In this document: piece by piece, positions 1-60,559 of the stretch
Position numbering within the stretch: the stretch's first letter is position 1
How the letters are laid out: each line of letters begins with the position of its first letter
IMG/VR virus record: IMGVR_UViG_3300020469_005303
Coordinates: 1 to 60,559 of that record
Length of the DNA: 60,559 nt
Reading direction: 5' to 3' (one strand)
Source: a virus
Program-made: the position numbers and the translations under genes
The notes under the pieces: generated by a model
Seen by the model: only the letters and a program-made list of their open reading frames with translations
Database searches by the model: none
What the model was told of the DNA's origin: nothing

Positions 1-371
1 CTGCGTATTTTATCGCCGAGACCATCAATCATTTCAATTTCATGTTTCTTACAAACAACACTTTCTGGAACTTCACCCGTACTTCGGTCACCACCATTTG
101 CAAAGATGTTTGGTTTAATTGCATCAAGAGAGGCACATACACTTTTGTCTTGATCAATGCTAAGAAATGCTTCGTCAACTATTCCGAGTGCTTCTACGAT
201 TTTTACTCTATCTGCTTCATCCATAAATGGTTTGCCTTTTTTAAGAACACATTGATGATTGTTGTTTACGATAACAACAAGACGATCACCCAATTTCTTT
301 GCTAACTCAAGGTATTCCAAATGCCCTACATGAATAGGATCAAAGTATCCACTAACTGCTACTGTTTTCAT
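1..371 (-). CDS. HldE/TagD-type sugar-phosphate nucleotidyltransferase (partial)
   Basis: The first 123 residues are visible and the C-terminus lies beyond the window edge. The ATG is at 369-371 on the minus strand. The N-terminus has the cytidylyltransferase fold signature: a glycine-rich strand (VSGYFDPIHVGH) with the HxGH nucleotide-binding motif at residues 14-17. Further on, FANGGDR near residue 90 is typical of the RfaE/HldE C-terminal domain, which joins a nucleotide to a heptose phosphate. Glycerol-3-phosphate cytidylyltransferases share this fold, so the exact substrate is not fixed by the sequence. It is the most downstream visible gene of a minus-strand glycan operon, 4 bases after the cupin gene. 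The likely role is activating a sugar for surface-glycan or virion glycosylation. Confidence 0.85.
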   Translation of the reverse strand, partial: MKTVAVSGYFDPIHVGHLEYLELAKKLGDRLVVIVNNNHQCVLKKGKPFMDEADRVKIVEALGIVDEAFLSIDQDKSVCASLDAIKPNIFANGGDRSTGEVPESVVCKKHEIEMIDGLGDKIR

Positions 372-375
372 AATG

Positions 376-747
376 TTACTCCGATTTGTGTTTTTCTGGA
401 CGATCATAATCATCTTGGACTCTTACAATGTCATCTTCACCAAAATAAGTTCCTGTTTGAACTTCCACTAAAATCATATCTTCTGAATCACTTGGATTTG
501 CCATTCTATGTTTTGCTCCAAGTGGGATCAACACAGTTTCACCTGGTTTGTAATCTTCCGTGACATCATCCAAGGTTATTCTTGCAACACCACTAACAAC
601 TGTCCATGCTTCTTGTCGTTTGTGATGATACTGATAACTTAGTCTTTGTCCTGGTTTTACAAAGATGCGTTTAACTTTACAGTATTCTGCGTCTAAAAGA
701 ATTTCATAATTTCCCCAAGGTCTAATGCTTTCGTCTGATTCACTCAT
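376..747 (-). CDS. Cupin-fold mannose-6-phosphate isomerase type II-like protein
   Basis: This 123-residue protein is a single cupin domain like the C-terminal isomerase domain of bifunctional ManC/AlgA. It begins PWGNYEIL and continues with VKPGQRLSYQYHHKR, where the His residues and later Glu (QEAWTVVSG) are the expected metal ligands. A second cupin motif follows (PGETVLIPLGAKHR). Family members interconvert fructose-6-phosphate and mannose-6-phosphate, feeding GDP-mannose synthesis. No guanylyltransferase domain is attached. It sits between the nucleotidyltransferase and a small unknown gene with 4-base gaps, consistent with one operon. Assignment to the family is strong; in-vivo activity and substrate are inferred. 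Confidence 0.85.
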   Translation of the reverse strand: MSESDESIRPWGNYEILLDAEYCKVKRIFVKPGQRLSYQYHHKRQEAWTVVSGVARITLDDVTEDYKPGETVLIPLGAKHRMANPSDSEDMILVEVQTGTYFGEDDIVRVQDDYDRPEKHKSE

Positions 748-751
748 AATT

Positions 752-1003
752 TTATCCCCATCTGTCAGCCAAATTCTGTTCAGAAACGTCGGACTTTGTT
801 TCTACTGATTTAATTTCCATATCAAGTTCTAATGTATCTATAATACCATTTGCAGTATTTACCAAATCCTCACACACTTGTTTTGGATTTGACCACAATT
901 TCAAATCGTGCATCATGGTAATATCATCACCGATTCCGTATACACGGAAGTCAAATTTTAGAACTATTTTATCGTTTTCTATTTTAATATCTGATAACTT
1001 CAT
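752..1003 (-). CDS. Hypothetical protein, 83 aa
   Basis: A small acidic protein that I do not recognise. It starts MKLSDIKIENDKIVLKF and has alternating hydrophobic residues that suggest a few beta strands followed by a helix (CEDLVNTANGIIDTLEL). There is no signal peptide, membrane segment or cysteine motif. It lies 4 bases from each neighbour in the minus-strand operon, which supports its being a real translated gene. No function is proposed. Confidence 0.6.
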   Translation of the reverse strand: MKLSDIKIENDKIVLKFDFRVYGIGDDITMMHDLKLWSNPKQVCEDLVNTANGIIDTLELDMEIKSVETKSDVSEQNLADRWG

Positions 1004-1007
1004 AATA

Positions 1008-1637
1008 TTATATATCTGTCTTTGGCACTGGACCGCAAGTATAATTAAATTTTGCTATTGATCTACGATGACGTTGGGCAACAATTGAACCCGATTCGTA
1101 ATTGTAGTATTTCCAATAATCTTCGTTTTTCTTTTTAAAAGGAAACTTACCAATTTTTTTAAGACTTTTATATTCAAGATTAAGTTTTTCACAAATAGTT
1201 TTATAGTCTTCGTTCAAGTTTTCAAACTTCATGTAATGATCCATTTCAGGATTCCCTTTTTTATCAAAATAAAAAGGTTCATTAAATTGTGTATAATTTC
1301 CTATCCATCTTGCAAATTGCTCCTTGAACTGATATCCACTGAACTTCATTTTTAAAAGCTTATCTACATTTGCTCTATGGTTTTTTCCTACCAAACCTCC
1401 GTCTTGCCACCAAAAATATGACACCATACGATCCCAAGGATTTCGTGTGATAGTAAATTTAAAATATTCTTCATATATTTTTTTACCTACTATGTGCTTT
1501 GTGTCTTTTGGATTTCTGTGGGTTGTATCAATAATGTCTTCATCACCACATTGTTCTATAAGATTGTGTTCAACACTATTTCCACCAACTTTCCAAGGTT
1601 TAAAGAATATAAATTTATGTTTATGTGATACAATCAT
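1008..1637 (-). CDS. Sulfotransferase family protein
   Basis: The 209-residue protein resembles the Sulfotransfer_2 family, which moves sulfate from PAPS to carbohydrates. The 5'-phosphosulfate-binding loop is visible near the N-terminus (FFKPWKVGGNS, residues 11-21). The 3'-phosphate-binding motif follows (ITRNPWDRMVSYF, around residues 60-75). The ATG overlaps the stop of the upstream DHH gene as ATGA, indicating translational coupling. A phage-borne sulfotransferase next to glycosyltransferases suggests sulfation of a host surface glycan or of glycans on the virion. The acceptor cannot be read from the sequence. Confidence 0.8.
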   Translation of the reverse strand: MIVSHKHKFIFFKPWKVGGNSVEHNLIEQCGDEDIIDTTHRNPKDTKHIVGKKIYEEYFKFTITRNPWDRMVSYFWWQDGGLVGKNHRANVDKLLKMKFSGYQFKEQFARWIGNYTQFNEPFYFDKKGNPEMDHYMKFENLNEDYKTICEKLNLEYKSLKKIGKFPFKKKNEDYWKYYNYESGSIVAQRHRRSIAKFNYTCGPVPKTDI

Positions 1638-2587
1638 TTTTTATATATATCCTCGAATTTTTCAATAAAGTTATTAAGTTCAAATTTTGGTAATGTATTT
1701 ATACCAGCTGCTTTTTCACGACCACCTCCTGATGGAAATTGTAATGCAAGTTTGCTTGCTCCAAATGGATTTGTTTTCGGTGAACGAATACTTACACGAT
1801 ATTTTTCTTCGTCTATTAATGTTAAAATTGCGAATGCTTTGTTTGGATTATCAGTAGTTTGTTGATTACTAAATATACCTGAATAACGAATTGATGCTTT
1901 AGTGTCGGGAAGTAGTATAACTTTACCTGTGTTGGAATCATGTAAAATTTCAGAAGAACTTAATTCTGCTTTATCTAAAACCATTTGTGTATAAATTTTG
2001 TTATAGATTTCTGATTTTTTTCTATATTGAAAAGGAGATACATATTGATGTAAATCAAGATACACTTCTTTTGGATCAACTGTTAAATCTGATAATTCGT
2101 TTCCATATCCATTGTAATTTAATGTTTCACCAATTTCTTTGAGTTCCAACATTATCGTTTCATTAAAATTAGGATTAAGTTTTTCTGCTTGTTCGTGTAG
2201 ATTATCTCCGTATGCTCCGCATATAGTCCAAGGTCTATGTAATCCGTCTATATATTTATCAACTAAAATGTTTGTGCAACAATTCGGGTCTGCGTCTACT
2301 TTTATTGAAAACTTATCACCAAGATCGATTTCACCTGGTTCGTGGTGATCAAACCATCTTACTATATTATTATTATTTAGTATTTCATTTATATAGTCTT
2401 TATTGGACAACAACGAAATATCAAAAACACTAAGTGTAGAGTTTTTAATTTCAACTGCGTGTCTTAGAAGTTTTACGTCTCGTTTGACTCCTGTGAAAAC
2501 TTCACTTTTTTGTGGAAACTGCAAACGATATTGATGCAAACTAATTATACCATCTGCATCTCCATTGAAGAAATCGTAATACTTCAT
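1634..2587 (-). CDS. DHH-family phosphoesterase
   Basis: This 317-residue protein has the DHH superfamily layout. It has an N-terminal metal-binding motif (FNGDADGI), a middle DHH motif (WFDHHEPG), and a C-terminal DHHA1-like glycine-rich substrate loop (PSGGGREKAAG). Relatives include nanoRNase/pAp phosphatase, RecJ and cyclic-dinucleotide phosphodiesterases. The size fits the NrnA-like group. I chose the ATG at 2585-2587 because GAGGA precedes it and it falls 1 base after the stop of the sugar dehydrogenase gene; an upstream GTG/TTG extension would overlap that gene. A pAp phosphatase would make sense beside a PAPS-using sulfotransferase, since pAp is the by-product, but this link is inference. 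Confidence 0.8.
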   Translation of the reverse strand: MKYYDFFNGDADGIISLHQYRLQFPQKSEVFTGVKRDVKLLRHAVEIKNSTLSVFDISLLSNKDYINEILNNNNIVRWFDHHEPGEIDLGDKFSIKVDADPNCCTNILVDKYIDGLHRPWTICGAYGDNLHEQAEKLNPNFNETIMLELKEIGETLNYNGYGNELSDLTVDPKEVYLDLHQYVSPFQYRKKSEIYNKIYTQMVLDKAELSSSEILHDSNTGKVILLPDTKASIRYSGIFSNQQTTDNPNKAFAILTLIDEEKYRVSIRSPKTNPFGASKLALQFPSGGGREKAAGINTLPKFELNNFIEKFEDIYKK

Positions 2588-2588
2588 T

Positions 2589-3431
2589 TTATTCCTCGGC
2601 AACTGCACGACCTTTATCTGCTTTCCAATCCTGCTCTGGTCGGTCTACTTCTTCGTTTCTTTTGATTACCGCATCTAAAATAGGTGAGTTTATTCCATTT
2701 TCTTTTGCAAAGTTTGCTAATGCATTTGTATCTTTAGGAAAACAGGTTCCTCCGAATCCACGTTTACCATCGTGACCGGGTACTTTGGTGTGTCCTGTTC
2801 CAATTCTTTCATCCTGTGTTGCAATACAACGAACATTTTCATAATCAATACCGACTTCTGAACAAATGCTTTCAAGTTCGTTGAAAAATCCAACCTTAAC
2901 ACTTAAAAACACATTCTTTAAATACTTGATCATTTCTGCTTCACTTGGTTTGCACTGAATTACTTGTTTGTTAACAACAGAACCTGTTCCTCCGTTGTAA
3001 GCCAACTCAAACATACGTTTCATTTTTTCATATAAAAAAGGATCAGTAGAACCAAGTATCCATTGATCACAATTCTTAAAATCTTCTTCCCAATTTTTCT
3101 CGGTAAGAAATTCCGGCATAAAATTAACATCAAGTTCTTCACTTGTTCCTGGTGGAACTGTAGAACGTAGCACTATATACTTGCTATCATCTATTTCTTG
3201 TATTTCTTCGCATACTGCACGAACAATATCAAGATTTGCACTTCCATCTGAATTCATTGGTGTAGGAACTGCAACGAAAATAATTTCGGACTCCTCTACA
3301 AATGTTTCAATATCCAATGTTTTAGGATCTCTTTTTTCGGGAACTACATCCCATACTAATACTTCTACGTGCGGTCTAAGCAATGTCATTGCATGACCCA
3401 CGAAACCATTACCAACTACTCCAATCTTCAT
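2589..3431 (-). CDS. UDP-glucose/GDP-mannose dehydrogenase-like, C-terminally short
   Basis: The 280-residue protein starts with a Rossmann NAD-binding motif (MKIGVVGNGFVGHA). It contains FVAVPTP and the catalytic-cysteine motif GFGGTCFPKD near residue 230, all hallmarks of nucleotide-sugar 6-dehydrogenases that make uronic acids. Typical enzymes are about 390-440 residues; this one ends shortly after the central dimerisation helix and lacks the C-terminal nucleotide-sugar-binding domain. The ATG at 3429-3431 is preceded by AAAGGA; a TTG three codons earlier would sit on top of that ribosome site. It is the first gene of its sub-operon, with a late-promoter-like motif upstream at 3476-3485. 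Whether the short form is active is unknown. Confidence 0.85.
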   Translation of the reverse strand: MKIGVVGNGFVGHAMTLLRPHVEVLVWDVVPEKRDPKTLDIETFVEESEIIFVAVPTPMNSDGSANLDIVRAVCEEIQEIDDSKYIVLRSTVPPGTSEELDVNFMPEFLTEKNWEEDFKNCDQWILGSTDPFLYEKMKRMFELAYNGGTGSVVNKQVIQCKPSEAEMIKYLKNVFLSVKVGFFNELESICSEVGIDYENVRCIATQDERIGTGHTKVPGHDGKRGFGGTCFPKDTNALANFAKENGINSPILDAVIKRNEEVDRPEQDWKADKGRAVAEE

Positions 3432-3475
3432 ATAACGCAATCCTTTTAAAAATTAAATGCTATATAACCTTTTAT

Positions 3476-3485
3476 AATAAGTATA
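3476..3485 (-). promoter_or_regulatory. Late-promoter-like motif TATACTTATT
   Basis: On the minus strand this reads TATACTTATT, nine of ten bases matching the motif variant TATACTTATA found before the 10636 gene. It lies 44 bases upstream of the sugar dehydrogenase ATG in a 67-base non-coding gap. It is a candidate start point for the 3431-to-1 transcript. The call rests on recurrence only. Confidence 0.35.
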
Positions 3486-3498
3486 AAGTAATCTTATT

Positions 3499-4107
3499 TT
3501 ATGCTACTTGAAACCTTCTTAATTTCCAAAATAACCAAACAAGCAATCTTGGTATTTTTAAAACAAATCCTGTTCCTCGTATAATTGGATTTTCTGCATA
3601 TAATCTTCTTGATATTATTTTTTTATACCAAGAAACATTTTTAAGTTTATAGTCTACGATATATATTTCTTTTGTTTTTGGTAAGTCTACAACATCATAA
3701 TCTGACCAGTTTCCCAGATCAACAAATGCGCCGTCAATTATATTGTTAAAATCATTTTCAAAAATACAATCTTTTATTGTAATATTATATGCTTGGCATT
3801 TAATCGTAAAATGATGTTTTGTATTTTTAGAAACAAAACGACACTTTTCAAATAACATAAAACCACCTCTTACTATATCTACACAATCCTCAAATCCACC
3901 TATAATGGTAGAATTTGTAACAACCACGTCATGACAATAACTTAGTTTTAATCCTTCAGCAACGGGTCCTGCATCGATTGTGCAATTATTGATTCTTATT
4001 TTTTGTTTTGGCATTCCGGGACGCCAGGCAAAGCCAAGTGCATTGCTTTCCACTCCATTTGTTAAATCACCTTTGAAGGTTTTTCCATCAATAACAATTT
4101 CACTCAC
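3499..4107 (-). CDS. Right-handed beta-helix protein with hydrophobic C-terminus
   Basis: The 202-residue protein shows successive short rungs rich in N, I and V (IRINNCTIDAG, DVVVTNSTIIGG, ITIKDCIFEN), the pattern of parallel beta-helix proteins such as pectate lyases and tail spikes. No catalytic residues can be assigned. The last 25 residues are hydrophobic and basic (IPRLLVWLFWKLRRF), suggesting membrane or interface association. It starts with GTG at 4105-4107, whose last bases overlap the stop of the lipoprotein gene (GTGA), so the two are probably co-translated. It is a possible envelope-acting partner of that lipoprotein. Confidence 0.65.
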   Translation of the reverse strand: MSEIVIDGKTFKGDLTNGVESNALGFAWRPGMPKQKIRINNCTIDAGPVAEGLKLSYCHDVVVTNSTIIGGFEDCVDIVRGGFMLFEKCRFVSKNTKHHFTIKCQAYNITIKDCIFENDFNNIIDGAFVDLGNWSDYDVVDLPKTKEIYIVDYKLKNVSWYKKIISRRLYAENPIIRGTGFVLKIPRLLVWLFWKLRRFQVA

Positions 4108-4913
4108 TTAAACTTTCTCTTTATACGATCAATTGCGTTTTTATCTGAAACATTTGTTGAGTTTCCGAGTGAAGAACCAAATATAGTTAAAACTTCGTTT
4201 TTGCTTAACTTTTTATCATCGTCTACTGCACGGATTCTTTCTTTGGCATCGTGAACACCCTTTATTATGTTGCTTGTCATTTGACTACTTGTGATTCCTA
4301 ACCAAGTAATAAGTCCGGGAATCTTACCAACCAACCACCCAATAAGCTGAGTTATTATCGGTAATAGTGCAGGACCACCTATAACTAAAATAGCAATAGC
4401 ACCCACCAACCCAAATGTTGTTGTCAAGTAACTCCACATTGAATCAAAAAAACCTTCTTTTTGTTCTTTTGCTTTAAGTTCTCCTAAACTAATTAGTTTT
4501 TCTTCTGTGTCTTTTAAGTCGTGTCCGAGTATTTCTTTGCGTCTACTTAATTCAATTACATCTGCATTTCTGTCTGTCAAATTATCGATTGCCATTTCAT
4601 TATTACTTATTACATCTTCTACATGGATTTTATCACCTGGTTGTGGAAGACCAACAATTTCTTGTGCTTTTTGTGCAAGTTCTAATGCAACCAAGTCTTC
4701 TTTTGATTTATCATCAGATAAAGAAAGCGCATCAACCGTACCAGAAACAAATGCTCTTGTGTGCCTATCCAACTCTCCTTCTTTTCTTGAAATCTCACCT
4801 ACTATTTCTTGTCTATCTTGCTTTAATCCCCAATTTGGTATTGTAATGCAACTAGTTGTAAATAAAGATGATAAAACAACACATATTAATATTATATTTT
4901 TTTTAACTCTCAT
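4104..4913 (-). CDS. Putative lipoprotein with membrane-associated region
   Basis: The 269-residue product begins with a basic n-region and hydrophobic core (MRVKKNIILICVVLSSLF) followed by TTSC, a weak lipobox that would place a lipidated cysteine at residue 22. Residues 25-155 are charged and probably helical. A long hydrophobic stretch around 166-207 contains glycines and prolines (GAIAILVIGGPALLP) and may be two short membrane passes. The C-terminus is basic. It overlaps the upstream glycosyltransferase by 11 bases and the downstream beta-helix gene by 4. It could be an outer-membrane lysis or superinfection-exclusion protein, but no family was recognised. Confidence 0.65.
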   Translation of the reverse strand: MRVKKNIILICVVLSSLFTTSCITIPNWGLKQDRQEIVGEISRKEGELDRHTRAFVSGTVDALSLSDDKSKEDLVALELAQKAQEIVGLPQPGDKIHVEDVISNNEMAIDNLTDRNADVIELSRRKEILGHDLKDTEEKLISLGELKAKEQKEGFFDSMWSYLTTTFGLVGAIAILVIGGPALLPIITQLIGWLVGKIPGLITWLGITSSQMTSNIIKGVHDAKERIRAVDDDKKLSKNEVLTIFGSSLGNSTNVSDKNAIDRIKRKFK

Positions 4914-5772
4914 TTATATTATATATATCGTCATTTATTCTTTTTTTGAACTTATTATATTCTAGGTTCATGGAACGATCACCACGTTGTCTAAAGTCTT
5001 TTATTTTTAATTGATCTCTGTTTTTGGAAATCAAATTACGATCTTCACATACAATATTGTTAGATAATGTAAATTGTTGCACCTTGATTTGTTTGCTTTT
5101 CATATAATCACAGCAATACATCATAAATGTGTCATCGTGGCCGTAGCCAACAAATGAGTCGGGTATACCTATGTATTTGGCAAGTTTGGCAGATATACAA
5201 GTAAACCAACCACCTGCCCATTTAAATTTATTACATTTTACTGATTTTGTTTCTAAATTATTTTCTTTTAAGATTTTATCTATGTCAATATTCTTATAAA
5301 ATCCTATTTTTTCTTTTTTATATTTTTTATTTACAATGACATCCCAAGTACTGTCCCATAATCTGACAACTTCAGGTGTAATTATGTAATACTCGTATTC
5401 ATTCTTTATGACTTGCAATTCTTTTAAAAAATTATTGGTTAAATTATCATTAAAGTGTATGTCTGTATCTAAAAAGAAAAGTGTATCCGAGAGGTCTGCA
5501 TCATTGATACACGTCCTGCGATGTTCGTTGACTCCAAAATATTTTGTTGTTATGTGATGTTTTATATTTCCACCATACTTACTTGATACTAAATTGAATT
5601 CGCTAATTTGATTTTCTAATTCGCAACTTTCTTTAATTACTTTTTTGTTTATATTAAGAACACTTTTAATCTCTACCTCATCGTTGTTTTTTAAAACACC
5701 CTCAAGTTTATAAATAATTCTTTTATATTCTTCAACTTCATGTGGAAATAAATGTATTGATATTATATTCAT
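4903..5772 (-). CDS. Glycosyltransferase, GT-A type
   Basis: The 289-residue protein has a GT-A layout. LFFLDTDIHF near residue 100 carries the metal-binding DxD. A later WAGGWFTCIS plus GYGHDDTFMMY resembles the acceptor/galactosyltransferase C-terminal motif (GxxxDD). The N-terminus (MNIISIHLFPHE) lacks a signal peptide, implying a cytoplasmic enzyme. Its ATG overlaps the stop of the large glycosyltransferase gene upstream (ATGA), showing coupling. Donor and acceptor are not identifiable. Confidence 0.75.
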   Translation of the reverse strand: MNIISIHLFPHEVEEYKRIIYKLEGVLKNNDEVEIKSVLNINKKVIKESCELENQISEFNLVSSKYGGNIKHHITTKYFGVNEHRRTCINDADLSDTLFFLDTDIHFNDNLTNNFLKELQVIKNEYEYYIITPEVVRLWDSTWDVIVNKKYKKEKIGFYKNIDIDKILKENNLETKSVKCNKFKWAGGWFTCISAKLAKYIGIPDSFVGYGHDDTFMMYCCDYMKSKQIKVQQFTLSNNIVCEDRNLISKNRDQLKIKDFRQRGDRSMNLEYNKFKKRINDDIYNINES

Positions 5773-8006
5773 TGAAATAAACTATAAAATGCAAATCTTA
5801 GCATATATTCTTCGTTTTTTGGATTTCTCGTATAACTTTTAAGTAAGTTTGCGTAAAACGATAGTGGTTTTTTATATATAGTATTTTTTGATAAAGAAAA
5901 ACAACAACCTATAAACGTTTTATATTTTTGGTTATATGGCATATTGGCTGTTTCATTGTACCAGATTCTAGGTGACTTATAATTTTTAATTTTTGAATGC
6001 TGGTTTATGTTAAGAGATGTGACCTTTCCTATTATTGCACAAAATCCATTGACTGGTGATGTAGATTTTCTAAAAAATTCAGAGTGAAAATCTTTGTTAG
6101 TATTGTTATGTGCGAAATATACTAAATTTGGTAGTTCATCGTAAAAAGTACATATAAAATAAAGGAAAATTCCAAATGCACCGTAATTTTCAATTTTCGC
6201 AAAAGATTCAATACATGGACTTACATTTCCATCAATTAATATTTTACATTTCATTTTAATTCTATTTATTGAAAACAAGGTTTCTGTTTCTCTTACTGCA
6301 ACAAGCATCTCCGTGTGATCGTTTATGATAAATTCAGACATTTTGTTTTTTGTGTTTTTGTTAACCATAAAAGAATATATTTCATTTTGAATAAACTGAA
6401 TATTTTTGTTTAATTTGGTTTGTTGAATTTTGTTGATTAATTCTAAATCAGTCGGAGATATATGTTTATCTTCATTTCTGTTGTGGAAGTATTTTTCAAT
6501 ATCACATTTGATTCCTAGATTTTTTATTTCATAGATTTGATTTTTGATTTTGAGGTCTGTGTTCGGATTATACCTGTGTTTACTTAATATATGCTCACGT
6601 GATACATACATTCTGTCTGATTTATTGCCGTGAAATAAAGTTGTAATGTGTACATTTGCATATCCTATTCCGTGTTTTAATTTTTTGTTTTTTTTACACC
6701 AGTCTACAAAAGAGTTTTTAAATGCGTTTGTCATTTGTGAAAAAAACCTATCGTTCAAAATTAAATCATGGGAGTTTTCGTTGTAGTAATAACCAATTAA
6801 ATTTAATATATCCCCACCACCTATTATTGATAAATCAAATAACAAGTTTTTTTCTAAAAAACTTCTATGATAACAATGACCATATCCAGGTTCTGCTTTT
6901 CTTTGCAACAAACATTTTATATCGCGGTCTGTGTCTGTATGCGTAAGTTGATATGCAGATGAATCTTTTTCTTTTTCTAGTGGATGAACTTTTTCTTTAT
7001 ACGAATGAGAAAATATTTGCGTGACTCCATAAAATTTAGTAGCGAAGATTACCCGCTTCCACCAATCAGTATCACTGAAAATGATATCTGCATCAACCCA
7101 AGCAATGTATTCAAATTTTTTATTTAATAATTGTTTTATTCCTATGTTTAATAGTTGCTCTTTTTTCCAAAATAAAGATTCCGTGTCAATAGAGATTATG
7201 TTCGTGGTTAAATTATCTATCCTATACAATGACTTAGACGAGTATGTTTCTATTACAAGGGGGTATATACCAGTTGAGTGAATAGAGTTTAAAAACTTTA
7301 CAAAGTTTAAAAACTTACTTTTGTAATTGCAAGGATTAAAATAACAACAAACTACTCCGAACGAATTTTTTGATGGATTATAGTTCTGTAAGTTAGAGTA
7401 TAGTTTTTTACTTATCTCATAATTTTTCTTTGTTTTTCTATGTTCTAAATAAAAGTCATCTGTATATTTGAGTTTACGCATGGTTTTCGCACCTTTTATT
7501 TGTTCATGTAATTTACGTTTCCACCTTAATTTATTATCATTCTTATATATTCTACCTTGGTAGTCCGGAAAATTTATTGCCCCATGCTTGTCATTGTCTA
7601 TTTTAATTTCCTGGTTCGCTAATTCTTTTTTAGTAATGCCACTAAAAAAATTTAAACGTGGAATCCAAAATAAGTCAGTATCTCTATTGGCCACTAATTC
7701 GTGAATCTTTTTTATCAGATTTAAGGACGGTATTTCATCAGCATCTAAATTAAATATATACTCATTTTTACACAATGAAAAAAATATATTTTTATGAAAT
7801 GAAAAGTCATCTAAAAGTTTTCGGTAAATAAATTTATCAACTTTATGTAAATAGTTTTTTATTTTTTTGCACTTACTAAAATCTGATATTACAACAATTT
7901 CATCAGATTTAGATTTGTGTATTTTTAGAAAATCAATTAATTTTACAAATGAATCAGTTTCTTCACTAACACATATTGCATAACTTATATTAGGTCTTGC
8001 TTGCAT
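5769..8006 (-). CDS. Multidomain glycosyltransferase, 745 aa
   Basis: Three parts are visible. Residues about 8-200 resemble a GT2 enzyme (YAICVSEETD..., FNLDADEIPS). Residues about 215-420 form a second GT-A-like domain (GVVCCYFNPC, then YIAWVDADIIF). The C-terminal part, about 560-745, resembles DUF3431-type proteins (ENYGAFGIFLYFICTFYDELP, then GCCFSLSKNTIYKKPLSFY). This composite suggests one polypeptide adding several sugars in order. I chose the ATG at 8004-8006, which has GAGGA 8 bases upstream; a TTG one codon earlier is less likely. It overlaps the upstream gene by 17 bases. The first two assignments are firmer than the third. Confidence 0.75.
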   Translation of the reverse strand: MQARPNISYAICVSEETDSFVKLIDFLKIHKSKSDEIVVISDFSKCKKIKNYLHKVDKFIYRKLLDDFSFHKNIFFSLCKNEYIFNLDADEIPSLNLIKKIHELVANRDTDLFWIPRLNFFSGITKKELANQEIKIDNDKHGAINFPDYQGRIYKNDNKLRWKRKLHEQIKGAKTMRKLKYTDDFYLEHRKTKKNYEISKKLYSNLQNYNPSKNSFGVVCCYFNPCNYKSKFLNFVKFLNSIHSTGIYPLVIETYSSKSLYRIDNLTTNIISIDTESLFWKKEQLLNIGIKQLLNKKFEYIAWVDADIIFSDTDWWKRVIFATKFYGVTQIFSHSYKEKVHPLEKEKDSSAYQLTHTDTDRDIKCLLQRKAEPGYGHCYHRSFLEKNLLFDLSIIGGGDILNLIGYYYNENSHDLILNDRFFSQMTNAFKNSFVDWCKKNKKLKHGIGYANVHITTLFHGNKSDRMYVSREHILSKHRYNPNTDLKIKNQIYEIKNLGIKCDIEKYFHNRNEDKHISPTDLELINKIQQTKLNKNIQFIQNEIYSFMVNKNTKNKMSEFIINDHTEMLVAVRETETLFSINRIKMKCKILIDGNVSPCIESFAKIENYGAFGIFLYFICTFYDELPNLVYFAHNNTNKDFHSEFFRKSTSPVNGFCAIIGKVTSLNINQHSKIKNYKSPRIWYNETANMPYNQKYKTFIGCCFSLSKNTIYKKPLSFYANLLKSYTRNPKNEEYMLRFAFYSLFQ

Positions 8007-8685
8007 CAAAGTCTTCCTCTGATTCTATTCCTGGATTATCAACGAAGTTTTTAATATCTGTAAGCATTTCATAAAATGCATCTAAACTACCAAATCTATC
8101 CATTATTAATTTTCTGAATCGTGCATTATTCAAATTTGTAATATCTTGTTTGAGAATCTTGTTTAATAAAAGTTTGCTTTGCTTTATTTCATTTAATGAT
8201 TCTGTTTTACCTATTACGGCTGCTTCGTGGGTAGTATTATCAAAAATTTTTAATTTTTTCCAATCCAACATATACAACTTTGGCTGTTTAATTTCATACA
8301 TCTTATAGGTCCTATAACAATCAAACTCTAATAAATTATTTTTTATATAATTAGAATAAAAAGTCCGTGGTCTATCGATTAGTTGTGAAAAAGGTCCTTT
8401 GAGTTCATATTTTCTTTTAATTAATGATAATGTGTCTTTAATTATTACTCTTTTTAGAAAAGCATACAACTTAGATTCTGGTATATGCTCAACGGTCAAT
8501 CCATGTACTAGCATATTTCCACCTTTATTAAATTTACCCAACACTAAAACCAGACGATTTATTTTCCGTCTTGAAGTTTCACTTCTATATCTAAATGAAA
8601 TAATATGACCAGGTTCGACTTTGGTTCTTGCAACTGAGGTATTTCCTCCGATAAGTCTTTGTAGGTATTTTGCATAATAACTCAT
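7990..8685 (-). CDS. Conserved phage protein of unknown function, 231 aa
   Basis: The N-terminus (VEPGHIISFRYRSET, then RLVLVLGKFNKGG) resembles a small family I associate with T4-like marine phages, in which a PGxIxxFxY start is followed by a PLVLVL strand and a histidine-proline segment. No enzymatic motif is seen. The C-terminal 100 residues are helical and charged, ending in acidic EEDFDAS. It lies upstream of the large glycosyltransferase with a 17-base overlap and begins at the ATG at 8683-8685. Family resemblance is from memory of sequence patterns and is only moderate evidence. Confidence 0.6.
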   Translation of the reverse strand: MSYYAKYLQRLIGGNTSVARTKVEPGHIISFRYRSETSRRKINRLVLVLGKFNKGGNMLVHGLTVEHIPESKLYAFLKRVIIKDTLSLIKRKYELKGPFSQLIDRPRTFYSNYIKNNLLEFDCYRTYKMYEIKQPKLYMLDWKKLKIFDNTTHEAAVIGKTESLNEIKQSKLLLNKILKQDITNLNNARFRKLIMDRFGSLDAFYEMLTDIKNFVDNPGIESEEDFDASKT

Positions 8686-8734
8686 AATATCACAAAATGT
8701 GTATATTATATATATTAATGCGTTTATGTTTACA

Positions 8735-9964
8735 TTATGTAGTTAGTGATTGGTCTTGTAAATTTTCCCAATCTGATATGGTTTTCTTTATTTGTTTAGC
8801 AATGTCATTGCACATTGTTTCGGTTTTAAAATTTTGAGCATCTATAAACTCAAGAAATTCATCCATTTGGATGTCGTTTGCCTTGTATACATCTAGTATC
8901 TTCTTGCTTACTACATTCGGGTCGGTGTAATCGGAATATATATAAGGTGTTTTTTGAGTTCCTTTTAGTACCTTGCAGTGTGGTTCTATTGCATACGTCC
9001 ACTTAGTGTTTATTTGATCAATGAGTCCGCCTGTTTTATTTACAATTATAGGTGTCTTTGTAGCAACTGATTCAAGTGTACATAAACCGAACCCTTCGTT
9101 TGACGAAATATTAATTGTACAATGAGATAAATTATACATATTATTTAATACTTTTTCACTTACGACTTCATTAGAAATTAAAACAGGCAACTCAGGATAT
9201 AAATCATCTAATATTTTATTTAAATTTATACCACGTGATGCCTCGGGATTAGTATGCATAAGCAATACAACATCTTCTTTTTCTTTCTTTTTTAATTTCC
9301 TATAAAACTTTTCAAAACTTATTATTGTATTTGAAATTTCTTTTCTTGCTATATTAGTTCCATTAAAAAACAAAACAAACTTGTAGTTTCTTCCCAAAAA
9401 TGCTTCTCTATTCTTTTTTATCAGTTCACTTTGTTGAGGAAAAAACATAGTAGTATCTACACCATGTGGAGTATAATAAACACTTTTATGATCTGGAACA
9501 ACATTTTTAACACATTCCTCGGTAAGTTTGCTGATACAACTTATAGTTTCACAATTTTCGTAGAAACTCTTCAAAAAAAATGGATAAGGTTTATTGTCCC
9601 ATACATGGTAGTAAAATATAGGACACTGAACACTTGATCGGTATGAACCAAGAATCCATTCAAATCTATGTGGGTCTGTCATTAAAAACAAACAATCACA
9701 TGACTCTTTTTCAATGATTTCACTCAATCTTTCAATTGAACCATATCCGTCTGTACCGTATATCTTAAAATACGCATTATCATTCTCTGTGATTTTTTGT
9801 ATTGTATCCGAAATATCTTCTTCTTTATCTTTTTCTAATCCTGCCGCCATCTGCACAATATCATAATGTCGTGACAAAAAAAGTGAAACGGGGCGTAATA
9901 TATTTGCAACACCAGTTGCTTGTCTTATATCATCTCCTATTATTAATATTTTTTTATTATGCAC
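8735..9964 (-). CDS. Glycosyltransferase family 4-like (GT-B)
   Basis: The 409-residue protein has a GT-B architecture. The N-terminal Rossmann strand is ILIIGDDIRQATGVAN, a linker carries YTPHGVDTTMF, and the C-terminal domain has FNGTNIARKE and the E-x7-E nucleotide-sugar motif (SSNEGFGLCTLE). These are typical of retaining GT4 enzymes. It starts with GTG at 9962-9964; no in-frame ATG lies upstream and no strong ribosome site is visible, so the start is less certain than the family. It is separated from the next minus-strand gene by 49 bases, so it may be a separate sub-operon. Confidence 0.85.
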   Translation of the reverse strand: MHNKKILIIGDDIRQATGVANILRPVSLFLSRHYDIVQMAAGLEKDKEEDISDTIQKITENDNAYFKIYGTDGYGSIERLSEIIEKESCDCLFLMTDPHRFEWILGSYRSSVQCPIFYYHVWDNKPYPFFLKSFYENCETISCISKLTEECVKNVVPDHKSVYYTPHGVDTTMFFPQQSELIKKNREAFLGRNYKFVLFFNGTNIARKEISNTIISFEKFYRKLKKKEKEDVVLLMHTNPEASRGINLNKILDDLYPELPVLISNEVVSEKVLNNMYNLSHCTINISSNEGFGLCTLESVATKTPIIVNKTGGLIDQINTKWTYAIEPHCKVLKGTQKTPYIYSDYTDPNVVSKKILDVYKANDIQMDEFLEFIDAQNFKTETMCNDIAKQIKKTISDWENLQDQSLTT

Positions 9965-10001
9965 ACACTCATAGTATGCTAAATCTTGCGAGTGTCAACA
10001 T

Positions 10002-10199
10002 TTAATACTTGTTGTCGTTATCAAATATTTTTGCTTCATCAAGTTTTTTTTCAAATTTATCATCTTTTAGATACTGCTCAATTGCACGATTAACTAATTT
10101 TTGCAGAGTCATAGGTGAGTCAATTGTCTTTAATTTGAACTTGGAGTAGTTTTCAGACAGAACCTTTACGGTTGTTAACTTGTAATTTGCATCATTCAT
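10002..10199 (-). CDS. Small ribbon-helix-helix-like protein
   Basis: A 65-residue protein with a short strand (YKLTTVKVL) followed by helices (TLQKLVNRAIEQYLKDD). This is the arrangement of ribbon-helix-helix DNA-binding proteins, which repress or regulate transcription as dimers. The ATG at 10197-10199 lies 4 bases after a late-promoter-like motif (10204-10214, minus strand), so the message may be nearly leaderless. The fold call is from pattern only. Confidence 0.5.
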   Translation of the reverse strand: MNDANYKLTTVKVLSENYSKFKLKTIDSPMTLQKLVNRAIEQYLKDDKFEKKLDEAKIFDNDNKY

Positions 10200-10203
10200 T
10201 TAT

Positions 10204-10214
10204 GATAAATATTA
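10204..10214 (-). promoter_or_regulatory. Late-promoter-like motif TAATATTTATC
   Basis: Reads TAATATTTATC on the minus strand and stops 4 bases before the ATG of the 65-residue gene. It matches the TATTTAT core seen before many plus-strand genes, oriented with this gene. Confidence 0.35.
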
Positions 10215-10241
10215 CCTTGTATCAAAAAAAAATTATAAAAA

Positions 10242-10595
10242 TTAAATTTCACTTGTCCACTTGGGTGGATTTAATGGACATTTGCTAGTTGATAGTAAAA
10301 GTTTGCCACTACTACACCCACATTTTAAACATCTGGCAATCTTAGTTTGTTTAATTTCTTGCCAGTATTCACAACTACGACATATTGATAATCTTTTATT
10401 CCATTGTTCACTGCTTACTACAGGACGACCTGCACGTTGCCATTCAACAAGTGCTTTAGATAAATTATTTGCTAAATCAAAAAAACCTACATTTGATTTC
10501 GGTTTACTAGAGTTATTTGAAGTTGACTTATCTGTGTTTGGTTCTGATTTGTCTTCTTCAAGTTTCTTATATCTTTTAAAAAATCTTCGTGCCAT
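10242..10595 (-). CDS. Small zinc-ribbon phage protein
   Basis: The 117-residue protein has a basic N-terminus (ARRFFKRYKK), a low-complexity Ser/Asn/Lys linker (residues 15-35), and a C-terminal cysteine cluster: C72-x2-C75, C89-x2-C92-x-C94 and C106, within CRSCEYW and CLKCGC. This matches small phage zinc-binding proteins of the DUF6171-like type. The function of such proteins is not established. It is transcribed divergently from the 10636 gene with only 40 bases between them, so this is where the strand switch of the window occurs. Confidence 0.65.
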   Translation of the reverse strand: MARRFFKRYKKLEEDKSEPNTDKSTSNNSSKPKSNVGFFDLANNLSKALVEWQRAGRPVVSSEQWNKRLSICRSCEYWQEIKQTKIARCLKCGCSSGKLLLSTSKCPLNPPKWTSEI

Positions 10596-10622
10596 AATTG
10601 TTTGTAATATTATTGAATTAAG

Positions 10623-10632
10623 TATACTTATA
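10623..10632 (+). promoter_or_regulatory. Late-promoter-like motif TATACTTATA
   Basis: Lies in the 40-base divergent gap, ending 3 bases before the ATG at 10636. It differs by one base from TATATTTATA. If it is a -10 element, the downstream message would have almost no leader. Confidence 0.35.
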
Positions 10633-10635
10633 GAT

Positions 10636-10926
10636 ATGGATAATATAACTTTTCAAATTCCAAAAGATAACATTTCTCTAAAAAACGATATTAAAAAAAG
10701 AAAACACGAATACATGAAGCACATATATGAATGCTTCAAGCAAATAAATGAAAATGATATTCCTGACCGACTTAATTTATTTGCATTCAAAAACACTAAT
10801 CTTGAAATTATAGTTAAAAAAGAAAGTTATGAAATTAACTTGAAAAACTTAATAAATTATTTTAGTGATATAGAAGAATACGAAATTTGTACTGTTTTAA
10901 ATAATAAGCTTAATACGCTTAAATAG
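10636..10926 (+). CDS. Hypothetical protein, 96 aa
   Basis: I do not recognise this small lysine- and asparagine-rich protein (MDNITFQIPKDNISLKNDIKKR...). It is predicted mainly helical. The open frame extends upstream over the divergent gene, but ATG at 10636 is the first start not overlapping it and follows a promoter-like motif. It is the first plus-strand gene of the window. The small size and absence of a ribosome site leave some doubt. Confidence 0.5.
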   Translation: MDNITFQIPKDNISLKNDIKKRKHEYMKHIYECFKQINENDIPDRLNLFAFKNTNLEIIVKKESYEINLKNLINYFSDIEEYEICTVLNNKLNTLK

Positions 10927-10990
10927 AATAATATTAATATAGACTTATAAGTATACAAGAACAATACTGTCATAACGTGGAGAAAAACCT

Positions 10991-11746
10991 ATGTCAAGAA
11001 AAAAAACAAAAACTGTAAATAAAAATCTGCTTGCTAATGCTCACATTGAAGAAGGTATGCAAGAAAACCAACTTACTCCACTTAGAAAATTAAAAATAAA
11101 GTTAAACAAAAAGTTTACAGAAAAACAGAAAGAGCTTAACGAAATCGCACTTCGTGAAGATACGAAACTAATTTTCATTGATGGTCCAGCAGGAACAGCG
11201 AAAACGTGGTTAAGTGTATATTGTGGATTGGAATTATTTCAGGAACAAAAAATCGAGGAAATGATATATGTCAGAAGTGCGGTTGAAAGTTCTGATCAAA
11301 AACTTGGTTTTCTACCTGGTGCTCAAGATGATAAGATGGCTCCGTATTTAGAACCATTTAAAGATAAATTAGAAGAATTATTGAATCCAATAGATATAAG
11401 ATACTTACAGGAAGAAGAAAGAATATATGGAATTCCTGTAGGATTCCTAAGAGGTGCTAGTTGGGAAAATAAATTTATCTTGGTAGACGAAGCACAAAAT
11501 TTATCAGAAAAGGAAATGGTTACTATAATGACAAGAATTGGAGAAAATTGTAAGGTATTTATATGTGGTGATGTTATGCAAAGTGATATCGGAAACAGAA
11601 GTGGTTTCAATAGTATACTAGATTTATTTGAAGATCAGGCGTCAAAAGACCACGGAATTCACACCTATAAGTTCACAGAAGAGGATATTGTTAGGAGTGA
11701 ATTGGTAAAATTTATAATTACTAAGTTAAAAAGTTTATCAAAATAA
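10991..11746 (+). CDS. phoH: PhoH-like ATPase
   Basis: The 251-residue protein has the PhoH family features: Walker A GPAGTAKT (residues 65-72), the conserved YVRSAVE and GFLPG segments, RGASWENKFILVDEAQN with Walker B at 162-168, and GDVMQSD. PhoH-like proteins are single-domain P-loop NTPases common in marine and T4-like phages. Their phage role is unresolved, with RNA or nucleotide metabolism suggested. The N-terminal 40 residues are basic and disordered. GGAG precedes the ATG at a normal distance. A late-promoter-like motif overlaps the stop codon. Confidence 0.92.
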   Translation: MSRKKTKTVNKNLLANAHIEEGMQENQLTPLRKLKIKLNKKFTEKQKELNEIALREDTKLIFIDGPAGTAKTWLSVYCGLELFQEQKIEEMIYVRSAVESSDQKLGFLPGAQDDKMAPYLEPFKDKLEELLNPIDIRYLQEEERIYGIPVGFLRGASWENKFILVDEAQNLSEKEMVTIMTRIGENCKVFICGDVMQSDIGNRSGFNSILDLFEDQASKDHGIHTYKFTEEDIVRSELVKFIITKLKSLSK

Positions 11747-11754
11747 TATTTATA
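11744..11754 (+). promoter_or_regulatory. Late-promoter-like motif TAATATTTATA
   Basis: Begins in the phoH stop codon. Together with TATATTTATA at 11774-11783 it forms a tandem pair before the tail-fibre gene at 11810. Confidence 0.3.
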
Positions 11755-11773
11755 GAACATAAAACAATATATG

Positions 11774-11783
11774 TATATTTATA
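11774..11783 (+). promoter_or_regulatory. Late-promoter-like motif TATATTTATA
   Basis: An exact copy of the consensus, 26 bases upstream of the ATG at 11810 in a 63-base non-coding gap. It is the best-placed candidate for transcription of the fibre block. Confidence 0.45.
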
Positions 11784-11809
11784 CTTTCACAGACTTTTAA
11801 AAATTTGAA

Positions 11810-13705
11810 ATGGCCAATCAGAAAATTACAGACTTGAATAGATTAAACAATCTTGAGGCAGATGACCTTTTTATTGTTGTCGATACTGACTCAAAGTCAA
11901 ACTCAGCATCACCAACCGGAGAGACTAAAGGTATATCAGCTGGATCACTTGCATCTGAATTAAATAAGATTGCAAATAACGAAGTTGGAATTGATTTTAA
12001 GCACCTTAGAGATGTTCCAAATTCATATGATGAAAACAAAGGTGGTTATATAAAAATTAACAACGATGGAACAGGAATAGAATTTACCGATTCACCCGGT
12101 GCATCTGAGCAAGTATTTGCAGGATCATTTTTAGAAGACCGAGTAAATGGACAATTGCAATCATATGCAATTGGAGATATTTTATATGTATCAAGCAACA
12201 ATAAGTTCTCTAAAGCAAGTTGCACTAGTTTGGAAATGTCAGAAGCTGTAGGTATTATCAGAAAAATAAAATACACAACCGACTCAACTGATGTAAACAA
12301 ACTTATAGAAAAAGTAAGTGTAGTATTTAATGGATACATTGAATTTCAATGGGATACTAGTATTTTGGGTGGACCTTTGTCAATTGAAAGCAGACCAATT
12401 GATCCAGATGATACTTCTATAACCCGAGTATACGACAAGCAATTATTTGAACCAGGAAAAACCTATTTCCTCGGTACATCGGGTAGTTTAATGAGTTTAG
12501 ATCCTGCGGAACTTGTAAGTCTTGACACAACCGTATCAAAACCTATGGTAGTTGCCACATCAAAAACAACAGGTATACTTATGAACTATCGTGGACTTGT
12601 ATGTTCTTCTGATGAACAATCAAACAAATTTGTTATATACGAACCATCTGCGTGTAATAGTATTAAAACAGGCGATGTATTAAGAATAAAACGATCAAAG
12701 GTTAGAACATCAGTTGACAACTTCACTATATCATCCGAATATGATAATTCCTTATTATCAGAAAATGTTTTACCAAACTTTTTGGGAAGAGAAAGTGGGA
12801 CCACAGAGTATGCACTGTGCAATTCGGCATCTCAACAAAAAACACTAACTACCAACAATAATCAAAATCCACCAGTTGAAGATGATAATTACGGATGTAA
12901 TATGTTAGGTGTTGTTATAAACTCAACTAGTGACTTTTTTGAAATTCAGACAAGTGGTATGGTAGAATTTATAGCACCTGAATATGAATCATCGGAAACT
13001 ATTACACTACCGAGTGGTGACCAACAAGCAGTCAATAAGGAAATTGTAGACGGACTTTTTAAAACAGGATACACTTATTATATTGAATCGTTCCCAATAA
13101 ACAGTGACCAACTTGCATCCACAAACCAAACAACAGAATTAAGAAATTCAGTTTACGATTACGCACCCGAAGAGTTAAGTGAATATTACACTGATGAAGA
13201 AACAGGTAACCTATCTGTTTTAGGGCAAAAGTTAGTACCACTGTTGGATGGAACTTCACCTTTTAGAAATACGACAATAATTGATCCATTTGTAAGAGAC
13301 CACACAACAGGTAAAGTTATATCATATTCAAAACCAGCATTTTATGCCGTGTCACCCAATAAAATATTAATTTTAAACCAACCTGCATACCCTAACCCAA
13401 AAGACAGATGTAACGCAGTTGATCCTACAACATGGACTCCATGTGCATATGAATCACGAGAGTCACAAAGTTATACAATAAATCGTCCACGTGAATTTAC
13501 CGGACAAACAGAACTTGAAAAATTTTCTAGTGATTTCCTAAAAATTGCATGGCCAGAAGCAGGAACAAACGACAGAGGAGTCATAACATTTATTATTGAA
13601 TATACCCAAAACAACGAAGAAGTAACAAAATTTGAATCACATGAACTAGTAAAACTCGACTCAGTTGATGGATCAAACTGGAACTACGTAAGGAAACTTT
13701 CATAA
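11810..13705 (+). CDS. Tail-fibre-like virion structural protein, 631 aa
   Basis: The N-terminus (ITDLNRLNNLEADDLFIVVD) is the short motif that often opens phage tail-fibre and decoration proteins. After it come Gly/Thr/Ser-rich beta segments. A module around residues 195-260 (GKTYFLG..., then KPMVVATSKTTGILMNYRGL) also occurs in the 14108 gene. It contains scattered cysteines but no enzyme motif. It is followed, with a 1-base overlap, by a 130-residue protein, so the two are probably co-translated. The role, as host-recognition fibre or short tail structure, is inferred from composition and context. Confidence 0.7.
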   Translation: MANQKITDLNRLNNLEADDLFIVVDTDSKSNSASPTGETKGISAGSLASELNKIANNEVGIDFKHLRDVPNSYDENKGGYIKINNDGTGIEFTDSPGASEQVFAGSFLEDRVNGQLQSYAIGDILYVSSNNKFSKASCTSLEMSEAVGIIRKIKYTTDSTDVNKLIEKVSVVFNGYIEFQWDTSILGGPLSIESRPIDPDDTSITRVYDKQLFEPGKTYFLGTSGSLMSLDPAELVSLDTTVSKPMVVATSKTTGILMNYRGLVCSSDEQSNKFVIYEPSACNSIKTGDVLRIKRSKVRTSVDNFTISSEYDNSLLSENVLPNFLGRESGTTEYALCNSASQQKTLTTNNNQNPPVEDDNYGCNMLGVVINSTSDFFEIQTSGMVEFIAPEYESSETITLPSGDQQAVNKEIVDGLFKTGYTYYIESFPINSDQLASTNQTTELRNSVYDYAPEELSEYYTDEETGNLSVLGQKLVPLLDGTSPFRNTTIIDPFVRDHTTGKVISYSKPAFYAVSPNKILILNQPAYPNPKDRCNAVDPTTWTPCAYESRESQSYTINRPREFTGQTELEKFSSDFLKIAWPEAGTNDRGVITFIIEYTQNNEEVTKFESHELVKLDSVDGSNWNYVRKLS

Positions 13706-14097
13706 TGGGATCATTATACGACATAGGAAACTTTAGATACAAACACTTTACATTCTTTTCGTGCAAAACTGATAATAATGAAGGTTGTGATGGATCACCA
13801 CCAAACTCAATTGATGATAACGGAAACGATGTAGATGAAATAATTGGATTTTTAGACAGAGTATGGCCACACAAAGGAATTTTTATAGGTGATAGTTCCG
13901 AGGGAGATTACTGTTTTGTTACTTATGTCACTCAAACTTCTGAAAAAATTGAAGTCAAGCAAATTTATGTATACAAAAGAGTTCGTGCAATTAATGTATC
14001 AGAAAGTACAACATCAGCTACCAAGTATATATTACAATGGGAACGTGTAATTGACCCAATAAGATCACTTAAACCAGGAATTACACAAAATATTTAA
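13705..14097 (+). CDS. Hypothetical virion-associated protein, 130 aa
   Basis: The ATG shares one base with the preceding stop (TAATG), a clear coupling signal. The sequence has an aromatic N-terminus (YDIGNFRYKHFTFFSCKT), an acidic Asn/Asp loop, and beta-like segments ending VRAINVSE...YILQWERVID. I do not recognise a family. Its place between two fibre-like genes suggests a small fibre connector or a trimerisation subunit, but this is context only. Confidence 0.6.
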   Translation: MGSLYDIGNFRYKHFTFFSCKTDNNEGCDGSPPNSIDDNGNDVDEIIGFLDRVWPHKGIFIGDSSEGDYCFVTYVTQTSEKIEVKQIYVYKRVRAINVSESTTSATKYILQWERVIDPIRSLKPGITQNI

Positions 14098-14107
14098 GGA
14101 AACGGTT

Positions 14108-16330
14108 ATGTCAAATTCAGCATTCAATATGTCAAAGTGTGGATCGAGTGGAGGTCGTGGAGGTGCTTGTAACCCAAGTGGTTGGGCAAAAATACAAGCA
14201 ACAGACGGAAACGAGATAACAATAGTGTCAGATGATAAACTCAGAAGTGCTCTTCGTGAAATCCACAAAGATTACTATGGTGACAACAAGGAAGTTGGAG
14301 GACTTAGTTCAGTAAAAGACCATGTTGAGTTAGTATATGATTGTCCCAAAGCAGGTGATGCCATTTACTACAATCCTACTAAAAACGGGTGGGACTTAGC
14401 TTCTGCCGAACTAGACAACTCAAACTATTTTGATACAGAGAGATTAATTGAATCACTAGCAGTAGTTGAAAAAGTATTAGTAGAATGTAAAGAGGGTGAC
14501 ACCAATAACCGAACCGAAGCACGTGTTGTTTTTTTCGGAAAAGTAACATTTCCTGAAGAATCATCAAAATTACAACCTGGTATAGTTTATTATTTGGCAG
14601 ACACACTTGCACTTTTGAATGAATCACAAGAAACAAACAGACAATCAGTTACATCTGGATTGGTTGACACAGGAACATGGAAGAGAGTTGGATCAAATGT
14701 AGTACATTCAAATTATGAACCAACTATAAGCAAACCTGTGTTTGTTGCAACAGGAGATCATACTGCAATAGTCACAAACTACAGACCATTAACAGGATCT
14801 CCAACAGGTGGACGAGAATTATCAGAAGAGTACAAGGTGAGAATTGATCCCCATATCTATACAGAATCAGATTCTGGAAACATTTTATACACAGGATGGA
14901 AAATCCGAGTGGAGAACACCGGCACGGTCACAAGCAGAAATAATCTTGTTCTTGAAATTACATACAACAAACTTGAAGGACCACAAGAATCACGTGAATA
15001 TGGTGAGGGAAGTGAATCTAAACCTACACTTATGGGATCAGAGACATACGTGTATCATATTGACATTGGGGTGCTTCATAACGAAGCAGAAGCAAATGTA
15101 AAAGACGATGATACTATCGTGTCATACAAAGTAATTGACTTTATTCCTACATCATTTATAGAAAACACAGGTATTGGAGAAGTAAACGTAAAACTTAAGG
15201 TAATGACACAGTCTACCGCAAATATTAGTTTTAATGACAGATACAATTCACCTGAAGTTTTACTGGCAAACGCAGATGACATAAAAACAAGTCGACTTGT
15301 ACCCACACTTGAGTGGACAGGAAGTTGTGCAGACAACCTTCAAAACGATAATGATATATATGTTAAGGGAAGCACAATCTTACCCGCAAGTGATGTCAAG
15401 TACGAAGAAGGTTCTGTGTTTGAAGTCAAGTTAGTTGACTCAAAAACTCCATCAGTTGGCAGTGATGACGTTTACGAATTTAAAGTTCCAATGCCATATA
15501 ATATAGGATTCAAAATAGATTCATTGATAGAGAACAGTGACGGAGACTATGAGAACGATGATGAATGGACAGCGGTCACGGGTACATTTAAACTTTCACT
15601 ACCAAGTAAAGAAGTAATTGAAATTATACCTGTAAGTTCAAGTGGACAAACTGTAGTAGAAAAAATACTTAGAATTTCCGCTGTCACTTTAGACGGAAAC
15701 ACACTTCCTTCTACACACTGGGCAAATCAATATTCAACAAGTCAACTTAAAAACAACCGAGTAGTATGTTTATCAAACTCATGTTGTATTGACGAATTTG
15801 AGCAATTCATACCAGATAACTCAGCAAGTATAGAAAAAAGCATTACTTCAATTCTTACCAACGGAGACTCGCAATTAATAAACAACAAGGATGGTGCTAC
15901 ATTTTATAGTAAATCTGTAAATGCTCAGTCTTGGCAAGGAACAAAGAGCAGATTGGCATTATCGTGGAAAAACTTCAGAGAAAACACAGTCTTCTGTTAT
16001 CCTGCGGTTGATAATGGTTCTGAACCTGCATTTATGACAATTTATGCAGACGAAGCACGAATAATAGAATCGATTGAAAATCACGAAAAAACAGATAACG
16101 AATCTGCATTTTACGATCCGAGGTATACGATTATGGAGGTAGGTGCTCAAAACACCCTCAATGGACAATTAGTAAGAGTTACTGTAAATTCAGGATCAAA
16201 AGTAGCAGACGCACCAGAAACGTGTTTCGTATTTAAGTTCTCTGGTAGTATCAAGGGTACACACTTTACATTAAGAGAATTAAAACACTTTGATCCATCT
16301 TACTCTGAAAGACAAATTAGCAAAACATAG
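14108..16330 (+). CDS. Tail-fibre-like protein with C-terminal SWKNFRE module
   Basis: This 740-residue protein has a Gly-rich N-terminus and a module around residues 150-240 (PGIVYYLAD..., KPVFVATGDHTAIVTNYRPL) shared with the 631-residue protein. Beta-rich regions follow. Residues about 596-733 form a module (ALSWKNFREN, PAFMTIYADEA, GTHFTLRELK) that recurs in the giant proteins at 30055 and 44226. AAGGA sits before the ATG. The protein is probably an adhesin or fibre, and the shared module suggests a common ligand or assembly surface. A glycosyltransferase gene starts within its stop codon. Confidence 0.7.
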   Translation: MSNSAFNMSKCGSSGGRGGACNPSGWAKIQATDGNEITIVSDDKLRSALREIHKDYYGDNKEVGGLSSVKDHVELVYDCPKAGDAIYYNPTKNGWDLASAELDNSNYFDTERLIESLAVVEKVLVECKEGDTNNRTEARVVFFGKVTFPEESSKLQPGIVYYLADTLALLNESQETNRQSVTSGLVDTGTWKRVGSNVVHSNYEPTISKPVFVATGDHTAIVTNYRPLTGSPTGGRELSEEYKVRIDPHIYTESDSGNILYTGWKIRVENTGTVTSRNNLVLEITYNKLEGPQESREYGEGSESKPTLMGSETYVYHIDIGVLHNEAEANVKDDDTIVSYKVIDFIPTSFIENTGIGEVNVKLKVMTQSTANISFNDRYNSPEVLLANADDIKTSRLVPTLEWTGSCADNLQNDNDIYVKGSTILPASDVKYEEGSVFEVKLVDSKTPSVGSDDVYEFKVPMPYNIGFKIDSLIENSDGDYENDDEWTAVTGTFKLSLPSKEVIEIIPVSSSGQTVVEKILRISAVTLDGNTLPSTHWANQYSTSQLKNNRVVCLSNSCCIDEFEQFIPDNSASIEKSITSILTNGDSQLINNKDGATFYSKSVNAQSWQGTKSRLALSWKNFRENTVFCYPAVDNGSEPAFMTIYADEARIIESIENHEKTDNESAFYDPRYTIMEVGAQNTLNGQLVRVTVNSGSKVADAPETCFVFKFSGSIKGTHFTLRELKHFDPSYSERQISKT
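15893..16306 (+). repeat. SWKNFRE module, copy in 740-aa protein
   Basis: About 138 residues at the C-terminus. It keeps the core order FYSK, SWKNFRE, YPAV, FMTIYADEA, YDPRYT, EVGAQNTLNG, GSIKGTHFTLREL. It is diverged from the copies in the 3132-residue protein, so it is not a recent duplication. Confidence 0.8.
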
Positions 16331-17061
16331 TGAAAATGGACATAAGTCTTGTAATTCCTATATTTGATTTGTGTGAATATAGATTAAGGAACTTGGCTTT
16401 TATTTTAAATCACATTAGTGATTCGCAATTGTCACGCAGAATTTATGTTGCAGAGCAGGACTCAAACAACAACAAAAAGTCGCAAGACATAACAAGCAGA
16501 TTTCCAAATGTAAAGCACATTACATTTAATTTAGGTCAATCTAAATTTAATAAATCTAAGTTACTTAATAGATTTGTTGATAATATAACAAGTGAGTTTA
16601 TATGGGTGTGGGATGTGGATGTATATTTGGATGTTGATTATGTCATTTCACAACTACCAAAAAATGTAAAACTAGTACGCCCATTTGAATGCATATTACA
16701 CCTTAACAAATCAGAAAGTGAATATTTGCTCAATACCAATCTTATAAAAATAAAAAATAAAAAAAACAGCAATCATGCATTTGGAAAATATAGTTTCATA
16801 TTAAGCACAAATTACTTTAAACAAATTAATGGGTACGATGAAAATTTTGAGGGGTGGGGATTTCAAGACCTTGATTTAATTTCAAGATTACCAAAAAAAA
16901 TATATACAGGTTATACAAAAAATATTGCATTTCACTTATACCATGTTGAGGCATCAAGAGAAAATTACAATAATAACAAGAAATTGTTTAACGAAAAAGG
17001 AAACTTTAAAAAACTAGTACCAAAACAAAAAAAAGTTCTTGATAAAAAAACTAAACTATAA
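16330..17061 (+). CDS. GT2-like glycosyltransferase in the fibre cluster
   Basis: The 243-residue protein begins DISLVIPIFDLCEYR. It has the DxD motif in WVWDVDVYLDVDY (around residue 97) and the GalT C-terminal-type motif GYDENFEGWGFQDLDL. It has no signal peptide. The start is either the GTG overlapping the previous TAG by one base or the ATG six bases later; no clear ribosome site decides. Its position directly after the fibre genes suggests it may glycosylate fibres or host glycans recognised by them. This is inferred from context only. Confidence 0.75.
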   Translation: MKMDISLVIPIFDLCEYRLRNLAFILNHISDSQLSRRIYVAEQDSNNNKKSQDITSRFPNVKHITFNLGQSKFNKSKLLNRFVDNITSEFIWVWDVDVYLDVDYVISQLPKNVKLVRPFECILHLNKSESEYLLNTNLIKIKNKKNSNHAFGKYSFILSTNYFKQINGYDENFEGWGFQDLDLISRLPKKIYTGYTKNIAFHLYHVEASRENYNNNKKLFNEKGNFKKLVPKQKKVLDKKTKL

Positions 17062-17067
17062 TATAAT
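17039..17067 (+). promoter_or_regulatory. Sigma70-like promoter TTGATA-17-TATAAT
   Basis: TTGATA at 17039-17044 is separated by 17 bases from TATAAT at 17062-17067. The ATG of the HD-domain gene is at 17076, so initiation there would give a nearly leaderless message. It overlaps the 3' end of the glycosyltransferase gene. In A+T-rich DNA such matches can occur by chance. Confidence 0.35.
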
Positions 17068-17075
17068 AGTTTATT

Positions 17076-17747
17076 ATGAAAAAATATACAGAATCAGAAT
17101 TGCAAGATAATTACTACAATTTTTTAAAATTTATAGAGAATACATTTGAAGGAGACAGACAAGAAAAACTATTACATATGTTTGGAACTGATGAAGGTTG
17201 CCTTGGACTACGGGCACTAATTTCTCCTGCAAGTAGCATTGACAGATTTCACAATGCGTATGATGGTGGATATATAGACCATGTGCTTGGTGTGTGTAAA
17301 ACTGTGCGTGGAGTAAAGGTGTTGCTTCAAAGTATTGGTGCAAATATAGATTTTACAGATGATGAAATGATGTTCGCTGCGTTTAATCACGACCTTGGTA
17401 AACTTGGCTCACTCGATGGTGAACAATATGTACACAATGATAGCGAGTGGCATCGCAAGAACCAAGGTAAACTATATAATATTAATCCTGATATTCATTG
17501 GATGTCTGTTACTGACAGGACTATATGGTTACTTCAGCAATTTGAAATCAAGATTACTGAAAAAGAATTTTTGGGAATAAAACTATCAGACGGTATGTAT
17601 GATGAGTCAAATCCACAATACTTAAAAGCATTCTCAAAAGAGGTTGGGTTGAAGACTGAACTTCCAAGAGTAATTCATTGGGCAGATCACATGACTTGTC
17701 TTGCTGAAAAATCAAACATGGAAGATATAATGAAATTTAATCCATGA
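17076..17747 (+). CDS. HD-domain phosphohydrolase
   Basis: The 223-residue protein carries HD-superfamily motifs: GGYIDHVLGV (His69), AAFNHDLGKLG (His105-Asp106) and a late WADHM motif supplying the last metal ligand. HD proteins hydrolyse phosphate esters such as nucleotides or (p)ppGpp. The substrate is not evident here. The N-terminal 50 residues are helical. A 14-base gap separates it from the glycosyltransferase, and a sigma70-like promoter precedes it, so it could be expressed independently of the late genes. Confidence 0.8.
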   Translation: MKKYTESELQDNYYNFLKFIENTFEGDRQEKLLHMFGTDEGCLGLRALISPASSIDRFHNAYDGGYIDHVLGVCKTVRGVKVLLQSIGANIDFTDDEMMFAAFNHDLGKLGSLDGEQYVHNDSEWHRKNQGKLYNINPDIHWMSVTDRTIWLLQQFEIKITEKEFLGIKLSDGMYDESNPQYLKAFSKEVGLKTELPRVIHWADHMTCLAEKSNMEDIMKFNP

Positions 17748-17773
17748 AGCTTAATAAAATTTACTTCTTATAG

Positions 17774-17783
17774 TATATTTATA
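17774..17783 (+). promoter_or_regulatory. Late-promoter-like motif TATATTTATA
   Basis: An exact copy in the 112-base gap before hsp20, 76 bases upstream of the chosen ATG. It would generate a leader of roughly 70 bases containing two short hairpins. Confidence 0.45.
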
Positions 17784-17787
17784 AACA

Positions 17788-17831
17788 GAGCAATGCTCAC
17801 TAGAGGTTGTTCATCGGATGCCCACGTTGGG
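17788..17831 (+). promoter_or_regulatory. Structured leader of the heat-shock gene
   Basis: Two short hairpins can be drawn: GAGC-AAT-GCTC at 17788-17798 and CCCA-CGT-TGGG at 17821-17831. The ribosome site (AGGAAA, about 17848) lies outside them. It could be an RNA thermometer or stability element, but pairing that masks the ribosome site was not found. Confidence 0.25.
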
Positions 17832-17859
17832 GTTCGTAACTAAAATAGGAAATAATAAA

Positions 17860-18354
17860 ATGAAAAACTACGGATATAAGTCCAGCGGAACAGGACTTAA
17901 TAAACACGTTCCAACAATGCGCGATGAGTTTTTAACTCCATTTGATTCAATATTTGACAAAATGGTCAATCAAGCATTTCCAAACTTCGGTCAAGAATTC
18001 GGAGTGAACTTCTTTGGAAATAGTTCATACCCACGGGTGAATGTGGCAGACGCAAAGAGTGAAGTTAGAATTGAAGCAGAAATTGCAGGACTCAACAAAG
18101 AGGATGTATCTGTTGAGTATGCCGATGGAATGCTAACTATATCAGGTGATAAAAAAACCGAAGTAGAAGATCCAGATGTAAAATATGTATACAAAGAATT
18201 AAAGCGATCTTCGTTTAAAAGATCATTTAAAGTTGATGATCAAACCCTTGCGGTAGATAAAATATCAGCTAAGTTTGATAATGGAATTTTAAACGTAAGT
18301 ATTCCAAAACGAGAAGTGGTCGAGACTAAAGCAAAAAAGGTCAAAATACTATAA
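17860..18354 (+). CDS. hsp20: Small heat-shock protein (Hsp20/alpha-crystallin)
   Basis: The 164-residue protein contains an alpha-crystallin domain: YPRVNVADAKSE, IEAEIAGLNKEDVSVEY, MLTISGDK, then FKRSFKVDD and AKFDNGILNVSIPK. The final GILNVSIPK is the family signature. Hsp20 proteins are ATP-independent chaperones, and T4-like marine phages often carry one, perhaps to stabilise virion or host proteins. I chose the ATG at 17860 because AGGAAA precedes it; an open frame 14 codons longer begins in the structured leader. An intrinsic terminator closes the gene at 18384-18411. Confidence 0.92.
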   Translation: MKNYGYKSSGTGLNKHVPTMRDEFLTPFDSIFDKMVNQAFPNFGQEFGVNFFGNSSYPRVNVADAKSEVRIEAEIAGLNKEDVSVEYADGMLTISGDKKTEVEDPDVKYVYKELKRSSFKRSFKVDDQTLAVDKISAKFDNGILNVSIPKREVVETKAKKVKIL

Positions 18355-18383
18355 TATCTTCGTCAAATTTATTTGAAAATATT

Positions 18384-18411
18384 GGGGGTAAAAAAATTAC
18401 CCCCTTTTTTT
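18384..18411 (+). terminator. Rho-independent terminator
   Basis: A perfect 8-bp stem GGGGGTAA/TTACCCCC (18384-18391 with 18397-18404) encloses a 5-base A loop and is followed directly by seven T residues. It lies 30 bases after the hsp20 stop and before the next promoter motif. It is the clearest terminator in the window. Confidence 0.9.
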
Positions 18412-18421
18412 ATAATTATAT

Positions 18422-18431
18422 TATATTTATA
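18422..18431 (+). promoter_or_regulatory. Late-promoter-like motif TATATTTATA
   Basis: An exact copy directly after the terminator and 47 bases before the ATG at 18479. The terminator-then-motif order strongly suggests a new transcription unit starts here. Confidence 0.5.
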
Positions 18432-18478
18432 CAACATACGAACTCGTACAAAGTTTAACAAAAGGAATATATATTATT

Positions 18479-19573
18479 ATGAAATTATTTACTGCAATTA
18501 TCGGAGGGTTGGCCCTCGCAGTAGCAGGAACAGCAGCGTTCTTTTCAGTTAGAGGTATAGGCCTTTTGTTTGCAGGAGCAGCGATTGCAGCTATGGTAAT
18601 GGCGGGTGTTTTAGAAGCAGGTAAACTTGCGATGACATCATTTTTGTATCGTTATTGGGAACGAATCCCTAGATTATTAAAATGGTACAGCACAATCGCA
18701 GTTGTTGTTTTAATCGGAGTCACCTCTTTAGGTATTTATGGATTTTTAAGTGATGCTTATGATGACACTCGTTCTAGGGTGGAAATGCACGAAAACAACA
18801 TTGAAACATTAAATAAAGAAATAGTTGTTATTGAGACCGAGATTGCTACACTACAAAACACGGATGTTACAGTAGAAGACAAAAAGACAGAGACAATCGC
18901 AGGATTCCAAAAAATATACGATGATTATGTAGAAGATAGACGGGCACGACAAGATGCGTTATCTTCACGCAACAAAACAGATACAGAAGCAAGAACCACA
19001 CGCAGACAACAATTACTTGATCGTTTATCTACACTAGATTCCGCAAAAACTGCAATAGAAGCAAAGGGTGGTGGATTATTTTCAAGCAACAAAAAGAAAC
19101 TTGAAGAGTTACGAGTTGCTCAACAACCAGAACGAGACTCTATCGCATCTTCGTTATCATCCATTTCAGAAGAAGAAACATCCGCAACAAAACGATATAA
19201 CGACTCACTTGCAAAAATAGACGAAGAGATTTCAACGGAATACGACAAATTCGTGGAAAAAGTAAATGGACTTCGTGATACAACAAACGATTTAGATAAT
19301 GTATCAGTCATTGAAGACAAGTATGACAAAATAAAATCCAATCAAGCAGATATCCTCGTAGAAAAAGAAGCAATAAGAGATACAGACATAGGAAGTTTTA
19401 GATTCATTGCAGAATCATTTAATTTACCAGTTGATACTGTTGTTAAGTGGTTCATTATTGTTATAGTATTAGTATTTGATCCCGTGGCAGTCGCATTAGT
19501 GCTTGCATACAACATAATGGTAGGTGGAAGAATGACTCTTGGAGAAGAGTTACCGAAAAAAAAAATTGGATAG
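18479..19573 (+). CDS. Membrane coiled-coil protein
   Basis: The 364-residue zero-frame product has three N-terminal hydrophobic segments (about 4-25, 28-50 and 68-92), a long charged coiled coil (about 100-310, with [11 protein letters not shown] in its middle), and a C-terminal membrane segment (about 322-346, [21 protein letters not shown]). AAGGA lies upstream of the ATG. The 3' end contains ten A residues (19556-19565) just before the stop. In the -1 frame translation continues without a stop into the Pro/Thr/Ser-repeat reading frame, which would yield a fusion of about 591 residues. Function unknown; an inner-membrane protein made during infection or packaged in the virion is possible. 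Confidence 0.75.
19556..19565 (+). promoter_or_regulatory. Candidate -1 frameshift slippery site (A10)
   Basis: The zero frame reads CCG AAA AAA AAA ATT GGA TAG. Slipping back one base on the A run gives AAA AAT TGG ATA GAT, which stays open to 20253. There is no ATG near the start of the downstream frame. Transcriptional slippage or a homopolymer sequencing error would give the same picture. Confidence 0.5.
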
Positions 19574-20253
19574 ATAATTTACCATTTGCCGATAAGTTAC
19601 AAAAAGAAGGTGACTTTGAAGAGGAAGTGGTTATATTAAAATCACCAACCCCTACACCAACTCCTACACCGTCTCCGAGTCCATCTCCGACTCCCACACC
19701 AACACCGAGTCCATCACCAACTCCTACACCAACACCGAGTCCCTCACCAACCCCTACACCGACTCCGACACCCACACCTTCACCGAGTCCATCACCAACT
19801 CCTACACCTACACCCACTCCCTCACCTTCACCGACTCCTACACCAACACCGAGTCCATCACCAACTCCTACACCCACTCCCTCACCTTCACCGACTCCTA
19901 CACCAACACCGAGTCCATCACCAACACCTTCACCAATTCCTACACCCACACCGAAACATAAATCAAAAAAACAAACGGAAGATGAGGATAATGTTATATC
20001 TACACCAATGTATGATGTAAATAGTGATCCTGAACCAAAAGGACCTTATTATGTTCCGTGGAAAAAAACGACTATGGATTTATATAATAAACTAAAAAAA
20101 GATGAAGACGAATCAATTTATGCGGATACCAGATACAAATCATCGGGTGGATATATACACGGAAGCACAATTGGAAATGTTCCACTGAAAGACGAAAGTA
20201 ATACTGACAAAAAAAATAAAAAAGATTCGCAAAAAAAAGACAAAAGTGACTAA
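19564..20253 (+). CDS. Pro/Thr/Ser-repeat tail, probably fused to the membrane protein
   Basis: From the slip site the frame encodes [21 protein letters not shown], then about 104 residues of alternating (P-T/S) repeats (19642-19953), then a charged tail with [16 protein letters not shown] and a Lys/Asp-rich end. The only nearby start is GTG at 19627, without a properly spaced ribosome site, and using it would discard the coherent acidic segment. Pro/Thr repeats act as stiff extended linkers in surface proteins, so the tail may be a spacer displayed from a membrane anchor. An independent gene starting at 19627 is the alternative. Confidence 0.6.
19642..19953 (+). repeat. Pro/Thr/Ser-coding minisatellite
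   Basis: Tandem CCN-ACN/TCN/AGT codons make this segment much richer in C than the surrounding A+T-rich DNA. A 60-base period is visible: 19811-19860 is repeated identically at 19871-19920. Such repeats change length easily by slippage. Confidence 0.9.
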
Positions 20254-20302
20254 ATAAATAATTTAGTTGACAAATATATAATTATTTGCGATATTCTATC
20301 GG

Positions 20303-20587
20303 ATGATTAATATTCTAAGTCCTTTATTAATAAGTTGTAGTGTGCTAACACTATTGATTGGGGTACTTTTGTATATAATATACAACTTATATAGAAAAAA
20401 CACAATATATGAAAACTGGACTAATCAAATTTTTGAAAAAATAAATAAACTACAATCAGATATGAAACAAATAGATGATAAGAATATTTTTGAGACTGAT
20501 GACGAAGTGGGTGCTGTATTTGAAGATTTAGCAAAAATTATACAAGATTTTGATCACGATATAACACCTAAAGAAAAGGAACTATGA
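20303..20587 (+). CDS. Small single-pass membrane protein, 94 aa
   Basis: One N-terminal membrane segment (residues about 4-29, LLISCSVLTLLIGVLLYIIYNLY) is followed by a charged, probably coiled cytoplasmic tail ending PKEKEL. Similar small membrane proteins sit before the late sigma gene in other T4-like phages as far as I recall, but their function is unknown. Its stop is 1 base before the sigma-factor GTG, so the two are likely coupled. Confidence 0.65.
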   Translation: MINILSPLLISCSVLTLLIGVLLYIIYNLYRKNTIYENWTNQIFEKINKLQSDMKQIDDKNIFETDDEVGAVFEDLAKIIQDFDHDITPKEKEL

Positions 20588-20588
20588 A

Positions 20589-21314
20589 GTGGATACACCT
20601 AACAAACCAAAAAAACGAAGAAAAAAGTCAAAGATATACTTTGGAAAAGATGCAGAAAATGCGATTATTAAATATAATCAAACTGAGTGCGTGGTGGAAA
20701 GAAATAAAATATATAATGAAGGAATCTCATATCCGTTTGATAAACTTGCAGAAAATATACTTAATACTTTTAAGTTTTCATATTTTCAATGCAGTCATTT
20801 AGAGGTTCAACAGGAAGTTGTTAGTAATTTAGTAAGCAACATCCACAAATATAAACCAGAGAATGGGAAGGCGTTTTCTTATTTTAGTATAATTGCTAAA
20901 AACTTCTTGATATTATATAATAATGGTAATTATAGAAAGTTTAAAAAACACGTAAGTGTTGATGACGAAGAATCTACAAATGTTGATTTAGAGTTGAGCT
21001 CACTTCCAACAAACCCAACAAACAAAAAAGAAATATCAGAATTCTTTAAACTTATGATTGATTATTGGGATGTAAACATACAAAAAATTTTTAAAAAGCA
21101 CAACGAACTTCAAATTGCGTATGCAGTTCTTGAAATATTTAGAAATTCAGACAGAATCGAGAATTTTAACAAAAAGGCTTTATATCTTTATATAAGAGAA
21201 ATGACAAACTGCAAAACTCAAAATATTACTAAAGTTGTAAATAAAATGAAAGATATGCAAAAAAGAATTCAAATTGAATATAAAGAGACTGGTAATGTTA
21301 AAAACGATTATTAG
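20589..21314 (+). CDS. gp55: Late-transcription sigma factor, gp55-like
   Basis: The 241-residue protein resembles T4 gp55, the minimal sigma factor that directs host RNA polymerase to late promoters. Visible features are a basic N-terminus (KPKKRRKKSK), a helix around KIYNEGISYPFDKLAENIL, and the sigma-region-2-like stretch ENGKAFSYFSIIAKNFLI. The start is GTG at 20589 with AAAGGA 9 bases upstream; an ATG five bases earlier is in another frame. Since gp55 recognises a single A/T-rich -10-like element, the TATATTTATA motifs in the window are natural candidates for its targets. Confidence 0.8.
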   Translation: MDTPNKPKKRRKKSKIYFGKDAENAIIKYNQTECVVERNKIYNEGISYPFDKLAENILNTFKFSYFQCSHLEVQQEVVSNLVSNIHKYKPENGKAFSYFSIIAKNFLILYNNGNYRKFKKHVSVDDEESTNVDLELSSLPTNPTNKKEISEFFKLMIDYWDVNIQKIFKKHNELQIAYAVLEIFRNSDRIENFNKKALYLYIREMTNCKTQNITKVVNKMKDMQKRIQIEYKETGNVKNDY

Positions 21315-21340
21315 TAAATAATATAAAAAATATGTATATT

Positions 21341-21350
21341 CATATTTATA
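21341..21350 (+). promoter_or_regulatory. Late-promoter-like motif CATATTTATA
   Basis: One mismatch from the consensus, ending 3 bases before the ATG at 21354. It heads the baseplate block and again implies a nearly leaderless message if it is a -10 element. Confidence 0.35.
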
Positions 21351-21353
21351 TTT

Positions 21354-21758
21354 ATGGATACTGATAAAGAAATATTTGATGGAAAAACATTTGCATCTCT
21401 TGCTAAAGATATTTATTTTAACTCAACACGCAAGTCAGCACAAATAGATCAATTAATTAAAGACCTACGCACAATGGTCAAAGATGCAGGAAGTGCGACT
21501 GTAATAGCACCAATGATTAAAGATTACATTGATGTATCAGTAAAAAATGATGATCAACTTGTCAAACTGTCAGCTGTATTACAAAGATTTCTAAGTGGTT
21601 CTTCTTCAGAAGGAGAGGGAGATACTTCTGGTCTGACTGAATCGGAAAAAGAAGAACTATTAAAGAGTGTAAAAAAAGAAGTAGAAGAAATTAGTAAGTC
21701 AGAGTCTTTGATAAACAATGATGTTAAGAAACTTGAGAAAAATATGGAAGAAAAATAA
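21354..21758 (+). CDS. Conserved T4-like phage protein, 134 aa
   Basis: A helical, acidic protein (FASLAKDIYFNSTRKSAQIDQLIKDL, then IAPMIKDYIDVSVKNDDQLVKLSAVLQRF). I associate this pattern with a small conserved protein encoded before the baseplate hub genes in marine T4-like phages, with no known function. The Ser/Glu-rich middle and coiled C-terminus suggest a chaperone or assembly role, which is inference. Its stop shares one base with the ATG of the next gene. Confidence 0.65.
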   Translation: MDTDKEIFDGKTFASLAKDIYFNSTRKSAQIDQLIKDLRTMVKDAGSATVIAPMIKDYIDVSVKNDDQLVKLSAVLQRFLSGSSSEGEGDTSGLTESEKEELLKSVKKEVEEISKSESLINNDVKKLEKNMEEK

Positions 21759-22807
21759 TGGCACATACGCAAGTACAACTGAAGTCTAAAACGCAAAATC
21801 TAGAAAAAAAACAACTATCAACTATCCGCGGAAACGAATTGTCTGGTAAAGATTCTTCGTTTTTCTACGAATTGGAGGCGGCAATAGTAATTGATGTTAT
21901 TCGTGATGAGACTCATCCAATTTTTTCCGAATCTAATGCAGAAGTGCCGACCGTAGAAAGATCAACTTGGCCAGATTCTTACAACGAACCCAATATCCGT
22001 GATTACTCATGGATTGGTCGTGTACGAGTTAGATTGATTAATAGTCAACAAACTACACCGATTAATAAATTAGACTGGGTTACACCACTTGAGACTGGTA
22101 TATTTGAATATCCGTTGGTAAATGAAATCGTAATCGTATCAAACTACATGGGAAGGCAATATTATACAAGAAGACTAAATTCAAGAAACTTTGTGAATAA
22201 TTGTGCAGATTTTTCTCACGAACATAGATATGGTGGTCCTGGTGGAATAAATGCAACTAAAAGTCCAGGTTCACTTGAGGGTGCAAGAAATAAATCTGAC
22301 TTATGGCCAGCAACAAATAGATATGCTGATCCAGTCGGTAAACCATTTTTAGGAAAGTATTTTAAAGCAAATAATAAAATAAGACCACTTAGACACTATG
22401 AGGGTGATACGATAATACAAAGTCGTTTTGGAAGTAGTGTAAGGTTTGGATGCTATGAAAATAATCCGTCTGTTGATGTTGGAACGCAAAACGGATATGG
22501 AGAGTCGTATGCTGAGAATTTAGGAAATCCAATGATATTAATAAGAAATCGTCAAAAGATAACTAAAAAAGATGAAAAGTGGTTTCAATATAATATTCTA
22601 GAGGATGTCAACGAAGACGGAAGTTCGATACAAATTACATCAGGTAGAACAGTATCTAAATTTGTTCCAACGCTCACACATCAGTATGATAACGTTCCAT
22701 ATAGAAGAAGAGGTTGTGTACATAAAACATATAACGGTTTGGATGGTATATCAAATAGCAACATAGGAAAAAGAAAAGATATAATCGACACAAGTTTTAG
22801 AAATTAA
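21758..22807 (+). CDS. Baseplate hub/spike OB-fold protein, gp5-like N-terminal type
   Basis: The 349-residue protein contains WIGRVRVRLINSQQ, then a long segment ending HYEGDTIIQSRFGSSVRFG and NPMILIRNRQ. These are the patterns of the OB-fold hub/spike protein in T4-like phages. There is no lysozyme domain, unlike T4 gp5. GGPGG around residue 160 is a flexible loop. The gene is followed at 1-base spacing by the 874-residue gene that supplies a gp5 C-terminal-like tip, so the two may share the spike function that T4 places in one chain. Confidence 0.75.
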   Translation: MAHTQVQLKSKTQNLEKKQLSTIRGNELSGKDSSFFYELEAAIVIDVIRDETHPIFSESNAEVPTVERSTWPDSYNEPNIRDYSWIGRVRVRLINSQQTTPINKLDWVTPLETGIFEYPLVNEIVIVSNYMGRQYYTRRLNSRNFVNNCADFSHEHRYGGPGGINATKSPGSLEGARNKSDLWPATNRYADPVGKPFLGKYFKANNKIRPLRHYEGDTIIQSRFGSSVRFGCYENNPSVDVGTQNGYGESYAENLGNPMILIRNRQKITKKDEKWFQYNILEDVNEDGSSIQITSGRTVSKFVPTLTHQYDNVPYRRRGCVHKTYNGLDGISNSNIGKRKDIIDTSFRN

Positions 22808-22808
22808 A

Positions 22809-25433
22809 ATGAAGACCAAAGATCCAAATTGCAAAGCGTGTGAAGAAAATAATAATCCAAACACAATCCCACGATCAGATATTGCATCGTTTGCATCAAA
22901 CAATAATATGACAGGTGCATTATCTGCTTCATTCGGAACAGCAGTAGATATGGGAACGGCTGGAAAATTAGGTAAAAGGTTTGGTGGAAAGTCTCCGTCT
23001 GTGCTAATGAAATTTATAGAAACACCTGGTAGTAATAAGCAAAAAAGAAATATGTCATCTGATCAAAAAAAGAAACATATAATAAACTCCGTTGGATTAG
23101 GAAACTTTGGTTTGAATTCAACTCTTGAAAGAGGAATCATCGGGTCAGTTGGTTCGGCCAGAAACGGATCATCGTCTTTTTTAAAAGGAAACAAAACAGG
23201 AAGCTCGTTGATTGCGGCGTCAGCTCTTGGAATTGATGTACCTGGATCAAATATGCTTGGTATAGGACCAAACGACACACCAATGTTTAAGTTATTTAAA
23301 CTTGCAGGATTTGGATTGAAGATGTTGTGTGCCACTTTAAAAAATAAACAAAGAGGAGATTACACATCTGATACAGAATCTGCTTTGGGTTTAATACTTT
23401 CACTTGGTATTAATCTTGATTTACTTGCAAGACTCAAGTCTATATTTGATAAACTTTTAAACTTAAAACCAAATTTTGGTGGATTTGGAATTCAAGATTT
23501 AAATATTGCAAATAGTTTATTTAATTTGTGTGATTGGGTAGAAAATATGGAATACGGTTCGGATACAATCGATACATTCAGAAAAACGTTCGCAAATGTT
23601 TCCTCAAACAAAGGTCTAACTGAAGTTGTCGGAAAAAAATTAATTTCAGATGGAACATACGACACATATGCAAGTAATGATTTTGGTTTTGATCAACAAT
23701 TTAAATCAATAGCAGGTGATATAGATATGCTTAAGTGCGACGCCTGCAATTTAGGAAAAACAAATTTGACTGTTGCACAAGGAAATAAAGATTTAGTAAA
23801 TCTTGAATTTGATGCTCGTACTGGATTTAAAAGAGAACGTGGATATGATGAAGTTAAAAATGAATCAAACGATACAAGTCCAATACTCGTTAAAAACGAT
23901 GTAATAAAAAAACTAGGAGTCGCAGATACATTAACAGAACCTGTAATAGCTGGATCAACAAAACTAGAAGTAAAAAATGCTGAACAATTTCCGATAAACT
24001 CCTTTGCAGTAATTGACGAAGGCACACCACAAGAGGAGTGTATATGCGTCCAAGGATACGGATCATTGCAATTAAAAGAACCAATGCAAAATAATCATGA
24101 TGCAGGTGCAACACTATCACCACCCTCAAGTGAATGTAAGGCATTCTTTGACTGGGGTTCTGATATAGAGTCGAGTGAAGGAATTCAATTTGAATCTGCT
24201 AGTGAAAACATTGAATTTATAAACGAAAAAATACCAACAAATAATTTATCTGAAGAACTTAGTAATAAAACTGCGATTATTAAAAAAGACATAAACGTTG
24301 AGGATATAAAATATTCACAAAAATCAATAATCACACAAATTACCGAATCCGATGATAAATTAACAAAAGATAAAATAAATACGAATTTAGATGTAAAACC
24401 AAAAAGTATAAAAGAGCAACTTGGAGTAAAATCTGAGTCATATGAAAAAGAAATAGAAACAACTTTAGATGAAACAAAAGTAAAGAATGATATCATATCA
24501 AAAGATAAAGATATTAAAGCAAAAAATAAAGAAGATTTAGAAAGTGAAATTAAAAAAGATGCAATCAGTTCTCACCAAGTTGTAGAGCAAAAAACAAGTA
24601 ATATTGAATATCAATCTGATTCAAAGAGTATAGTGTATGACACTTATACAGACGAAGAAGGAAATATCAAAGAGGATACCTATGAAAAAACAGGAGATTC
24701 TTCATTCAAAAAAACTAAATCTACAGTAAGACAAACCAAACCGTCTGGTGGTCCACCAGTAGAGCCAGACGCAACAGAAGTAACATCCTTTCATACAGGT
24801 GAAACAATTACCCGTGATGAATTAAACGGTACTGTTCTTGAGGATGCTGATATGAATGCAGTTGGTTTATTGCACCCAAATGATATTGAAAATTTAAAGG
24901 ACACAGAAGAAGTTGAAAAAACTTTAGCAGACGCCGAGAAAGTATACGATAAGATTTTCGCAGAGGAAATAGAAAAAACTGAAAATTTAGTATTAACCGA
25001 ACAAACCGATGGTATAATATTTGGAGCTCAATTACCAACTCTAAATGGAAATCAAATTGTAATTAACTCAGAACGAGTTTTAATTTCTGCCAAAACACAA
25101 GAATGTGGTATATTTTCAAAAAGAAAGTTTTTTGTTTCAACTGATGATGAAATTACGATGAATGCAAAACAACGAATTGTTTTAAAAACTGATATGCATA
25201 CATCAATCGAGTCACCGACCATTCACCTCGGTGTTTATACAACCAGAAATCATCCTTCTTTAAAAGGAGATTGCACGGTGTGGTGGTTACAAGATTTATG
25301 TGATTGGTTATCAGGACACACTCATAGTGATCCATTTATTACAACAGGATCACCAACTCAACAAGGTTCTTTATCAGCTTTAAGAGCAAGAGCTCCAACA
25401 TTATTGAGTGAACGAATATTTATATCTGGATAG
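22809..25433 (+). CDS. Baseplate spike/hub protein, 874 aa
   Basis: The C-terminal 140 residues look like the beta-stranded tip of a tail spike: VINSERVLISAKT, ITMNAKQRIVLKTD, then GHTHSDPFITTGSPTQ and ALRARAPTLLSERIF. The N-terminus is Gly/Ser-rich, and residues about 190-330 are helical. Residues about 460-660 are unusually rich in Lys, Glu, Asp and Ser, probably disordered or coiled. A CDAC pair near residue 312 may bind metal. The tip probably pierces the outer membrane, while the charged middle has no clear counterpart in T4 gp5 and may be lineage-specific. Confidence 0.7.
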   Translation: MKTKDPNCKACEENNNPNTIPRSDIASFASNNNMTGALSASFGTAVDMGTAGKLGKRFGGKSPSVLMKFIETPGSNKQKRNMSSDQKKKHIINSVGLGNFGLNSTLERGIIGSVGSARNGSSSFLKGNKTGSSLIAASALGIDVPGSNMLGIGPNDTPMFKLFKLAGFGLKMLCATLKNKQRGDYTSDTESALGLILSLGINLDLLARLKSIFDKLLNLKPNFGGFGIQDLNIANSLFNLCDWVENMEYGSDTIDTFRKTFANVSSNKGLTEVVGKKLISDGTYDTYASNDFGFDQQFKSIAGDIDMLKCDACNLGKTNLTVAQGNKDLVNLEFDARTGFKRERGYDEVKNESNDTSPILVKNDVIKKLGVADTLTEPVIAGSTKLEVKNAEQFPINSFAVIDEGTPQEECICVQGYGSLQLKEPMQNNHDAGATLSPPSSECKAFFDWGSDIESSEGIQFESASENIEFINEKIPTNNLSEELSNKTAIIKKDINVEDIKYSQKSIITQITESDDKLTKDKINTNLDVKPKSIKEQLGVKSESYEKEIETTLDETKVKNDIISKDKDIKAKNKEDLESEIKKDAISSHQVVEQKTSNIEYQSDSKSIVYDTYTDEEGNIKEDTYEKTGDSSFKKTKSTVRQTKPSGGPPVEPDATEVTSFHTGETITRDELNGTVLEDADMNAVGLLHPNDIENLKDTEEVEKTLADAEKVYDKIFAEEIEKTENLVLTEQTDGIIFGAQLPTLNGNQIVINSERVLISAKTQECGIFSKRKFFVSTDDEITMNAKQRIVLKTDMHTSIESPTIHLGVYTTRNHPSLKGDCTVWWLQDLCDWLSGHTHSDPFITTGSPTQQGSLSALRARAPTLLSERIFISG

Positions 25434-25445
25434 AAAGGTTATACA

Positions 25446-25859
25446 ATGAAAAAAAATGAACTAATAAAACTAATAAGAAGTGCAGTAAGGGCTGAATTAA
25501 ATGAGTCGTTACCAAAGATGTTATCTGAATTAATTAAAACGGAATCTATATCTGATACAGTTGACGATCCCGTTGAAATTACTAAAAGTGTTTTAAAAAA
25601 TACAATTCAAGAAACCAATCAAAAGCCTTTACCAACAAAAAGGTACAGCAGAAATGAAGCACTCAATAAAGTGTTAAATGAAACGGTAGGTGGAATACCA
25701 GCAGAAGGACCACGGGTTGGAGAACCAGAAACAATGACTGATCTTAGTGGTAATCAAGTAAATGTAGAAAGTTTACCCGATCATTTATCAAAGGCATTAA
25801 CCAGAAATTATTCAGATGTAGTTAAATTAGTTGATCAAAAACGAGGAAAACTTAAATGA
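25446..25859 (+). CDS. Hypothetical baseplate-region protein, 137 aa
   Basis: The N-terminus is an amphipathic helix (KKNELIKLIRSAVRAELNESLPKMLSEL). A Pro/Gly-rich linker follows (GGIPAEGPRVGEPE), then a helix ending KLVDQKRGKLK. Its stop overlaps the gp25-like start by 4 bases (ATGA), so it is probably translated with the baseplate wedge genes. I do not recognise a family. Confidence 0.6.
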   Translation: MKKNELIKLIRSAVRAELNESLPKMLSELIKTESISDTVDDPVEITKSVLKNTIQETNQKPLPTKRYSRNEALNKVLNETVGGIPAEGPRVGEPETMTDLSGNQVNVESLPDHLSKALTRNYSDVVKLVDQKRGKLK

Positions 25860-26242
25860 ATAAAGATATACCACTTGGTATTAGAATTCCTTACTCACGT
25901 GGTAGTCGAGGTTTTTTTGATCAAACTTACTCGGACATAGAACGAAGTCACACCAATTTGAAAATGTTGTTGATGACAGCAAAAGGTGAACGACCCATGA
26001 TGCCTACATATGGAAGTGATCTTAGAAGTCTATTATTTAATCCAGCAGAGGATGAATATGACGAATTGTTAAAAGAAGCCGTACAAGATGCTACTGAAAA
26101 GTGGATGCCAGAGGTATTAATTACTGGAGTAGATGTATTAAGAGACCTTACTACTGCACCAAATTCTGCAACATTGAAAATAAGTTTCTCGTTGAGTTCA
26201 ATACCAGATTCATACGAAACTTTAGAAATAGAGGTATCATAA
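25856..26242 (+). CDS. gp25: Baseplate wedge protein gp25-like
   Basis: The 128-residue protein is a clear member of the gp25/lysozyme-like wedge family: GIRIPYSRGSRGFFDQTYSD, then LLMTAKGERPMMPTYGSDLRSLLFNP, and a beta-rich C-terminus. In T4 and relatives gp25 is a structural part of the wedge that holds the sheath-initiating ring, and despite the family name it is not a lysozyme. It overlaps the preceding gene and is 1 base from the gp6-like gene, the expected order. Confidence 0.9.
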   Translation: MNKDIPLGIRIPYSRGSRGFFDQTYSDIERSHTNLKMLLMTAKGERPMMPTYGSDLRSLLFNPAEDEYDELLKEAVQDATEKWMPEVLITGVDVLRDLTTAPNSATLKISFSLSSIPDSYETLEIEVS

Positions 26243-26243
26243 A

Positions 26244-28214
26244 ATGGAAAACGACACATATCAACAAGCTTTGGCAAACAAAAAAGACATAAACTATACT
26301 GGTAAAGATTTTAATTCATTTAGAAAAAATTTAATTGAATATTCAAAATCATACTTCTCGTCTACGTACAGAGATTTTAGTGAAAACTCAACTGGTATGA
26401 TGTTTATAGAACTTGCGAGTTATGTTGGTGACGTGTTGTCATATTACATAGACCACCAATTTAAAGAAGGATTTCTTCAATATTCCTCGGAAAGAAAAAA
26501 TATTATTAGTTTAGCAAACTATCTTGGTTACAAAATAAGAACATCCGTATCAGCAACAACCGAATTGGAAGTATTTCAATTAGTTCCTTCTAAAGTTGGT
26601 TTAAACGGAAAAATGGAACCTGATTTTAAATATGCACTTAACATTCAAGAAGGAATGGAGGTATCTTCATCAGATGGAAACTCACCACCCTTTAGGACAA
26701 TAACTCAGATAAATTTTAACGAAAACAAAAAAGATTCAAAACGTGAAGTAAGTGTATACGAAAGAGACTCAATTGGCCAACCGACATTTTATTTACTTAA
26801 AAAAAGATGCATGGCAAGTGCAGGTACACTCACCAGTAAATCAGTAAGAGTTGGAGAACCTAGTGAATTTTTTGAAGTGACCCTTACTGAACAAAATGTA
26901 ATAGAGGTACTTTCAGTCACCGATTCGGCAGGAAATTTATATTACGAAGTACCATATTTAGCACAAGATACAATTGCAATTGAAGAACCCAACGACTATC
27001 AAAATAATCCTGCTTATATGGAATATTCCGATTCTGTTCCATATATATTGAAATTTATAAAATCCTCTAGAAGATTTACAACCATTGTAAATCCTGATAA
27101 CACAACAACGTTAGAATTTGGTGCAGGAAGTGATAAGTTTGATGACGAAATAATAATTCCAAACCTAGATAATTTGGGAAAGACTATGAATTCTGCAAAA
27201 AATCTTGAGACGGGTATTGATCCAAGTAATTTTTTAAAGTCAAACAGTTACGGCAGTGCTCCTTCAAATACTACTCTTAACATAAAATATTATATAGGAG
27301 GTGGGGTATCTTCAAATGTATCGGCGAATACATTGAATACAATTCAAAATATAAAATTTCAAGAAACGACAGATTACCTAGATCCCACCGAACAAGCATC
27401 AGTTGATACAATAAAATCAAGTGTTCAGGTAAATAATCCATTACCCGCAACAGGTGGCAAGTCAGCAGAAACAGATGAAGAAATTCGGCAAAACGGATTG
27501 GCATCATTTTCTTCTCAACATCGTGCAGTTACACGTGATGATTATGTTATACGAACTTTATCGATGCCACCAAAGTTTGGAAGTATAGCAAAAGCATATG
27601 TTTCAAAAGACGGAATTCTCGATACAAAATCGCAAACAAATATTTTTAAGGAAGCATTTGTGGATGAAGCAAAAGTAACTCCAAATGGAATGAATATTGT
27701 CTACGGAGAGTTAAACAACCCACTTGCAATTAATTTATATGTTTTGTCTTACGATAAAAATAATCACTTAGTAAGACCAAATGAATTAGTATTGAAAAAT
27801 TTGAAAAAATATTTGAGTAAATATAGAATTCTGACCGATGGAATCAATATTACAAATGCTTTTGTCATAAACTTTGGAATAAATTTTGAAATTTCAATAT
27901 TTGAAAACTTTAATAAAAAAGAGATATTAATTTCTTGTATAAGTGAACTTACAGAAATGTATACAACTGATAAAATATCAATTATGCAACCGGTAGAAAT
28001 TGGAGAAATAGAACTAAAATTATCAAAAGTTACAGGAGTACGTTCAGTAGTAGATGTAGAAATTGTAAACTTGACAACTGAAGATGGAGACTATTCCGAA
28101 AACGAATACGATATTAAAGCAGCTACGATGGGTAAAACAATATATCCATCAATGGACCCATCAATATTTGAATTAAAATTTCCAAAAAAAGATATCGTAG
28201 GGAGAATAATATAA
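26244..28214 (+). CDS. gp6: Baseplate wedge protein gp6-like
   Basis: The 656-residue protein opens with the conserved gp6/gpJ pattern INYTGKDFNSFRKNLIEYSKSYF and TGMMFIELASYVGDVLSYYID. The middle carries RAVTRDDYVIRTLSMPP, the conserved wedge-core motif that follows the baseplate J-like domain. gp6 dimers make the inner ring of the T4 baseplate, and the gp25-gp6-gp7 order is kept here. Length is close to T4 gp6 (660 residues). Confidence 0.88.
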   Translation: MENDTYQQALANKKDINYTGKDFNSFRKNLIEYSKSYFSSTYRDFSENSTGMMFIELASYVGDVLSYYIDHQFKEGFLQYSSERKNIISLANYLGYKIRTSVSATTELEVFQLVPSKVGLNGKMEPDFKYALNIQEGMEVSSSDGNSPPFRTITQINFNENKKDSKREVSVYERDSIGQPTFYLLKKRCMASAGTLTSKSVRVGEPSEFFEVTLTEQNVIEVLSVTDSAGNLYYEVPYLAQDTIAIEEPNDYQNNPAYMEYSDSVPYILKFIKSSRRFTTIVNPDNTTTLEFGAGSDKFDDEIIIPNLDNLGKTMNSAKNLETGIDPSNFLKSNSYGSAPSNTTLNIKYYIGGGVSSNVSANTLNTIQNIKFQETTDYLDPTEQASVDTIKSSVQVNNPLPATGGKSAETDEEIRQNGLASFSSQHRAVTRDDYVIRTLSMPPKFGSIAKAYVSKDGILDTKSQTNIFKEAFVDEAKVTPNGMNIVYGELNNPLAINLYVLSYDKNNHLVRPNELVLKNLKKYLSKYRILTDGINITNAFVINFGINFEISIFENFNKKEILISCISELTEMYTTDKISIMQPVEIGEIELKLSKVTGVRSVVDVEIVNLTTEDGDYSENEYDIKAATMGKTIYPSMDPSIFELKFPKKDIVGRII

Positions 28215-29452
28215 TGATTGAATTTGTATACCCAACAGAAACAAGTACACTTTATAGCAATTATAATGTTTTAAACACAGGAGCAGATGAAATACTAGAG
28301 GTTGCTTCAGATTTTACTCCGACAAACGGTCCAATGATATCAAGATCACTTTTGTTGTTTTCCAATGAAGATATAATTTCCGATTACAAAACAACTAATA
28401 ATTATGTTCTAAATTTAAAAGTAGTACAAAGCATAGAACTTGAATCTAACACAGAACTTGAATTATATCCTGTCTCAGAGTCTTGGGAAAATGGAAAAGG
28501 AAGATTTGCAGATAAAGAAGTTTTATATCCTGGAGTATCTTGGTTATATAAAAATAAAGAAAAAGAAACATGGAATACAAACACACCAACCGAATATGAA
28601 TCAGGAGGTGGGTCTTGGTTTGACAAATACTACGACAATGAACTTAATGTTCAAAATCAACTAAGTTATATGTTCACTTTTAATAAAAGCACATCTGATG
28701 TAAAAATAGATATTACAGAACTTGTTAAATTTTGGAATATGTCTGCAATTGTGAATAATGGCATTATTTTAAAGTTCAAAAATGATAATACAAAACGATG
28801 TGGTAATGTCAAATTTTTCTCATCAAATACAAATACAATTTATCAACCTTACCTAGAAATTGGTAAATATGATTATATATTTGATCCATATGTATCTACT
28901 AATAATGTAAAAAATACAGAATTAAGGAATGAACAACTAAGTGCAGAATCACTAGACACTGGATCACTAGACACCGGATCACTAGATACCGCATCACTAG
29001 AGACAGGATCAATATATGAAGAATCAACAGAGATGTTGCCGATCAGCAAAAAAGAAACTCTAGCGGACGGAATAAAAGAATTAGATAGCACCGACTTGCA
29101 TATATTTGTAGAAAACATTAACGAAACATATTCAAAAACAAGTCTTGAAAAAATAAAAGTAGGTGTGAGAGAATCGAGTCCTAAGAAATCTTTTTCAAAC
29201 AGAATGAGATACTCAGGAAAAAATGTTACAAAAGAAGATATATTCTTTTCAGTAGTTGATGCTGAGACAGAAGAATTAGTAATAGATTTTTCTGAATTTA
29301 CTAAAATTTCATGTGACAACGGTGGACACTTTTTTAAATTTAATTTCAAGTGTTTGTCTCGTGGTAGGTTGTACAAATTTATTTTGAAACTAGAATCAAA
29401 TGACATTCGAAAAAAATATGAAGATAAAAGAACCTTTATGATTACAAATTAA
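28214..29452 (+). CDS. Baseplate-associated DNRLRE-like protein
   Basis: The 412-residue protein begins with YPTETSTLYSNYN. It has a beta domain whose pattern (LELYPVSESWENGKGRF, then DITELVKFW and FFSSNTNTIYQPYLEI) resembles DNRLRE carbohydrate-binding or beta-sandwich modules. Residues about 246-265 are a four-copy SLDTG repeat. The C-terminal beta domain ends YKFILKLESN. The start overlaps the gp6 stop by one base. It probably decorates or links the wedge. Family assignment of the first domain is moderate. Confidence 0.6.
   Translation: MIEFVYPTETSTLYSNYNVLNTGADEILEVASDFTPTNGPMISRSLLLFSNEDIISDYKTTNNYVLNLKVVQSIELESNTELELYPVSESWENGKGRFADKEVLYPGVSWLYKNKEKETWNTNTPTEYESGGGSWFDKYYDNELNVQNQLSYMFTFNKSTSDVKIDITELVKFWNMSAIVNNGIILKFKNDNTKRCGNVKFFSSNTNTIYQPYLEIGKYDYIFDPYVSTNNVKNTELRNEQLSAESLDTGSLDTGSLDTASLETGSIYEESTEMLPISKKETLADGIKELDSTDLHIFVENINETYSKTSLEKIKVGVRESSPKKSFSNRMRYSGKNVTKEDIFFSVVDAETEELVIDFSEFTKISCDNGGHFFKFNFKCLSRGRLYKFILKLESNDIRKKYEDKRTFMITN
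28948..29007 (+). repeat. 15-bp minisatellite encoding SLDTG
   Basis: Four tandem 15-base units (ATCACTAGACACTGG and close variants), followed by one decayed unit, encode SLDTG-SLDTG-SLDTA-SLETG. The pattern keeps the frame and likely forms a flexible linker. Confidence 0.9.
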
Positions 29453-29453
29453 A

Positions 29454-30035
29454 ATGAATAAATCAAAAAACATTCCTGAGTATTTAGACAATAATAACTT
29501 TGACCAAACACAACTAAATAATCTATTGACTGGTACAAATGTGACTGAAAATATAGATGATAGTGGCAACCTTATTGTCGATATGAATAAAGAAGATATA
29601 AACAACAACATAACTCTTTTAAAACAAAATATTACAGAATTTTCTAATGACAAGATAGAACAAAACTATGATACTTCGTTTAATGAACTCATAAATGAAT
29701 CTGATGCCCAAAATAATGTTATGGTTGAAGAGGATATAAAACAACTTAGTGAAGATCAATTAAAACGTGAGAGTGTGCTTGAAAATCAACTAGATGAATT
29801 AGCAAACGTTTTAGAAAGAGAATCCCAACGCAACATTAAAATTCAAGAAGATGCTGAAACTAATTACAATGCAATGAAATCGGTTATATTAGAACAAAGA
29901 ATAAAAAATGGAGAGGGTGTAGACGAAGCAGATTTTTCAGATTCGTTTCCTTTTTTACCAAAAAGAGAAGAATCTTCAGAACAAAAAAATGAAACATCCT
30001 ATAATCCATCTCCGTTTGCAATTGAACCGACTTAA
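29454..30035 (+). CDS. Acidic coiled-coil protein in the baseplate block
   Basis: The 193-residue protein is rich in Asn, Glu and Asp with heptad-like regions (about residues 55-140, containing QLKRESVLENQLDELANVLERES). It ends in a proline-containing low-complexity tail (FLPKREES...PFAIEPT). It has no signal peptide or known motif. It begins 1 base after the previous stop and precedes the giant baseplate gene. It could be an assembly scaffold or fibre-attachment coiled coil. Confidence 0.6.
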   Translation: MNKSKNIPEYLDNNNFDQTQLNNLLTGTNVTENIDDSGNLIVDMNKEDINNNITLLKQNITEFSNDKIEQNYDTSFNELINESDAQNNVMVEEDIKQLSEDQLKRESVLENQLDELANVLERESQRNIKIQEDAETNYNAMKSVILEQRIKNGEGVDEADFSDSFPFLPKREESSEQKNETSYNPSPFAIEPT

Positions 30036-30054
30036 TCTTAAAACCTAAAAGGTT

Positions 30055-33000
30055 ATGACTGATATTTTACAACATACATTTGCATCTAAGTTTGACAGTG
30101 ATACTAACGTCATACGATCAAGTAGTATTGACTCGTCTGATTTTAATAAAATAAAAGATAGAGAAAATACGGGCGACTTATTTGGTGTAAATTCAAAAGA
30201 TGTTATAGAATTTTCTGCGTTTACACAAGACAACGAATTGGTTGGTTGGAAGACAATACAACAAACTCCAAATTATTCAACAAAAACAATATCTTACACA
30301 GATACATCCGGTGTAATTCAAAATAAAAATATATCATACTTGCAGTCGCTATATCCAAAAACAAGTGATGGTAATATATTGATATCACCTAAATATGAAC
30401 TAAGCCAACTAGGAATTGAGCAAGGAGAATATAAAGTTAGAATTGCATATCGAAATGATATCGTAGGTTCATTTGAAAATCCATATAAATTACAAATAAA
30501 AGAAATTTCTGCGTCAAGAACAGAAATAAAAGCAGTAACACAATCTTTTAAAAATTCTAGAAATCCAAATCAAATTTCATTTAACTTTGAGTATAGCAAC
30601 TTTTTAAACAAGCAAGTAATGGTTGCACATATAATTGAAAAACTCAGTAATATACTAAAAAACGAAACTTTTGTTTCTGAGTTAGATTCTAAAGAATTTT
30701 CCCAAAAAACTTCTGATTATTCATTTTATGTCAACAAGGCGTCCAAGTCATTTTCGTTAACGGAACTTGAAATATTGAAAGAACTCGATTCAATATATAA
30801 AAACTTAAAAGATACATACATGAGTTACTTGTATGGAAATTATAATGAAGTTTTCTCGCAAAACAAATTTTATACAGATTACATTAATTTAGTCGATTAT
30901 ACATTAAATACTTTTTCTAGATTCGTACAAGAAGAAAACACGGACATAAAACTTTTTTATAAATTTATGTTAATACAGATGTTTAATGAAACTGAACTAG
31001 ATAATTTATTTAAAAAAAGATTTGATACATATTTGCTTAATGGAATGAACTTCGGCAATGGCTTGTTTATTCCATTTTTAAAATACTCAAGTGTTAAAGA
31101 TGAAATGTTGTCTTCAAACTCGAATGATGTGTTACTAATAAAATTATTAAAACCACTTGACGAATCTATTACAGAGGATGTTAATTTTCATATATCACAA
31201 AATCCGTATTCCGATGATATAGTAAAAAGTATAATATTAAGATCAATTGTTGATAAGAGTTCAACAACATTTAAACTTAGAGGTCCTAGTTTATCAACAA
31301 AACTTACATCAAATGCAACAAAGAAATTTTCATTAAGTGACGAAGAAGAATCTAAGTTGCTTGAGGATGATACATCGAGTGCAGAAAACTATTTCAAGAC
31401 AACAAATACGGAAATAGAAAATCTGTATATAGATTACTCTGACTTTAAAAACTTTGTAAAATTTTCTTCTGCAAGAGCAAGACTAGATAATTTTGTTTTA
31501 AAACTTACAAACATATCTAAATTTAAATTTAAAATTCAGGAAGCAATACGGAAGATAAACAAACTAAACAGAGATGTAGCATCGGGATTTCTTAATTCAA
31601 CAGAGGCAAGCAGATCACTTGAGATACTCAAAAATGAAGACATCAAAAAATATAATGAGGGAATTGTCGAAATCTTTAAAACATTTACTCCTTATGATAA
31701 ATTTCTTTATTACGATAACGATAACGGTGCATGGCCACGTGAGACATCATTTAGTATAAATGGATTTACGGGTGCAGTAGATGGTGCAAATGGATTGTAT
31801 AAATTACACGCATCAAGAAAATACGACCTTGATAAAGTGTTTTTAAATGAAATAAACTCATCGTGGAAAATTATATGGGACTACACCGTTTCAAAGTGGA
31901 AGCTTTTCAATGAAGAATCTGACGTATTTATCTATTCAAACGGCGCCAATCTTAATTCGGGATTTACAGCCAATAATACTAATAATTCTGGATTTGGAGG
32001 CCAAAGTTCATTATTTAAAATAAATTTACTAGAAGAATATACAGAGGGAACTGCTATATTTCCACCAGAGTTAATACCACTTGATATAATAGAATTTCAA
32101 AAAAGTGATGGGTTTGCTTGGTATAAAGGAAAAGCAAGAGAAGCAGACTTATACGACAAGTATAATGACGAATCGTTGTATAATAGTATTCCAGAATTTT
32201 TAGTAAGAACAAATGAAAACGAAGAGTTTACTTTGTTTTTAGGAATGATTGGAGAACAATTTGACATACTTCATGTATATACAGAAAATATGACAGAGAT
32301 GTCCTACACTCGAAACTCATTTAAAAAAGGAATACCAAATCAATTAGTTTGGTTTGTTATGAATTCATTTGGAGTTAGATTATCCGGAAGAACATCGGAT
32401 CAACTTACAATTGGCAAGCAATTTGAAGAAAATCGTGACAAAGTATGGAGACGAGTCTTAAACAATTTGCCATATATATTAAAAACCGCCGGAACAGAGA
32501 ATTCGATAAGGGCATTATTTACTTGCTACGGAATTCCAGATCATTTATTTAAAATAAGAGAATACGGAGGAATCAACTATAACACCGACACAGATGAATC
32601 AGATGTAAACTTTAAAATAGATACATACGATTATTCATTACAAATAACCGATTCTGATCAGTATCTTGATATACCAGTTGATTTAGAAGAAGAAAATAAC
32701 ACAAAAGTTTCAATTGAGATGAAACTTAGTATAGGAAGTGAGTTCTTTCAAAATACACAAGAAACAATTATTTTTAATGAAGATACAAGTGAGAGATTGC
32801 CGTCAAATTTAGGCATGGGTGTAAATATTGAGAAATTATTGAATTCAGACGAAGACTATATAATAGGTTCTACAAAACCAATTTTTTATACTAAAGGTCA
32901 AACTCAAGAATCTTTTGTTCCTGATTCTTGGAAAGACGATGATTCTGTTATGGCACTTTCTTGGAAAAATTTCCGTGAAGGGGTTTCATTTTCGTACCCT

Positions 33001-36000
33001 AAAGTTAAATCTGGAACTGAACCTGCGTTCGTTACAATTTATTCAGACAGAGCAAAGAAAACTAAAGAAATAGTAAATGAACTTGGTCAAGTCGAATCAG
33101 TAGAGTATTACGACCCGTTATATACTCTAGCAGAAATTGGAGCACAAGACACATTAAACGGAGAAATAGTGAGATTATCATTTAGTTTTTCACAAGACGC
33201 AGAGATAACAAAGGGTGAATACAGGAACGATGACCATACACTAGACTTTAGATTCGAGGGAAGTCTTGAAGGAAACCACTATACTATAAGTGAACTAAAA
33301 CAAAATGGATACTTAAATAATAGTGGATTTTACTCTATTCTACAATCAAACAGAAATTGGGAGTTCGGAATATTCAGAGATGATAAATTTAAAGATAATT
33401 ACGGAAAATTTTATTTAAATTTTTATAATACAGATGGACTTATTTTATGTCCAAGTAAAATGTCTGATCCAATATATTTTGAGGATAATTTTGAGTATGA
33501 CATACTAATTAATTGTAAACAATCTGATGTAAATACTGACTCGGAAGTTACATTGTATGTTAAACGAGTATATGATTCCTCAGAAGTTTTTTCAAGTCAA
33601 GAAAATTTAGTAATTACAAAATATTCAGCAAATAATATTGTTAAAACAAAAAATTTGTATTTTGGAAATTACAACCAACAAACCCAATTTCGTGGTAGTA
33701 TTGATAAACTTAGAATATATAAAACTGACATTTCTGAAAAAAGATTTTTAGGTCATATCAATAATAATCAAGGATACGATATTGATAATTTTATTGAATT
33801 AGAAAATGTGCTTGTCACTAAAATTAATTTCGATCACCCATACTCATTAGTAGGATCAACGGGTGTCAGCTCTGAACCAGGTATTTTGAAAAACTATGCT
33901 TTAGTTAATAATAAACAAGATGTATTAGCATACAATTTCACCAATACAACATATCCATATCACTTCATTGGAAAAAACAGGACCGAGTTAAGTAACCTGC
34001 CATCAATGGCCGGAAAATCATTTACTAACAATAAAATAAGAATTGAAAACCAAACAAAAATAGCAGAACTAAATCCAAGAGCAAGATCAACAAAAAAATC
34101 AAATGATAGAAACAGCATTGATTCAAATACACTTGGTGTATATTTTAGTCCGACTGATATAGTTAATCAAGAAATTATTAGGTTTCTTGGTCAAATAAAT
34201 CTTGGTGAATTCATAGGAGACCCACAAGAAACATATAATTATTGCTACAAAAAATTTGAAAGTCTTCGTAAAATATTTTTTAAACACGGGTTTGGCAAAC
34301 TAGATATCCAAAAGTATTTCAATTTAATAAAATCATATATTGATCCATCTTTATTTGAAAATCTAGAAAAACTTGTTCCGGCACGTGCAAACTTAATTTC
34401 TGGATTATTAATAGAACCTTCTTTATTAGAAAGACATAAAATAATACCTCCTAGAATAAAATCATCTACTTGGATTGATTTAGACGGAAACAAAAGTGCA
34501 GATAAAGAAAAAATAACTGAAATTTTAAATGTTGATTTTAATGTGGGTTTGAAGGGTAATATTTCATCATTTGGAAACGAACGGCCTTACATTTCAAATA
34601 AAACTGGTGAATATAAATTGACACATGATTCGGATATAAAAGTTTTTAAAAATGATTCTGAGTTTACATTTAATTATAATTATTGCGGAAACCTGGTAGG
34701 AGAGGATATATCAGATACATCAAAAGATATATTCACAATACACGGAATAACTGAGCAAAAAGGAAAGTTGTTTAAAGTAGAAAAAATAAAAGAGCAAAAA
34801 AAGATAGGTGTTCAATATAATGGTAAACTTATAGATTACGATATATTTCTAAATGATGGAATACAGATATCTGGATTTACCAACGGAATGGAAACTGCAA
34901 ATGGAATATATGAGTTTAAATTTAAAGGTGCATCGGGTCTTCCTGTCTTTACAAATCAAAGTAGAATGTGGTGGGTTTTTTACTCAAGTTTTAAGAACAG
35001 ATGGATAATAGCGTCAGATAATACGGTAGATGGGGGTAAATACCTTGCATTAAATCGTAATAGAAATTACGAAAATTATACATGGATAAGTGGTAATAGG
35101 ATTGTAGATAGTAATACTAATACACCCGAGTGGTTTGGTACGGGTTTTAATAACTCATTAGAATCAGACAACCTTCCAGTACGAGATTTTGATTACTTTG
35201 GTCGTGTTAGTTTTATAGCAAAGTATGATAGGTTCATAGAATGTGAAGCATATATAAATGGATGGGTGAACGCAGAGTTATATGGAATTTATAAAGGTTC
35301 TTTCACAGAAAAATTTGTAACAGAAAATAACGAATTTGAGAATGTTAATAAACCAAAGAGTGATTATACATTTGATGGTGATAAAAGATATGTGTTTTTA
35401 AACGGAACATTTCGTGGGAAAATACAAAATGGATGGGTGGGGAGTGATAAAATTCAGCAAACCGATTCTGATAAAAATATAAGAATTGTTGGTTTCTTTG
35501 ATGGAAAAAATTATGAGTCATGTGATAAACCTTATTATACATCGGGTCTTATAAATTCATTAGTCAGTTTTGACAACCGTGATAAATTAGTATTTGATTT
35601 TAGAAATTATAACAGCAATAAAGTAAGATACACTACGAAAAACTTTGATAATATAAACTTAGTCAAAATTCCAGAAAAATTAAAGCATACAAACGATATT
35701 GATTTTAAATTTATCTCGGATTTTAATATAAAAAATCAAGGTATTTCTGATGTAAGTGATTTAAGCAGTGGTCAAATTAGAAAAAAGCATACAATTAAAA
35801 CAACAGATATATTTTATTCACCAAATGTATATAATGTGTCAGTAAAACATGATATAAGTTTAAATACAAATTCAATATTGAATATAAAATTTTTAGCTAA
35901 AAAAATTAAAATCAGAAAAAACACTTATAAATTAAATTTAAAAAATTCTAATATAAAATTCAATTTCTATAATGATGAATATAAAAACCTAGAAATTATA

Positions 36001-39000
36001 AGTAGGGGCAGTGATTTTCAACCGAGTTCTGTATATAACCAAAGTGGAGAAAAATTAAAAACTAACACACGAAGTCTTATACGTAATATTAGAGAAAGTA
36101 TAAAATATAAGCATAATGAAAAAAATCTAAATGAGTTTGAAAATAGTATAATAGGAAATCTTGATTATTGTCTAGTTTATGTTGGAGAGTCTATTGAAAA
36201 TTTTGATTTTATATTTTTAATACTGCTTGAATCGAGAAAAGAAATAAAGACAAATCTAAATTGTAAAAACTTCTTTCAGAATACAATAACTACAAAAAAA
36301 GATACAAAAACATTCTTCAAACCAACTCCAATGTTAGTTGAAAATATTCCATTGTTTGTAAAAAAAATTGAGATAGTAGAAAAAGGAAAAGGATACACCG
36401 GTGAGGAGTTAGTCGAAATATATGGAAACCGACCAAACAACTGGAAGTCATCGTGGCCACAAAAAATAAAAGCAAATAAGTTATTTAAAATAGATAATAT
36501 AACCGGAGAAATAACAAGTGTAAGGTCTGATAATTTTATGCTTACAGGAGATAACTGGTTGACAGATTCTACTATTACATTTAATGATACTCCAAAAATA
36601 AAAATTGATCCACCTATAATTGATAATAAATATTCAACACGTGAAAGTGCAAAATTTTATATAATAAGTGGTGATCCAACTCCAAGTGTTAGTGCAGATG
36701 TAACTCTTGAAAATTATGTTGATCTCGAACTAGGAGACACAATTGGTAAATCTTTAAACTCTGCAAATATGTATTTTGAAGGAAGAGACTTGGTAAAGTA
36801 TGACACGGGTTTAGTTCACACAAAAAAAATCAATATACAAACTTCAGAAAAAACTTCAAGCAGAAGACTCAATCCAACTGAGATTATAATGTTTTCAAAT
36901 GAATCAATCTTAGACTTTGAATTATATGTAGATAACAAAATAAAAGAAGTAATGAGGTCAGATATATGTGGAAATGAGACACCAATTTCATCTGACACAT
37001 ATGAGATTCAAATTACAAGTTTTTACGATGATGGAGACATTGATTATGGAATTTCTTATATTAAAAACAGAGAACTCGTAAATAACTTTTTTATAATATT
37101 AAATGAAGAAAAAAGTAATGAACTAAATTATCAATTAACTGATGAGCAATTTGTAAATAAAATATCTAAAGTAAATGAAAACAAGTATTCCGAGGGATAT
37201 GTAAGAATTAACGGTTTTACATCTAATCAATCATCAGCAAATGGCAATTACAGATTCAGGAACGATATATCTTATTGCGATAATTATGGATCATACAATG
37301 TACCGATTCCAACCTACACATCCGAAAACACAGAGTGGATACTTACATATGAAGAAAATATTAATAGATGGAAACTAAGAAATATTAAAAACTTCGATTT
37401 TATAGTATCAAATACAAAATACTTAGAAGATGGTTTTCTTGCGAATAAAGATAACAACCAAGGTTTTTACACAGGAAAAGAAGTAATAATAAACTCTGAA
37501 AACACCGTTGACCAAAATGGATTTGTATACAATTCATCTAATGACATTATCGGTAACAAGTTTCAAGAAGCAAATGTTTCAGTAAGTAACAGATTCAAAA
37601 TTGTCCCAAATAAACTTTTATTTAAACTTGAAAAAGAAAATTTTAATAACTTTCTGATTTGGAAAATAAATATTAAATCTAAAACAAACAATAAATTTGT
37701 TTATGAAATACCACTTGTGTATATAAATTCAGACGCAACAGATGAATCGTTCGTAGAAAAATATAATAATATAGAAAGTAAACTAAATACTCTTGATATT
37801 ACTCAATATCAAGAAACGAGTGCTTGTAATTTAAACTTTCAAAATGCAGTAGTTTGGAAAATAAAATCAACGAATGAACAAAGTGGTGAATTTTCAAATA
37901 GTAAAAAAATCTACACACAAGGTTTGACTTATTTAAATGCAACCTGGTTTTCAGATGATAAAGACTTATCAATGAGCGGTAGATATTCTTATGTTTTTGA
38001 CAAAATAACTAATGCGAGTAACTCACTAATTGAATTTTCCGAACTGACCAATCTTTGGAAAATTAAAACTATAAACAGAGAGAAAGCATTAATTATTAAT
38101 AATAATTATCCAAAATGTGGGGTATACAAAACAACGACAAAGAACATATATGGTATATGTGAATACGAAAAAATAGATGATGATATAGGGAGTGTTGCAA
38201 TTAAACTGAAAAATCTTACAGATGAATATGAAAGTGCAAATGGGTTATATTATATGTATGGATATTTAGAAACTGGTGAATACTTGTTTAGGAACAAAAA
38301 TTCACCTTGGTTATTTTTTACTCAAGATAATGGAATAACTTGGGAATTAAGAAATGACAGATTATATCCAACACTAAAAATAGTTCAATATAGTAAAATT
38401 GATCAAGTGGGTGTATATACAAATAAATCTGAAACACTCAAACTTTTTATAAATTTTGAATTAGATTTTAGTTTTGACAATAATCGTGATTTTCTAAATG
38501 TTAATATTGATTCACTAAAACTTACGAGTGACACAAATAAAATGTTAGTATATAACAAAACTGGTTACGAAAAAAATATTTCAGATGATTTTAATTTGTC
38601 TGTAAATCTTCAAGTAATCAATGCAGAGAAAACTACAAAGTATTGGTCCTCTATTCCTTGTAAAAATGATAAAAATATTAATGATTTTTACTTGCACAAT
38701 AATTTATTTTTAAAATCAGAAAGTGAATTACTAGTAGACACGGAATATAATAAATTTAAATTAAAACTTAATGTAGAAAAGTCAAAGCATATTCTTAGTA
38801 GTAGTGTAAATCAATTAATAGACTTAGAAGGTATGTCAAACGACAGACAGATTGTATTAGATAACTTTTATGATAATAGCTTTAAAACAGACATGGTATA
38901 TGCGATAGGATCAATAGTCCATTATAGTGACATCATGTGGGAGTGTATCAAAGAGACTCCAACAAACAGAAATGTAATACCTGGAGTCGATTTTGAAACA

Positions 39001-41139
39001 GGAAAATATTGGAAGATATTAAGTACAAACTATACTAAACTGAAAGTAACGTCTACAATAGATTTTAAAATAAAAAAATATAAGGATATTACAAATATAA
39101 ATCACCATGATTTTGATTTCTCTAGAGAATTTGTTAAAATCTTTAAATCACAAAATCAATTTACTAATGGGATATTTGATCAATTGAATTGTAATTCTGT
39201 CAAAAAATATTCTTTGGCCAAAGAATATTTACCTTTTGATATAGCACACATTGGTACGACAAAAAATATACTTACACACGGCCGCACAAAAACTCACACA
39301 GATTACGGATATAATAGAAATTTAGGTGTTTCTAGCAATAGTAGAGAAACAAGTGTTGATGACTCAGGATATGTTTGTCAAAAGCCTGCAATAGTAAGAA
39401 CATATAAAAAATCAGAAAACCGCAAAGAAGAATATAAAAAAGACTCCTTTTGGTTTAACGAAGACAAAAAGCATATTAGAAAAGAAGAACAAAGTCTTTT
39501 ATACGAACAACCAACACACCCACCTATTATATCATTTAGATTTGAGGACTACGACACATTACAAGATATTTCTTTAAACATTACGAACTTTAATTCTTCT
39601 CAAACGCAAGATGCTAATGGTGAATATACAAAAGTAAACAGCTCATATAATAACACATATGTATTTCAAAATGAAAATGGATATCACATATATAAGACTA
39701 AAGAATGTTGGGTTTTACAAAAATCAAATAAATTTAATGACTTAGAATTCTTAGAAGATGTTGATTATGAATATACAACGAGTAATTCAAAAAGAATTGA
39801 TGGTGAATTAAATGGTAACTTTGGATCAAGTTCTATTTTCTCATCTCAAACTGGATTAGTAGAAATTGTTTCAAATAATATAATTGAAAAAACTCCCACA
39901 CCAACACCCGAAAAAACTCCCACACCAACACCAACTCCAACTAAGTCAACACCACCGGATGAGTCTCCTGAAACACCTGAAAGTATAATTACTCCTTCAC
40001 CATCACCAAGCCCTACACCATCTAAATTAAGTGTAGAAAATACACCAACCCCAATAACAAAAACAGACACAATTGATCAATTCCTGTTTGAAAAAAATGA
40101 TTTGGCAATAACAACAAAAAAATACGATATGTCAAAAGATTCTCAATTGACAGAACTTCAAATAAAAGAAGACCTAGACGATCAGCAAATAATCATTTCG
40201 GGTATAATGACGGTTGAAGAACTACAAGAACGTGAGGATGTGTTATCAGAAATTCCACCCAATGCTAAGAACTTTGGAATAAAAGTAGCAAATTATACTA
40301 AAATGACAAGTAGTACGATTACGCAGAAAAGTGCTAACCAATACGGATGGGATTCAAGTGAGGTATATAAAAATGGAAAATTTAGAGCATTTTATATGTC
40401 AAAAAATCAATTGGGAAGTTTACACAAATATGATAATCAACACATTTTTGCCGATTATGGATATTATATTAAAAGTTGGATAGGTGCTCGTCATATTATA
40501 GTAAAAGTATTAAATCAAATTGATGCGGTCACCGAACTAACCGCAACAACAGGTTTACCCGAAGGAGTTTTACTTACATGGAAACCATCTTTTAATGCAG
40601 ACTATCTTAGAATAGAAGCAAGTGATCAAAACACCAACTCATGGATTACAATTGCAGATAACATTTCGCAAATAAGAGCAACATCTGGATACCTTGACAC
40701 ATCAATAGAAATGAACACAGAAAGAGAATACCGAGTAATTTCAGTTGGAGTGTCTGGAAAAGAAACAAAATCGGAAACAACATCTGGATGGAGATTGGGC
40801 ATACCGTCTGCACCCTCAAATTTAAACGTATCTTATGGAAAATTTTCAAATAAAATTGAGATTTCATGGAATGGTTCGGGTTTAACATCAAAATATAATA
40901 AAGTTGATAGTTATACAATCTTAAGATCAGAAACAAACCAGTTTGATGACTTTTCTGATTATACTGCTATAGCAAATAATCTGACAACAAATGACTATGT
41001 TGATACTTTTAATTTAGATACTGCGATAATATATTGGTATGTTATTGTTTCAAACAACGAAAAAACAAAAATACTAACAGAAAGTGAATTCAACCAAAAA
41101 ATCAACAGAACGAATTCAGTTGCTGGAAAAATATCTTAA
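30055..41139 (+). CDS. Giant baseplate/tail adhesin, 3694 aa
   Basis: AAAGG precedes the ATG. The N-terminal third looks like a gp7-type wedge protein: VWFVMNSFGVRLSG, then WRRVLNNLPYILKTAG and RALFTCYGIPDHL (about 762-841), and later ARANLISGLLIEPSLLE (about 1450). Inserted or appended are a SWKNFRE module (about 936-1083), a lectin/LamG-like domain (about 1096-1240, GSIDKLRIYKTDIS), several ANGxY modules (near 566, 1607, 2387, 2720 and 3175), a CBM5/12-like motif (about 2946-2990), a Pro/Thr linker (about 3279-3337), and two fibronectin III-like domains (about 3490-3676). It is probably a wedge protein carrying multiple sugar-binding appendages. Exact boundaries are approximate. Confidence 0.75.
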   Translation: MTDILQHTFASKFDSDTNVIRSSSIDSSDFNKIKDRENTGDLFGVNSKDVIEFSAFTQDNELVGWKTIQQTPNYSTKTISYTDTSGVIQNKNISYLQSLYPKTSDGNILISPKYELSQLGIEQGEYKVRIAYRNDIVGSFENPYKLQIKEISASRTEIKAVTQSFKNSRNPNQISFNFEYSNFLNKQVMVAHIIEKLSNILKNETFVSELDSKEFSQKTSDYSFYVNKASKSFSLTELEILKELDSIYKNLKDTYMSYLYGNYNEVFSQNKFYTDYINLVDYTLNTFSRFVQEENTDIKLFYKFMLIQMFNETELDNLFKKRFDTYLLNGMNFGNGLFIPFLKYSSVKDEMLSSNSNDVLLIKLLKPLDESITEDVNFHISQNPYSDDIVKSIILRSIVDKSSTTFKLRGPSLSTKLTSNATKKFSLSDEEESKLLEDDTSSAENYFKTTNTEIENLYIDYSDFKNFVKFSSARARLDNFVLKLTNISKFKFKIQEAIRKINKLNRDVASGFLNSTEASRSLEILKNEDIKKYNEGIVEIFKTFTPYDKFLYYDNDNGAWPRETSFSINGFTGAVDGANGLYKLHASRKYDLDKVFLNEINSSWKIIWDYTVSKWKLFNEESDVFIYSNGANLNSGFTANNTNNSGFGGQSSLFKINLLEEYTEGTAIFPPELIPLDIIEFQKSDGFAWYKGKAREADLYDKYNDESLYNSIPEFLVRTNENEEFTLFLGMIGEQFDILHVYTENMTEMSYTRNSFKKGIPNQLVWFVMNSFGVRLSGRTSDQLTIGKQFEENRDKVWRRVLNNLPYILKTAGTENSIRALFTCYGIPDHLFKIREYGGINYNTDTDESDVNFKIDTYDYSLQITDSDQYLDIPVDLEEENNTKVSIEMKLSIGSEFFQNTQETIIFNEDTSERLPSNLGMGVNIEKLLNSDEDYIIGSTKPIFYTKGQTQESFVPDSWKDDDSVMALSWKNFREGVSFSYPKVKSGTEPAFVTIYSDRAKKTKEIVNELGQVESVEYYDPLYTLAEIGAQDTLNGEIVRLSFSFSQDAEITKGEYRNDDHTLDFRFEGSLEGNHYTISELKQNGYLNNSGFYSILQSNRNWEFGIFRDDKFKDNYGKFYLNFYNTDGLILCPSKMSDPIYFEDNFEYDILINCKQSDVNTDSEVTLYVKRVYDSSEVFSSQENLVITKYSANNIVKTKNLYFGNYNQQTQFRGSIDKLRIYKTDISEKRFLGHINNNQGYDIDNFIELENVLVTKINFDHPYSLVGSTGVSSEPGILKNYALVNNKQDVLAYNFTNTTYPYHFIGKNRTELSNLPSMAGKSFTNNKIRIENQTKIAELNPRARSTKKSNDRNSIDSNTLGVYFSPTDIVNQEIIRFLGQINLGEFIGDPQETYNYCYKKFESLRKIFFKHGFGKLDIQKYFNLIKSYIDPSLFENLEKLVPARANLISGLLIEPSLLERHKIIPPRIKSSTWIDLDGNKSADKEKITEILNVDFNVGLKGNISSFGNERPYISNKTGEYKLTHDSDIKVFKNDSEFTFNYNYCGNLVGEDISDTSKDIFTIHGITEQKGKLFKVEKIKEQKKIGVQYNGKLIDYDIFLNDGIQISGFTNGMETANGIYEFKFKGASGLPVFTNQSRMWWVFYSSFKNRWIIASDNTVDGGKYLALNRNRNYENYTWISGNRIVDSNTNTPEWFGTGFNNSLESDNLPVRDFDYFGRVSFIAKYDRFIECEAYINGWVNAELYGIYKGSFTEKFVTENNEFENVNKPKSDYTFDGDKRYVFLNGTFRGKIQNGWVGSDKIQQTDSDKNIRIVGFFDGKNYESCDKPYYTSGLINSLVSFDNRDKLVFDFRNYNSNKVRYTTKNFDNINLVKIPEKLKHTNDIDFKFISDFNIKNQGISDVSDLSSGQIRKKHTIKTTDIFYSPNVYNVSVKHDISLNTNSILNIKFLAKKIKIRKNTYKLNLKNSNIKFNFYNDEYKNLEIISRGSDFQPSSVYNQSGEKLKTNTRSLIRNIRESIKYKHNEKNLNEFENSIIGNLDYCLVYVGESIENFDFIFLILLESRKEIKTNLNCKNFFQNTITTKKDTKTFFKPTPMLVENIPLFVKKIEIVEKGKGYTGEELVEIYGNRPNNWKSSWPQKIKANKLFKIDNITGEITSVRSDNFMLTGDNWLTDSTITFNDTPKIKIDPPIIDNKYSTRESAKFYIISGDPTPSVSADVTLENYVDLELGDTIGKSLNSANMYFEGRDLVKYDTGLVHTKKINIQTSEKTSSRRLNPTEIIMFSNESILDFELYVDNKIKEVMRSDICGNETPISSDTYEIQITSFYDDGDIDYGISYIKNRELVNNFFIILNEEKSNELNYQLTDEQFVNKISKVNENKYSEGYVRINGFTSNQSSANGNYRFRNDISYCDNYGSYNVPIPTYTSENTEWILTYEENINRWKLRNIKNFDFIVSNTKYLEDGFLANKDNNQGFYTGKEVIINSENTVDQNGFVYNSSNDIIGNKFQEANVSVSNRFKIVPNKLLFKLEKENFNNFLIWKINIKSKTNNKFVYEIPLVYINSDATDESFVEKYNNIESKLNTLDITQYQETSACNLNFQNAVVWKIKSTNEQSGEFSNSKKIYTQGLTYLNATWFSDDKDLSMSGRYSYVFDKITNASNSLIEFSELTNLWKIKTINREKALIINNNYPKCGVYKTTTKNIYGICEYEKIDDDIGSVAIKLKNLTDEYESANGLYYMYGYLETGEYLFRNKNSPWLFFTQDNGITWELRNDRLYPTLKIVQYSKIDQVGVYTNKSETLKLFINFELDFSFDNNRDFLNVNIDSLKLTSDTNKMLVYNKTGYEKNISDDFNLSVNLQVINAEKTTKYWSSIPCKNDKNINDFYLHNNLFLKSESELLVDTEYNKFKLKLNVEKSKHILSSSVNQLIDLEGMSNDRQIVLDNFYDNSFKTDMVYAIGSIVHYSDIMWECIKETPTNRNVIPGVDFETGKYWKILSTNYTKLKVTSTIDFKIKKYKDITNINHHDFDFSREFVKIFKSQNQFTNGIFDQLNCNSVKKYSLAKEYLPFDIAHIGTTKNILTHGRTKTHTDYGYNRNLGVSSNSRETSVDDSGYVCQKPAIVRTYKKSENRKEEYKKDSFWFNEDKKHIRKEEQSLLYEQPTHPPIISFRFEDYDTLQDISLNITNFNSSQTQDANGEYTKVNSSYNNTYVFQNENGYHIYKTKECWVLQKSNKFNDLEFLEDVDYEYTTSNSKRIDGELNGNFGSSSIFSSQTGLVEIVSNNIIEKTPTPTPEKTPTPTPTPTKSTPPDESPETPESIITPSPSPSPTPSKLSVENTPTPITKTDTIDQFLFEKNDLAITTKKYDMSKDSQLTELQIKEDLDDQQIIISGIMTVEELQEREDVLSEIPPNAKNFGIKVANYTKMTSSTITQKSANQYGWDSSEVYKNGKFRAFYMSKNQLGSLHKYDNQHIFADYGYYIKSWIGARHIIVKVLNQIDAVTELTATTGLPEGVLLTWKPSFNADYLRIEASDQNTNSWITIADNISQIRATSGYLDTSIEMNTEREYRVISVGVSGKETKSETTSGWRLGIPSAPSNLNVSYGKFSNKIEISWNGSGLTSKYNKVDSYTILRSETNQFDDFSDYTAIANNLTTNDYVDTFNLDTAIIYWYVIVSNNEKTKILTESEFNQKINRTNSVAGKIS
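32872..33309 (+). repeat. SWKNFRE module, copy in 3694-aa protein
   Basis: A single copy with core ALSWKNFREGVSFSYP, EPAFVTIYSDRA, EIGAQDTLNGEIVRL and EGNHYTISELK. It lies between the gp7-like core and the lectin-like domain. Confidence 0.85.
39889..40068 (+). repeat. Pro/Thr-rich linker in 3694-aa protein
   Basis: Encodes runs such as KTPTPTPEKTPTPTP and [11 protein letters not shown]. It resembles the repeat tail at 19642-19953 and separates the sugar-binding-like modules from the fibronectin III pair. Confidence 0.85.
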
Positions 41140-41143
41140 TCAA

Positions 41144-42040
41144 ATGAACACACTACATAAATTATATTCTTCGGATAAAGAAAAAGTAAACGCAGTATTA
41201 TATAACGGAAAAATTATTAAAGCAGGTAGAAGTCGTGGTTTTAAAACTGCGGTTGAGTTCAACAATGATACAGATAAACTCGAATCACCTCAGTCATTTG
41301 CGGATATTAATTGTGATAGTTTCGCATCAAGCGAATTGTCTGTGTCATTTTGGATACACCCAAAAAACAACAGTATTGAAAATTCACCTGTATTTGTAAA
41401 TGAGCATAATAATAAAGTCACGGGTATATTTTACAATTGTGGTGAAAGCAATGAAGGTACGCTTGGTATTTGTTGGAATGATGACATTACGAACCAACCC
41501 ATAAAGACAGATATAAAAATAACAAATTCAGGTTGGGTTCATTTTGTTTTCATATTTGAGCAAACGGGTATTATAAGAATATTCGGAAACGGAAAATATA
41601 TTTTCAAACATGACATCGGTCGTGATCTTGAAAAGGTAATATTTTCTAATATGAGATTAGGTGGATTTTCCGGATGGATTGATGATTTTAATATATATCA
41701 TTATTCATTGAAATATGGAAATGTAAATATAAACCAAATTGCGACACAAAATATATCATATATTTTTAATACAAGCAGAAAAAGTGGAGAATTAAATGTA
41801 CCAGTAGATATTGATTTCAAAGAAACCAACGAACCTTTTTATTATTTACAAGATGCTGATTTTTTAAAAGCACATCAAAATTATAATCTACAAAAACAAA
41901 ATAATCAAAATTACTTTGATGAAGATTCTATGTATCAAACGGCCGGTGGTGTGAATGATGGAAGTTTTAGAATAGCAAGTGGTGCATTTAGAACCTTTTT
42001 AGGCAAGATATACGAAGAACCTCCTAAAGAAGACGAATAA
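41144..42040 (+). CDS. Concanavalin/LamG-like lectin domain protein
   Basis: The 298-residue product contains a complete lectin/glucanase-fold pattern: LSVSFWIHPKN, GWVHFVFIFEQTGIIRIFGNGK and GGFSGWIDDFNIYHYSL. Such jelly-roll domains bind carbohydrates. I chose the ATG at 41144, 4 bases after the giant gene's stop; a GTG 60 bases earlier would overlap that gene by 56 bases. Neither start has a good ribosome site. It resembles the lectin-like domain inside the giant protein. Confidence 0.7.
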   Translation: MNTLHKLYSSDKEKVNAVLYNGKIIKAGRSRGFKTAVEFNNDTDKLESPQSFADINCDSFASSELSVSFWIHPKNNSIENSPVFVNEHNNKVTGIFYNCGESNEGTLGICWNDDITNQPIKTDIKITNSGWVHFVFIFEQTGIIRIFGNGKYIFKHDIGRDLEKVIFSNMRLGGFSGWIDDFNIYHYSLKYGNVNINQIATQNISYIFNTSRKSGELNVPVDIDFKETNEPFYYLQDADFLKAHQNYNLQKQNNQNYFDEDSMYQTAGGVNDGSFRIASGAFRTFLGKIYEEPPKEDE

Positions 42041-42051
42041 AAAGTCTTGTA

Positions 42052-42065
42052 TATAAATATTTATA
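42052..42065. promoter_or_regulatory. Palindromic late-promoter-like motif TATAAATATTTATA
   Basis: A perfect 14-base palindrome that contains the classical T4 late element TATAAATA on both strands and the local variant AATATTTATA. It lies 31 bases before the gene at 42097. Confidence 0.45.
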
Positions 42066-42096
42066 TGAAATAATTTTAAATCAAATATATATTAGT

Positions 42097-42768
42097 ATGG
42101 GTTATTTAAATAATGAAACTATAACCGTTCATGCGGTTCTTACAAGAAAGGGTAGAGAGTTACTTGCTTCGGAGAATGGTCTTAACATTACAAGCTTTGC
42201 ACTTGCCGATGATGAAATAGATTATACACTATACGATCCGAACCATCCAGAAGGATCACAATACTACGATTCTGCGTTACGAAACATACCTGTGTTTGAA
42301 CCTCTTACTGATGAAACACAGTGTCTTAAATACAAATTAGTAACACTTCCACCTGGAACAGAATATATTCCTACTATCAAACTAGGTCAACAAAATATAA
42401 TTGTTGATAAGACATATAACGGAGTGATAAATATAACTCCCACTACAGAACCGGTATACAACACCTCACTTGGATACACAGCGGTCTTATCAAACAGAAA
42501 TGTAGGAACACTGACGGGCACGGGTCTTGATGTAGACTCATCTCAAACTGCATCAATATTTTTGGGTGACACATCAAGTGAAATGGCAACAACAGAAGTT
42601 GGTTTTTCATTTACTTTTAAACCAAACAAAAGTATAACAACAGATCAAAGAGCAACCTTAACAATAATTGGTAACGAGAGTGGAGGTTCTACATCAATAC
42701 CAGTCGTAGTCACCGTAGTTTCTTCAAGTGAAAATTCTGAGCAAGATACACTTAACACATTCCTATGA
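42097..42768 (+). CDS. Conserved virion structural protein, 223 aa
   Basis: The N-terminus (TVHAVLTRKGRELLASENG, then ALADDEIDYTLYDPNHPEGS) is a conserved opening I associate with phage tail or baseplate proteins. A beta-sandwich-like domain follows (residues about 120-210), with a Ser-rich end. No catalytic motif is seen. Its stop overlaps the next start by 4 bases. It has a promoter-like palindrome upstream and begins a new block after the lectin gene. Confidence 0.7.
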   Translation: MGYLNNETITVHAVLTRKGRELLASENGLNITSFALADDEIDYTLYDPNHPEGSQYYDSALRNIPVFEPLTDETQCLKYKLVTLPPGTEYIPTIKLGQQNIIVDKTYNGVINITPTTEPVYNTSLGYTAVLSNRNVGTLTGTGLDVDSSQTASIFLGDTSSEMATTEVGFSFTFKPNKSITTDQRATLTIIGNESGGSTSIPVVVTVVSSSENSEQDTLNTFL

Positions 42769-44183
42769 GCATTTACAGAGAAATAGAACAAACTGATAAA
42801 GTTTTTGGTCGTGTTAGAAAAGTATCTTCTGGTTTATTTTCCTCAGGATTCGAGTGCATTGATTTTTATATAGATCAAACAGAAATACAAAGTAATATAA
42901 GTGGTTGGGTGGCATCTACTGCTGATGAGAATTACTCAAACACCTATCTTGCTCCTACTTTCGACGATTACGGAAGTACAACAAATTACATTGAAGAAAA
43001 TGTAATTTTTGAGGGAGAATCAGAGGGTACTCTCGGTGAAAATAAAAAAAGATGGAACGAAGTATCTTATGGTGACTACTATGTAAATGTATACAATGAA
43101 CCAACTTATATAGACGGTCTCCCAAATGACAATGCTACATCTCAATTTTCCATTTCATACGGAAACAAATATGGATATGGATCATTAAACTCAGATTTAT
43201 CAACATCAGTAACAAAAGCAGTATATAATCAATATAAGAATATACTATTAGGACCTGGTGACGCAAGTTGGACATTTGCACTTGATTCAAATACGAACGC
43301 ATTTAAAGATAGGGATTCTATATATGTAATAAATTTCTCATCATCTCAGTTAAAAGAAAAATTTGATCCTGGAAACCTTGAATTCAGACTAACTGTTACA
43401 CATGATGATATTACCGTAACAGAAACTTTCAGAGACGATAGCAGATTCGTTACTAATTCTGTTAGAAACCCATCAACGGGTAAAGTATATCAAATAGTAA
43501 CTGGATCTATTGTTGATGAAATGTCTGATGAAAAAAGATACGCACTTGGTTCGGGTGAAGGGTCCGGTGAAGGTTTTGGATTTGCTTATCCTGATCTCGG
43601 AATATTAGTTTTAAATCCATTTGCTTTATCCTGTCACTTTGGAAGCAAGATAGAAGAAGAGTTGATTAACAGAGGTGATTCGGAGCAAGCATCCGCAAAA
43701 AATAATAAAGGTAGACAATTGAGTTGGTATGGTAAAACCGATCCATCTCTGATTAACACCAATGAAGAAGTTGGATCAGCCGACTTACAATATGGCACAG
43801 AAAGAAATCATCAAAACTTTATGAAACTATTTAATGCAATTAAACTAGGAGCATCATTCAAAGCAAGGAGTACAGAATTTGTTCCTTCAAAGCATTATTT
43901 TATTCGAGTAAAAAATACAGATTTTAATTATAGCAACAATCCTTCATTTGTATTTGGTGGCAAAGAAGCAACACAAATCCACGAGGAGGGTTCTGGTCCG
44001 AATCGTGACTATTGGATCGGCAGATTGCGCCATGAGGACTTTATTGATGATCCAAAGGCATACATTACAACTGTTGGTTTATACAATGAAAATAATGAAC
44101 TAGTTGCAGTTGCTAAGTGTAGCGTTCCGATATTAAAAAGTTTTGATACAGAAACACTGATAAAAGTAAAATTAGACTTCTAA
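42765..44183 (+). CDS. Baseplate/tail structural protein, 472 aa
   Basis: Overlapping ATGA start. The C-terminal 110 residues show a pattern typical of phage tail or baseplate proteins: FIRVKNTDFNYSNNPSF, then ITTVGLYNENNELVAVAK and ETLIKVKLDF. The 3132-residue protein encoded next ends in a diverged version of the same motif, suggesting a shared attachment or trimerisation element. A Gly-rich loop (GSGEGSGEGFGF) occurs near residue 265. The protein probably mounts the giant adhesin, but the interaction is inferred. Confidence 0.7.
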   Translation: MSIYREIEQTDKVFGRVRKVSSGLFSSGFECIDFYIDQTEIQSNISGWVASTADENYSNTYLAPTFDDYGSTTNYIEENVIFEGESEGTLGENKKRWNEVSYGDYYVNVYNEPTYIDGLPNDNATSQFSISYGNKYGYGSLNSDLSTSVTKAVYNQYKNILLGPGDASWTFALDSNTNAFKDRDSIYVINFSSSQLKEKFDPGNLEFRLTVTHDDITVTETFRDDSRFVTNSVRNPSTGKVYQIVTGSIVDEMSDEKRYALGSGEGSGEGFGFAYPDLGILVLNPFALSCHFGSKIEEELINRGDSEQASAKNNKGRQLSWYGKTDPSLINTNEEVGSADLQYGTERNHQNFMKLFNAIKLGASFKARSTEFVPSKHYFIRVKNTDFNYSNNPSFVFGGKEATQIHEEGSGPNRDYWIGRLRHEDFIDDPKAYITTVGLYNENNELVAVAKCSVPILKSFDTETLIKVKLDF

Positions 44184-44211
44184 AGAATATGTGTAAATAT
44201 TTTAGTACAAA

Positions 44212-44221
44212 TATATTTATA
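44212..44221 (+). promoter_or_regulatory. Late-promoter-like motif TATATTTATA
   Basis: An exact copy ending 4 bases before the GTG of the giant adhesin gene. This gives another nearly leaderless arrangement if it acts as a -10 element. Confidence 0.4.
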
Positions 44222-44225
44222 TATT

Positions 44226-47200
44226 GTGATAAAAGTATTGAAATTATCAAATAAATCGGTAACACGATTTAAAACTAATAAAAAATGGAATTACAGTACA
44301 TTAGATTCTGGTAGTAATATTGTTCTTGAACAAGGTGATAACATTCCATTGTTTTCATCATCTATAAATAAATTGTCAACAGAACAAAATAATTCAGAAT
44401 TTAAATTGAATTTGCGTGTCGGAAAAAAAGTAACAGGCACATTTTTTTCCAAAGATAGTAAATACTTTAATGCAGAGAAAGAACCTCTTAATTATGACGG
44501 ATCATACCAACGAGTCGTATACAACAGCATCAAGCATTTATTCTATAACGACTATGGAACAGTCGGAGATATAGAAAATGATTCGTATTACAAAAATCCG
44601 ATAAATATTTTCGGTAGTGAGACCGGAATATATTCTCCTCAAAATTTCAGTTCAAAAACACTAGAAGTAGACAAACGAAGTGAACGAAGAGTAATGTCAG
44701 ATGAAGTAACTGTTTTGGAAATTCCAGCTAATGTATTTGGAGAAAAAATAAAACCTGGTACATTAAAAATAATAGATCACAGTTCTGAATTCGAGTCAAT
44801 AGAGATTGTTGATGACGGAAACACTAATTTAATAGTAGGTACGAATTCATTCAATAACATTTCAGAATTAAACTTAAATTCTTTTTTTAATTCAATATCA
44901 GAAACATCCTCTGTTGATCAAAAGATAAATATTGATTACACAGATTTGTCGTATGGATATGAAGTAGATTCACACGGAGATTTTTTACTTTCAGGTGCAC
45001 CTACATTATCGACATCAATTTCGGAAAATCAATCAGGCCGTGCATCTTTACATAAATTCAATCCAATTTCAAAAAAACATGAATTAGTAAAAAACTTTTA
45101 TTGTCCATTTACACAAAATGGACTTGCACACGAAAATAGAAACGATAATTGTCAATTTATAATTACAGAACTTGAAGATGTAATTTCAACAGAGAATTTT
45201 TTAGTTAATGACGATTTCGGAAAATCTGTTTCAATAAATGAGTCAATATGTGCAATAGGTTCACCTAAATCTCATATCAACGGCAGAAATAATGATCAAC
45301 CCACTGGTCATATATTTATTTACGAAAAAAATAAAGGTGGTAAAGAAAATTGGGGAATAATTAATGTTTTTGAAGGAACACCAGATTCAGACTTTGGAGA
45401 ATCTATATCAACCGATGGTGACTTTATAGCAGTAGGTTCTCCTAATTTTGAAAATGGAGTAGGATGTGTTTATGTATTTAAAAAAACAAAAAGAACAAAA
45501 GAACATCCGTGGATTAAAACTTCGTCTGTTTATGATTCTTATCAGTGGAATGATGTGCTATCAAAATACGAAGGAACTCCAACTCAAGATACAGAAGAGT
45601 ATTCTAAATATTTAAAAGACAGAGATGGAATTATTTCCAGGAGAATTTCAAAGACGATAAAAGAGTTAAAAAAACTTCTAAACACAGGTGTGATTTCTGA
45701 CATTGAGTATATAAATGCTATACCGACCAAGGATGATTACAGCGAAGTTTATCCTTACAATTATCTGTACACAGACAATGTAGAAGAGTGTGAAGATAAA
45801 AGTAATTGGTATAATCAAAAAATTTGGAGCAAAAATACACACCCGGCAACGAGATGTAAATTCGCAGAAGATGAAAAGCATTACAAGAAATCTAGTTGGC
45901 CTGGATATATGACTGATGAAAAAACAGATTTATATATACCAAATCCGGCACATGAACAAAATAAAGATAATAAATGGGCTTATAGATGGAAACTGCAAAA
46001 TGTAGTTGGAAATGCGGAGGATATTAACCTATTTGGTGACAATGATGATTGTGAATTAGATAACCTGTCTATGTTTTCCAATTCAAATTTAAATTCGTTT
46101 GGAGATGATAGTGGGTTTCCACTCACAGAGTACTCAGAAACGCCGAAAGAATCAATAGGTGATACAACTTATGATTTAATTGGTACTATTAAATCACCTG
46201 ATTTGAGTTCTAAGCGTTTTGGAGAGAAGGTGGTAATAAAAGGAAACAAATTGTATGCTTCAACCCACACAACAGATTTTCCTAGATGTTATATGTTTGT
46301 TAAAACAACAAATGAACACGGTTGCGAAGTATGGGAATTAAAAAATACAATATCAGAAACAGAATTGATAGGTCATACAAATAATTCAATGATAGACGAG
46401 AGTGTATTACACTCGGTAGAATTAAATCATTATGATACCTATTTTGATATTAAAATATGTCCATCCGTTTCGTCCACATCAGACTCAACAGGAATCCCTA
46501 CATTCAATAAATGGATTTATAGTTTTGATCAACCAATATTAAGTTCGGAAAATAAAATACTAGGAGGTACGCGGGTCGATGCGTGTGATTCTATTTGTAA
46601 AGATTATAATTCCTACAAATACTATTCAAGATTTTCTAAAATAAAAGAAAAGCAGGCTGCACAAATTCCTGCCAACTATGGTGAGCAAATAAACTTACCA
46701 ATGTTAAATGACAAAGCGAAGTTTTTTAGCAAGGCGGAATTTGCAGACTCTTTTTACCATCCTTCTGACAATTCCATTGGCATTTCTTGGAAAAATGCAA
46801 GAGAAAATGTATCGTTTGCGTATACTAATGTTACACCTGGTAACTTTCCCAATTTCATGACAATTTATTCAAATGAAGCAAAGCAATCTGACGGAACGTA
46901 TGATCCATTACATACATTAATAGAAATAGGAGGACACGAAACCTTAAATAACCAACTTGTTAGATTGATAATTGACAGTGAACGTGGGAACACAGAGCAT
47001 TTTTATGAATTTATTTATCGTGGTTCAATAGAGGGAACACATTATACACTAAATGAACTTAAAGAAAAAATTGAATACGAATGCACACTTCCACCAAATA
47101 AAGGAGTATACACCACGATAGCAAACGAATTATTTATAGACGGTTTAGGAAACAAACAAAACGCAAAATTATTTTCTAAAGGTGAAAATGACCTTCAATA

Positions 47201-50200
47201 TTCAGAACCTTGGAGTGAAGAAAACACGATGAAGTTATCGTGGAAAAACTTTAGAGAAGATGTCTCATTTTCTTATCCAATGGTAAAAAGAGGAAAAGAT
47301 ATTTCTATAATGAGAATTTATTCAAATGAAGCCAAGAATTTAGATGGTTCGTATAATGCTCTGAATATTATAGCAGAAGTTCATGCGAATGAGACTTTAA
47401 ATAATTCAAAAGTAAGACTGACATTAAATACTGGATTTGTAAACGGTGATGAATACTATTATGAATTTTTGTATCGTGGTTCAAAAAATGGTAAAAATTA
47501 TACATTAAATGAATTAAAAGAATCATACGATTATGATTGCACTCTACCACCAAATCAAGGCGAATATGTAGAGATACCTTCTGAAAAATTTATAGACCCT
47601 TTAAATTACACAACTTCGGCCAAATTATATTACAAGAGTGAAGATACACATTCTTATATTGAACCTTGGAGTGAAGACGATGCCATAGGGTTGTCATGGA
47701 AAAATTTCAGAGAAAATGTATCATTTTCATATCCTTCTGTAAAACGAGGAAGACTACCTTCTTTTATGGCAATTTATGCAAATGAAGCAAAACAAGATGA
47801 CGGTACATTTGATCCTAGATACATATTAGCAGAAATAGGAGCACAAGAAACATTAAATGGGGAAACTGTAAGACTTACTTTTAACACGGGTTTTGTTGGT
47901 GGAGATGAATATTTTTATGAATTTATTTATCGTGGGTCAATTGAAGGTACGCATTATACTCTGAATGAACTTAAGAATTTAATAGATAAAGATTATGCAG
48001 AAACCACTACCAATTCCGGACTAATACGTTATATTAAAGACTACGAAAATCTTAATATATTTAAGAAATGTAGATTGCCAAAATTTTATTCGAAAAAAGA
48101 AAACCAACTTTCCTATGTAGAGCCTTATTCTTCTGATGAAACGCAGGCAATATCGTGGAAAAACTTTAGAGAAAATGTCTCATTTTCATATCCTCAAATT
48201 GCATCTGGTTCTGAACCAAGTTTTATGACAATATATTCAAACGGTGCCAAGAGAATAGATGGATCTTATGACCCAATTTTTACACTTGCAGAGATTGGTG
48301 CATCTGACGCACTAAATGGAAAGTTAGTAAAACTTTTAATTTATGCAGACAATTGTAAGAATGATAAAACACAAGTATACGAATTTTTGTATAAAGGTTC
48401 AATAGAAGGTACTCATTTTACATTGAGTGAATTGAGAAATAAGTACGATTATGAATGTACTCTACCACCAAACTTGGGTATACCAGTCTTATTAAATAAA
48501 ATCAATGAAAATGCCGAAGAAGATAATCTACTATTCAGTAAAGCAGATGGAGGACTATCATATACAGAACCATATTCATCTGATGATGCTATTGCATTGT
48601 CATGGAAAAATTTCAGAGAAAATGTATCATTTTCGTATCCATCCGTAAAACGAGGAAATCATCCGTGTTTCATGGCAATTTATTCAAATGAAGCAAAGCA
48701 AACTGATGGAACATATGATCCTTCACATATATTAGCAGAAATAGGAGCACAAGAAACATTAAACGGAGAAACAGTAAGACTTACTTTTAATACAGGTTTT
48801 GTTGGAGGGGATGAATACTTTTATGAGTTTATTTATCGTGGATCAATTGAAGGCACACATTATACTTTGAATGAACTGAAAAATTTTATAGAATTTGATT
48901 GTACATTACCTCCAAACATGGGTGGTTTTGTATCATTATCTGATAAAGAATTTCTTGATCCACTGGATAACAAATTAAATGCCAAGTTTTTCTCAAAAGG
49001 AGAAGGTGGTCTTTCATATTCAGAACCTTGGTTTGGTGATGATATAATTAATATTTCGTGGAAAAATATTAGAGAGAATGTATCGTTTTCTTATCCATCC
49101 GTAAAAAAAGGTACATCACCAAACACTATGGCCATTTATGCAAATGAAGCAAAACAAGATGATGGAACATATGATCCTTTATACACACTTGCCGAAATAG
49201 GAGCACAAGAAACATTAAACGGAGAAACCGTAAGACTTACTTTTAATACGGGTTTTGTTGGAGGAGACGAATACTTTTATGAGTTTATTTACCACGGTTC
49301 ACTTCAAGGCACACATTATACAATAAATGAATTAAAAGAAACAATTGACTATGAGTGCATACTATCACCAAATCAAGGAGAGTATGTATCTTTATCAAAA
49401 ATAAATTTTGATGATTATTTATTAAATTCAGACAAAGCAAAGTTTTTTACGAAAATAAAAAATCAAGCTGCATTTAAACAAAACGAGAATAAAGATGAAG
49501 TGTCAATAAGTTGGAAGAACTTCAGAGAAAATGTTTCGTTTTCTTATCCAAGTGTAAAATCAGGTGTAGAACCAAGTTTTATGACGATATATGCAAACGG
49601 TGCGAAAAACAAAAAAGGTGATTATGATCCAATAAAAACACTAGCAGAAATTGGTGCAGAAGATACTTTAAATGGAAACGTGGTCAAATTAACATTTAAC
49701 CAAGGTTCAGTAAATGATGATGAATTCTTTTATGAATTTATTTACGATGGAAGTTTAGCGGGTACACACTACACACTTAATGAGCTTATGGAAAATAACT
49801 TATTGAAAAAAGTTGAGTCAACCACGCACATACAAAAAAGTAAATCTAATATAAACAATAGATTTTATGTTGAAAACTTAAATAGTATACAAATAGAAAC
49901 ATTACAAAAAAAATACACAAACTATCTAACAAGTAATGTAAATTCAAAAATCAAAAAAATTAAATCATTCGGTGAATTACCAGCAAATAGTGGTCATGAA
50001 GAAATAGTAAGAATACAGATAGATGATGATATATTACAATCGCAAAATCAAATAAAATTTTATAGTCAAAACAATTATTCTGCACATTCTGAAAATAGTA
50101 ATCTCGAAAACGAAATTGAAATTCATTGGAAATATTTCAGAGAGGGGGTGAGTTTTTACTATCCATCTATAAGAAAAAACGATACAAATGAAACTAATTC

Positions 50201-53200
50201 ATGTATGCGTTTATACATGGATCATGATAATAAAAATGGTTACGATAAAAATAAAATTATTGCTGAGATAAAGACAAGTAGTTCACTGAATGGAGAGATT
50301 GTGCGATTGAATTTAGTATCAAATACTAATAAAGAAATTTTTTATGAATTTTTATTTGACGGTACGAGTATTGGAACAGAGTATACTCTAAGTGAACTAA
50401 GTGAAAAGGTTTCTCCTAATTTGTCAAAACCACTAATAATTAACTCACCTGACTTAGAAAATTGTAAAATAAGAATTGATAAAGATAAAATATCTAACGG
50501 ATTACATAAACTTTATATATTACTAATTGATTCTGACAACCAACCAATAGGTACAGAGTCAATGATAGAAATGTATAATAATCCAATTGTATACAATCTA
50601 GAACCTAGACGAAATTTAGTCAAAAAGTCTTATACATATTCCGCAAATACAAAATCCGAATTCGGTAAAGGGATAGGTGCATCAGATAAATATTTTGTAG
50701 TAGGAAATCCATCTGATCGTAAATATTATGTAGACCAAACAACTTCATATACTGCCGGAAGTGCGTTCGTTTTTCGTGTAAATGAAACTAACTTGGATTT
50801 TCTTGAAAAGATATACGGAGAGGATACATCAGAAAATAATTTTAGCTCTGCATTTGGTAATGATGTCTCTGTACTTGGAAGTAATTTTTTGGTAGGAAGT
50901 CATTCAAAAGAAATGACAACTATTAATTTAAATGAAAGTGGAAATGCAAAAAAACTTGATATTGAAGATTTAGAATTTGGAGCAACCAAGTACGCAGATG
51001 AAATTTACCATACAAATGAAGCTCTTATTACCGATTATGAAATTGATCTAAATAGTAAAATAGGTGATGCGGTTGTCAAAGTAAAAATAGACGATTTAAA
51101 TATCAATAGGTTATTGATAAATGAAATGACACTTAAAGCAAACTTTATTGATACTGGTAATGAAACACTCAGAGTACATGGTGTGACAGGAGAAAACACA
51201 GAAGATATTAATGGAATATACAGACTAGTCAAATCCCCAATTAATATTGACTTTGGGTGTGATATTGATACTAATTTACAAACAAGAGTTTATATAAATA
51301 AAAATAATTGGTCTGTATTTTATGACAAATTACGCACTTGTTGGGTTTTAACAGACAAACCAAATATATCTGTTGAATATGAAATACCTTGTAATTGGAA
51401 TTCTGTTTTGGAAACATTTGAAAGAATAAATTTAATCAGTGAATTTAATCTTTTGACAGAGGAAATGTTAACAAGTGCGATCCAATTGTATAATGTAAGC
51501 AATCAAGATATAATAAGTAAGTGGAAATTATTAACTCAAACTAAAATACCAACGATATCTGTAAGTTATGCTAATTTAATAAGAGAACTTGAGTCAATAA
51601 GTAAACTAAAATTAAATCCACAATTGATTGAAGAAATATTTTATTTATACAGCTCAAATTCAAGAAAAAGAATATCTACAAGTATTTTGAAAAGATGGAA
51701 AGATTCGGAAAGCAACTTAGGTATGCTACCTTTTATATACGAACTTGATTCTGTAAATCCAATTTCATTAAACTTTAGTTTACTTGTAAAAACATTGGAT
51801 ATATATAAACTTAAAGATTACGAAATATTAAAATCATGGTCAGTCAAACTTGGGTATAATCACCTGTTGGGAGACTTGCTAAGAGAAATTAGACCTTCAT
51901 ATCATGATAGGTTATCTATATATAATTTACGATTGTTGACAAAAATTGCAACTGATTTTATAAGTCAACGTAAATACAGTACGATAACGACACAAACTGA
52001 TGACTGTCCAGAGGTAGAAAATTTTATTTTGACAGAAGAAGAACTAGGTCAATATGGAAAAAAGTGGAAACCTAATGTTGATCGTGGGTTTTTATTAAGT
52101 GATGTATTCAAGGATATAAATAAAAATGTGAATATTAATTTTGCAATTTCAAACGAGACATCGGATGAAGATATGCCAAGAAGTTTTATGTCTGGTGTTG
52201 GGTTGCTCGAAGACAAAGATATCAAAATTAATTCAAATAACGATACAATAGGAGAGCATTCTTCACTTACATGGGGAATCTATCGTGACAAAACAGAAAT
52301 AGTAGGAAATTATATACATTTTTACGTAAATATTCTACCTGATGTAGAATTGGATAGTACATTGGTTTTTGTATACAATTCAATTAAATCAGCAATCAAC
52401 GGATATGTGTATTATTATTCTATTAATAATGATACGAATAAATGTAGAAAAATCAAGAGAATGAAAACAAATAAAACAAAATATTCTTGTAAAAAGCAAT
52501 ATGGTCATTCTGTAAGTTTAAGCAAGAATTTTATTTCAGTTGGTTCTCCTGTACTTGGTAACTTCAACATTGATGAAATATCTACGTTCGGAGGACGTTC
52601 GGTTGTTTCGTTTGGAGATTCTGAAAAGCTATTTATTGAATATAATGTCATACCACCGACTCTCATAAACGATTTCAGTAAAAAAATAGTTGGGTCTATA
52701 ATTTCGTATGACCATGCAGCCATATTAGATAATAAAAGTCAATTTATAGGTAATGTATTTTATAAGAACGGTGTTATTGCTCTAACAGATAGAACTGGTT
52801 ATTTTTCCGAGTTGTTAAGTAATAGTGGAACATCAGGATTTGAGTTAGAATTTAAATCAATGCATACTTTATATGAAAACGAAATACTATGTAAAGTTGA
52901 ACCACATGAATTTAACTTTAGTACCAATCCTACATCTGTTCAATCGGGACAAATTTCATACGATATAAATCAAGATGGTAAATTTGACATAATTGATGCG
53001 TCCTACATATTTAAATACATAATGGGTGAGGTAGGTGATATAGAAATTACAGATGATGAAATAATTGAAAATGAAACATCAATAAAATTGTCTGCAAAAA
53101 ATAAATGGCCCAAACAAGACTTATTAATGACAGAATCTGAAGATGTATTGTTAATGGATTTATTTTTTAATTCAGATATAATTGAAAATCGACCAACACA

Positions 53201-53624
53201 TGAAAAAGTTATTTCAAATTTAAAACAAAAATATGAGAATGGAGAGTTCGATATAAATGGTGACGGAAAAACCGATGAAGTTGATGCAAATTTATTATTA
53301 AGATACTTCGTGGGAAGACGAGGTACATATTTAACAAGAGACTTAGTTAGTAAATATGATAATTCAACACGAAGTGATGCAAATACGATAATTAAATTTT
53401 TAGATGAAAAAACAGGTAAGAATTTAGGAAGAGAAATATTAAAAGATTTTCAAGACTTTTCTGAAAATGACAAACAAGATTCTACTGGAAGTTATCTTGC
53501 TCCTTATGCAACAACAATTGGATTATATAGTGGATTAGAACTTGCAATGGTTGCAAAATTAGGGAAGCCTGTTAAAATACTTCCAAACTATCCTATAAAC
53601 TTTTTAATAAAATTTGATAATTAA
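44226..53624 (+). CDS. Giant modular adhesin, 3132 aa
   Basis: The start is GTG at 44226. Domains in order: FG-GAP/integrin-like beta-propeller repeats (about 243-425 and 660-710, for example DFGESISTDGDFIAVGSP); eight SWKNFRE modules (about 822-2064); further FG-GAP-like repeats (about 2137-2235 and 2756-2790); an ANGxY-like module (about 2316-2392); two dockerin-like calcium loops (D2913-D2924 and D3009-D3020); and a C-terminal TTIGLY/VAKLGKP motif shared with the 472-residue protein. It is probably a long calcium-stabilised tail adhesin that recognises surface glycans or proteins. The architecture is visible; the ligand is unknown. Confidence 0.75.
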   Translation: MIKVLKLSNKSVTRFKTNKKWNYSTLDSGSNIVLEQGDNIPLFSSSINKLSTEQNNSEFKLNLRVGKKVTGTFFSKDSKYFNAEKEPLNYDGSYQRVVYNSIKHLFYNDYGTVGDIENDSYYKNPINIFGSETGIYSPQNFSSKTLEVDKRSERRVMSDEVTVLEIPANVFGEKIKPGTLKIIDHSSEFESIEIVDDGNTNLIVGTNSFNNISELNLNSFFNSISETSSVDQKINIDYTDLSYGYEVDSHGDFLLSGAPTLSTSISENQSGRASLHKFNPISKKHELVKNFYCPFTQNGLAHENRNDNCQFIITELEDVISTENFLVNDDFGKSVSINESICAIGSPKSHINGRNNDQPTGHIFIYEKNKGGKENWGIINVFEGTPDSDFGESISTDGDFIAVGSPNFENGVGCVYVFKKTKRTKEHPWIKTSSVYDSYQWNDVLSKYEGTPTQDTEEYSKYLKDRDGIISRRISKTIKELKKLLNTGVISDIEYINAIPTKDDYSEVYPYNYLYTDNVEECEDKSNWYNQKIWSKNTHPATRCKFAEDEKHYKKSSWPGYMTDEKTDLYIPNPAHEQNKDNKWAYRWKLQNVVGNAEDINLFGDNDDCELDNLSMFSNSNLNSFGDDSGFPLTEYSETPKESIGDTTYDLIGTIKSPDLSSKRFGEKVVIKGNKLYASTHTTDFPRCYMFVKTTNEHGCEVWELKNTISETELIGHTNNSMIDESVLHSVELNHYDTYFDIKICPSVSSTSDSTGIPTFNKWIYSFDQPILSSENKILGGTRVDACDSICKDYNSYKYYSRFSKIKEKQAAQIPANYGEQINLPMLNDKAKFFSKAEFADSFYHPSDNSIGISWKNARENVSFAYTNVTPGNFPNFMTIYSNEAKQSDGTYDPLHTLIEIGGHETLNNQLVRLIIDSERGNTEHFYEFIYRGSIEGTHYTLNELKEKIEYECTLPPNKGVYTTIANELFIDGLGNKQNAKLFSKGENDLQYSEPWSEENTMKLSWKNFREDVSFSYPMVKRGKDISIMRIYSNEAKNLDGSYNALNIIAEVHANETLNNSKVRLTLNTGFVNGDEYYYEFLYRGSKNGKNYTLNELKESYDYDCTLPPNQGEYVEIPSEKFIDPLNYTTSAKLYYKSEDTHSYIEPWSEDDAIGLSWKNFRENVSFSYPSVKRGRLPSFMAIYANEAKQDDGTFDPRYILAEIGAQETLNGETVRLTFNTGFVGGDEYFYEFIYRGSIEGTHYTLNELKNLIDKDYAETTTNSGLIRYIKDYENLNIFKKCRLPKFYSKKENQLSYVEPYSSDETQAISWKNFRENVSFSYPQIASGSEPSFMTIYSNGAKRIDGSYDPIFTLAEIGASDALNGKLVKLLIYADNCKNDKTQVYEFLYKGSIEGTHFTLSELRNKYDYECTLPPNLGIPVLLNKINENAEEDNLLFSKADGGLSYTEPYSSDDAIALSWKNFRENVSFSYPSVKRGNHPCFMAIYSNEAKQTDGTYDPSHILAEIGAQETLNGETVRLTFNTGFVGGDEYFYEFIYRGSIEGTHYTLNELKNFIEFDCTLPPNMGGFVSLSDKEFLDPLDNKLNAKFFSKGEGGLSYSEPWFGDDIINISWKNIRENVSFSYPSVKKGTSPNTMAIYANEAKQDDGTYDPLYTLAEIGAQETLNGETVRLTFNTGFVGGDEYFYEFIYHGSLQGTHYTINELKETIDYECILSPNQGEYVSLSKINFDDYLLNSDKAKFFTKIKNQAAFKQNENKDEVSISWKNFRENVSFSYPSVKSGVEPSFMTIYANGAKNKKGDYDPIKTLAEIGAEDTLNGNVVKLTFNQGSVNDDEFFYEFIYDGSLAGTHYTLNELMENNLLKKVESTTHIQKSKSNINNRFYVENLNSIQIETLQKKYTNYLTSNVNSKIKKIKSFGELPANSGHEEIVRIQIDDDILQSQNQIKFYSQNNYSAHSENSNLENEIEIHWKYFREGVSFYYPSIRKNDTNETNSCMRLYMDHDNKNGYDKNKIIAEIKTSSSLNGEIVRLNLVSNTNKEIFYEFLFDGTSIGTEYTLSELSEKVSPNLSKPLIINSPDLENCKIRIDKDKISNGLHKLYILLIDSDNQPIGTESMIEMYNNPIVYNLEPRRNLVKKSYTYSANTKSEFGKGIGASDKYFVVGNPSDRKYYVDQTTSYTAGSAFVFRVNETNLDFLEKIYGEDTSENNFSSAFGNDVSVLGSNFLVGSHSKEMTTINLNESGNAKKLDIEDLEFGATKYADEIYHTNEALITDYEIDLNSKIGDAVVKVKIDDLNINRLLINEMTLKANFIDTGNETLRVHGVTGENTEDINGIYRLVKSPINIDFGCDIDTNLQTRVYINKNNWSVFYDKLRTCWVLTDKPNISVEYEIPCNWNSVLETFERINLISEFNLLTEEMLTSAIQLYNVSNQDIISKWKLLTQTKIPTISVSYANLIRELESISKLKLNPQLIEEIFYLYSSNSRKRISTSILKRWKDSESNLGMLPFIYELDSVNPISLNFSLLVKTLDIYKLKDYEILKSWSVKLGYNHLLGDLLREIRPSYHDRLSIYNLRLLTKIATDFISQRKYSTITTQTDDCPEVENFILTEEELGQYGKKWKPNVDRGFLLSDVFKDINKNVNINFAISNETSDEDMPRSFMSGVGLLEDKDIKINSNNDTIGEHSSLTWGIYRDKTEIVGNYIHFYVNILPDVELDSTLVFVYNSIKSAINGYVYYYSINNDTNKCRKIKRMKTNKTKYSCKKQYGHSVSLSKNFISVGSPVLGNFNIDEISTFGGRSVVSFGDSEKLFIEYNVIPPTLINDFSKKIVGSIISYDHAAILDNKSQFIGNVFYKNGVIALTDRTGYFSELLSNSGTSGFELEFKSMHTLYENEILCKVEPHEFNFSTNPTSVQSGQISYDINQDGKFDIIDASYIFKYIMGEVGDIEITDDEIIENETSIKLSAKNKWPKQDLLMTESEDVLLMDLFFNSDIIENRPTHEKVISNLKQKYENGEFDINGDGKTDEVDANLLLRYFVGRRGTYLTRDLVSKYDNSTRSDANTIIKFLDEKTGKNLGREILKDFQDFSENDKQDSTGSYLAPYATTIGLYSGLELAMVAKLGKPVKILPNYPINFLIKFDN
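46690..50420 (+). repeat. Eight-copy SWKNFRE module array
   Basis: Eight units of about 140-205 residues (boundaries near 46690, 47101, 47561, 48020, 48479, 48923, 49379 and 49994). Core elements are SWKNFRENVSFSYP, FMTIYANEAK, DPxxTLAEIGA, TLNGETVRLTFN and YEFIYRGSIEGTHYTLNELK. Most units end in YECTLPPNxG, which joins them. Units 3 and 5 share about 50 identical residues but differ at roughly fourteen silent positions. Confidence 0.92.
52962..53285 (+). other. Dockerin-like calcium-binding pair
   Basis: Two loops, DINQDGKFDIID (residues 2913-2924) and DINGDGKTDEVD (3009-3020), each followed by a hydrophobic helix and a glycine (FKYIMGE, LRYFVGR). They match the DxNxDGxxDxxD calcium loop of type I dockerins. 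The spacing of 96 residues is longer than the usual 30-35, so they may be two half-dockerins or generic calcium loops. Confidence 0.7.
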
Positions 53625-53635
53625 GCAAAGTTACT

Positions 53636-53646
53636 TAATATTTATG
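53636..53646 (+). promoter_or_regulatory. Late-promoter-like motif TAATATTTATG
   Basis: Lies 11 bases after the giant adhesin stop and 32 bases before the ATG at 53679, which has its own GGAGA ribosome site. Confidence 0.4.
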
Positions 53647-53678
53647 AATAACAACCTATTAAACGGAGAAAAAACAAA

Positions 53679-54245
53679 ATGAGTTTAGATGCAAAAACAC
53701 AAAATGCAAGATCAAAAACACTTACGAATTCAAGTGGACGTTGGTCTGTAGATGAATCCCTTAAAGGAAAAGGACTTGAGGCTTTATACGCAAAGGCGTC
53801 AGGAAGTATTTACACAGCAATGGGTGGAGGAAATCTACCAGCAGGAGCAGTTTCACCTGGATTAAACGAGCAAATCGGTTCTGGAATGAATCGTACTAAT
53901 GGCGGTCAAAGTTTCTTTGGATTTGGTCGTGGTAATGATCGTGGTTCTGCGGAAAATCTTGGTTCAGAAAATATTGCAGGTGGTGGTCGTAAACAACAAC
54001 CACCAAAACAACGTGGTGAAGGTGGAGTTTTAGGTTTTACTACATTTCGTGTTCCTATGACTGATCACGATTATGGTGCAAATGCACAAAAAGTGGAAGA
54101 GTTAGCACAATCAAGTTGGTATACACAAGGTCTTAAAGGTCCAAAAAAATATGGAACTACAATGACAGGACTTGGTGGTCGTAGTAAAAGTTCACGTGGT
54201 CGTGAAGACGGTGGTGCTGGAAGTGGTGGTCAAAGTAAATACTAA
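53679..54245 (+). CDS. Gly-rich protein of unknown function, 188 aa
   Basis: GGAGA precedes the ATG. The protein is rich in Gly, Ser, Arg and Gln, with segments such as GGQSFFGFGRGNDRG and a C-terminal SKSSRGREDGGAGSGG. A more ordered part (FTTFRVPMTDHDYGANAQKVEELAQ) sits in the middle. Composition suggests a disordered or nucleic-acid-binding protein made in quantity. Codons such as GGT/GGA repeat strongly. A family was not recognised. Confidence 0.6.
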   Translation: MSLDAKTQNARSKTLTNSSGRWSVDESLKGKGLEALYAKASGSIYTAMGGGNLPAGAVSPGLNEQIGSGMNRTNGGQSFFGFGRGNDRGSAENLGSENIAGGGRKQQPPKQRGEGGVLGFTTFRVPMTDHDYGANAQKVEELAQSSWYTQGLKGPKKYGTTMTGLGGRSKSSRGREDGGAGSGGQSKY

Positions 54246-54289
54246 TTTACTTCTTGCCTTTTTAGTTTAAAAAGCATAACATATAGGTT

Positions 54290-54820
54290 ATGCAAAATAA
54301 ATCCTATTGTTTAGGATTAGATATCAGTTCTACGGTTGTTGGTTATTGTTATTCTTCTTCTAAAAATAAAGTAAGTCACGCAGGATATATAGATATTCGT
54401 AAAGAAATCAGTATCAAGCAAAAAGCACATAATGTTGCTGAAATACTAGATAAACTAGAAATAGAACCTTCGATAATTATAGTTGAAGATACATTAAGTG
54501 GTTTTGGTGGAGGAAGAACCAGTCAGCAAACTATTGTTAAGTTAGCAAAGTGCAATGCAGTAATAAGTTATGTAATAGAAGCATTGTATGAATTAGATGT
54601 AGAACACGTGAATGTTTCATCTCTTCGTAAGGCTGTATTCGGAAAAAGTCGTGAACAAGGAGTTGATAGTAAAACATTTGTACGTGAACAACTTGAGAAA
54701 AAGATTGATTTAAGTAAATTTATCGTCTATAATAGTAGAAAAAATTATGATAAAAGAAACTACGATATGTTGGACGCAACGGTAGCATCATTATATCATT
54801 GGCATACTATTGACAATTAA
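54290..54820 (+). CDS. RuvC-like Holliday-junction resolvase
   Basis: The 176-residue protein has the RNase H-like resolvase layout. D11 lies in GLDISSTVVGY, E66 and D67 in IIIVEDTLSG, and D159 and D162 in YDMLDATVAS. These supply the four acidic metal ligands. It probably resolves branched DNA before packaging, the role endonuclease VII plays in T4. AGG is found close to the ATG. Its stop overlaps the primase start by one base. Confidence 0.85.
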   Translation: MQNKSYCLGLDISSTVVGYCYSSSKNKVSHAGYIDIRKEISIKQKAHNVAEILDKLEIEPSIIIVEDTLSGFGGGRTSQQTIVKLAKCNAVISYVIEALYELDVEHVNVSSLRKAVFGKSREQGVDSKTFVREQLEKKIDLSKFIVYNSRKNYDKRNYDMLDATVASLYHWHTIDN

Positions 54821-55746
54821 TGGGGATTTCCGAACAAAAACTATATGCTTTATTACAAAAAGTGTTAGGTGAAGGTAAAATCGTCTCTAAGGACGAAGCA
54901 ATGTTTGTGTGTCCGTTTTCTCATCACCATAAACCAAAGTTGGCAGTAAACCTCACAACACAACGGTGGCAAAGTTGGATTGATACAAACGCAAAAGGAC
55001 GTAGTATTTTTGCGTTATTCAAAAGAATACAAGTTCCAAGCAATTATTTTGCGGAGTTGTCTAAAATCGTTAAACTTCCAAAAAACACTAAACTCGCAGA
55101 CACCGAAGAGCAATTTGTATCATTACCTTATGAATTTAAAAGATTGACTGAAACACATACTGACTTTTCTTATTCTAAAGCAATGAAGTATTTAAAAAAT
55201 CGTGGAATTCAATCATATGATATTGAACGATATGATATAGGATATTGCGATAAAGGAGATTATGCAGGTCGTATTATTGTTCCATCGTTCGATGTAGACA
55301 ATAAATTAAATTACTTTCTTGCAAGAGATTTTACAGGAACTGCGTATTTGAAGTATAAGAATCCACCTGTAAGCAAAGATGTTGTAGTATTTGAAAACCA
55401 AATAGATTTTTCTGAACCATTGATTTTATGCGAAGGGGTATTTGATGCAATAGCAATTCGCAGAAATGCAATTGCTTTGCTTGGAAAAAATATTCCAAGC
55501 AAACTCAAACTACGTTTAATAGAACATGGTGTAAAAGAAGTTAGCATTGTATTAGATAATGATGCGTATAAAAATGCACTATACATATCAGAAACTTTAA
55601 TGAACGATAATATAAAAGTAAAATTAATCAGAATGGGAAATGAAGACGCTGCCGATTTAGGATTTAACAAAATTATTCATAGAATCAAAGAAACCAGTTT
55701 TCTTGATTTTAGTGAATTAATGAATCAAAAGTTATGCATGAATTAA
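54820..55746 (+). CDS. TOPRIM DNA primase, gp61-like
   Basis: The 308-residue protein has an N-terminal putative zinc motif (FVCPFSHHHKPKLAV) and a TOPRIM domain with LILCEGVFDAIAI (catalytic Glu) and VLDNDAYKN (DxD-type), followed by an AADLG end segment. Together these are the signature of DnaG/gp61-type primases that lay RNA primers for lagging-strand synthesis. No helicase domain is fused, as in T4. The start overlaps the resolvase stop and the end overlaps the nuclease start by 13 bases, so this is one operon. Confidence 0.85.
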   Translation: MGISEQKLYALLQKVLGEGKIVSKDEAMFVCPFSHHHKPKLAVNLTTQRWQSWIDTNAKGRSIFALFKRIQVPSNYFAELSKIVKLPKNTKLADTEEQFVSLPYEFKRLTETHTDFSYSKAMKYLKNRGIQSYDIERYDIGYCDKGDYAGRIIVPSFDVDNKLNYFLARDFTGTAYLKYKNPPVSKDVVVFENQIDFSEPLILCEGVFDAIAIRRNAIALLGKNIPSKLKLRLIEHGVKEVSIVLDNDAYKNALYISETLMNDNIKVKLIRMGNEDAADLGFNKIIHRIKETSFLDFSELMNQKLCMN

Positions 55747-56438
55747 AATCAAGTTTAAAAAATGTTGAGAAGGTGTATCATCTTGCTGATATACATATTC
55801 GTAATGTAAAACGACACACCGAGTATTCTTTGGTATTTGAAAATTTTTACAAACAAGTTAAAAATGATAATCTTGATAATGCAATTATTTTTATTGGTGG
55901 GGATATCGCTCATGCTAAAACAGAAATGAGTCCCGAGTTAATAAAACAAATTTCTTCGTTTCTTAGAGAATGCTCAAAGTTACACCCAACTATCGTTATA
56001 GCAGGTAACCACGATTGTAATTTAAATAATCCTGATCGTCTGGATGTATTGTCACCTATCATGGATATGATGGATGATGATAATTTATTTTATTTAAAAG
56101 ATACAGGAATATATAAATTGGGTGATGTTGCTATTGGTGTGTTTGGAATATTTGAAGAACCGTCTGAGTATATCCACGGAGATAAAATAGATGATACCGA
56201 AATAAAAACCAAGATAGCAGTTTACCACGGAGCAGTCAGACGAAGTATGACTGACATAGGATATATAGTCGTGGGTGGAGATGTAAGTTTACCACAATTT
56301 GATGGATATGATATTGTAATGCTAGGAGACATCCATAAGTACCAAGTACTTCAGGAATATAAAACAGAACATCGTTTTGTTCCAGAAAGCAAAGTTGATT
56401 CGTATAAATTAGACGGTTGGGATGTTTGTGATGAATAG
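55734..56438 (+). CDS. gp47: SbcD/gp47-like phosphoesterase, N-terminal part
   Basis: The 234-residue protein has all calcineurin-type metal motifs: LADIH (19-21), GGDIAH (around 55-60), GNHD (91-94), YHGAV (His164) and GDIH (197-200). It stops soon after, at residue 234, without the conserved strand (YSGSMIQQNHGE) that usually follows; that strand is found instead at the start of the ORF at 57296. Between them lies a glycosyltransferase gene. The nuclease is therefore split, and both parts may still assemble. Its stop overlaps the glycosyltransferase start. Confidence 0.85.
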   Translation: MHELKSSLKNVEKVYHLADIHIRNVKRHTEYSLVFENFYKQVKNDNLDNAIIFIGGDIAHAKTEMSPELIKQISSFLRECSKLHPTIVIAGNHDCNLNNPDRLDVLSPIMDMMDDDNLFYLKDTGIYKLGDVAIGVFGIFEEPSEYIHGDKIDDTEIKTKIAVYHGAVRRSMTDIGYIVVGGDVSLPQFDGYDIVMLGDIHKYQVLQEYKTEHRFVPESKVDSYKLDGWDVCDE

Positions 56439-57306
56439 ATTTTTAATAAAATGCGAAGACATTGATATTGGTGATGTTTTATTTGCAAGTAGTGTTGCAA
56501 AAAAAATAAAGCAGGAAAATCCTCCATGTGAAGTTAATTTTAATATAAATTATTTGCAACCACTTGAATTACTTAACAACAACCCGTATATTGATTATGC
56601 TTACTTTAAAGATAGTAAAGGTGAATATACAAAAACTTATACAATAAACAAAAGTAGTCATGATTTAAATTTATCCACATCGGTGGTTTCTCAGTACCAA
56701 CAAATGTGTGAAATCAAAAGTTTCAATGATACCTTTGAAATTTTTACAAATCCCATAAGTGATTATTCTATTGAATGTAGTATGAAAGAGTTAGTGGAAA
56801 TAGACTATTGGAAATCTGATATGATTAAAATATGCTATGTGATGGATTGGGATCGAAAACGTTATATCTTAAATAATTCAACTGACCAATCAAATAGTAG
56901 AAATGCTCATTCAATAACAGAACAACTTAGAGGAAATCGTGATATAATGTTGTTTGCAATTGGAATCGAGTCAAAAGAATCTAAAAACTTTCCTAGCATA
57001 AATTCGTCAAATAAATTTAGTTTCACGGCCAGTTTAATAAAAAATTCAGATTATGTAATTGGACCCGAAGGTTGTTTAACTAACTTATCATCAGCACTTG
57101 GAATCAAAACAATAATAACGACCGATTACATTCATTATACATACGGTACCGATGGAACGAAAACTGACAAAGAAAAAAAATATACAGAACCATTTTTAGG
57201 TCCTTTAAAATATTTTCCAAATTCAGGTCACATTCATCTTGATCCCTATTTAAATGATCATGAAGTGGGAAGCGAAATTTTAAAAATTGTCACACATGGA
57301 AGATAA
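56422..57306 (+). CDS. GT9/heptosyltransferase-like glycosyltransferase inserted in the gp47/46 locus
   Basis: The 294-residue protein begins MNRFLIKCEDIDIGDVLFASSVAKKI and carries DYVIGPEGCLTNLSSALGIKTI. This is the order and spacing of GT9 heptosyltransferases (GDxLLAxP at the start, then a G-PDxGxMHLAAALG-like loop). It overlaps the phosphoesterase by 17 bases and the SbcC-containing ORF by 11, so it is fully embedded. The start is ATG at 56422 or 56431. It is out of place functionally; transfer or domain capture are possibilities. Family call is moderate. Confidence 0.65.
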   Translation: MFVMNRFLIKCEDIDIGDVLFASSVAKKIKQENPPCEVNFNINYLQPLELLNNNPYIDYAYFKDSKGEYTKTYTINKSSHDLNLSTSVVSQYQQMCEIKSFNDTFEIFTNPISDYSIECSMKELVEIDYWKSDMIKICYVMDWDRKRYILNNSTDQSNSRNAHSITEQLRGNRDIMLFAIGIESKESKNFPSINSSNKFSFTASLIKNSDYVIGPEGCLTNLSSALGIKTIITTDYIHYTYGTDGTKTDKEKKYTEPFLGPLKYFPNSGHIHLDPYLNDHEVGSEILKIVTHGR

Positions 57307-59896
57307 AGAAAATTACGTAAAAATAAAAAGACACAACAAGAATAAACCTGTTGTAGTTTATTCTGGTAGTATGATTCAGCAGAATCATGGAGAAAAACCA
57401 ATAGGTCATGGTTATGTTTTGTGGGACTTACCTTCAAAGAAACACATTCATCACGAAGTTCATAATGATTATGGTTATTACACGATTGAAGTTCGTGATG
57501 GAAAATGTGTAAGTGATCTTGATAAACTTCCCAACAAAGCAAGGTTGAGAGTCAAGGTATACAATACAACTGCAACTGAGACTAAAGAAATAATTGCAGA
57601 CATTCGTCAACGAACAAGTATAAGTGACTTGAATGTTACAAGATGCGATGCAATATCTGAGGCAAAAAAATATGATCGAGATAACAAATTTGATTTTGGT
57701 GATATATCACAGGTGCAAGTTCAAAATGAACTGATTGAAGATTATCTTCGTAGAAACTTCGTTGTAGACGATGATCAAGTTCAAACTGCACTTGATATTA
57801 ATAAAGAAGTAAATGATAAACTGATTGTAAAAGAAGTTCTTAGAAATTGCATTTGGAAACCAAAGAAGTTTGAATTTGGCAATATGTTTAGCTACGGAGA
57901 TGCAAATGTAATCGATTTTACTAATATGAAAAGTGTTATGGGGTTGTTTGCTTCAAATGCAAGTGGTAAAAGTAGTGTAATGAGTGCATTAAGTTTTTGT
58001 TTATTTGACAAATGCGATAGAGCATTTAAAGCAGCCCATGTACTTAATACACAAACAGAATCTTTTTACTGCAAAATAAATTTTGAAATCTCAGGAGTGA
58101 ACTACTATATAGATAGAACTGCAACTACTAAAAAGAATGGTGATGTAACTGTCGTTGTTGACTTTTGGAAGTTAGATGAAGATGGTCAACAAGTATCTTT
58201 AAATGGTGAACAACGAGCGGGAACAAATGCTTCTATTCGTGATCATGTTGGTTCATATGATGATTTTGTTTTAACCACACTTAGTCTACAAAATAATAAT
58301 GCTATTTTTATAGATAAAAGTCAAAGTGAACGAAAAGATTTACTTGCACAATTTATGGGCATTGATACATTTGATCAATTGCACACAACTGCATCTGAAG
58401 ATATCAAAGAAATTAATGCACTATTAAAAAGATTTAATCGTGAAGACTTTGATGAAACTTTAGCTGATGTTCAATCAAAACTTGAAGAAACAAATAAAAA
58501 ATATACTCAACAAGATAGTATAACGAATTTGGCATTGCTTGAGCAAAAGAAATTTAACAAACAACTTGCAGATAAAAACTCTCAATTTAAAAATTGTTCC
58601 TTCGATGAAACTTCGGTCAATATAGATGAACTTGAGTTTAACAAAAAGAATTTAAAAGAAAGATTGATTGTAGCAAAAGAAAATAGAGAAGAAGAATCAC
58701 ACAGAAAACAAAAATTAACAACAGTCAGAAAAGAAAAAGTTTCGGACTTAGTCAAGTTGGATGGTGTTGACGAAAAGTATGTTAAAGTTCTAAAAATTCG
58801 TGAGGATATAAATTTGGTTGATAAAGACTTAGCAGTTTTGCGTACATCTGTGAATGCTAAACTAGATAAACTAAAACACTACGATAGTCACGAATATGAT
58901 CCCAAATGTAAATTTTGCGTGAACAATTCAAAAAATCTAATAGAAAGTGCTGAACAAACTAAAGAAGAATTAGATAAAGATAAAGCAGCGGCGGATAAAC
59001 TTGTAACTCAGAAAAACGAGTTATCTAAAATATTAGATGAGTATAAAAATGTTGAATCCGAATATGAACTGCACGGTAACTTAAAAAACGAAACAACACA
59101 ACTTACATATGAAATAAACGAAGCAGACTCGAAAGTACTTGCGTTATCAAGCATGATAGAATCATTAGAAAAAGATATCGTTATCAACAATAAAACTATT
59201 GAAGAGTATTATGAGTGCAAAGACATCATTGAGTTTAATAAAAAACTGCAAATTGAAGTTAATGCTATTGAAAATAAACTACTTGGTATAAATGAATCTG
59301 CAAATACCGAAACTGAAAAACTACAAACTTTATTTGGTGAAGTAAAAATTGTTGAAAAAGAATATGAAGATGTAATTGCGTCAATAGAAGAAGCAAAAGG
59401 ATATGAACGAAAAAAACGAGGATACGAGTTGTATCTTGATGCGGTTAAACGTGATGGTATTTCATATGAACTTATTTCCAAAACGATACCAAGTATTGAA
59501 AGTGAAGTTAATAATATTCTTTCTCAGATTGTTGACTTCGGAATGCAATTAGAAATGGACGGAAAGCATATCTATTCAAAGATTACATATGAAGACAGAC
59601 ATTGGCCATTAGAAATGTGCAGTGGAATGGAACGTTTCATTAGCAGTATCGCAATGCGAGTAGCACTTATTAATGTAAGCAGTCTTCCTCGGTCTAATTT
59701 CCTCGTTATTGACGAAGGATGGGGTTCATTAGATGGAGACAACATAAGTAGTGTATTTAATCTGTTTACCTATTTAAAAGGGCAGTTTGAGTTCATAATG
59801 GTTATAAGTCATTTGGATGTAATGCGTGATATGGTGGACGAGATTATAGAAATTCAAAAAGAAGGTTCTTTTAGTAAGATAAAATACGGAGCATAA
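57296..59896 (+). CDS. gp46: gp47 C-terminal part fused to SbcC/gp46-like ATPase
   Basis: The 866-residue protein opens with the missing SbcD strand (YSGSMIQQNHGE at 22-33) and a capping-type region to about residue 180. It then becomes a Rad50/SbcC ATPase: Walker A ASNASGKSS (about 219-227), a long coiled coil with a CKFC zinc hook at 538-541, an SGME signature, and Walker B FLVIDEGWGSLD near 801. SbcC-type ATPases tether DNA ends for resection with the phosphoesterase. The ATG at 57296 is preferred over a TTG three codons earlier. Fusion of the gp47 tail to gp46 is visible directly. Confidence 0.85.
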   Translation: MEDKENYVKIKRHNKNKPVVVYSGSMIQQNHGEKPIGHGYVLWDLPSKKHIHHEVHNDYGYYTIEVRDGKCVSDLDKLPNKARLRVKVYNTTATETKEIIADIRQRTSISDLNVTRCDAISEAKKYDRDNKFDFGDISQVQVQNELIEDYLRRNFVVDDDQVQTALDINKEVNDKLIVKEVLRNCIWKPKKFEFGNMFSYGDANVIDFTNMKSVMGLFASNASGKSSVMSALSFCLFDKCDRAFKAAHVLNTQTESFYCKINFEISGVNYYIDRTATTKKNGDVTVVVDFWKLDEDGQQVSLNGEQRAGTNASIRDHVGSYDDFVLTTLSLQNNNAIFIDKSQSERKDLLAQFMGIDTFDQLHTTASEDIKEINALLKRFNREDFDETLADVQSKLEETNKKYTQQDSITNLALLEQKKFNKQLADKNSQFKNCSFDETSVNIDELEFNKKNLKERLIVAKENREEESHRKQKLTTVRKEKVSDLVKLDGVDEKYVKVLKIREDINLVDKDLAVLRTSVNAKLDKLKHYDSHEYDPKCKFCVNNSKNLIESAEQTKEELDKDKAAADKLVTQKNELSKILDEYKNVESEYELHGNLKNETTQLTYEINEADSKVLALSSMIESLEKDIVINNKTIEEYYECKDIIEFNKKLQIEVNAIENKLLGINESANTETEKLQTLFGEVKIVEKEYEDVIASIEEAKGYERKKRGYELYLDAVKRDGISYELISKTIPSIESEVNNILSQIVDFGMQLEMDGKHIYSKITYEDRHWPLEMCSGMERFISSIAMRVALINVSSLPRSNFLVIDEGWGSLDGDNISSVFNLFTYLKGQFEFIMVISHLDVMRDMVDEIIEIQKEGSFSKIKYGA

Positions 59897-59910
59897 AACA
59901 TATTTAGATA

Positions 59911-59920
59911 TATATTTATT
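59911..59920 (+). promoter_or_regulatory. Late-promoter-like motif TATATTTATT
   Basis: One mismatch from consensus, in a 43-base gap and 19 bases before the ATG at 59940. Confidence 0.35.
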
Positions 59921-59939
59921 ATGTACCTAAGTTGTATTT

Positions 59940-60559
59940 ATGGAAAATTCCGAAAAAAATCAAGAAGTTCAAGAAACCCTTATAAAAGCAGGATTACGTA
60001 AGGGATACTTTACACTTGTAGAGGGTGTATATGATCCTGGTATTTTAAAAGCCGTATTTCTTGCAGGAGGACCAGGATCAGGCAAATCAGCAACTGTTAA
60101 TACTTTGTTTGATTTAGCTCCTCCTACTAAAAACCTTTCACCAAGTGGATTGAAGGTGGTGAATAGTGATCCTGCGTTTGAAATACTTCTTAAAAAAGCG
60201 GGATACGATTTAAATCTTGCTAAAATGGATGATGAAACTTTTCAAAAAGTAACAAGTGATGATCCAAATAGTATACGTTCTCGGGCAAAAAAAATAATGC
60301 TTAAACAATTTGAGTTATTCAAAGAAGGACGACTTGGAGTCATTGTTGACGGGACGGGTGATGATTACAATAAAATATCAAAACAGAAGAAGGCTTTAGA
60401 AAAACTTGGTTATGATTGTTATATGGTATTTGTAAATACATCACTTGACGTTGCTCAACAAAGAAACGCATCACGTGAACGAAAATTAAAACGATCATTA
60501 GTTAAAAATATTTGGACAGATGTTCAAAAAAATCTTGGAGCATTTCAAAATACATTCGG
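59940..60559 (+). CDS. P-loop kinase/zeta-toxin-like ATPase (partial)
   Basis: The visible 206 residues start at ATG 59940. They contain a Walker A motif FLAGGPGSGKSATV, a nucleic-acid/kinase-type VDGTGDDYNKI segment, and RNASRERKL. This is similar to small phage kinases resembling zeta toxins or polynucleotide kinases. The C-terminus is beyond the window edge. Substrate is unclear. It follows the recombination operon but has its own promoter-like motif, so it may belong to the next block. Confidence 0.75.
   Translation, partial: MENSEKNQEVQETLIKAGLRKGYFTLVEGVYDPGILKAVFLAGGPGSGKSATVNTLFDLAPPTKNLSPSGLKVVNSDPAFEILLKKAGYDLNLAKMDDETFQKVTSDDPNSIRSRAKKIMLKQFELFKEGRLGVIVDGTGDDYNKISKQKKALEKLGYDCYMVFVNTSLDVAQQRNASRERKLKRSLVKNIWTDVQKNLGAFQNTF

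Follow-up and report, generated by a model that had tools for sequence, protein, structure and literature searches.

Why should one protein module occur eight times over in a single very long viral protein and once each in two others of the same genome, and does its distribution say which of those proteins work together? The question is raised by a 60,559-base IMG/VR virus record (IMGVR_UViG_3300020469_005303), analysed here over its full length, called the window below, and probably a fragment of a larger genome. It carries genes for baseplate wedge proteins, namely a gp25-like one (25856..26242, plus strand) and a gp6-like one (26244..28214, plus strand) that served as gene-order anchors, together with PhoH, primase and SbcCD-like genes. 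By gp6 its nearest cultured relatives are Microcystis phage Mel-JY01, a 484-kb phage, and Flavobacterium immuto phages, at 36-42% identity, and the viruses that bear the module belong to a large assemblage of aquatic, T4-like phages, marine as well as freshwater.

The three proteins concerned, all encoded on the plus strand, are denoted P1 (3132 aa, 44226..53624), P2 (3694 aa, 30055..41139) and P3 (740 aa, 14108..16330). P2 lies beside the gp25 and gp6 genes, and P1 is the fourth gene downstream of P2; immuto shows this order too. Because P2 is coded beside these baseplate genes, P1 and P2 can reasonably be taken as virion proteins; for P3 the same assignment is a weaker one. Elsewhere in the window, the 412-aa protein that follows gp6 (28214-29452) resembles the Disaggr_repeat family at a score below threshold (E 1.5e-4), and the minus strand of 1634-9964, with glycosyltransferase, UDP-glucose dehydrogenase-like and DHH phosphoesterase genes, looks like a sugar-modification cluster.

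A module shared by three proteins

A profile built from the ten copies of the SWKNFRE module, here termed A, picks out ten sites and no others in the window record, all without stops and with E-values from 7e-72 to 1.7e-52: eight in P1 (46686-50441), one in P2 (32848-33309) and one in P3 (15866-16294), with 33-72% identity to the third P1 copy. The initial annotation had counted eight, one and one copies over proteins of 3132, 3694 and 740 residues, exactly as the profile finds them, and had put the unit at about 140 residues and the array at 46690-50420. The recurrence of the unit stands and its length does not, since alignment of the upstream sequence shows a true unit of ~150-170 aa that starts at an upstream P.N.G motif; the array is where it was placed, with a slightly larger extent (46659 to 50432). 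A P.N.G-type motif lies near the start of every copy except the fourth of P1, the single P2 and P3 copies included, and is degenerate in P3 and in the most distant copies.

Within P1 the array covers aa 812-2069 (46659..50432, plus strand). By profile and alignment its copies occupy, in order, 46659..47093, 47082..47549, 47538..47999, 47997..48467, 48456..48911, 48900..49364, 49353..49808 and 49971..50432, all on the plus strand; units 1 to 7 abut with a period of 149-153 aa, and the eighth, the most divergent, follows after a step of 205 aa. In IMG/VR, module A was found at 36 loci with 104 copies (some overlap between loci being counted), always in orthologues of P1, P2 and P3: eight, six or five copies in complete P1s, and one each in P2 and P3. 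Two loci have reduced arrays of five and six copies (L009 and L010), in P1s ~48-50% identical to that of the window. Module A was not found in cultured phages (INPHARED), its relatives being confined to IMG/VR contigs, and no relative was detected in GTDB genomes with the patterns used; a bacterial origin of the module was rejected on the latter result.

Sites of the module in P1, P2 and P3

P1 combines FG-GAP repeats, the A array, dockerin-like motifs and a conserved C-terminal core, through which its orthologues were found. These orthologues fall into A-array, B-array (see below) and array-free classes, and no internal repeats were seen in the array-free ones checked. Seven FG-GAP motifs, of beta-propeller type, were located with a regular expression over the orthologues and by reading the window sequence, so that their numbering is sequence-based only; the FG-GAP_2 profile scores above its cut-off in the window (1.8e-10) and in relatives (2.8e-19 and 4.4e-18). 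The A array falls between the fourth motif (aa 665) and the fifth (aa 2146). Near the C-terminus, at aa ~2890-3030, stand two dockerin-type calcium-loop motifs some 100 residues apart (Dockerin_1, E 9e-8), between which the P1s of the B clade and of some module-free relatives have a LysM match (E 4e-7 to 6e-10).

P2, the baseplate-adjacent protein, has homologues in immuto (gp109) and in Mel-JY01, and one loop of its LamG-like domain is interrupted by the A module (32791..33321, plus strand), as judged from the profile and from the empty site in relatives. With the module left out, the flanks give a weak LamG match (PF13385, E 4.3e-4, 20.9 bits, below the cut-off of 27.6). In the Mel-JY01 homologue the flanking domain is uninterrupted, and the immuto P2 is without it. 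A module-deleted P2 query aligns in one piece with module-free relatives, over 380-432 residues, and about 40 further P2 loci match a profile of the module-cut region nearly full length and uninterrupted; roughly 20 more, mostly distant or truncated, gave partial matches and were left unscored. The P2 family in which the modules sit is very common in IMG/VR: its NNLPYILKTxGTE region is widespread in aquatic phage contigs (at least 574 confirmed stretches), and P2 length runs from ~1340 to 3800 aa among loci L185-L263. A 318-aa protein adjoining P2 (41084-42040) is itself a LamG protein, clearly passing the cut-off (Laminin_G_3, PF13385, E 8.3e-12). In P3 the module lies at the C-terminus (15803..16303, plus strand), identified by profile and alignment and by the clade that P3 copies form in the module tree.

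A second module and matched states of P1 and P2

Some relatives have, in the same loop of the P2 LamG-like domain, a different module, B, of ~100 aa (~113 aa in the P2 loop of contig G025). Four records carry it in both proteins: G025 (loci L030, L076 and L082) has one copy in P2 and five in P1, G029 one and six, and G036 and G037 one and five; two of the four are identical in P2. Two loci, L207 and L208, likewise have B in the P2 loop, and a further scan for the module returned only an already known contig. In P1 the B array lies between FG-GAP motifs 3 and 4, with a single B between motifs 6 and 7, and thus elsewhere than the A array (4-5). Profile comparison finds A and B unrelated (hhalign 1%), and a distant kinship between the two was rejected accordingly; B has no match by sequence in Pfam or PDB.

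As far as the sequences go, a genome has A in both P1 and P2, B in both, or neither. The first state occurs in eight (the window, G001, G002, G003, G005, G007, G008 and G009), the second in the four just named, and the third in 17 (G032-G034 and G039-G052), several of them near-identical; in G004, A is present in P2 and in a P1 that is incomplete. No mixed state was found among genomes with both genes on one record. Since many of these genomes are near-identical, independence was counted on a species tree of the P2 backbone, built with the modules cut out, in which A forms one clade (99/100) and B another (100/99), so that two changes are needed. The three matched states without a mixed genome thus imply at least two independent matched gains, and it is these two that the apparent coupling of P1 with P2 amounts to. 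That both modules are absent, or both replaced, together suggests that P1 and P2 depend on one another. P3 stands apart: G025, a member of the B clade, has an A-bearing P3 encoded on one contig with its B-bearing P1 and P2, which means that the three proteins need not all carry one module type.

Descent and selection

A tree of 72 copies of module A, made by a quick method, unrooted and with SH-aLRT support only, places the 15 P3 copies in one clade (99) that spans A-bearing, B-bearing and array-free phages, and the P1 and P2 copies in the other (99). Within the P1 set the P2 copies form a group of their own (90), close to P1 positions 1 and 4; most A-clade genomes share orthologous copies at positions 1, 4, 7 and 8, and the middle positions are less resolved. 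The P3 copy is thus the oldest visible one, and module A in P3 is older than, and independent of, the modules of P1 and P2. Concerted evolution of the array is unsupported by this tree, though the middle copies are poorly resolved in it.

Pairwise dN/dS in the modules is ~0.05-0.2, similar to or modestly above that of the rest of each gene, comparisons with saturated dS having been left out. Array positions are mostly inherited vertically under purifying selection, and the P3 clade, the nested P2 clade and the orthologous P1 positions together point to an old copying event, or two of them, with vertical descent ever since. The initial annotation had proposed exchange between genes and a common ligand-binding or assembly role in all three proteins. 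Exchange is borne out as one or two rare, old copying events and not as an ongoing process; a common role finds support for P1 and P2 in their matched gains, and fails to extend to P3, which keeps A within the B clade.

What the modules may do

The reading that we tentatively prefer, at a probability of roughly 0.45, is that the modules of P1 and P2 are displayed domains that contact a host-surface ligand, and that the module type spread by copying between genes. P1 and P2 would be parts of the same large baseplate-anchored appendage, from whose scaffolds the modules would project, out of the LamG loop in P2 and out of a loop between propeller blades in P1. Each would make weak, repeated contacts with the ligand, probably a glycan, and the P1 array together with the P2 copy would provide avidity; a lineage that acquired a new contact module would then have spread it to both proteins by inter-gene copying. 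Pointing this way are the dockerin and LysM matches of P1, families that in other proteins are carbohydrate- or cell-wall-related, the placement of the array between FG-GAP motifs, and its position-stable, BACON-like organisation. The same reading draws on the agreement of P1 and P2 states in every genome with both genes, the two gains on the tree, the lack of kinship between A and B, the uninterrupted LamG site of Mel-JY01 and of most scored P2 homologues, the nesting of the P2 copies and the low dN/dS. Counting against host contact are the lack of any lectin or adhesin fold match for module A in PDB or BFVD, and the lack of any sign of diversifying selection in the usable dN/dS comparisons, where a receptor-binding tip would often show it. 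With two independent gains only, the matching may also be a coincidence or the product of neutral copying; the matched types would fit a physical P1-P2 contact, or plain copying from gene to gene, equally well.

It is possible, if rather unlikely, that the modules are instead matched assembly parts, the P2 module packing on one or more P1 modules so that the same family is needed in both and the two switch together, and the array setting the length or geometry of the appendage. Such packing would fit the A/A, B/B and none/none pattern with no mixed genome, the two independent matched gains, the nearness of the P2 copy to P1 positions 1 and 4, and the orthology of several array positions across genomes under purifying selection. 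Yet relatives with neither module are abundant, so that an interface between P1 and P2 modules is not essential; moreover, copy number varies (5, 6 or 8), and P3 carries A on its own. Somewhat doubtful too is the idea of a matched "key" domain, by which the P2 loop and the P1 array must bear the same family, in lineage-specific sets A or B. If true, the match would serve either to hold P1 to P2 or to direct the appendage to a particular host surface, and would amount to a code of compatibility between virion proteins at the level of domains.

Neutral or nearly neutral copying is unlikely. By this account a P1 insert was copied by recombination into a tolerant P2 loop in the ancestor of each clade, matching merely reflects where donor sequence was available, and the modules are spacers or decoration. 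The derivation of the P2 copy from within the P1 copies agrees with it, as do the small number of events, two only, and the location of both sites at places that tolerate inserts, namely loops of other domains or the stretches between their motifs. However, dN/dS is well below 1 in all usable comparisons, the modules have been retained over deep divergence (P2 is ~48% identical within the A clade), the inserts are present in all members of the A and B clades seen, and no P1-only intermediates were found.

Fold and affinities of module A

AlphaFold2 models the core of module A (P1 copy 3) with a pLDDT of 85.3 and a pTM of 0.80; inclusion of the upstream segment improves the model, the full unit (P1 copy 6) reaching 91.6 and 0.86. 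The module is thus predicted to be a compact, mostly beta domain, the full-unit model having nine strands of at least three residues along with short helical turns. The module had been described as matching no named domain that could be recognised, and it kept that status when the ten-copy profile was searched and the fold of a unit predicted: there was no match above chance in Pfam, NCBIfam, PHROGs or PDB sequences, none in INPHARED, and no well-described named domain emerged. Three marginal hits were set aside. Pfam Nop5_56-rel_N_Arc on P1 (27.9 bits, cut-off 27.8) is summed over the repeats with no single stretch passing (best E on single A copies, 0.12); PHROG_32329 (E 0.007-0.008) matches only two of 62 module A copies; and a transketolase match to the profile (E 0.006, 52 residues) was taken as chance.

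That module A is a known family, whether Ig-like, BACON, FN3 or another beta-sandwich, diverged past detection by sequence would be compatible with any of the functional readings and is suggested by the mostly beta prediction and by the best, non-significant PDB fold matches, nearly all to Ig-type or GAE beta-sandwiches, but is improbable: despite a confident model, Foldseek returned no match at E <= 0.001 (core and full-unit models against PDB, core model against BFVD), the best PDB match of the full unit reached only E 0.066 and TM 0.16, PDB and BFVD matches had TM-scores of ~0.3 or lower and rmsd mostly above 10 A, and Pfam and NCBIfam gave nothing.

Comparison with known systems

Among the nearest cultured relatives, immuto has the gene order of the window (gp25, gp6, two small genes, P2, three genes, P1). 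Both immuto and Mel-JY01 have P2 homologues, with a LamG-like domain free of any insert in Mel-JY01 and no such domain in immuto, and the P1 C-terminal core matches immuto gp105; neither phage has module A or B. The closest analogues of module A are the BACON arrays of crAssphage and the Ig-like domains of phages.

In crAss-like phages, a tail-associated protein carries the small BACON domains (PF13004) in tandem arrays whose positions each form a clade of their own, and such arrays arose more than once in phages (de Jonge et al. 2019, PMC6949934). The P1 array resembles them in its tandem layout, its eight, six or five copies, its position-specific clades and the repeated origin of such arrays, a shared organisation that is not proof of kinship; PF13004 was not among the listed matches for 62 A and 13 B copies (hmmscan, permissive E-values). 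Unlike the BACON arrays, that of P1 lies inside an FG-GAP protein and has a counterpart in the single copy of another protein, and no bacterial relatives of module A were found. Phage structural proteins of several classes carry Ig-like domains as accessories, according to the account of Fraser et al. (2006) cited in PMC9022992, and the Ig-like domain of the YSD1 tail tube protein is inserted between strands of its host domain (PMC9022992). Contact with the host surface has been proposed for both BACON arrays and phage Ig-like domains (PMC6949934; PMC9022992). Module A is like the latter in being an accessory domain on several structural proteins, inserted within a host domain, and differs in that neither its sequence nor, at a significant level, its fold matches Ig, FN3 or Big. 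We know of no description, for phage Ig-like domains, of a matched module type in two proteins of one genome.

Accessory domains scattered or arrayed on phage structural proteins are thus of a kind already known. As far as our searches reach, the families A and B and their matched presence in two proteins are new; they enlarge the known repertoire of T4-like phages, marine and freshwater, by two domain families not described before, and the matched A/A, B/B, none/none pattern yields a testable prediction of which virion proteins work together.

Follow-up and report, generated by a model that had tools for sequence, protein, structure and literature searches.

A phage SbcD-SbcC fusion gene split inside its nuclease domain, with a GT9-fold gene in the gap

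Introduction

Why should a glycosyltransferase-like gene lie between the two parts of a recombination nuclease? The question arises from a 60,559-nucleotide stretch of viral DNA (IMG/VR record IMGVR_UViG_3300020469_005303, positions 1 to 60,559; hereafter the window), for which an initial annotation had proposed that a fused nuclease-ATPase gene was cut in two by insertion of a glycosyltransferase gene, leaving a nuclease made from two chains.

Splitting by mobile endonucleases is already known from a few phage genes. In Aeromonas phage Aeh1, insertion of the homing endonuclease gene mobE has divided the gene for the essential enzyme NrdA into two ORFs; there is no intron or intein and the product works as two chains (PMC2988022, PMC3653736). 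The T4 topoisomerase gene with mobA and gene 43 of Aeromonas phages 25 and 44RR are also large replication or recombination genes fragmented by or beside a mobile endonuclease, and the 43A and 43B proteins co-purify and are active (PMC2988022). Uninterrupted Mre11/Rad50 (SbcDC) fusions, the parental form of the locus described here, occur without a split or insert in Mimivirus (R555), Bacillus phage 0305phi8-36, and marine viral metagenomes, and were already known as abundant in aquatic viruses (PMC3175470). A search of one literature collection returned no paper linking SbcD, homing endonuclease and splitting.

Results and Discussion

Three overlapping ORFs divide one phosphoesterase domain

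The three ORFs lie on the plus strand at the positions first annotated, downstream of genes for a RuvC-like resolvase and a DNA primase (54290..55746, plus strand). ORF A (55734..56438, 234 aa) encodes the N-terminal part of an Mre11/SbcD phosphoesterase and matches Metallophos (PF00149, E 1.1e-7) and the SbcD-like PHROG 100 (E 9.3e-14). It carries all of the phosphoesterase motifs I-V with their metal ligands (ADIH, GGD, GNHD, YHG, GDIH), which are invariant across split and fused forms; given that GDIH in place of GHxH is common to the whole family, this change was not caused by the split. ORF B (57296..59896, 866 aa) encodes the last phosphoesterase strand, the capping region, and a complete SbcC/Rad50 ATPase (SbcC-like PHROG 77, E 1.4e-42) with Walker A, a CxxC zinc hook (CKFC), signature, Walker B, and H-loop; both hook cysteines are invariant in the alignment (A5). 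We place its start at the ATG at 57296; an in-frame TTG lies further upstream, at 57287.

The core strand missing from A had been assigned to the next ORF but one, and it is indeed there: every uninterrupted relative has YSGSMIQQNHGE (57359..57394, plus strand) after the last metal motif, and the strand aligns to Thermotoga SbcD/Mre11 just after GxIH. The phosphoesterase domain is therefore not intact in any one chain but divided between A and B. The AF2 model of a continuous relative, L177, built from an alignment that left out two rows from a public phage record, matches SbcD 7dog (Z 25.5) and E. coli SbcD (Z 24) across the nuclease and capping fold, which is assigned to the window protein by homology only.

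One detail needed correction: A does not end just after its last metal motif, as had been thought, but continues for about 25 residues (KTEHRFVPESKVDSYKLDGWDVCDE, 56361..56435, plus strand). Uninterrupted relatives lack this C-terminal tail. B carries an extra N-terminal head, MEDKENYVKIKRHNKNKP (57296..57349, plus strand), found only in the split form. The gap is filled, as proposed, by a GT9-like gene that overlaps both neighbors, ORF G (56431..57306, plus strand, 291 aa); its conserved start is the ATG at 56431, the first possible ATG being at 56422. The A stop and G start share 8 nt (ATGAATAG, 56431..56438, plus strand), and the B start and G stop share 11 nt (57296..57306, plus strand). 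About 30 distinct relatives, drawn from many metagenomes, share this arrangement; in them the first overlap is always 8 nt and the second is 8, 11, or 14 nt. So many independent contigs with fixed overlaps rule out chance, an assembly error, or a frameshift artefact.

Reading frames that overlap this briefly might suggest that an intron, an intein, or a programmed frameshift joins A, G, and B at the RNA or protein level to yield a full-length nuclease. We find this scarcely credible. A search of positions 55600-57600 for an intron or structured RNA gave no Rfam match (E up to 1), and the Pfam matches of the three ORFs include no intein family; the tails of the split forms are 18-31 residues long, and split-intein halves are typically far longer. 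G is moreover a conserved protein of 290-315 aa under its own selection, and in one split relative, L112, the halves lie 52 bp apart. Translation of A, G, and B is probably coupled, in a single unit.

Uninterrupted relatives and recurrent breaks

A check proposed at the outset was to look for gp47-46 (SbcD-SbcC) fusions that run through the junction, and there are many, in the same gene neighborhood. Among distinct full-length relatives, 161 encode one uninterrupted protein, mostly of 1044-1080 aa (Microcystis phage Mel-JY01 among them), and 31 are split. The break falls in the loop that separates the last metal motif, GDIHK, from the core strand after it, YxGS; in nearly all fused forms this loop is 10-20 residues long. 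Judged from these sequences spanning the junction, the split is a fission of an ancestral fused SbcD-SbcC gene, and this part of the original proposal stands.

The opposite order, with the split form ancestral and the uninterrupted genes produced by later fusion, has in its favor that cells and T4 as a rule have separate SbcD and SbcC genes. We regard it as very improbable: the usual junction between the two genes comes after the capping domain and does not interrupt the phosphoesterase; most lineages are fused, as is the deep outgroup, the 735-kb phage LR756501; one split group (the L081 group) branches from within the fused forms; and the fused forms lack the extra tails.

The same loop is broken with no insert in the L081 group, and it holds an endonuclease-like gene in the 484-kb phage LR756508. 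Both have the same RuvC-like and primase neighbors upstream of the N-terminal half, showing that the loci are orthologous. Tree comparisons reject one common origin for all the splits (AU p 4.9e-5 and 7e-43) and one for the L081 group with LR756508 (p 1e-76); they do not reject one for the window's group with LR756508 (AU p 0.155). These trees show that one loop of the Mre11-Rad50 fusion, inside its nuclease domain, has been broken independently at least two times in this family of aquatic phages.

Both halves of the split nuclease gene are under selection

Both A and B are under purifying selection in the split form, with a median dN/dS of 0.108 for A and 0.098 for B; the value for G is 0.215. 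Together with the intact motifs, this supports a nuclease that is probably built from two chains. Chain A would supply the metal ligands, and chain B would bring the ATPase together with the capping region and the core strand that A lacks. Aided by the tail of A and the head of B, the chains would most likely associate non-covalently into one working recombination nuclease.

Given that the break lies within the core of a catalytic domain, it could also have killed the nuclease, leaving A and B with separate roles (for example, DNA bridging by the ATPase B, with A a structural part or a free phosphoesterase). This seems unlikely to us, because the metal motifs are all invariant in split and fused forms alike, the dN/dS of A is similar to that of B, and B retains its capping region and YxGS strand. 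A two-chain nuclease raises a testable question: by what means do two chains restore a metallo-nuclease whose catalytic core has been cut through? Anyone engineering Mre11-type nucleases could also draw on the breaks as naturally occurring split sites.

The GT9-fold gene and its slot

The best matches of the AF2 model of G (pLDDT 78), by both Foldseek and VIA, are GT9 structures, with the heptosyltransferase 3tov at a Foldseek E of 2.2e-8 and a VIA Z of 17.2. G shares the whole-length GT-B fold of the GT9 heptosyltransferases (3tov, WaaF 1psw, WaaC, TibC; VIA Z 14-17), and its N-terminal IGD motif aligns with the GD of the family. In contrast, it is only 10-13% identical to them, below Pfam detection; PF01075 (Glyco_transf_9) is absent from the Pfam matches of the G family (26 members, E up to 0.5). 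The C-terminal donor motif, roughly DTGxxH in GT9 enzymes, reads EGCLTN in G, which makes transferase activity uncertain.

G homologues occupy the slot between A and B at 37 of 37 loci, and a tblastn search of 50,697 phage records found no match elsewhere. GT9-family genes are present at other places in related phage genomes, none of them close to G. We also considered G as a recent foreign gene; the group GC averages (A 32.8, G 31.9, B 32.4%) give no compositional signal. A glycosyltransferase had been called unexpected cargo for a recombination locus, but it is less odd than it looks, as genes for a sugar-nucleotide dehydrogenase and two glycosyltransferases, as well as a sulfotransferase-like gene, are also present in the window.

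Was G itself the cutter, as first proposed? The insert in LR756508 encodes a 305-aa protein with a TnsA-like PD-(D/E)xK domain (PF08722, E 5.8e-6), in which PDFF and EVK motifs are present. It was seen only in this phage; 15 other records held no relative of the protein, and we saw neither an endonuclease nor a remnant of one in the window's own group. With an endonuclease-like gene in the loop of LR756508 and nothing in that of the L081 group, the glycosyltransferase gene may be a later tenant.

The likely reading, in our view, is a 'genes-in-pieces' enzyme, first opened by a homing-type element and kept as two chains, with the glycosyltransferase gene now in the slot. Uninterrupted homologues across the junction and selection on both halves are the marks of such an enzyme found here; the window has no homing endonuclease insert. 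The ancestor would have been one SbcD-SbcC (Mre11-Rad50) fusion gene, broken in the window lineage in the GDIHK-YxGS loop, with the break retained. By analogy with LR756508, where such a gene is still in place, a homing-type endonuclease gene probably opened the break; the GT9-family gene would then have either replaced it or entered the slot separately. Its product presumably glycosylates a target that has nothing to do with recombination, and the gene would be retained for this separate role.

Alternatively, the GT9 gene may have inserted by illegitimate recombination and so made the cut itself, with no role for an endonuclease and with the tails as convergent loop extensions. The lack of an endonuclease in the window's group and the GT9-family genes elsewhere in related phages argue for this, as do window tails without a significant match to those of LR756508 and the L081 group. 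It is possible but the less probable course: LR756508, with its endonuclease-like insert, has the same loop, 8-11 nt overlap style, and tail layout, and its single origin with the window's group is not rejected.

The locus parallels Aeh1, with a Mre11-Rad50 fusion in place of NrdA and a GT9-fold gene where Aeh1 has its homing endonuclease (PMC2988022, PMC3653736); there the two chains work, whereas here they are predicted. Phage 44RR, with only an untranslated spacer, resembles the empty L081 group, but the T4 topoisomerase and gene 43 cases concern other genes and have no metabolic cargo in the slot (PMC2988022). In this family three natural states coexist, an endonuclease-like gene in the slot, an empty slot, and a metabolic cargo gene in the slot, and side by side they allow the life cycle of such a site to be read.

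Tails and heads at the break

An HMM of the L081-group tail matches the LR756508 tail with an E of 1.3e-6, the next of 1781 ORFs scoring 0.41; the two tails are alike although their N-terminal halves are unrelated. Among cultured phages, we found this tail in LR756508 only. The window-group tails gave no significant HMM match to either (E above 0.6), although many of them rank high in a single-sequence search.

More tentatively, the tail of A and the head of B could be halves of a small beta-alpha-beta plus beta module, a portable protein-complementation clamp that travels with, or is left by, a homing-type element entering this loop, with the gap then open to any cargo gene as a place to dock. 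Such a clamp would allow a phage to split its recombination nuclease without losing function. No sequence homology was detected between the in-frame loop of L177 and the split tails (hhalign E 0.03-0.7), so that only a predicted layout is common to them: in the L177 group a module predicted to have the layout of the tail and head exists in continuous form.

The two halves of one phosphoesterase domain

The gene block that closes the window begins with a RuvC-like resolvase (54290-54820) and a DNA primase (54820-55746). These are followed by A (55734-56438), which carries every metal motif of the Mre11/SbcD phosphoesterase; by the GT9-fold gene G (56431-57306); and by B (57296-59896), whose product includes a complete SbcC/Rad50 ATPase and its CxxC hook. 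Immediately 3' of B lies a Zeta-toxin/AAA_33-like P-loop kinase (59940-60557), cut off by the window end. The ATGs at 56431 and 57296 are the likely starts of G and B, given that they are conserved in relatives.

The core strand YSGSMIQQNHGE, which comes after the last metal motif in all relatives, is found within B (57359-57394). When the family profile was aligned to Thermotoga SbcD/Mre11, 'GDIH...YxGS' fell on 'GHIH...YPGS', the two parts being separated by no more than a short loop. Given this alignment and the presence of the strand in B, the initial annotation was right that the two ORFs share one domain. The fifth metal motif (56325-56336) is GDIH rather than GHxH throughout the family, split and fused alike; one usual histidine ligand is thus an aspartate.

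The split form arose by gene fission

We collected relatives by searching with B, A, G and profiles, and removed identical sequences before counting. A and B are a single protein in 161 full-length relatives, compared to 31 in which they are split. Among the fused relatives are Microcystis phage Mel-JY01, where one annotated CDS has a 1066-aa translation, and the 735-kb phage taken as outgroup (LR756501). The loop between GDIHK and YxGS spans 10-20 residues in fused genes, except in the L177 group of loci, where it has 50. Earlier work had described SbcDC fusions from viral metagenomes of aquatic origin and from a phage (PMC3175470); the form already on record is thus the uninterrupted one, and the split form is the derived one. 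The A/B break is the fission of a fused gene, not an old gene boundary; the earlier observation of a gene cut in two is real and was read correctly.

SbcDC of the same viral family also occurs in two archaeal/Pelagibacter MAG contigs binned as Nitrosopelagicus and Pelagibacteraceae (L402 and L404); these are probably misbinned viral contigs or hints at hosts.

The same loop was broken more than once

The slot between GDIHK and YxGS exists in three states. In the window group, it is occupied by G in 37 of 37 loci, all found by searching with G; A and G overlap by 8 nt without exception, and G and B by 8, 11 or 14 nt. In the L081 group (L081, L111-L115), the gene is split and the slot is empty; the halves share an ATGA overlap in most, and those of L112 lie 52 bp apart. 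The occupant in the 484-kb phage LR756508 is an ORF of 305 aa that overlaps the end of A; its N-terminal part is rich in cysteines, and its C-terminal domain is a TnsA-like PD-(D/E)xK domain (PF08722, E 5.8e-6). Similar domains also occur in phage endonucleases and the head-closure protein gp4; we read this ORF as a putative free-standing homing-type endonuclease. Near the split gene, at 7291-8589 of locus L001, LR756508 encodes a protein with a C-terminal Hint/intein-splicing-like domain.

On trees built without the junction, the split forms require three changes. AU tests rejected a single clade of all split forms (p 4.9e-5 and 7e-43), a window+L081 clade (p 1.6e-69) and an L081+LR756508 clade (p 1e-76), but not a clade of the window group with LR756508 (p 0.155). 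These results argue that the same loop was broken independently at least twice, and possibly three times.

Extra residues flank the break

About 25-35 terminal residues of each N-half (the tail) and about 9-18 initial residues of each C-half are absent from fused proteins. The L081-group tail profile matches the LR756508 tail (E 1.3e-6; next ORF 0.41, among 1781 ORFs of the collected loci), yet the core tree places these two lineages firmly apart. The simplest explanation is that the invading element brought in the tail or shaped it. The window-group tail profile gave no significant match to the tails of LR756508 or L081 (E above 0.6); with the LR756508 tail as a single-sequence query, many window-group tails rank high at non-significant E values. 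Tails evolve faster than the core and are still conserved (66-68% pairwise identity vs 82-87%).

In loci L177 (4257-7565), L193, L194 and L198, SbcDC is one continuous fusion, and its loop is 50 residues long exactly where others are broken. In an AF2 model (pLDDT 88.5), the long loop of the L177 group forms a strand-helix-strand-strand running into the YxGS strand. By eye, the split tails fit this pattern; we detected no sequence homology between them and the loop. A clamp role for the tails, holding the two halves together, is therefore hypothetical.

A probable two-chain nuclease with an unusual occupant

In the window group, A and B have median pairwise dN/dS values of 0.108 and 0.098, and G has one of 0.215. 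Metal and ATPase motifs are conserved, as are the cysteines of the hook. The best reading is that A and B would form a two-chain nuclease, paralleling Aeh1 NrdA and 43A/43B, enzymes reported to work as two chains (PMC2988022). Phage 'genes-in-pieces' were known before; split SbcDC adds a new host gene, an unusual occupant in the glycosyltransferase, and recurrence at one loop.

The model of G has a GT-B fold, and its best structural matches are GT9 heptosyltransferases (3tov, Z 17.2; 1psw, Z 15.8; WaaC and TibC, Z 14-15). An invariant N-terminal IGD aligns to the GT9 GD. The donor-side motif, usually D-T-G-x-x-H in GT9, is GxEGCxTN in G, suggesting that its donor sugar or activity may differ. 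Base composition gave no sign of a recent arrival of G. The minus strand at 1008-9964 encodes a glycan gene cluster with a sulfotransferase-like protein, a UDP-glucose/GDP-mannose dehydrogenase, and GT2 and GT4 family glycosyltransferases; with these genes in the first 10 kb, a glycosyltransferase is not foreign to this phage, although the slot is an unexpected place for one.

Upstream of the closing block, 44226-53624 encodes a 3132-aa structural-type protein with seven repeats of ~150 aa bearing an SWKNFRENVSF-like motif (residues 854-1762). It also contains FG-GAP repeats and a pair of dockerin-like calcium motifs, DINQDGKFDIID and DINGDGKTDEVD (Dockerin_1, E 9e-8). A similar protein lies at the same place in L081.
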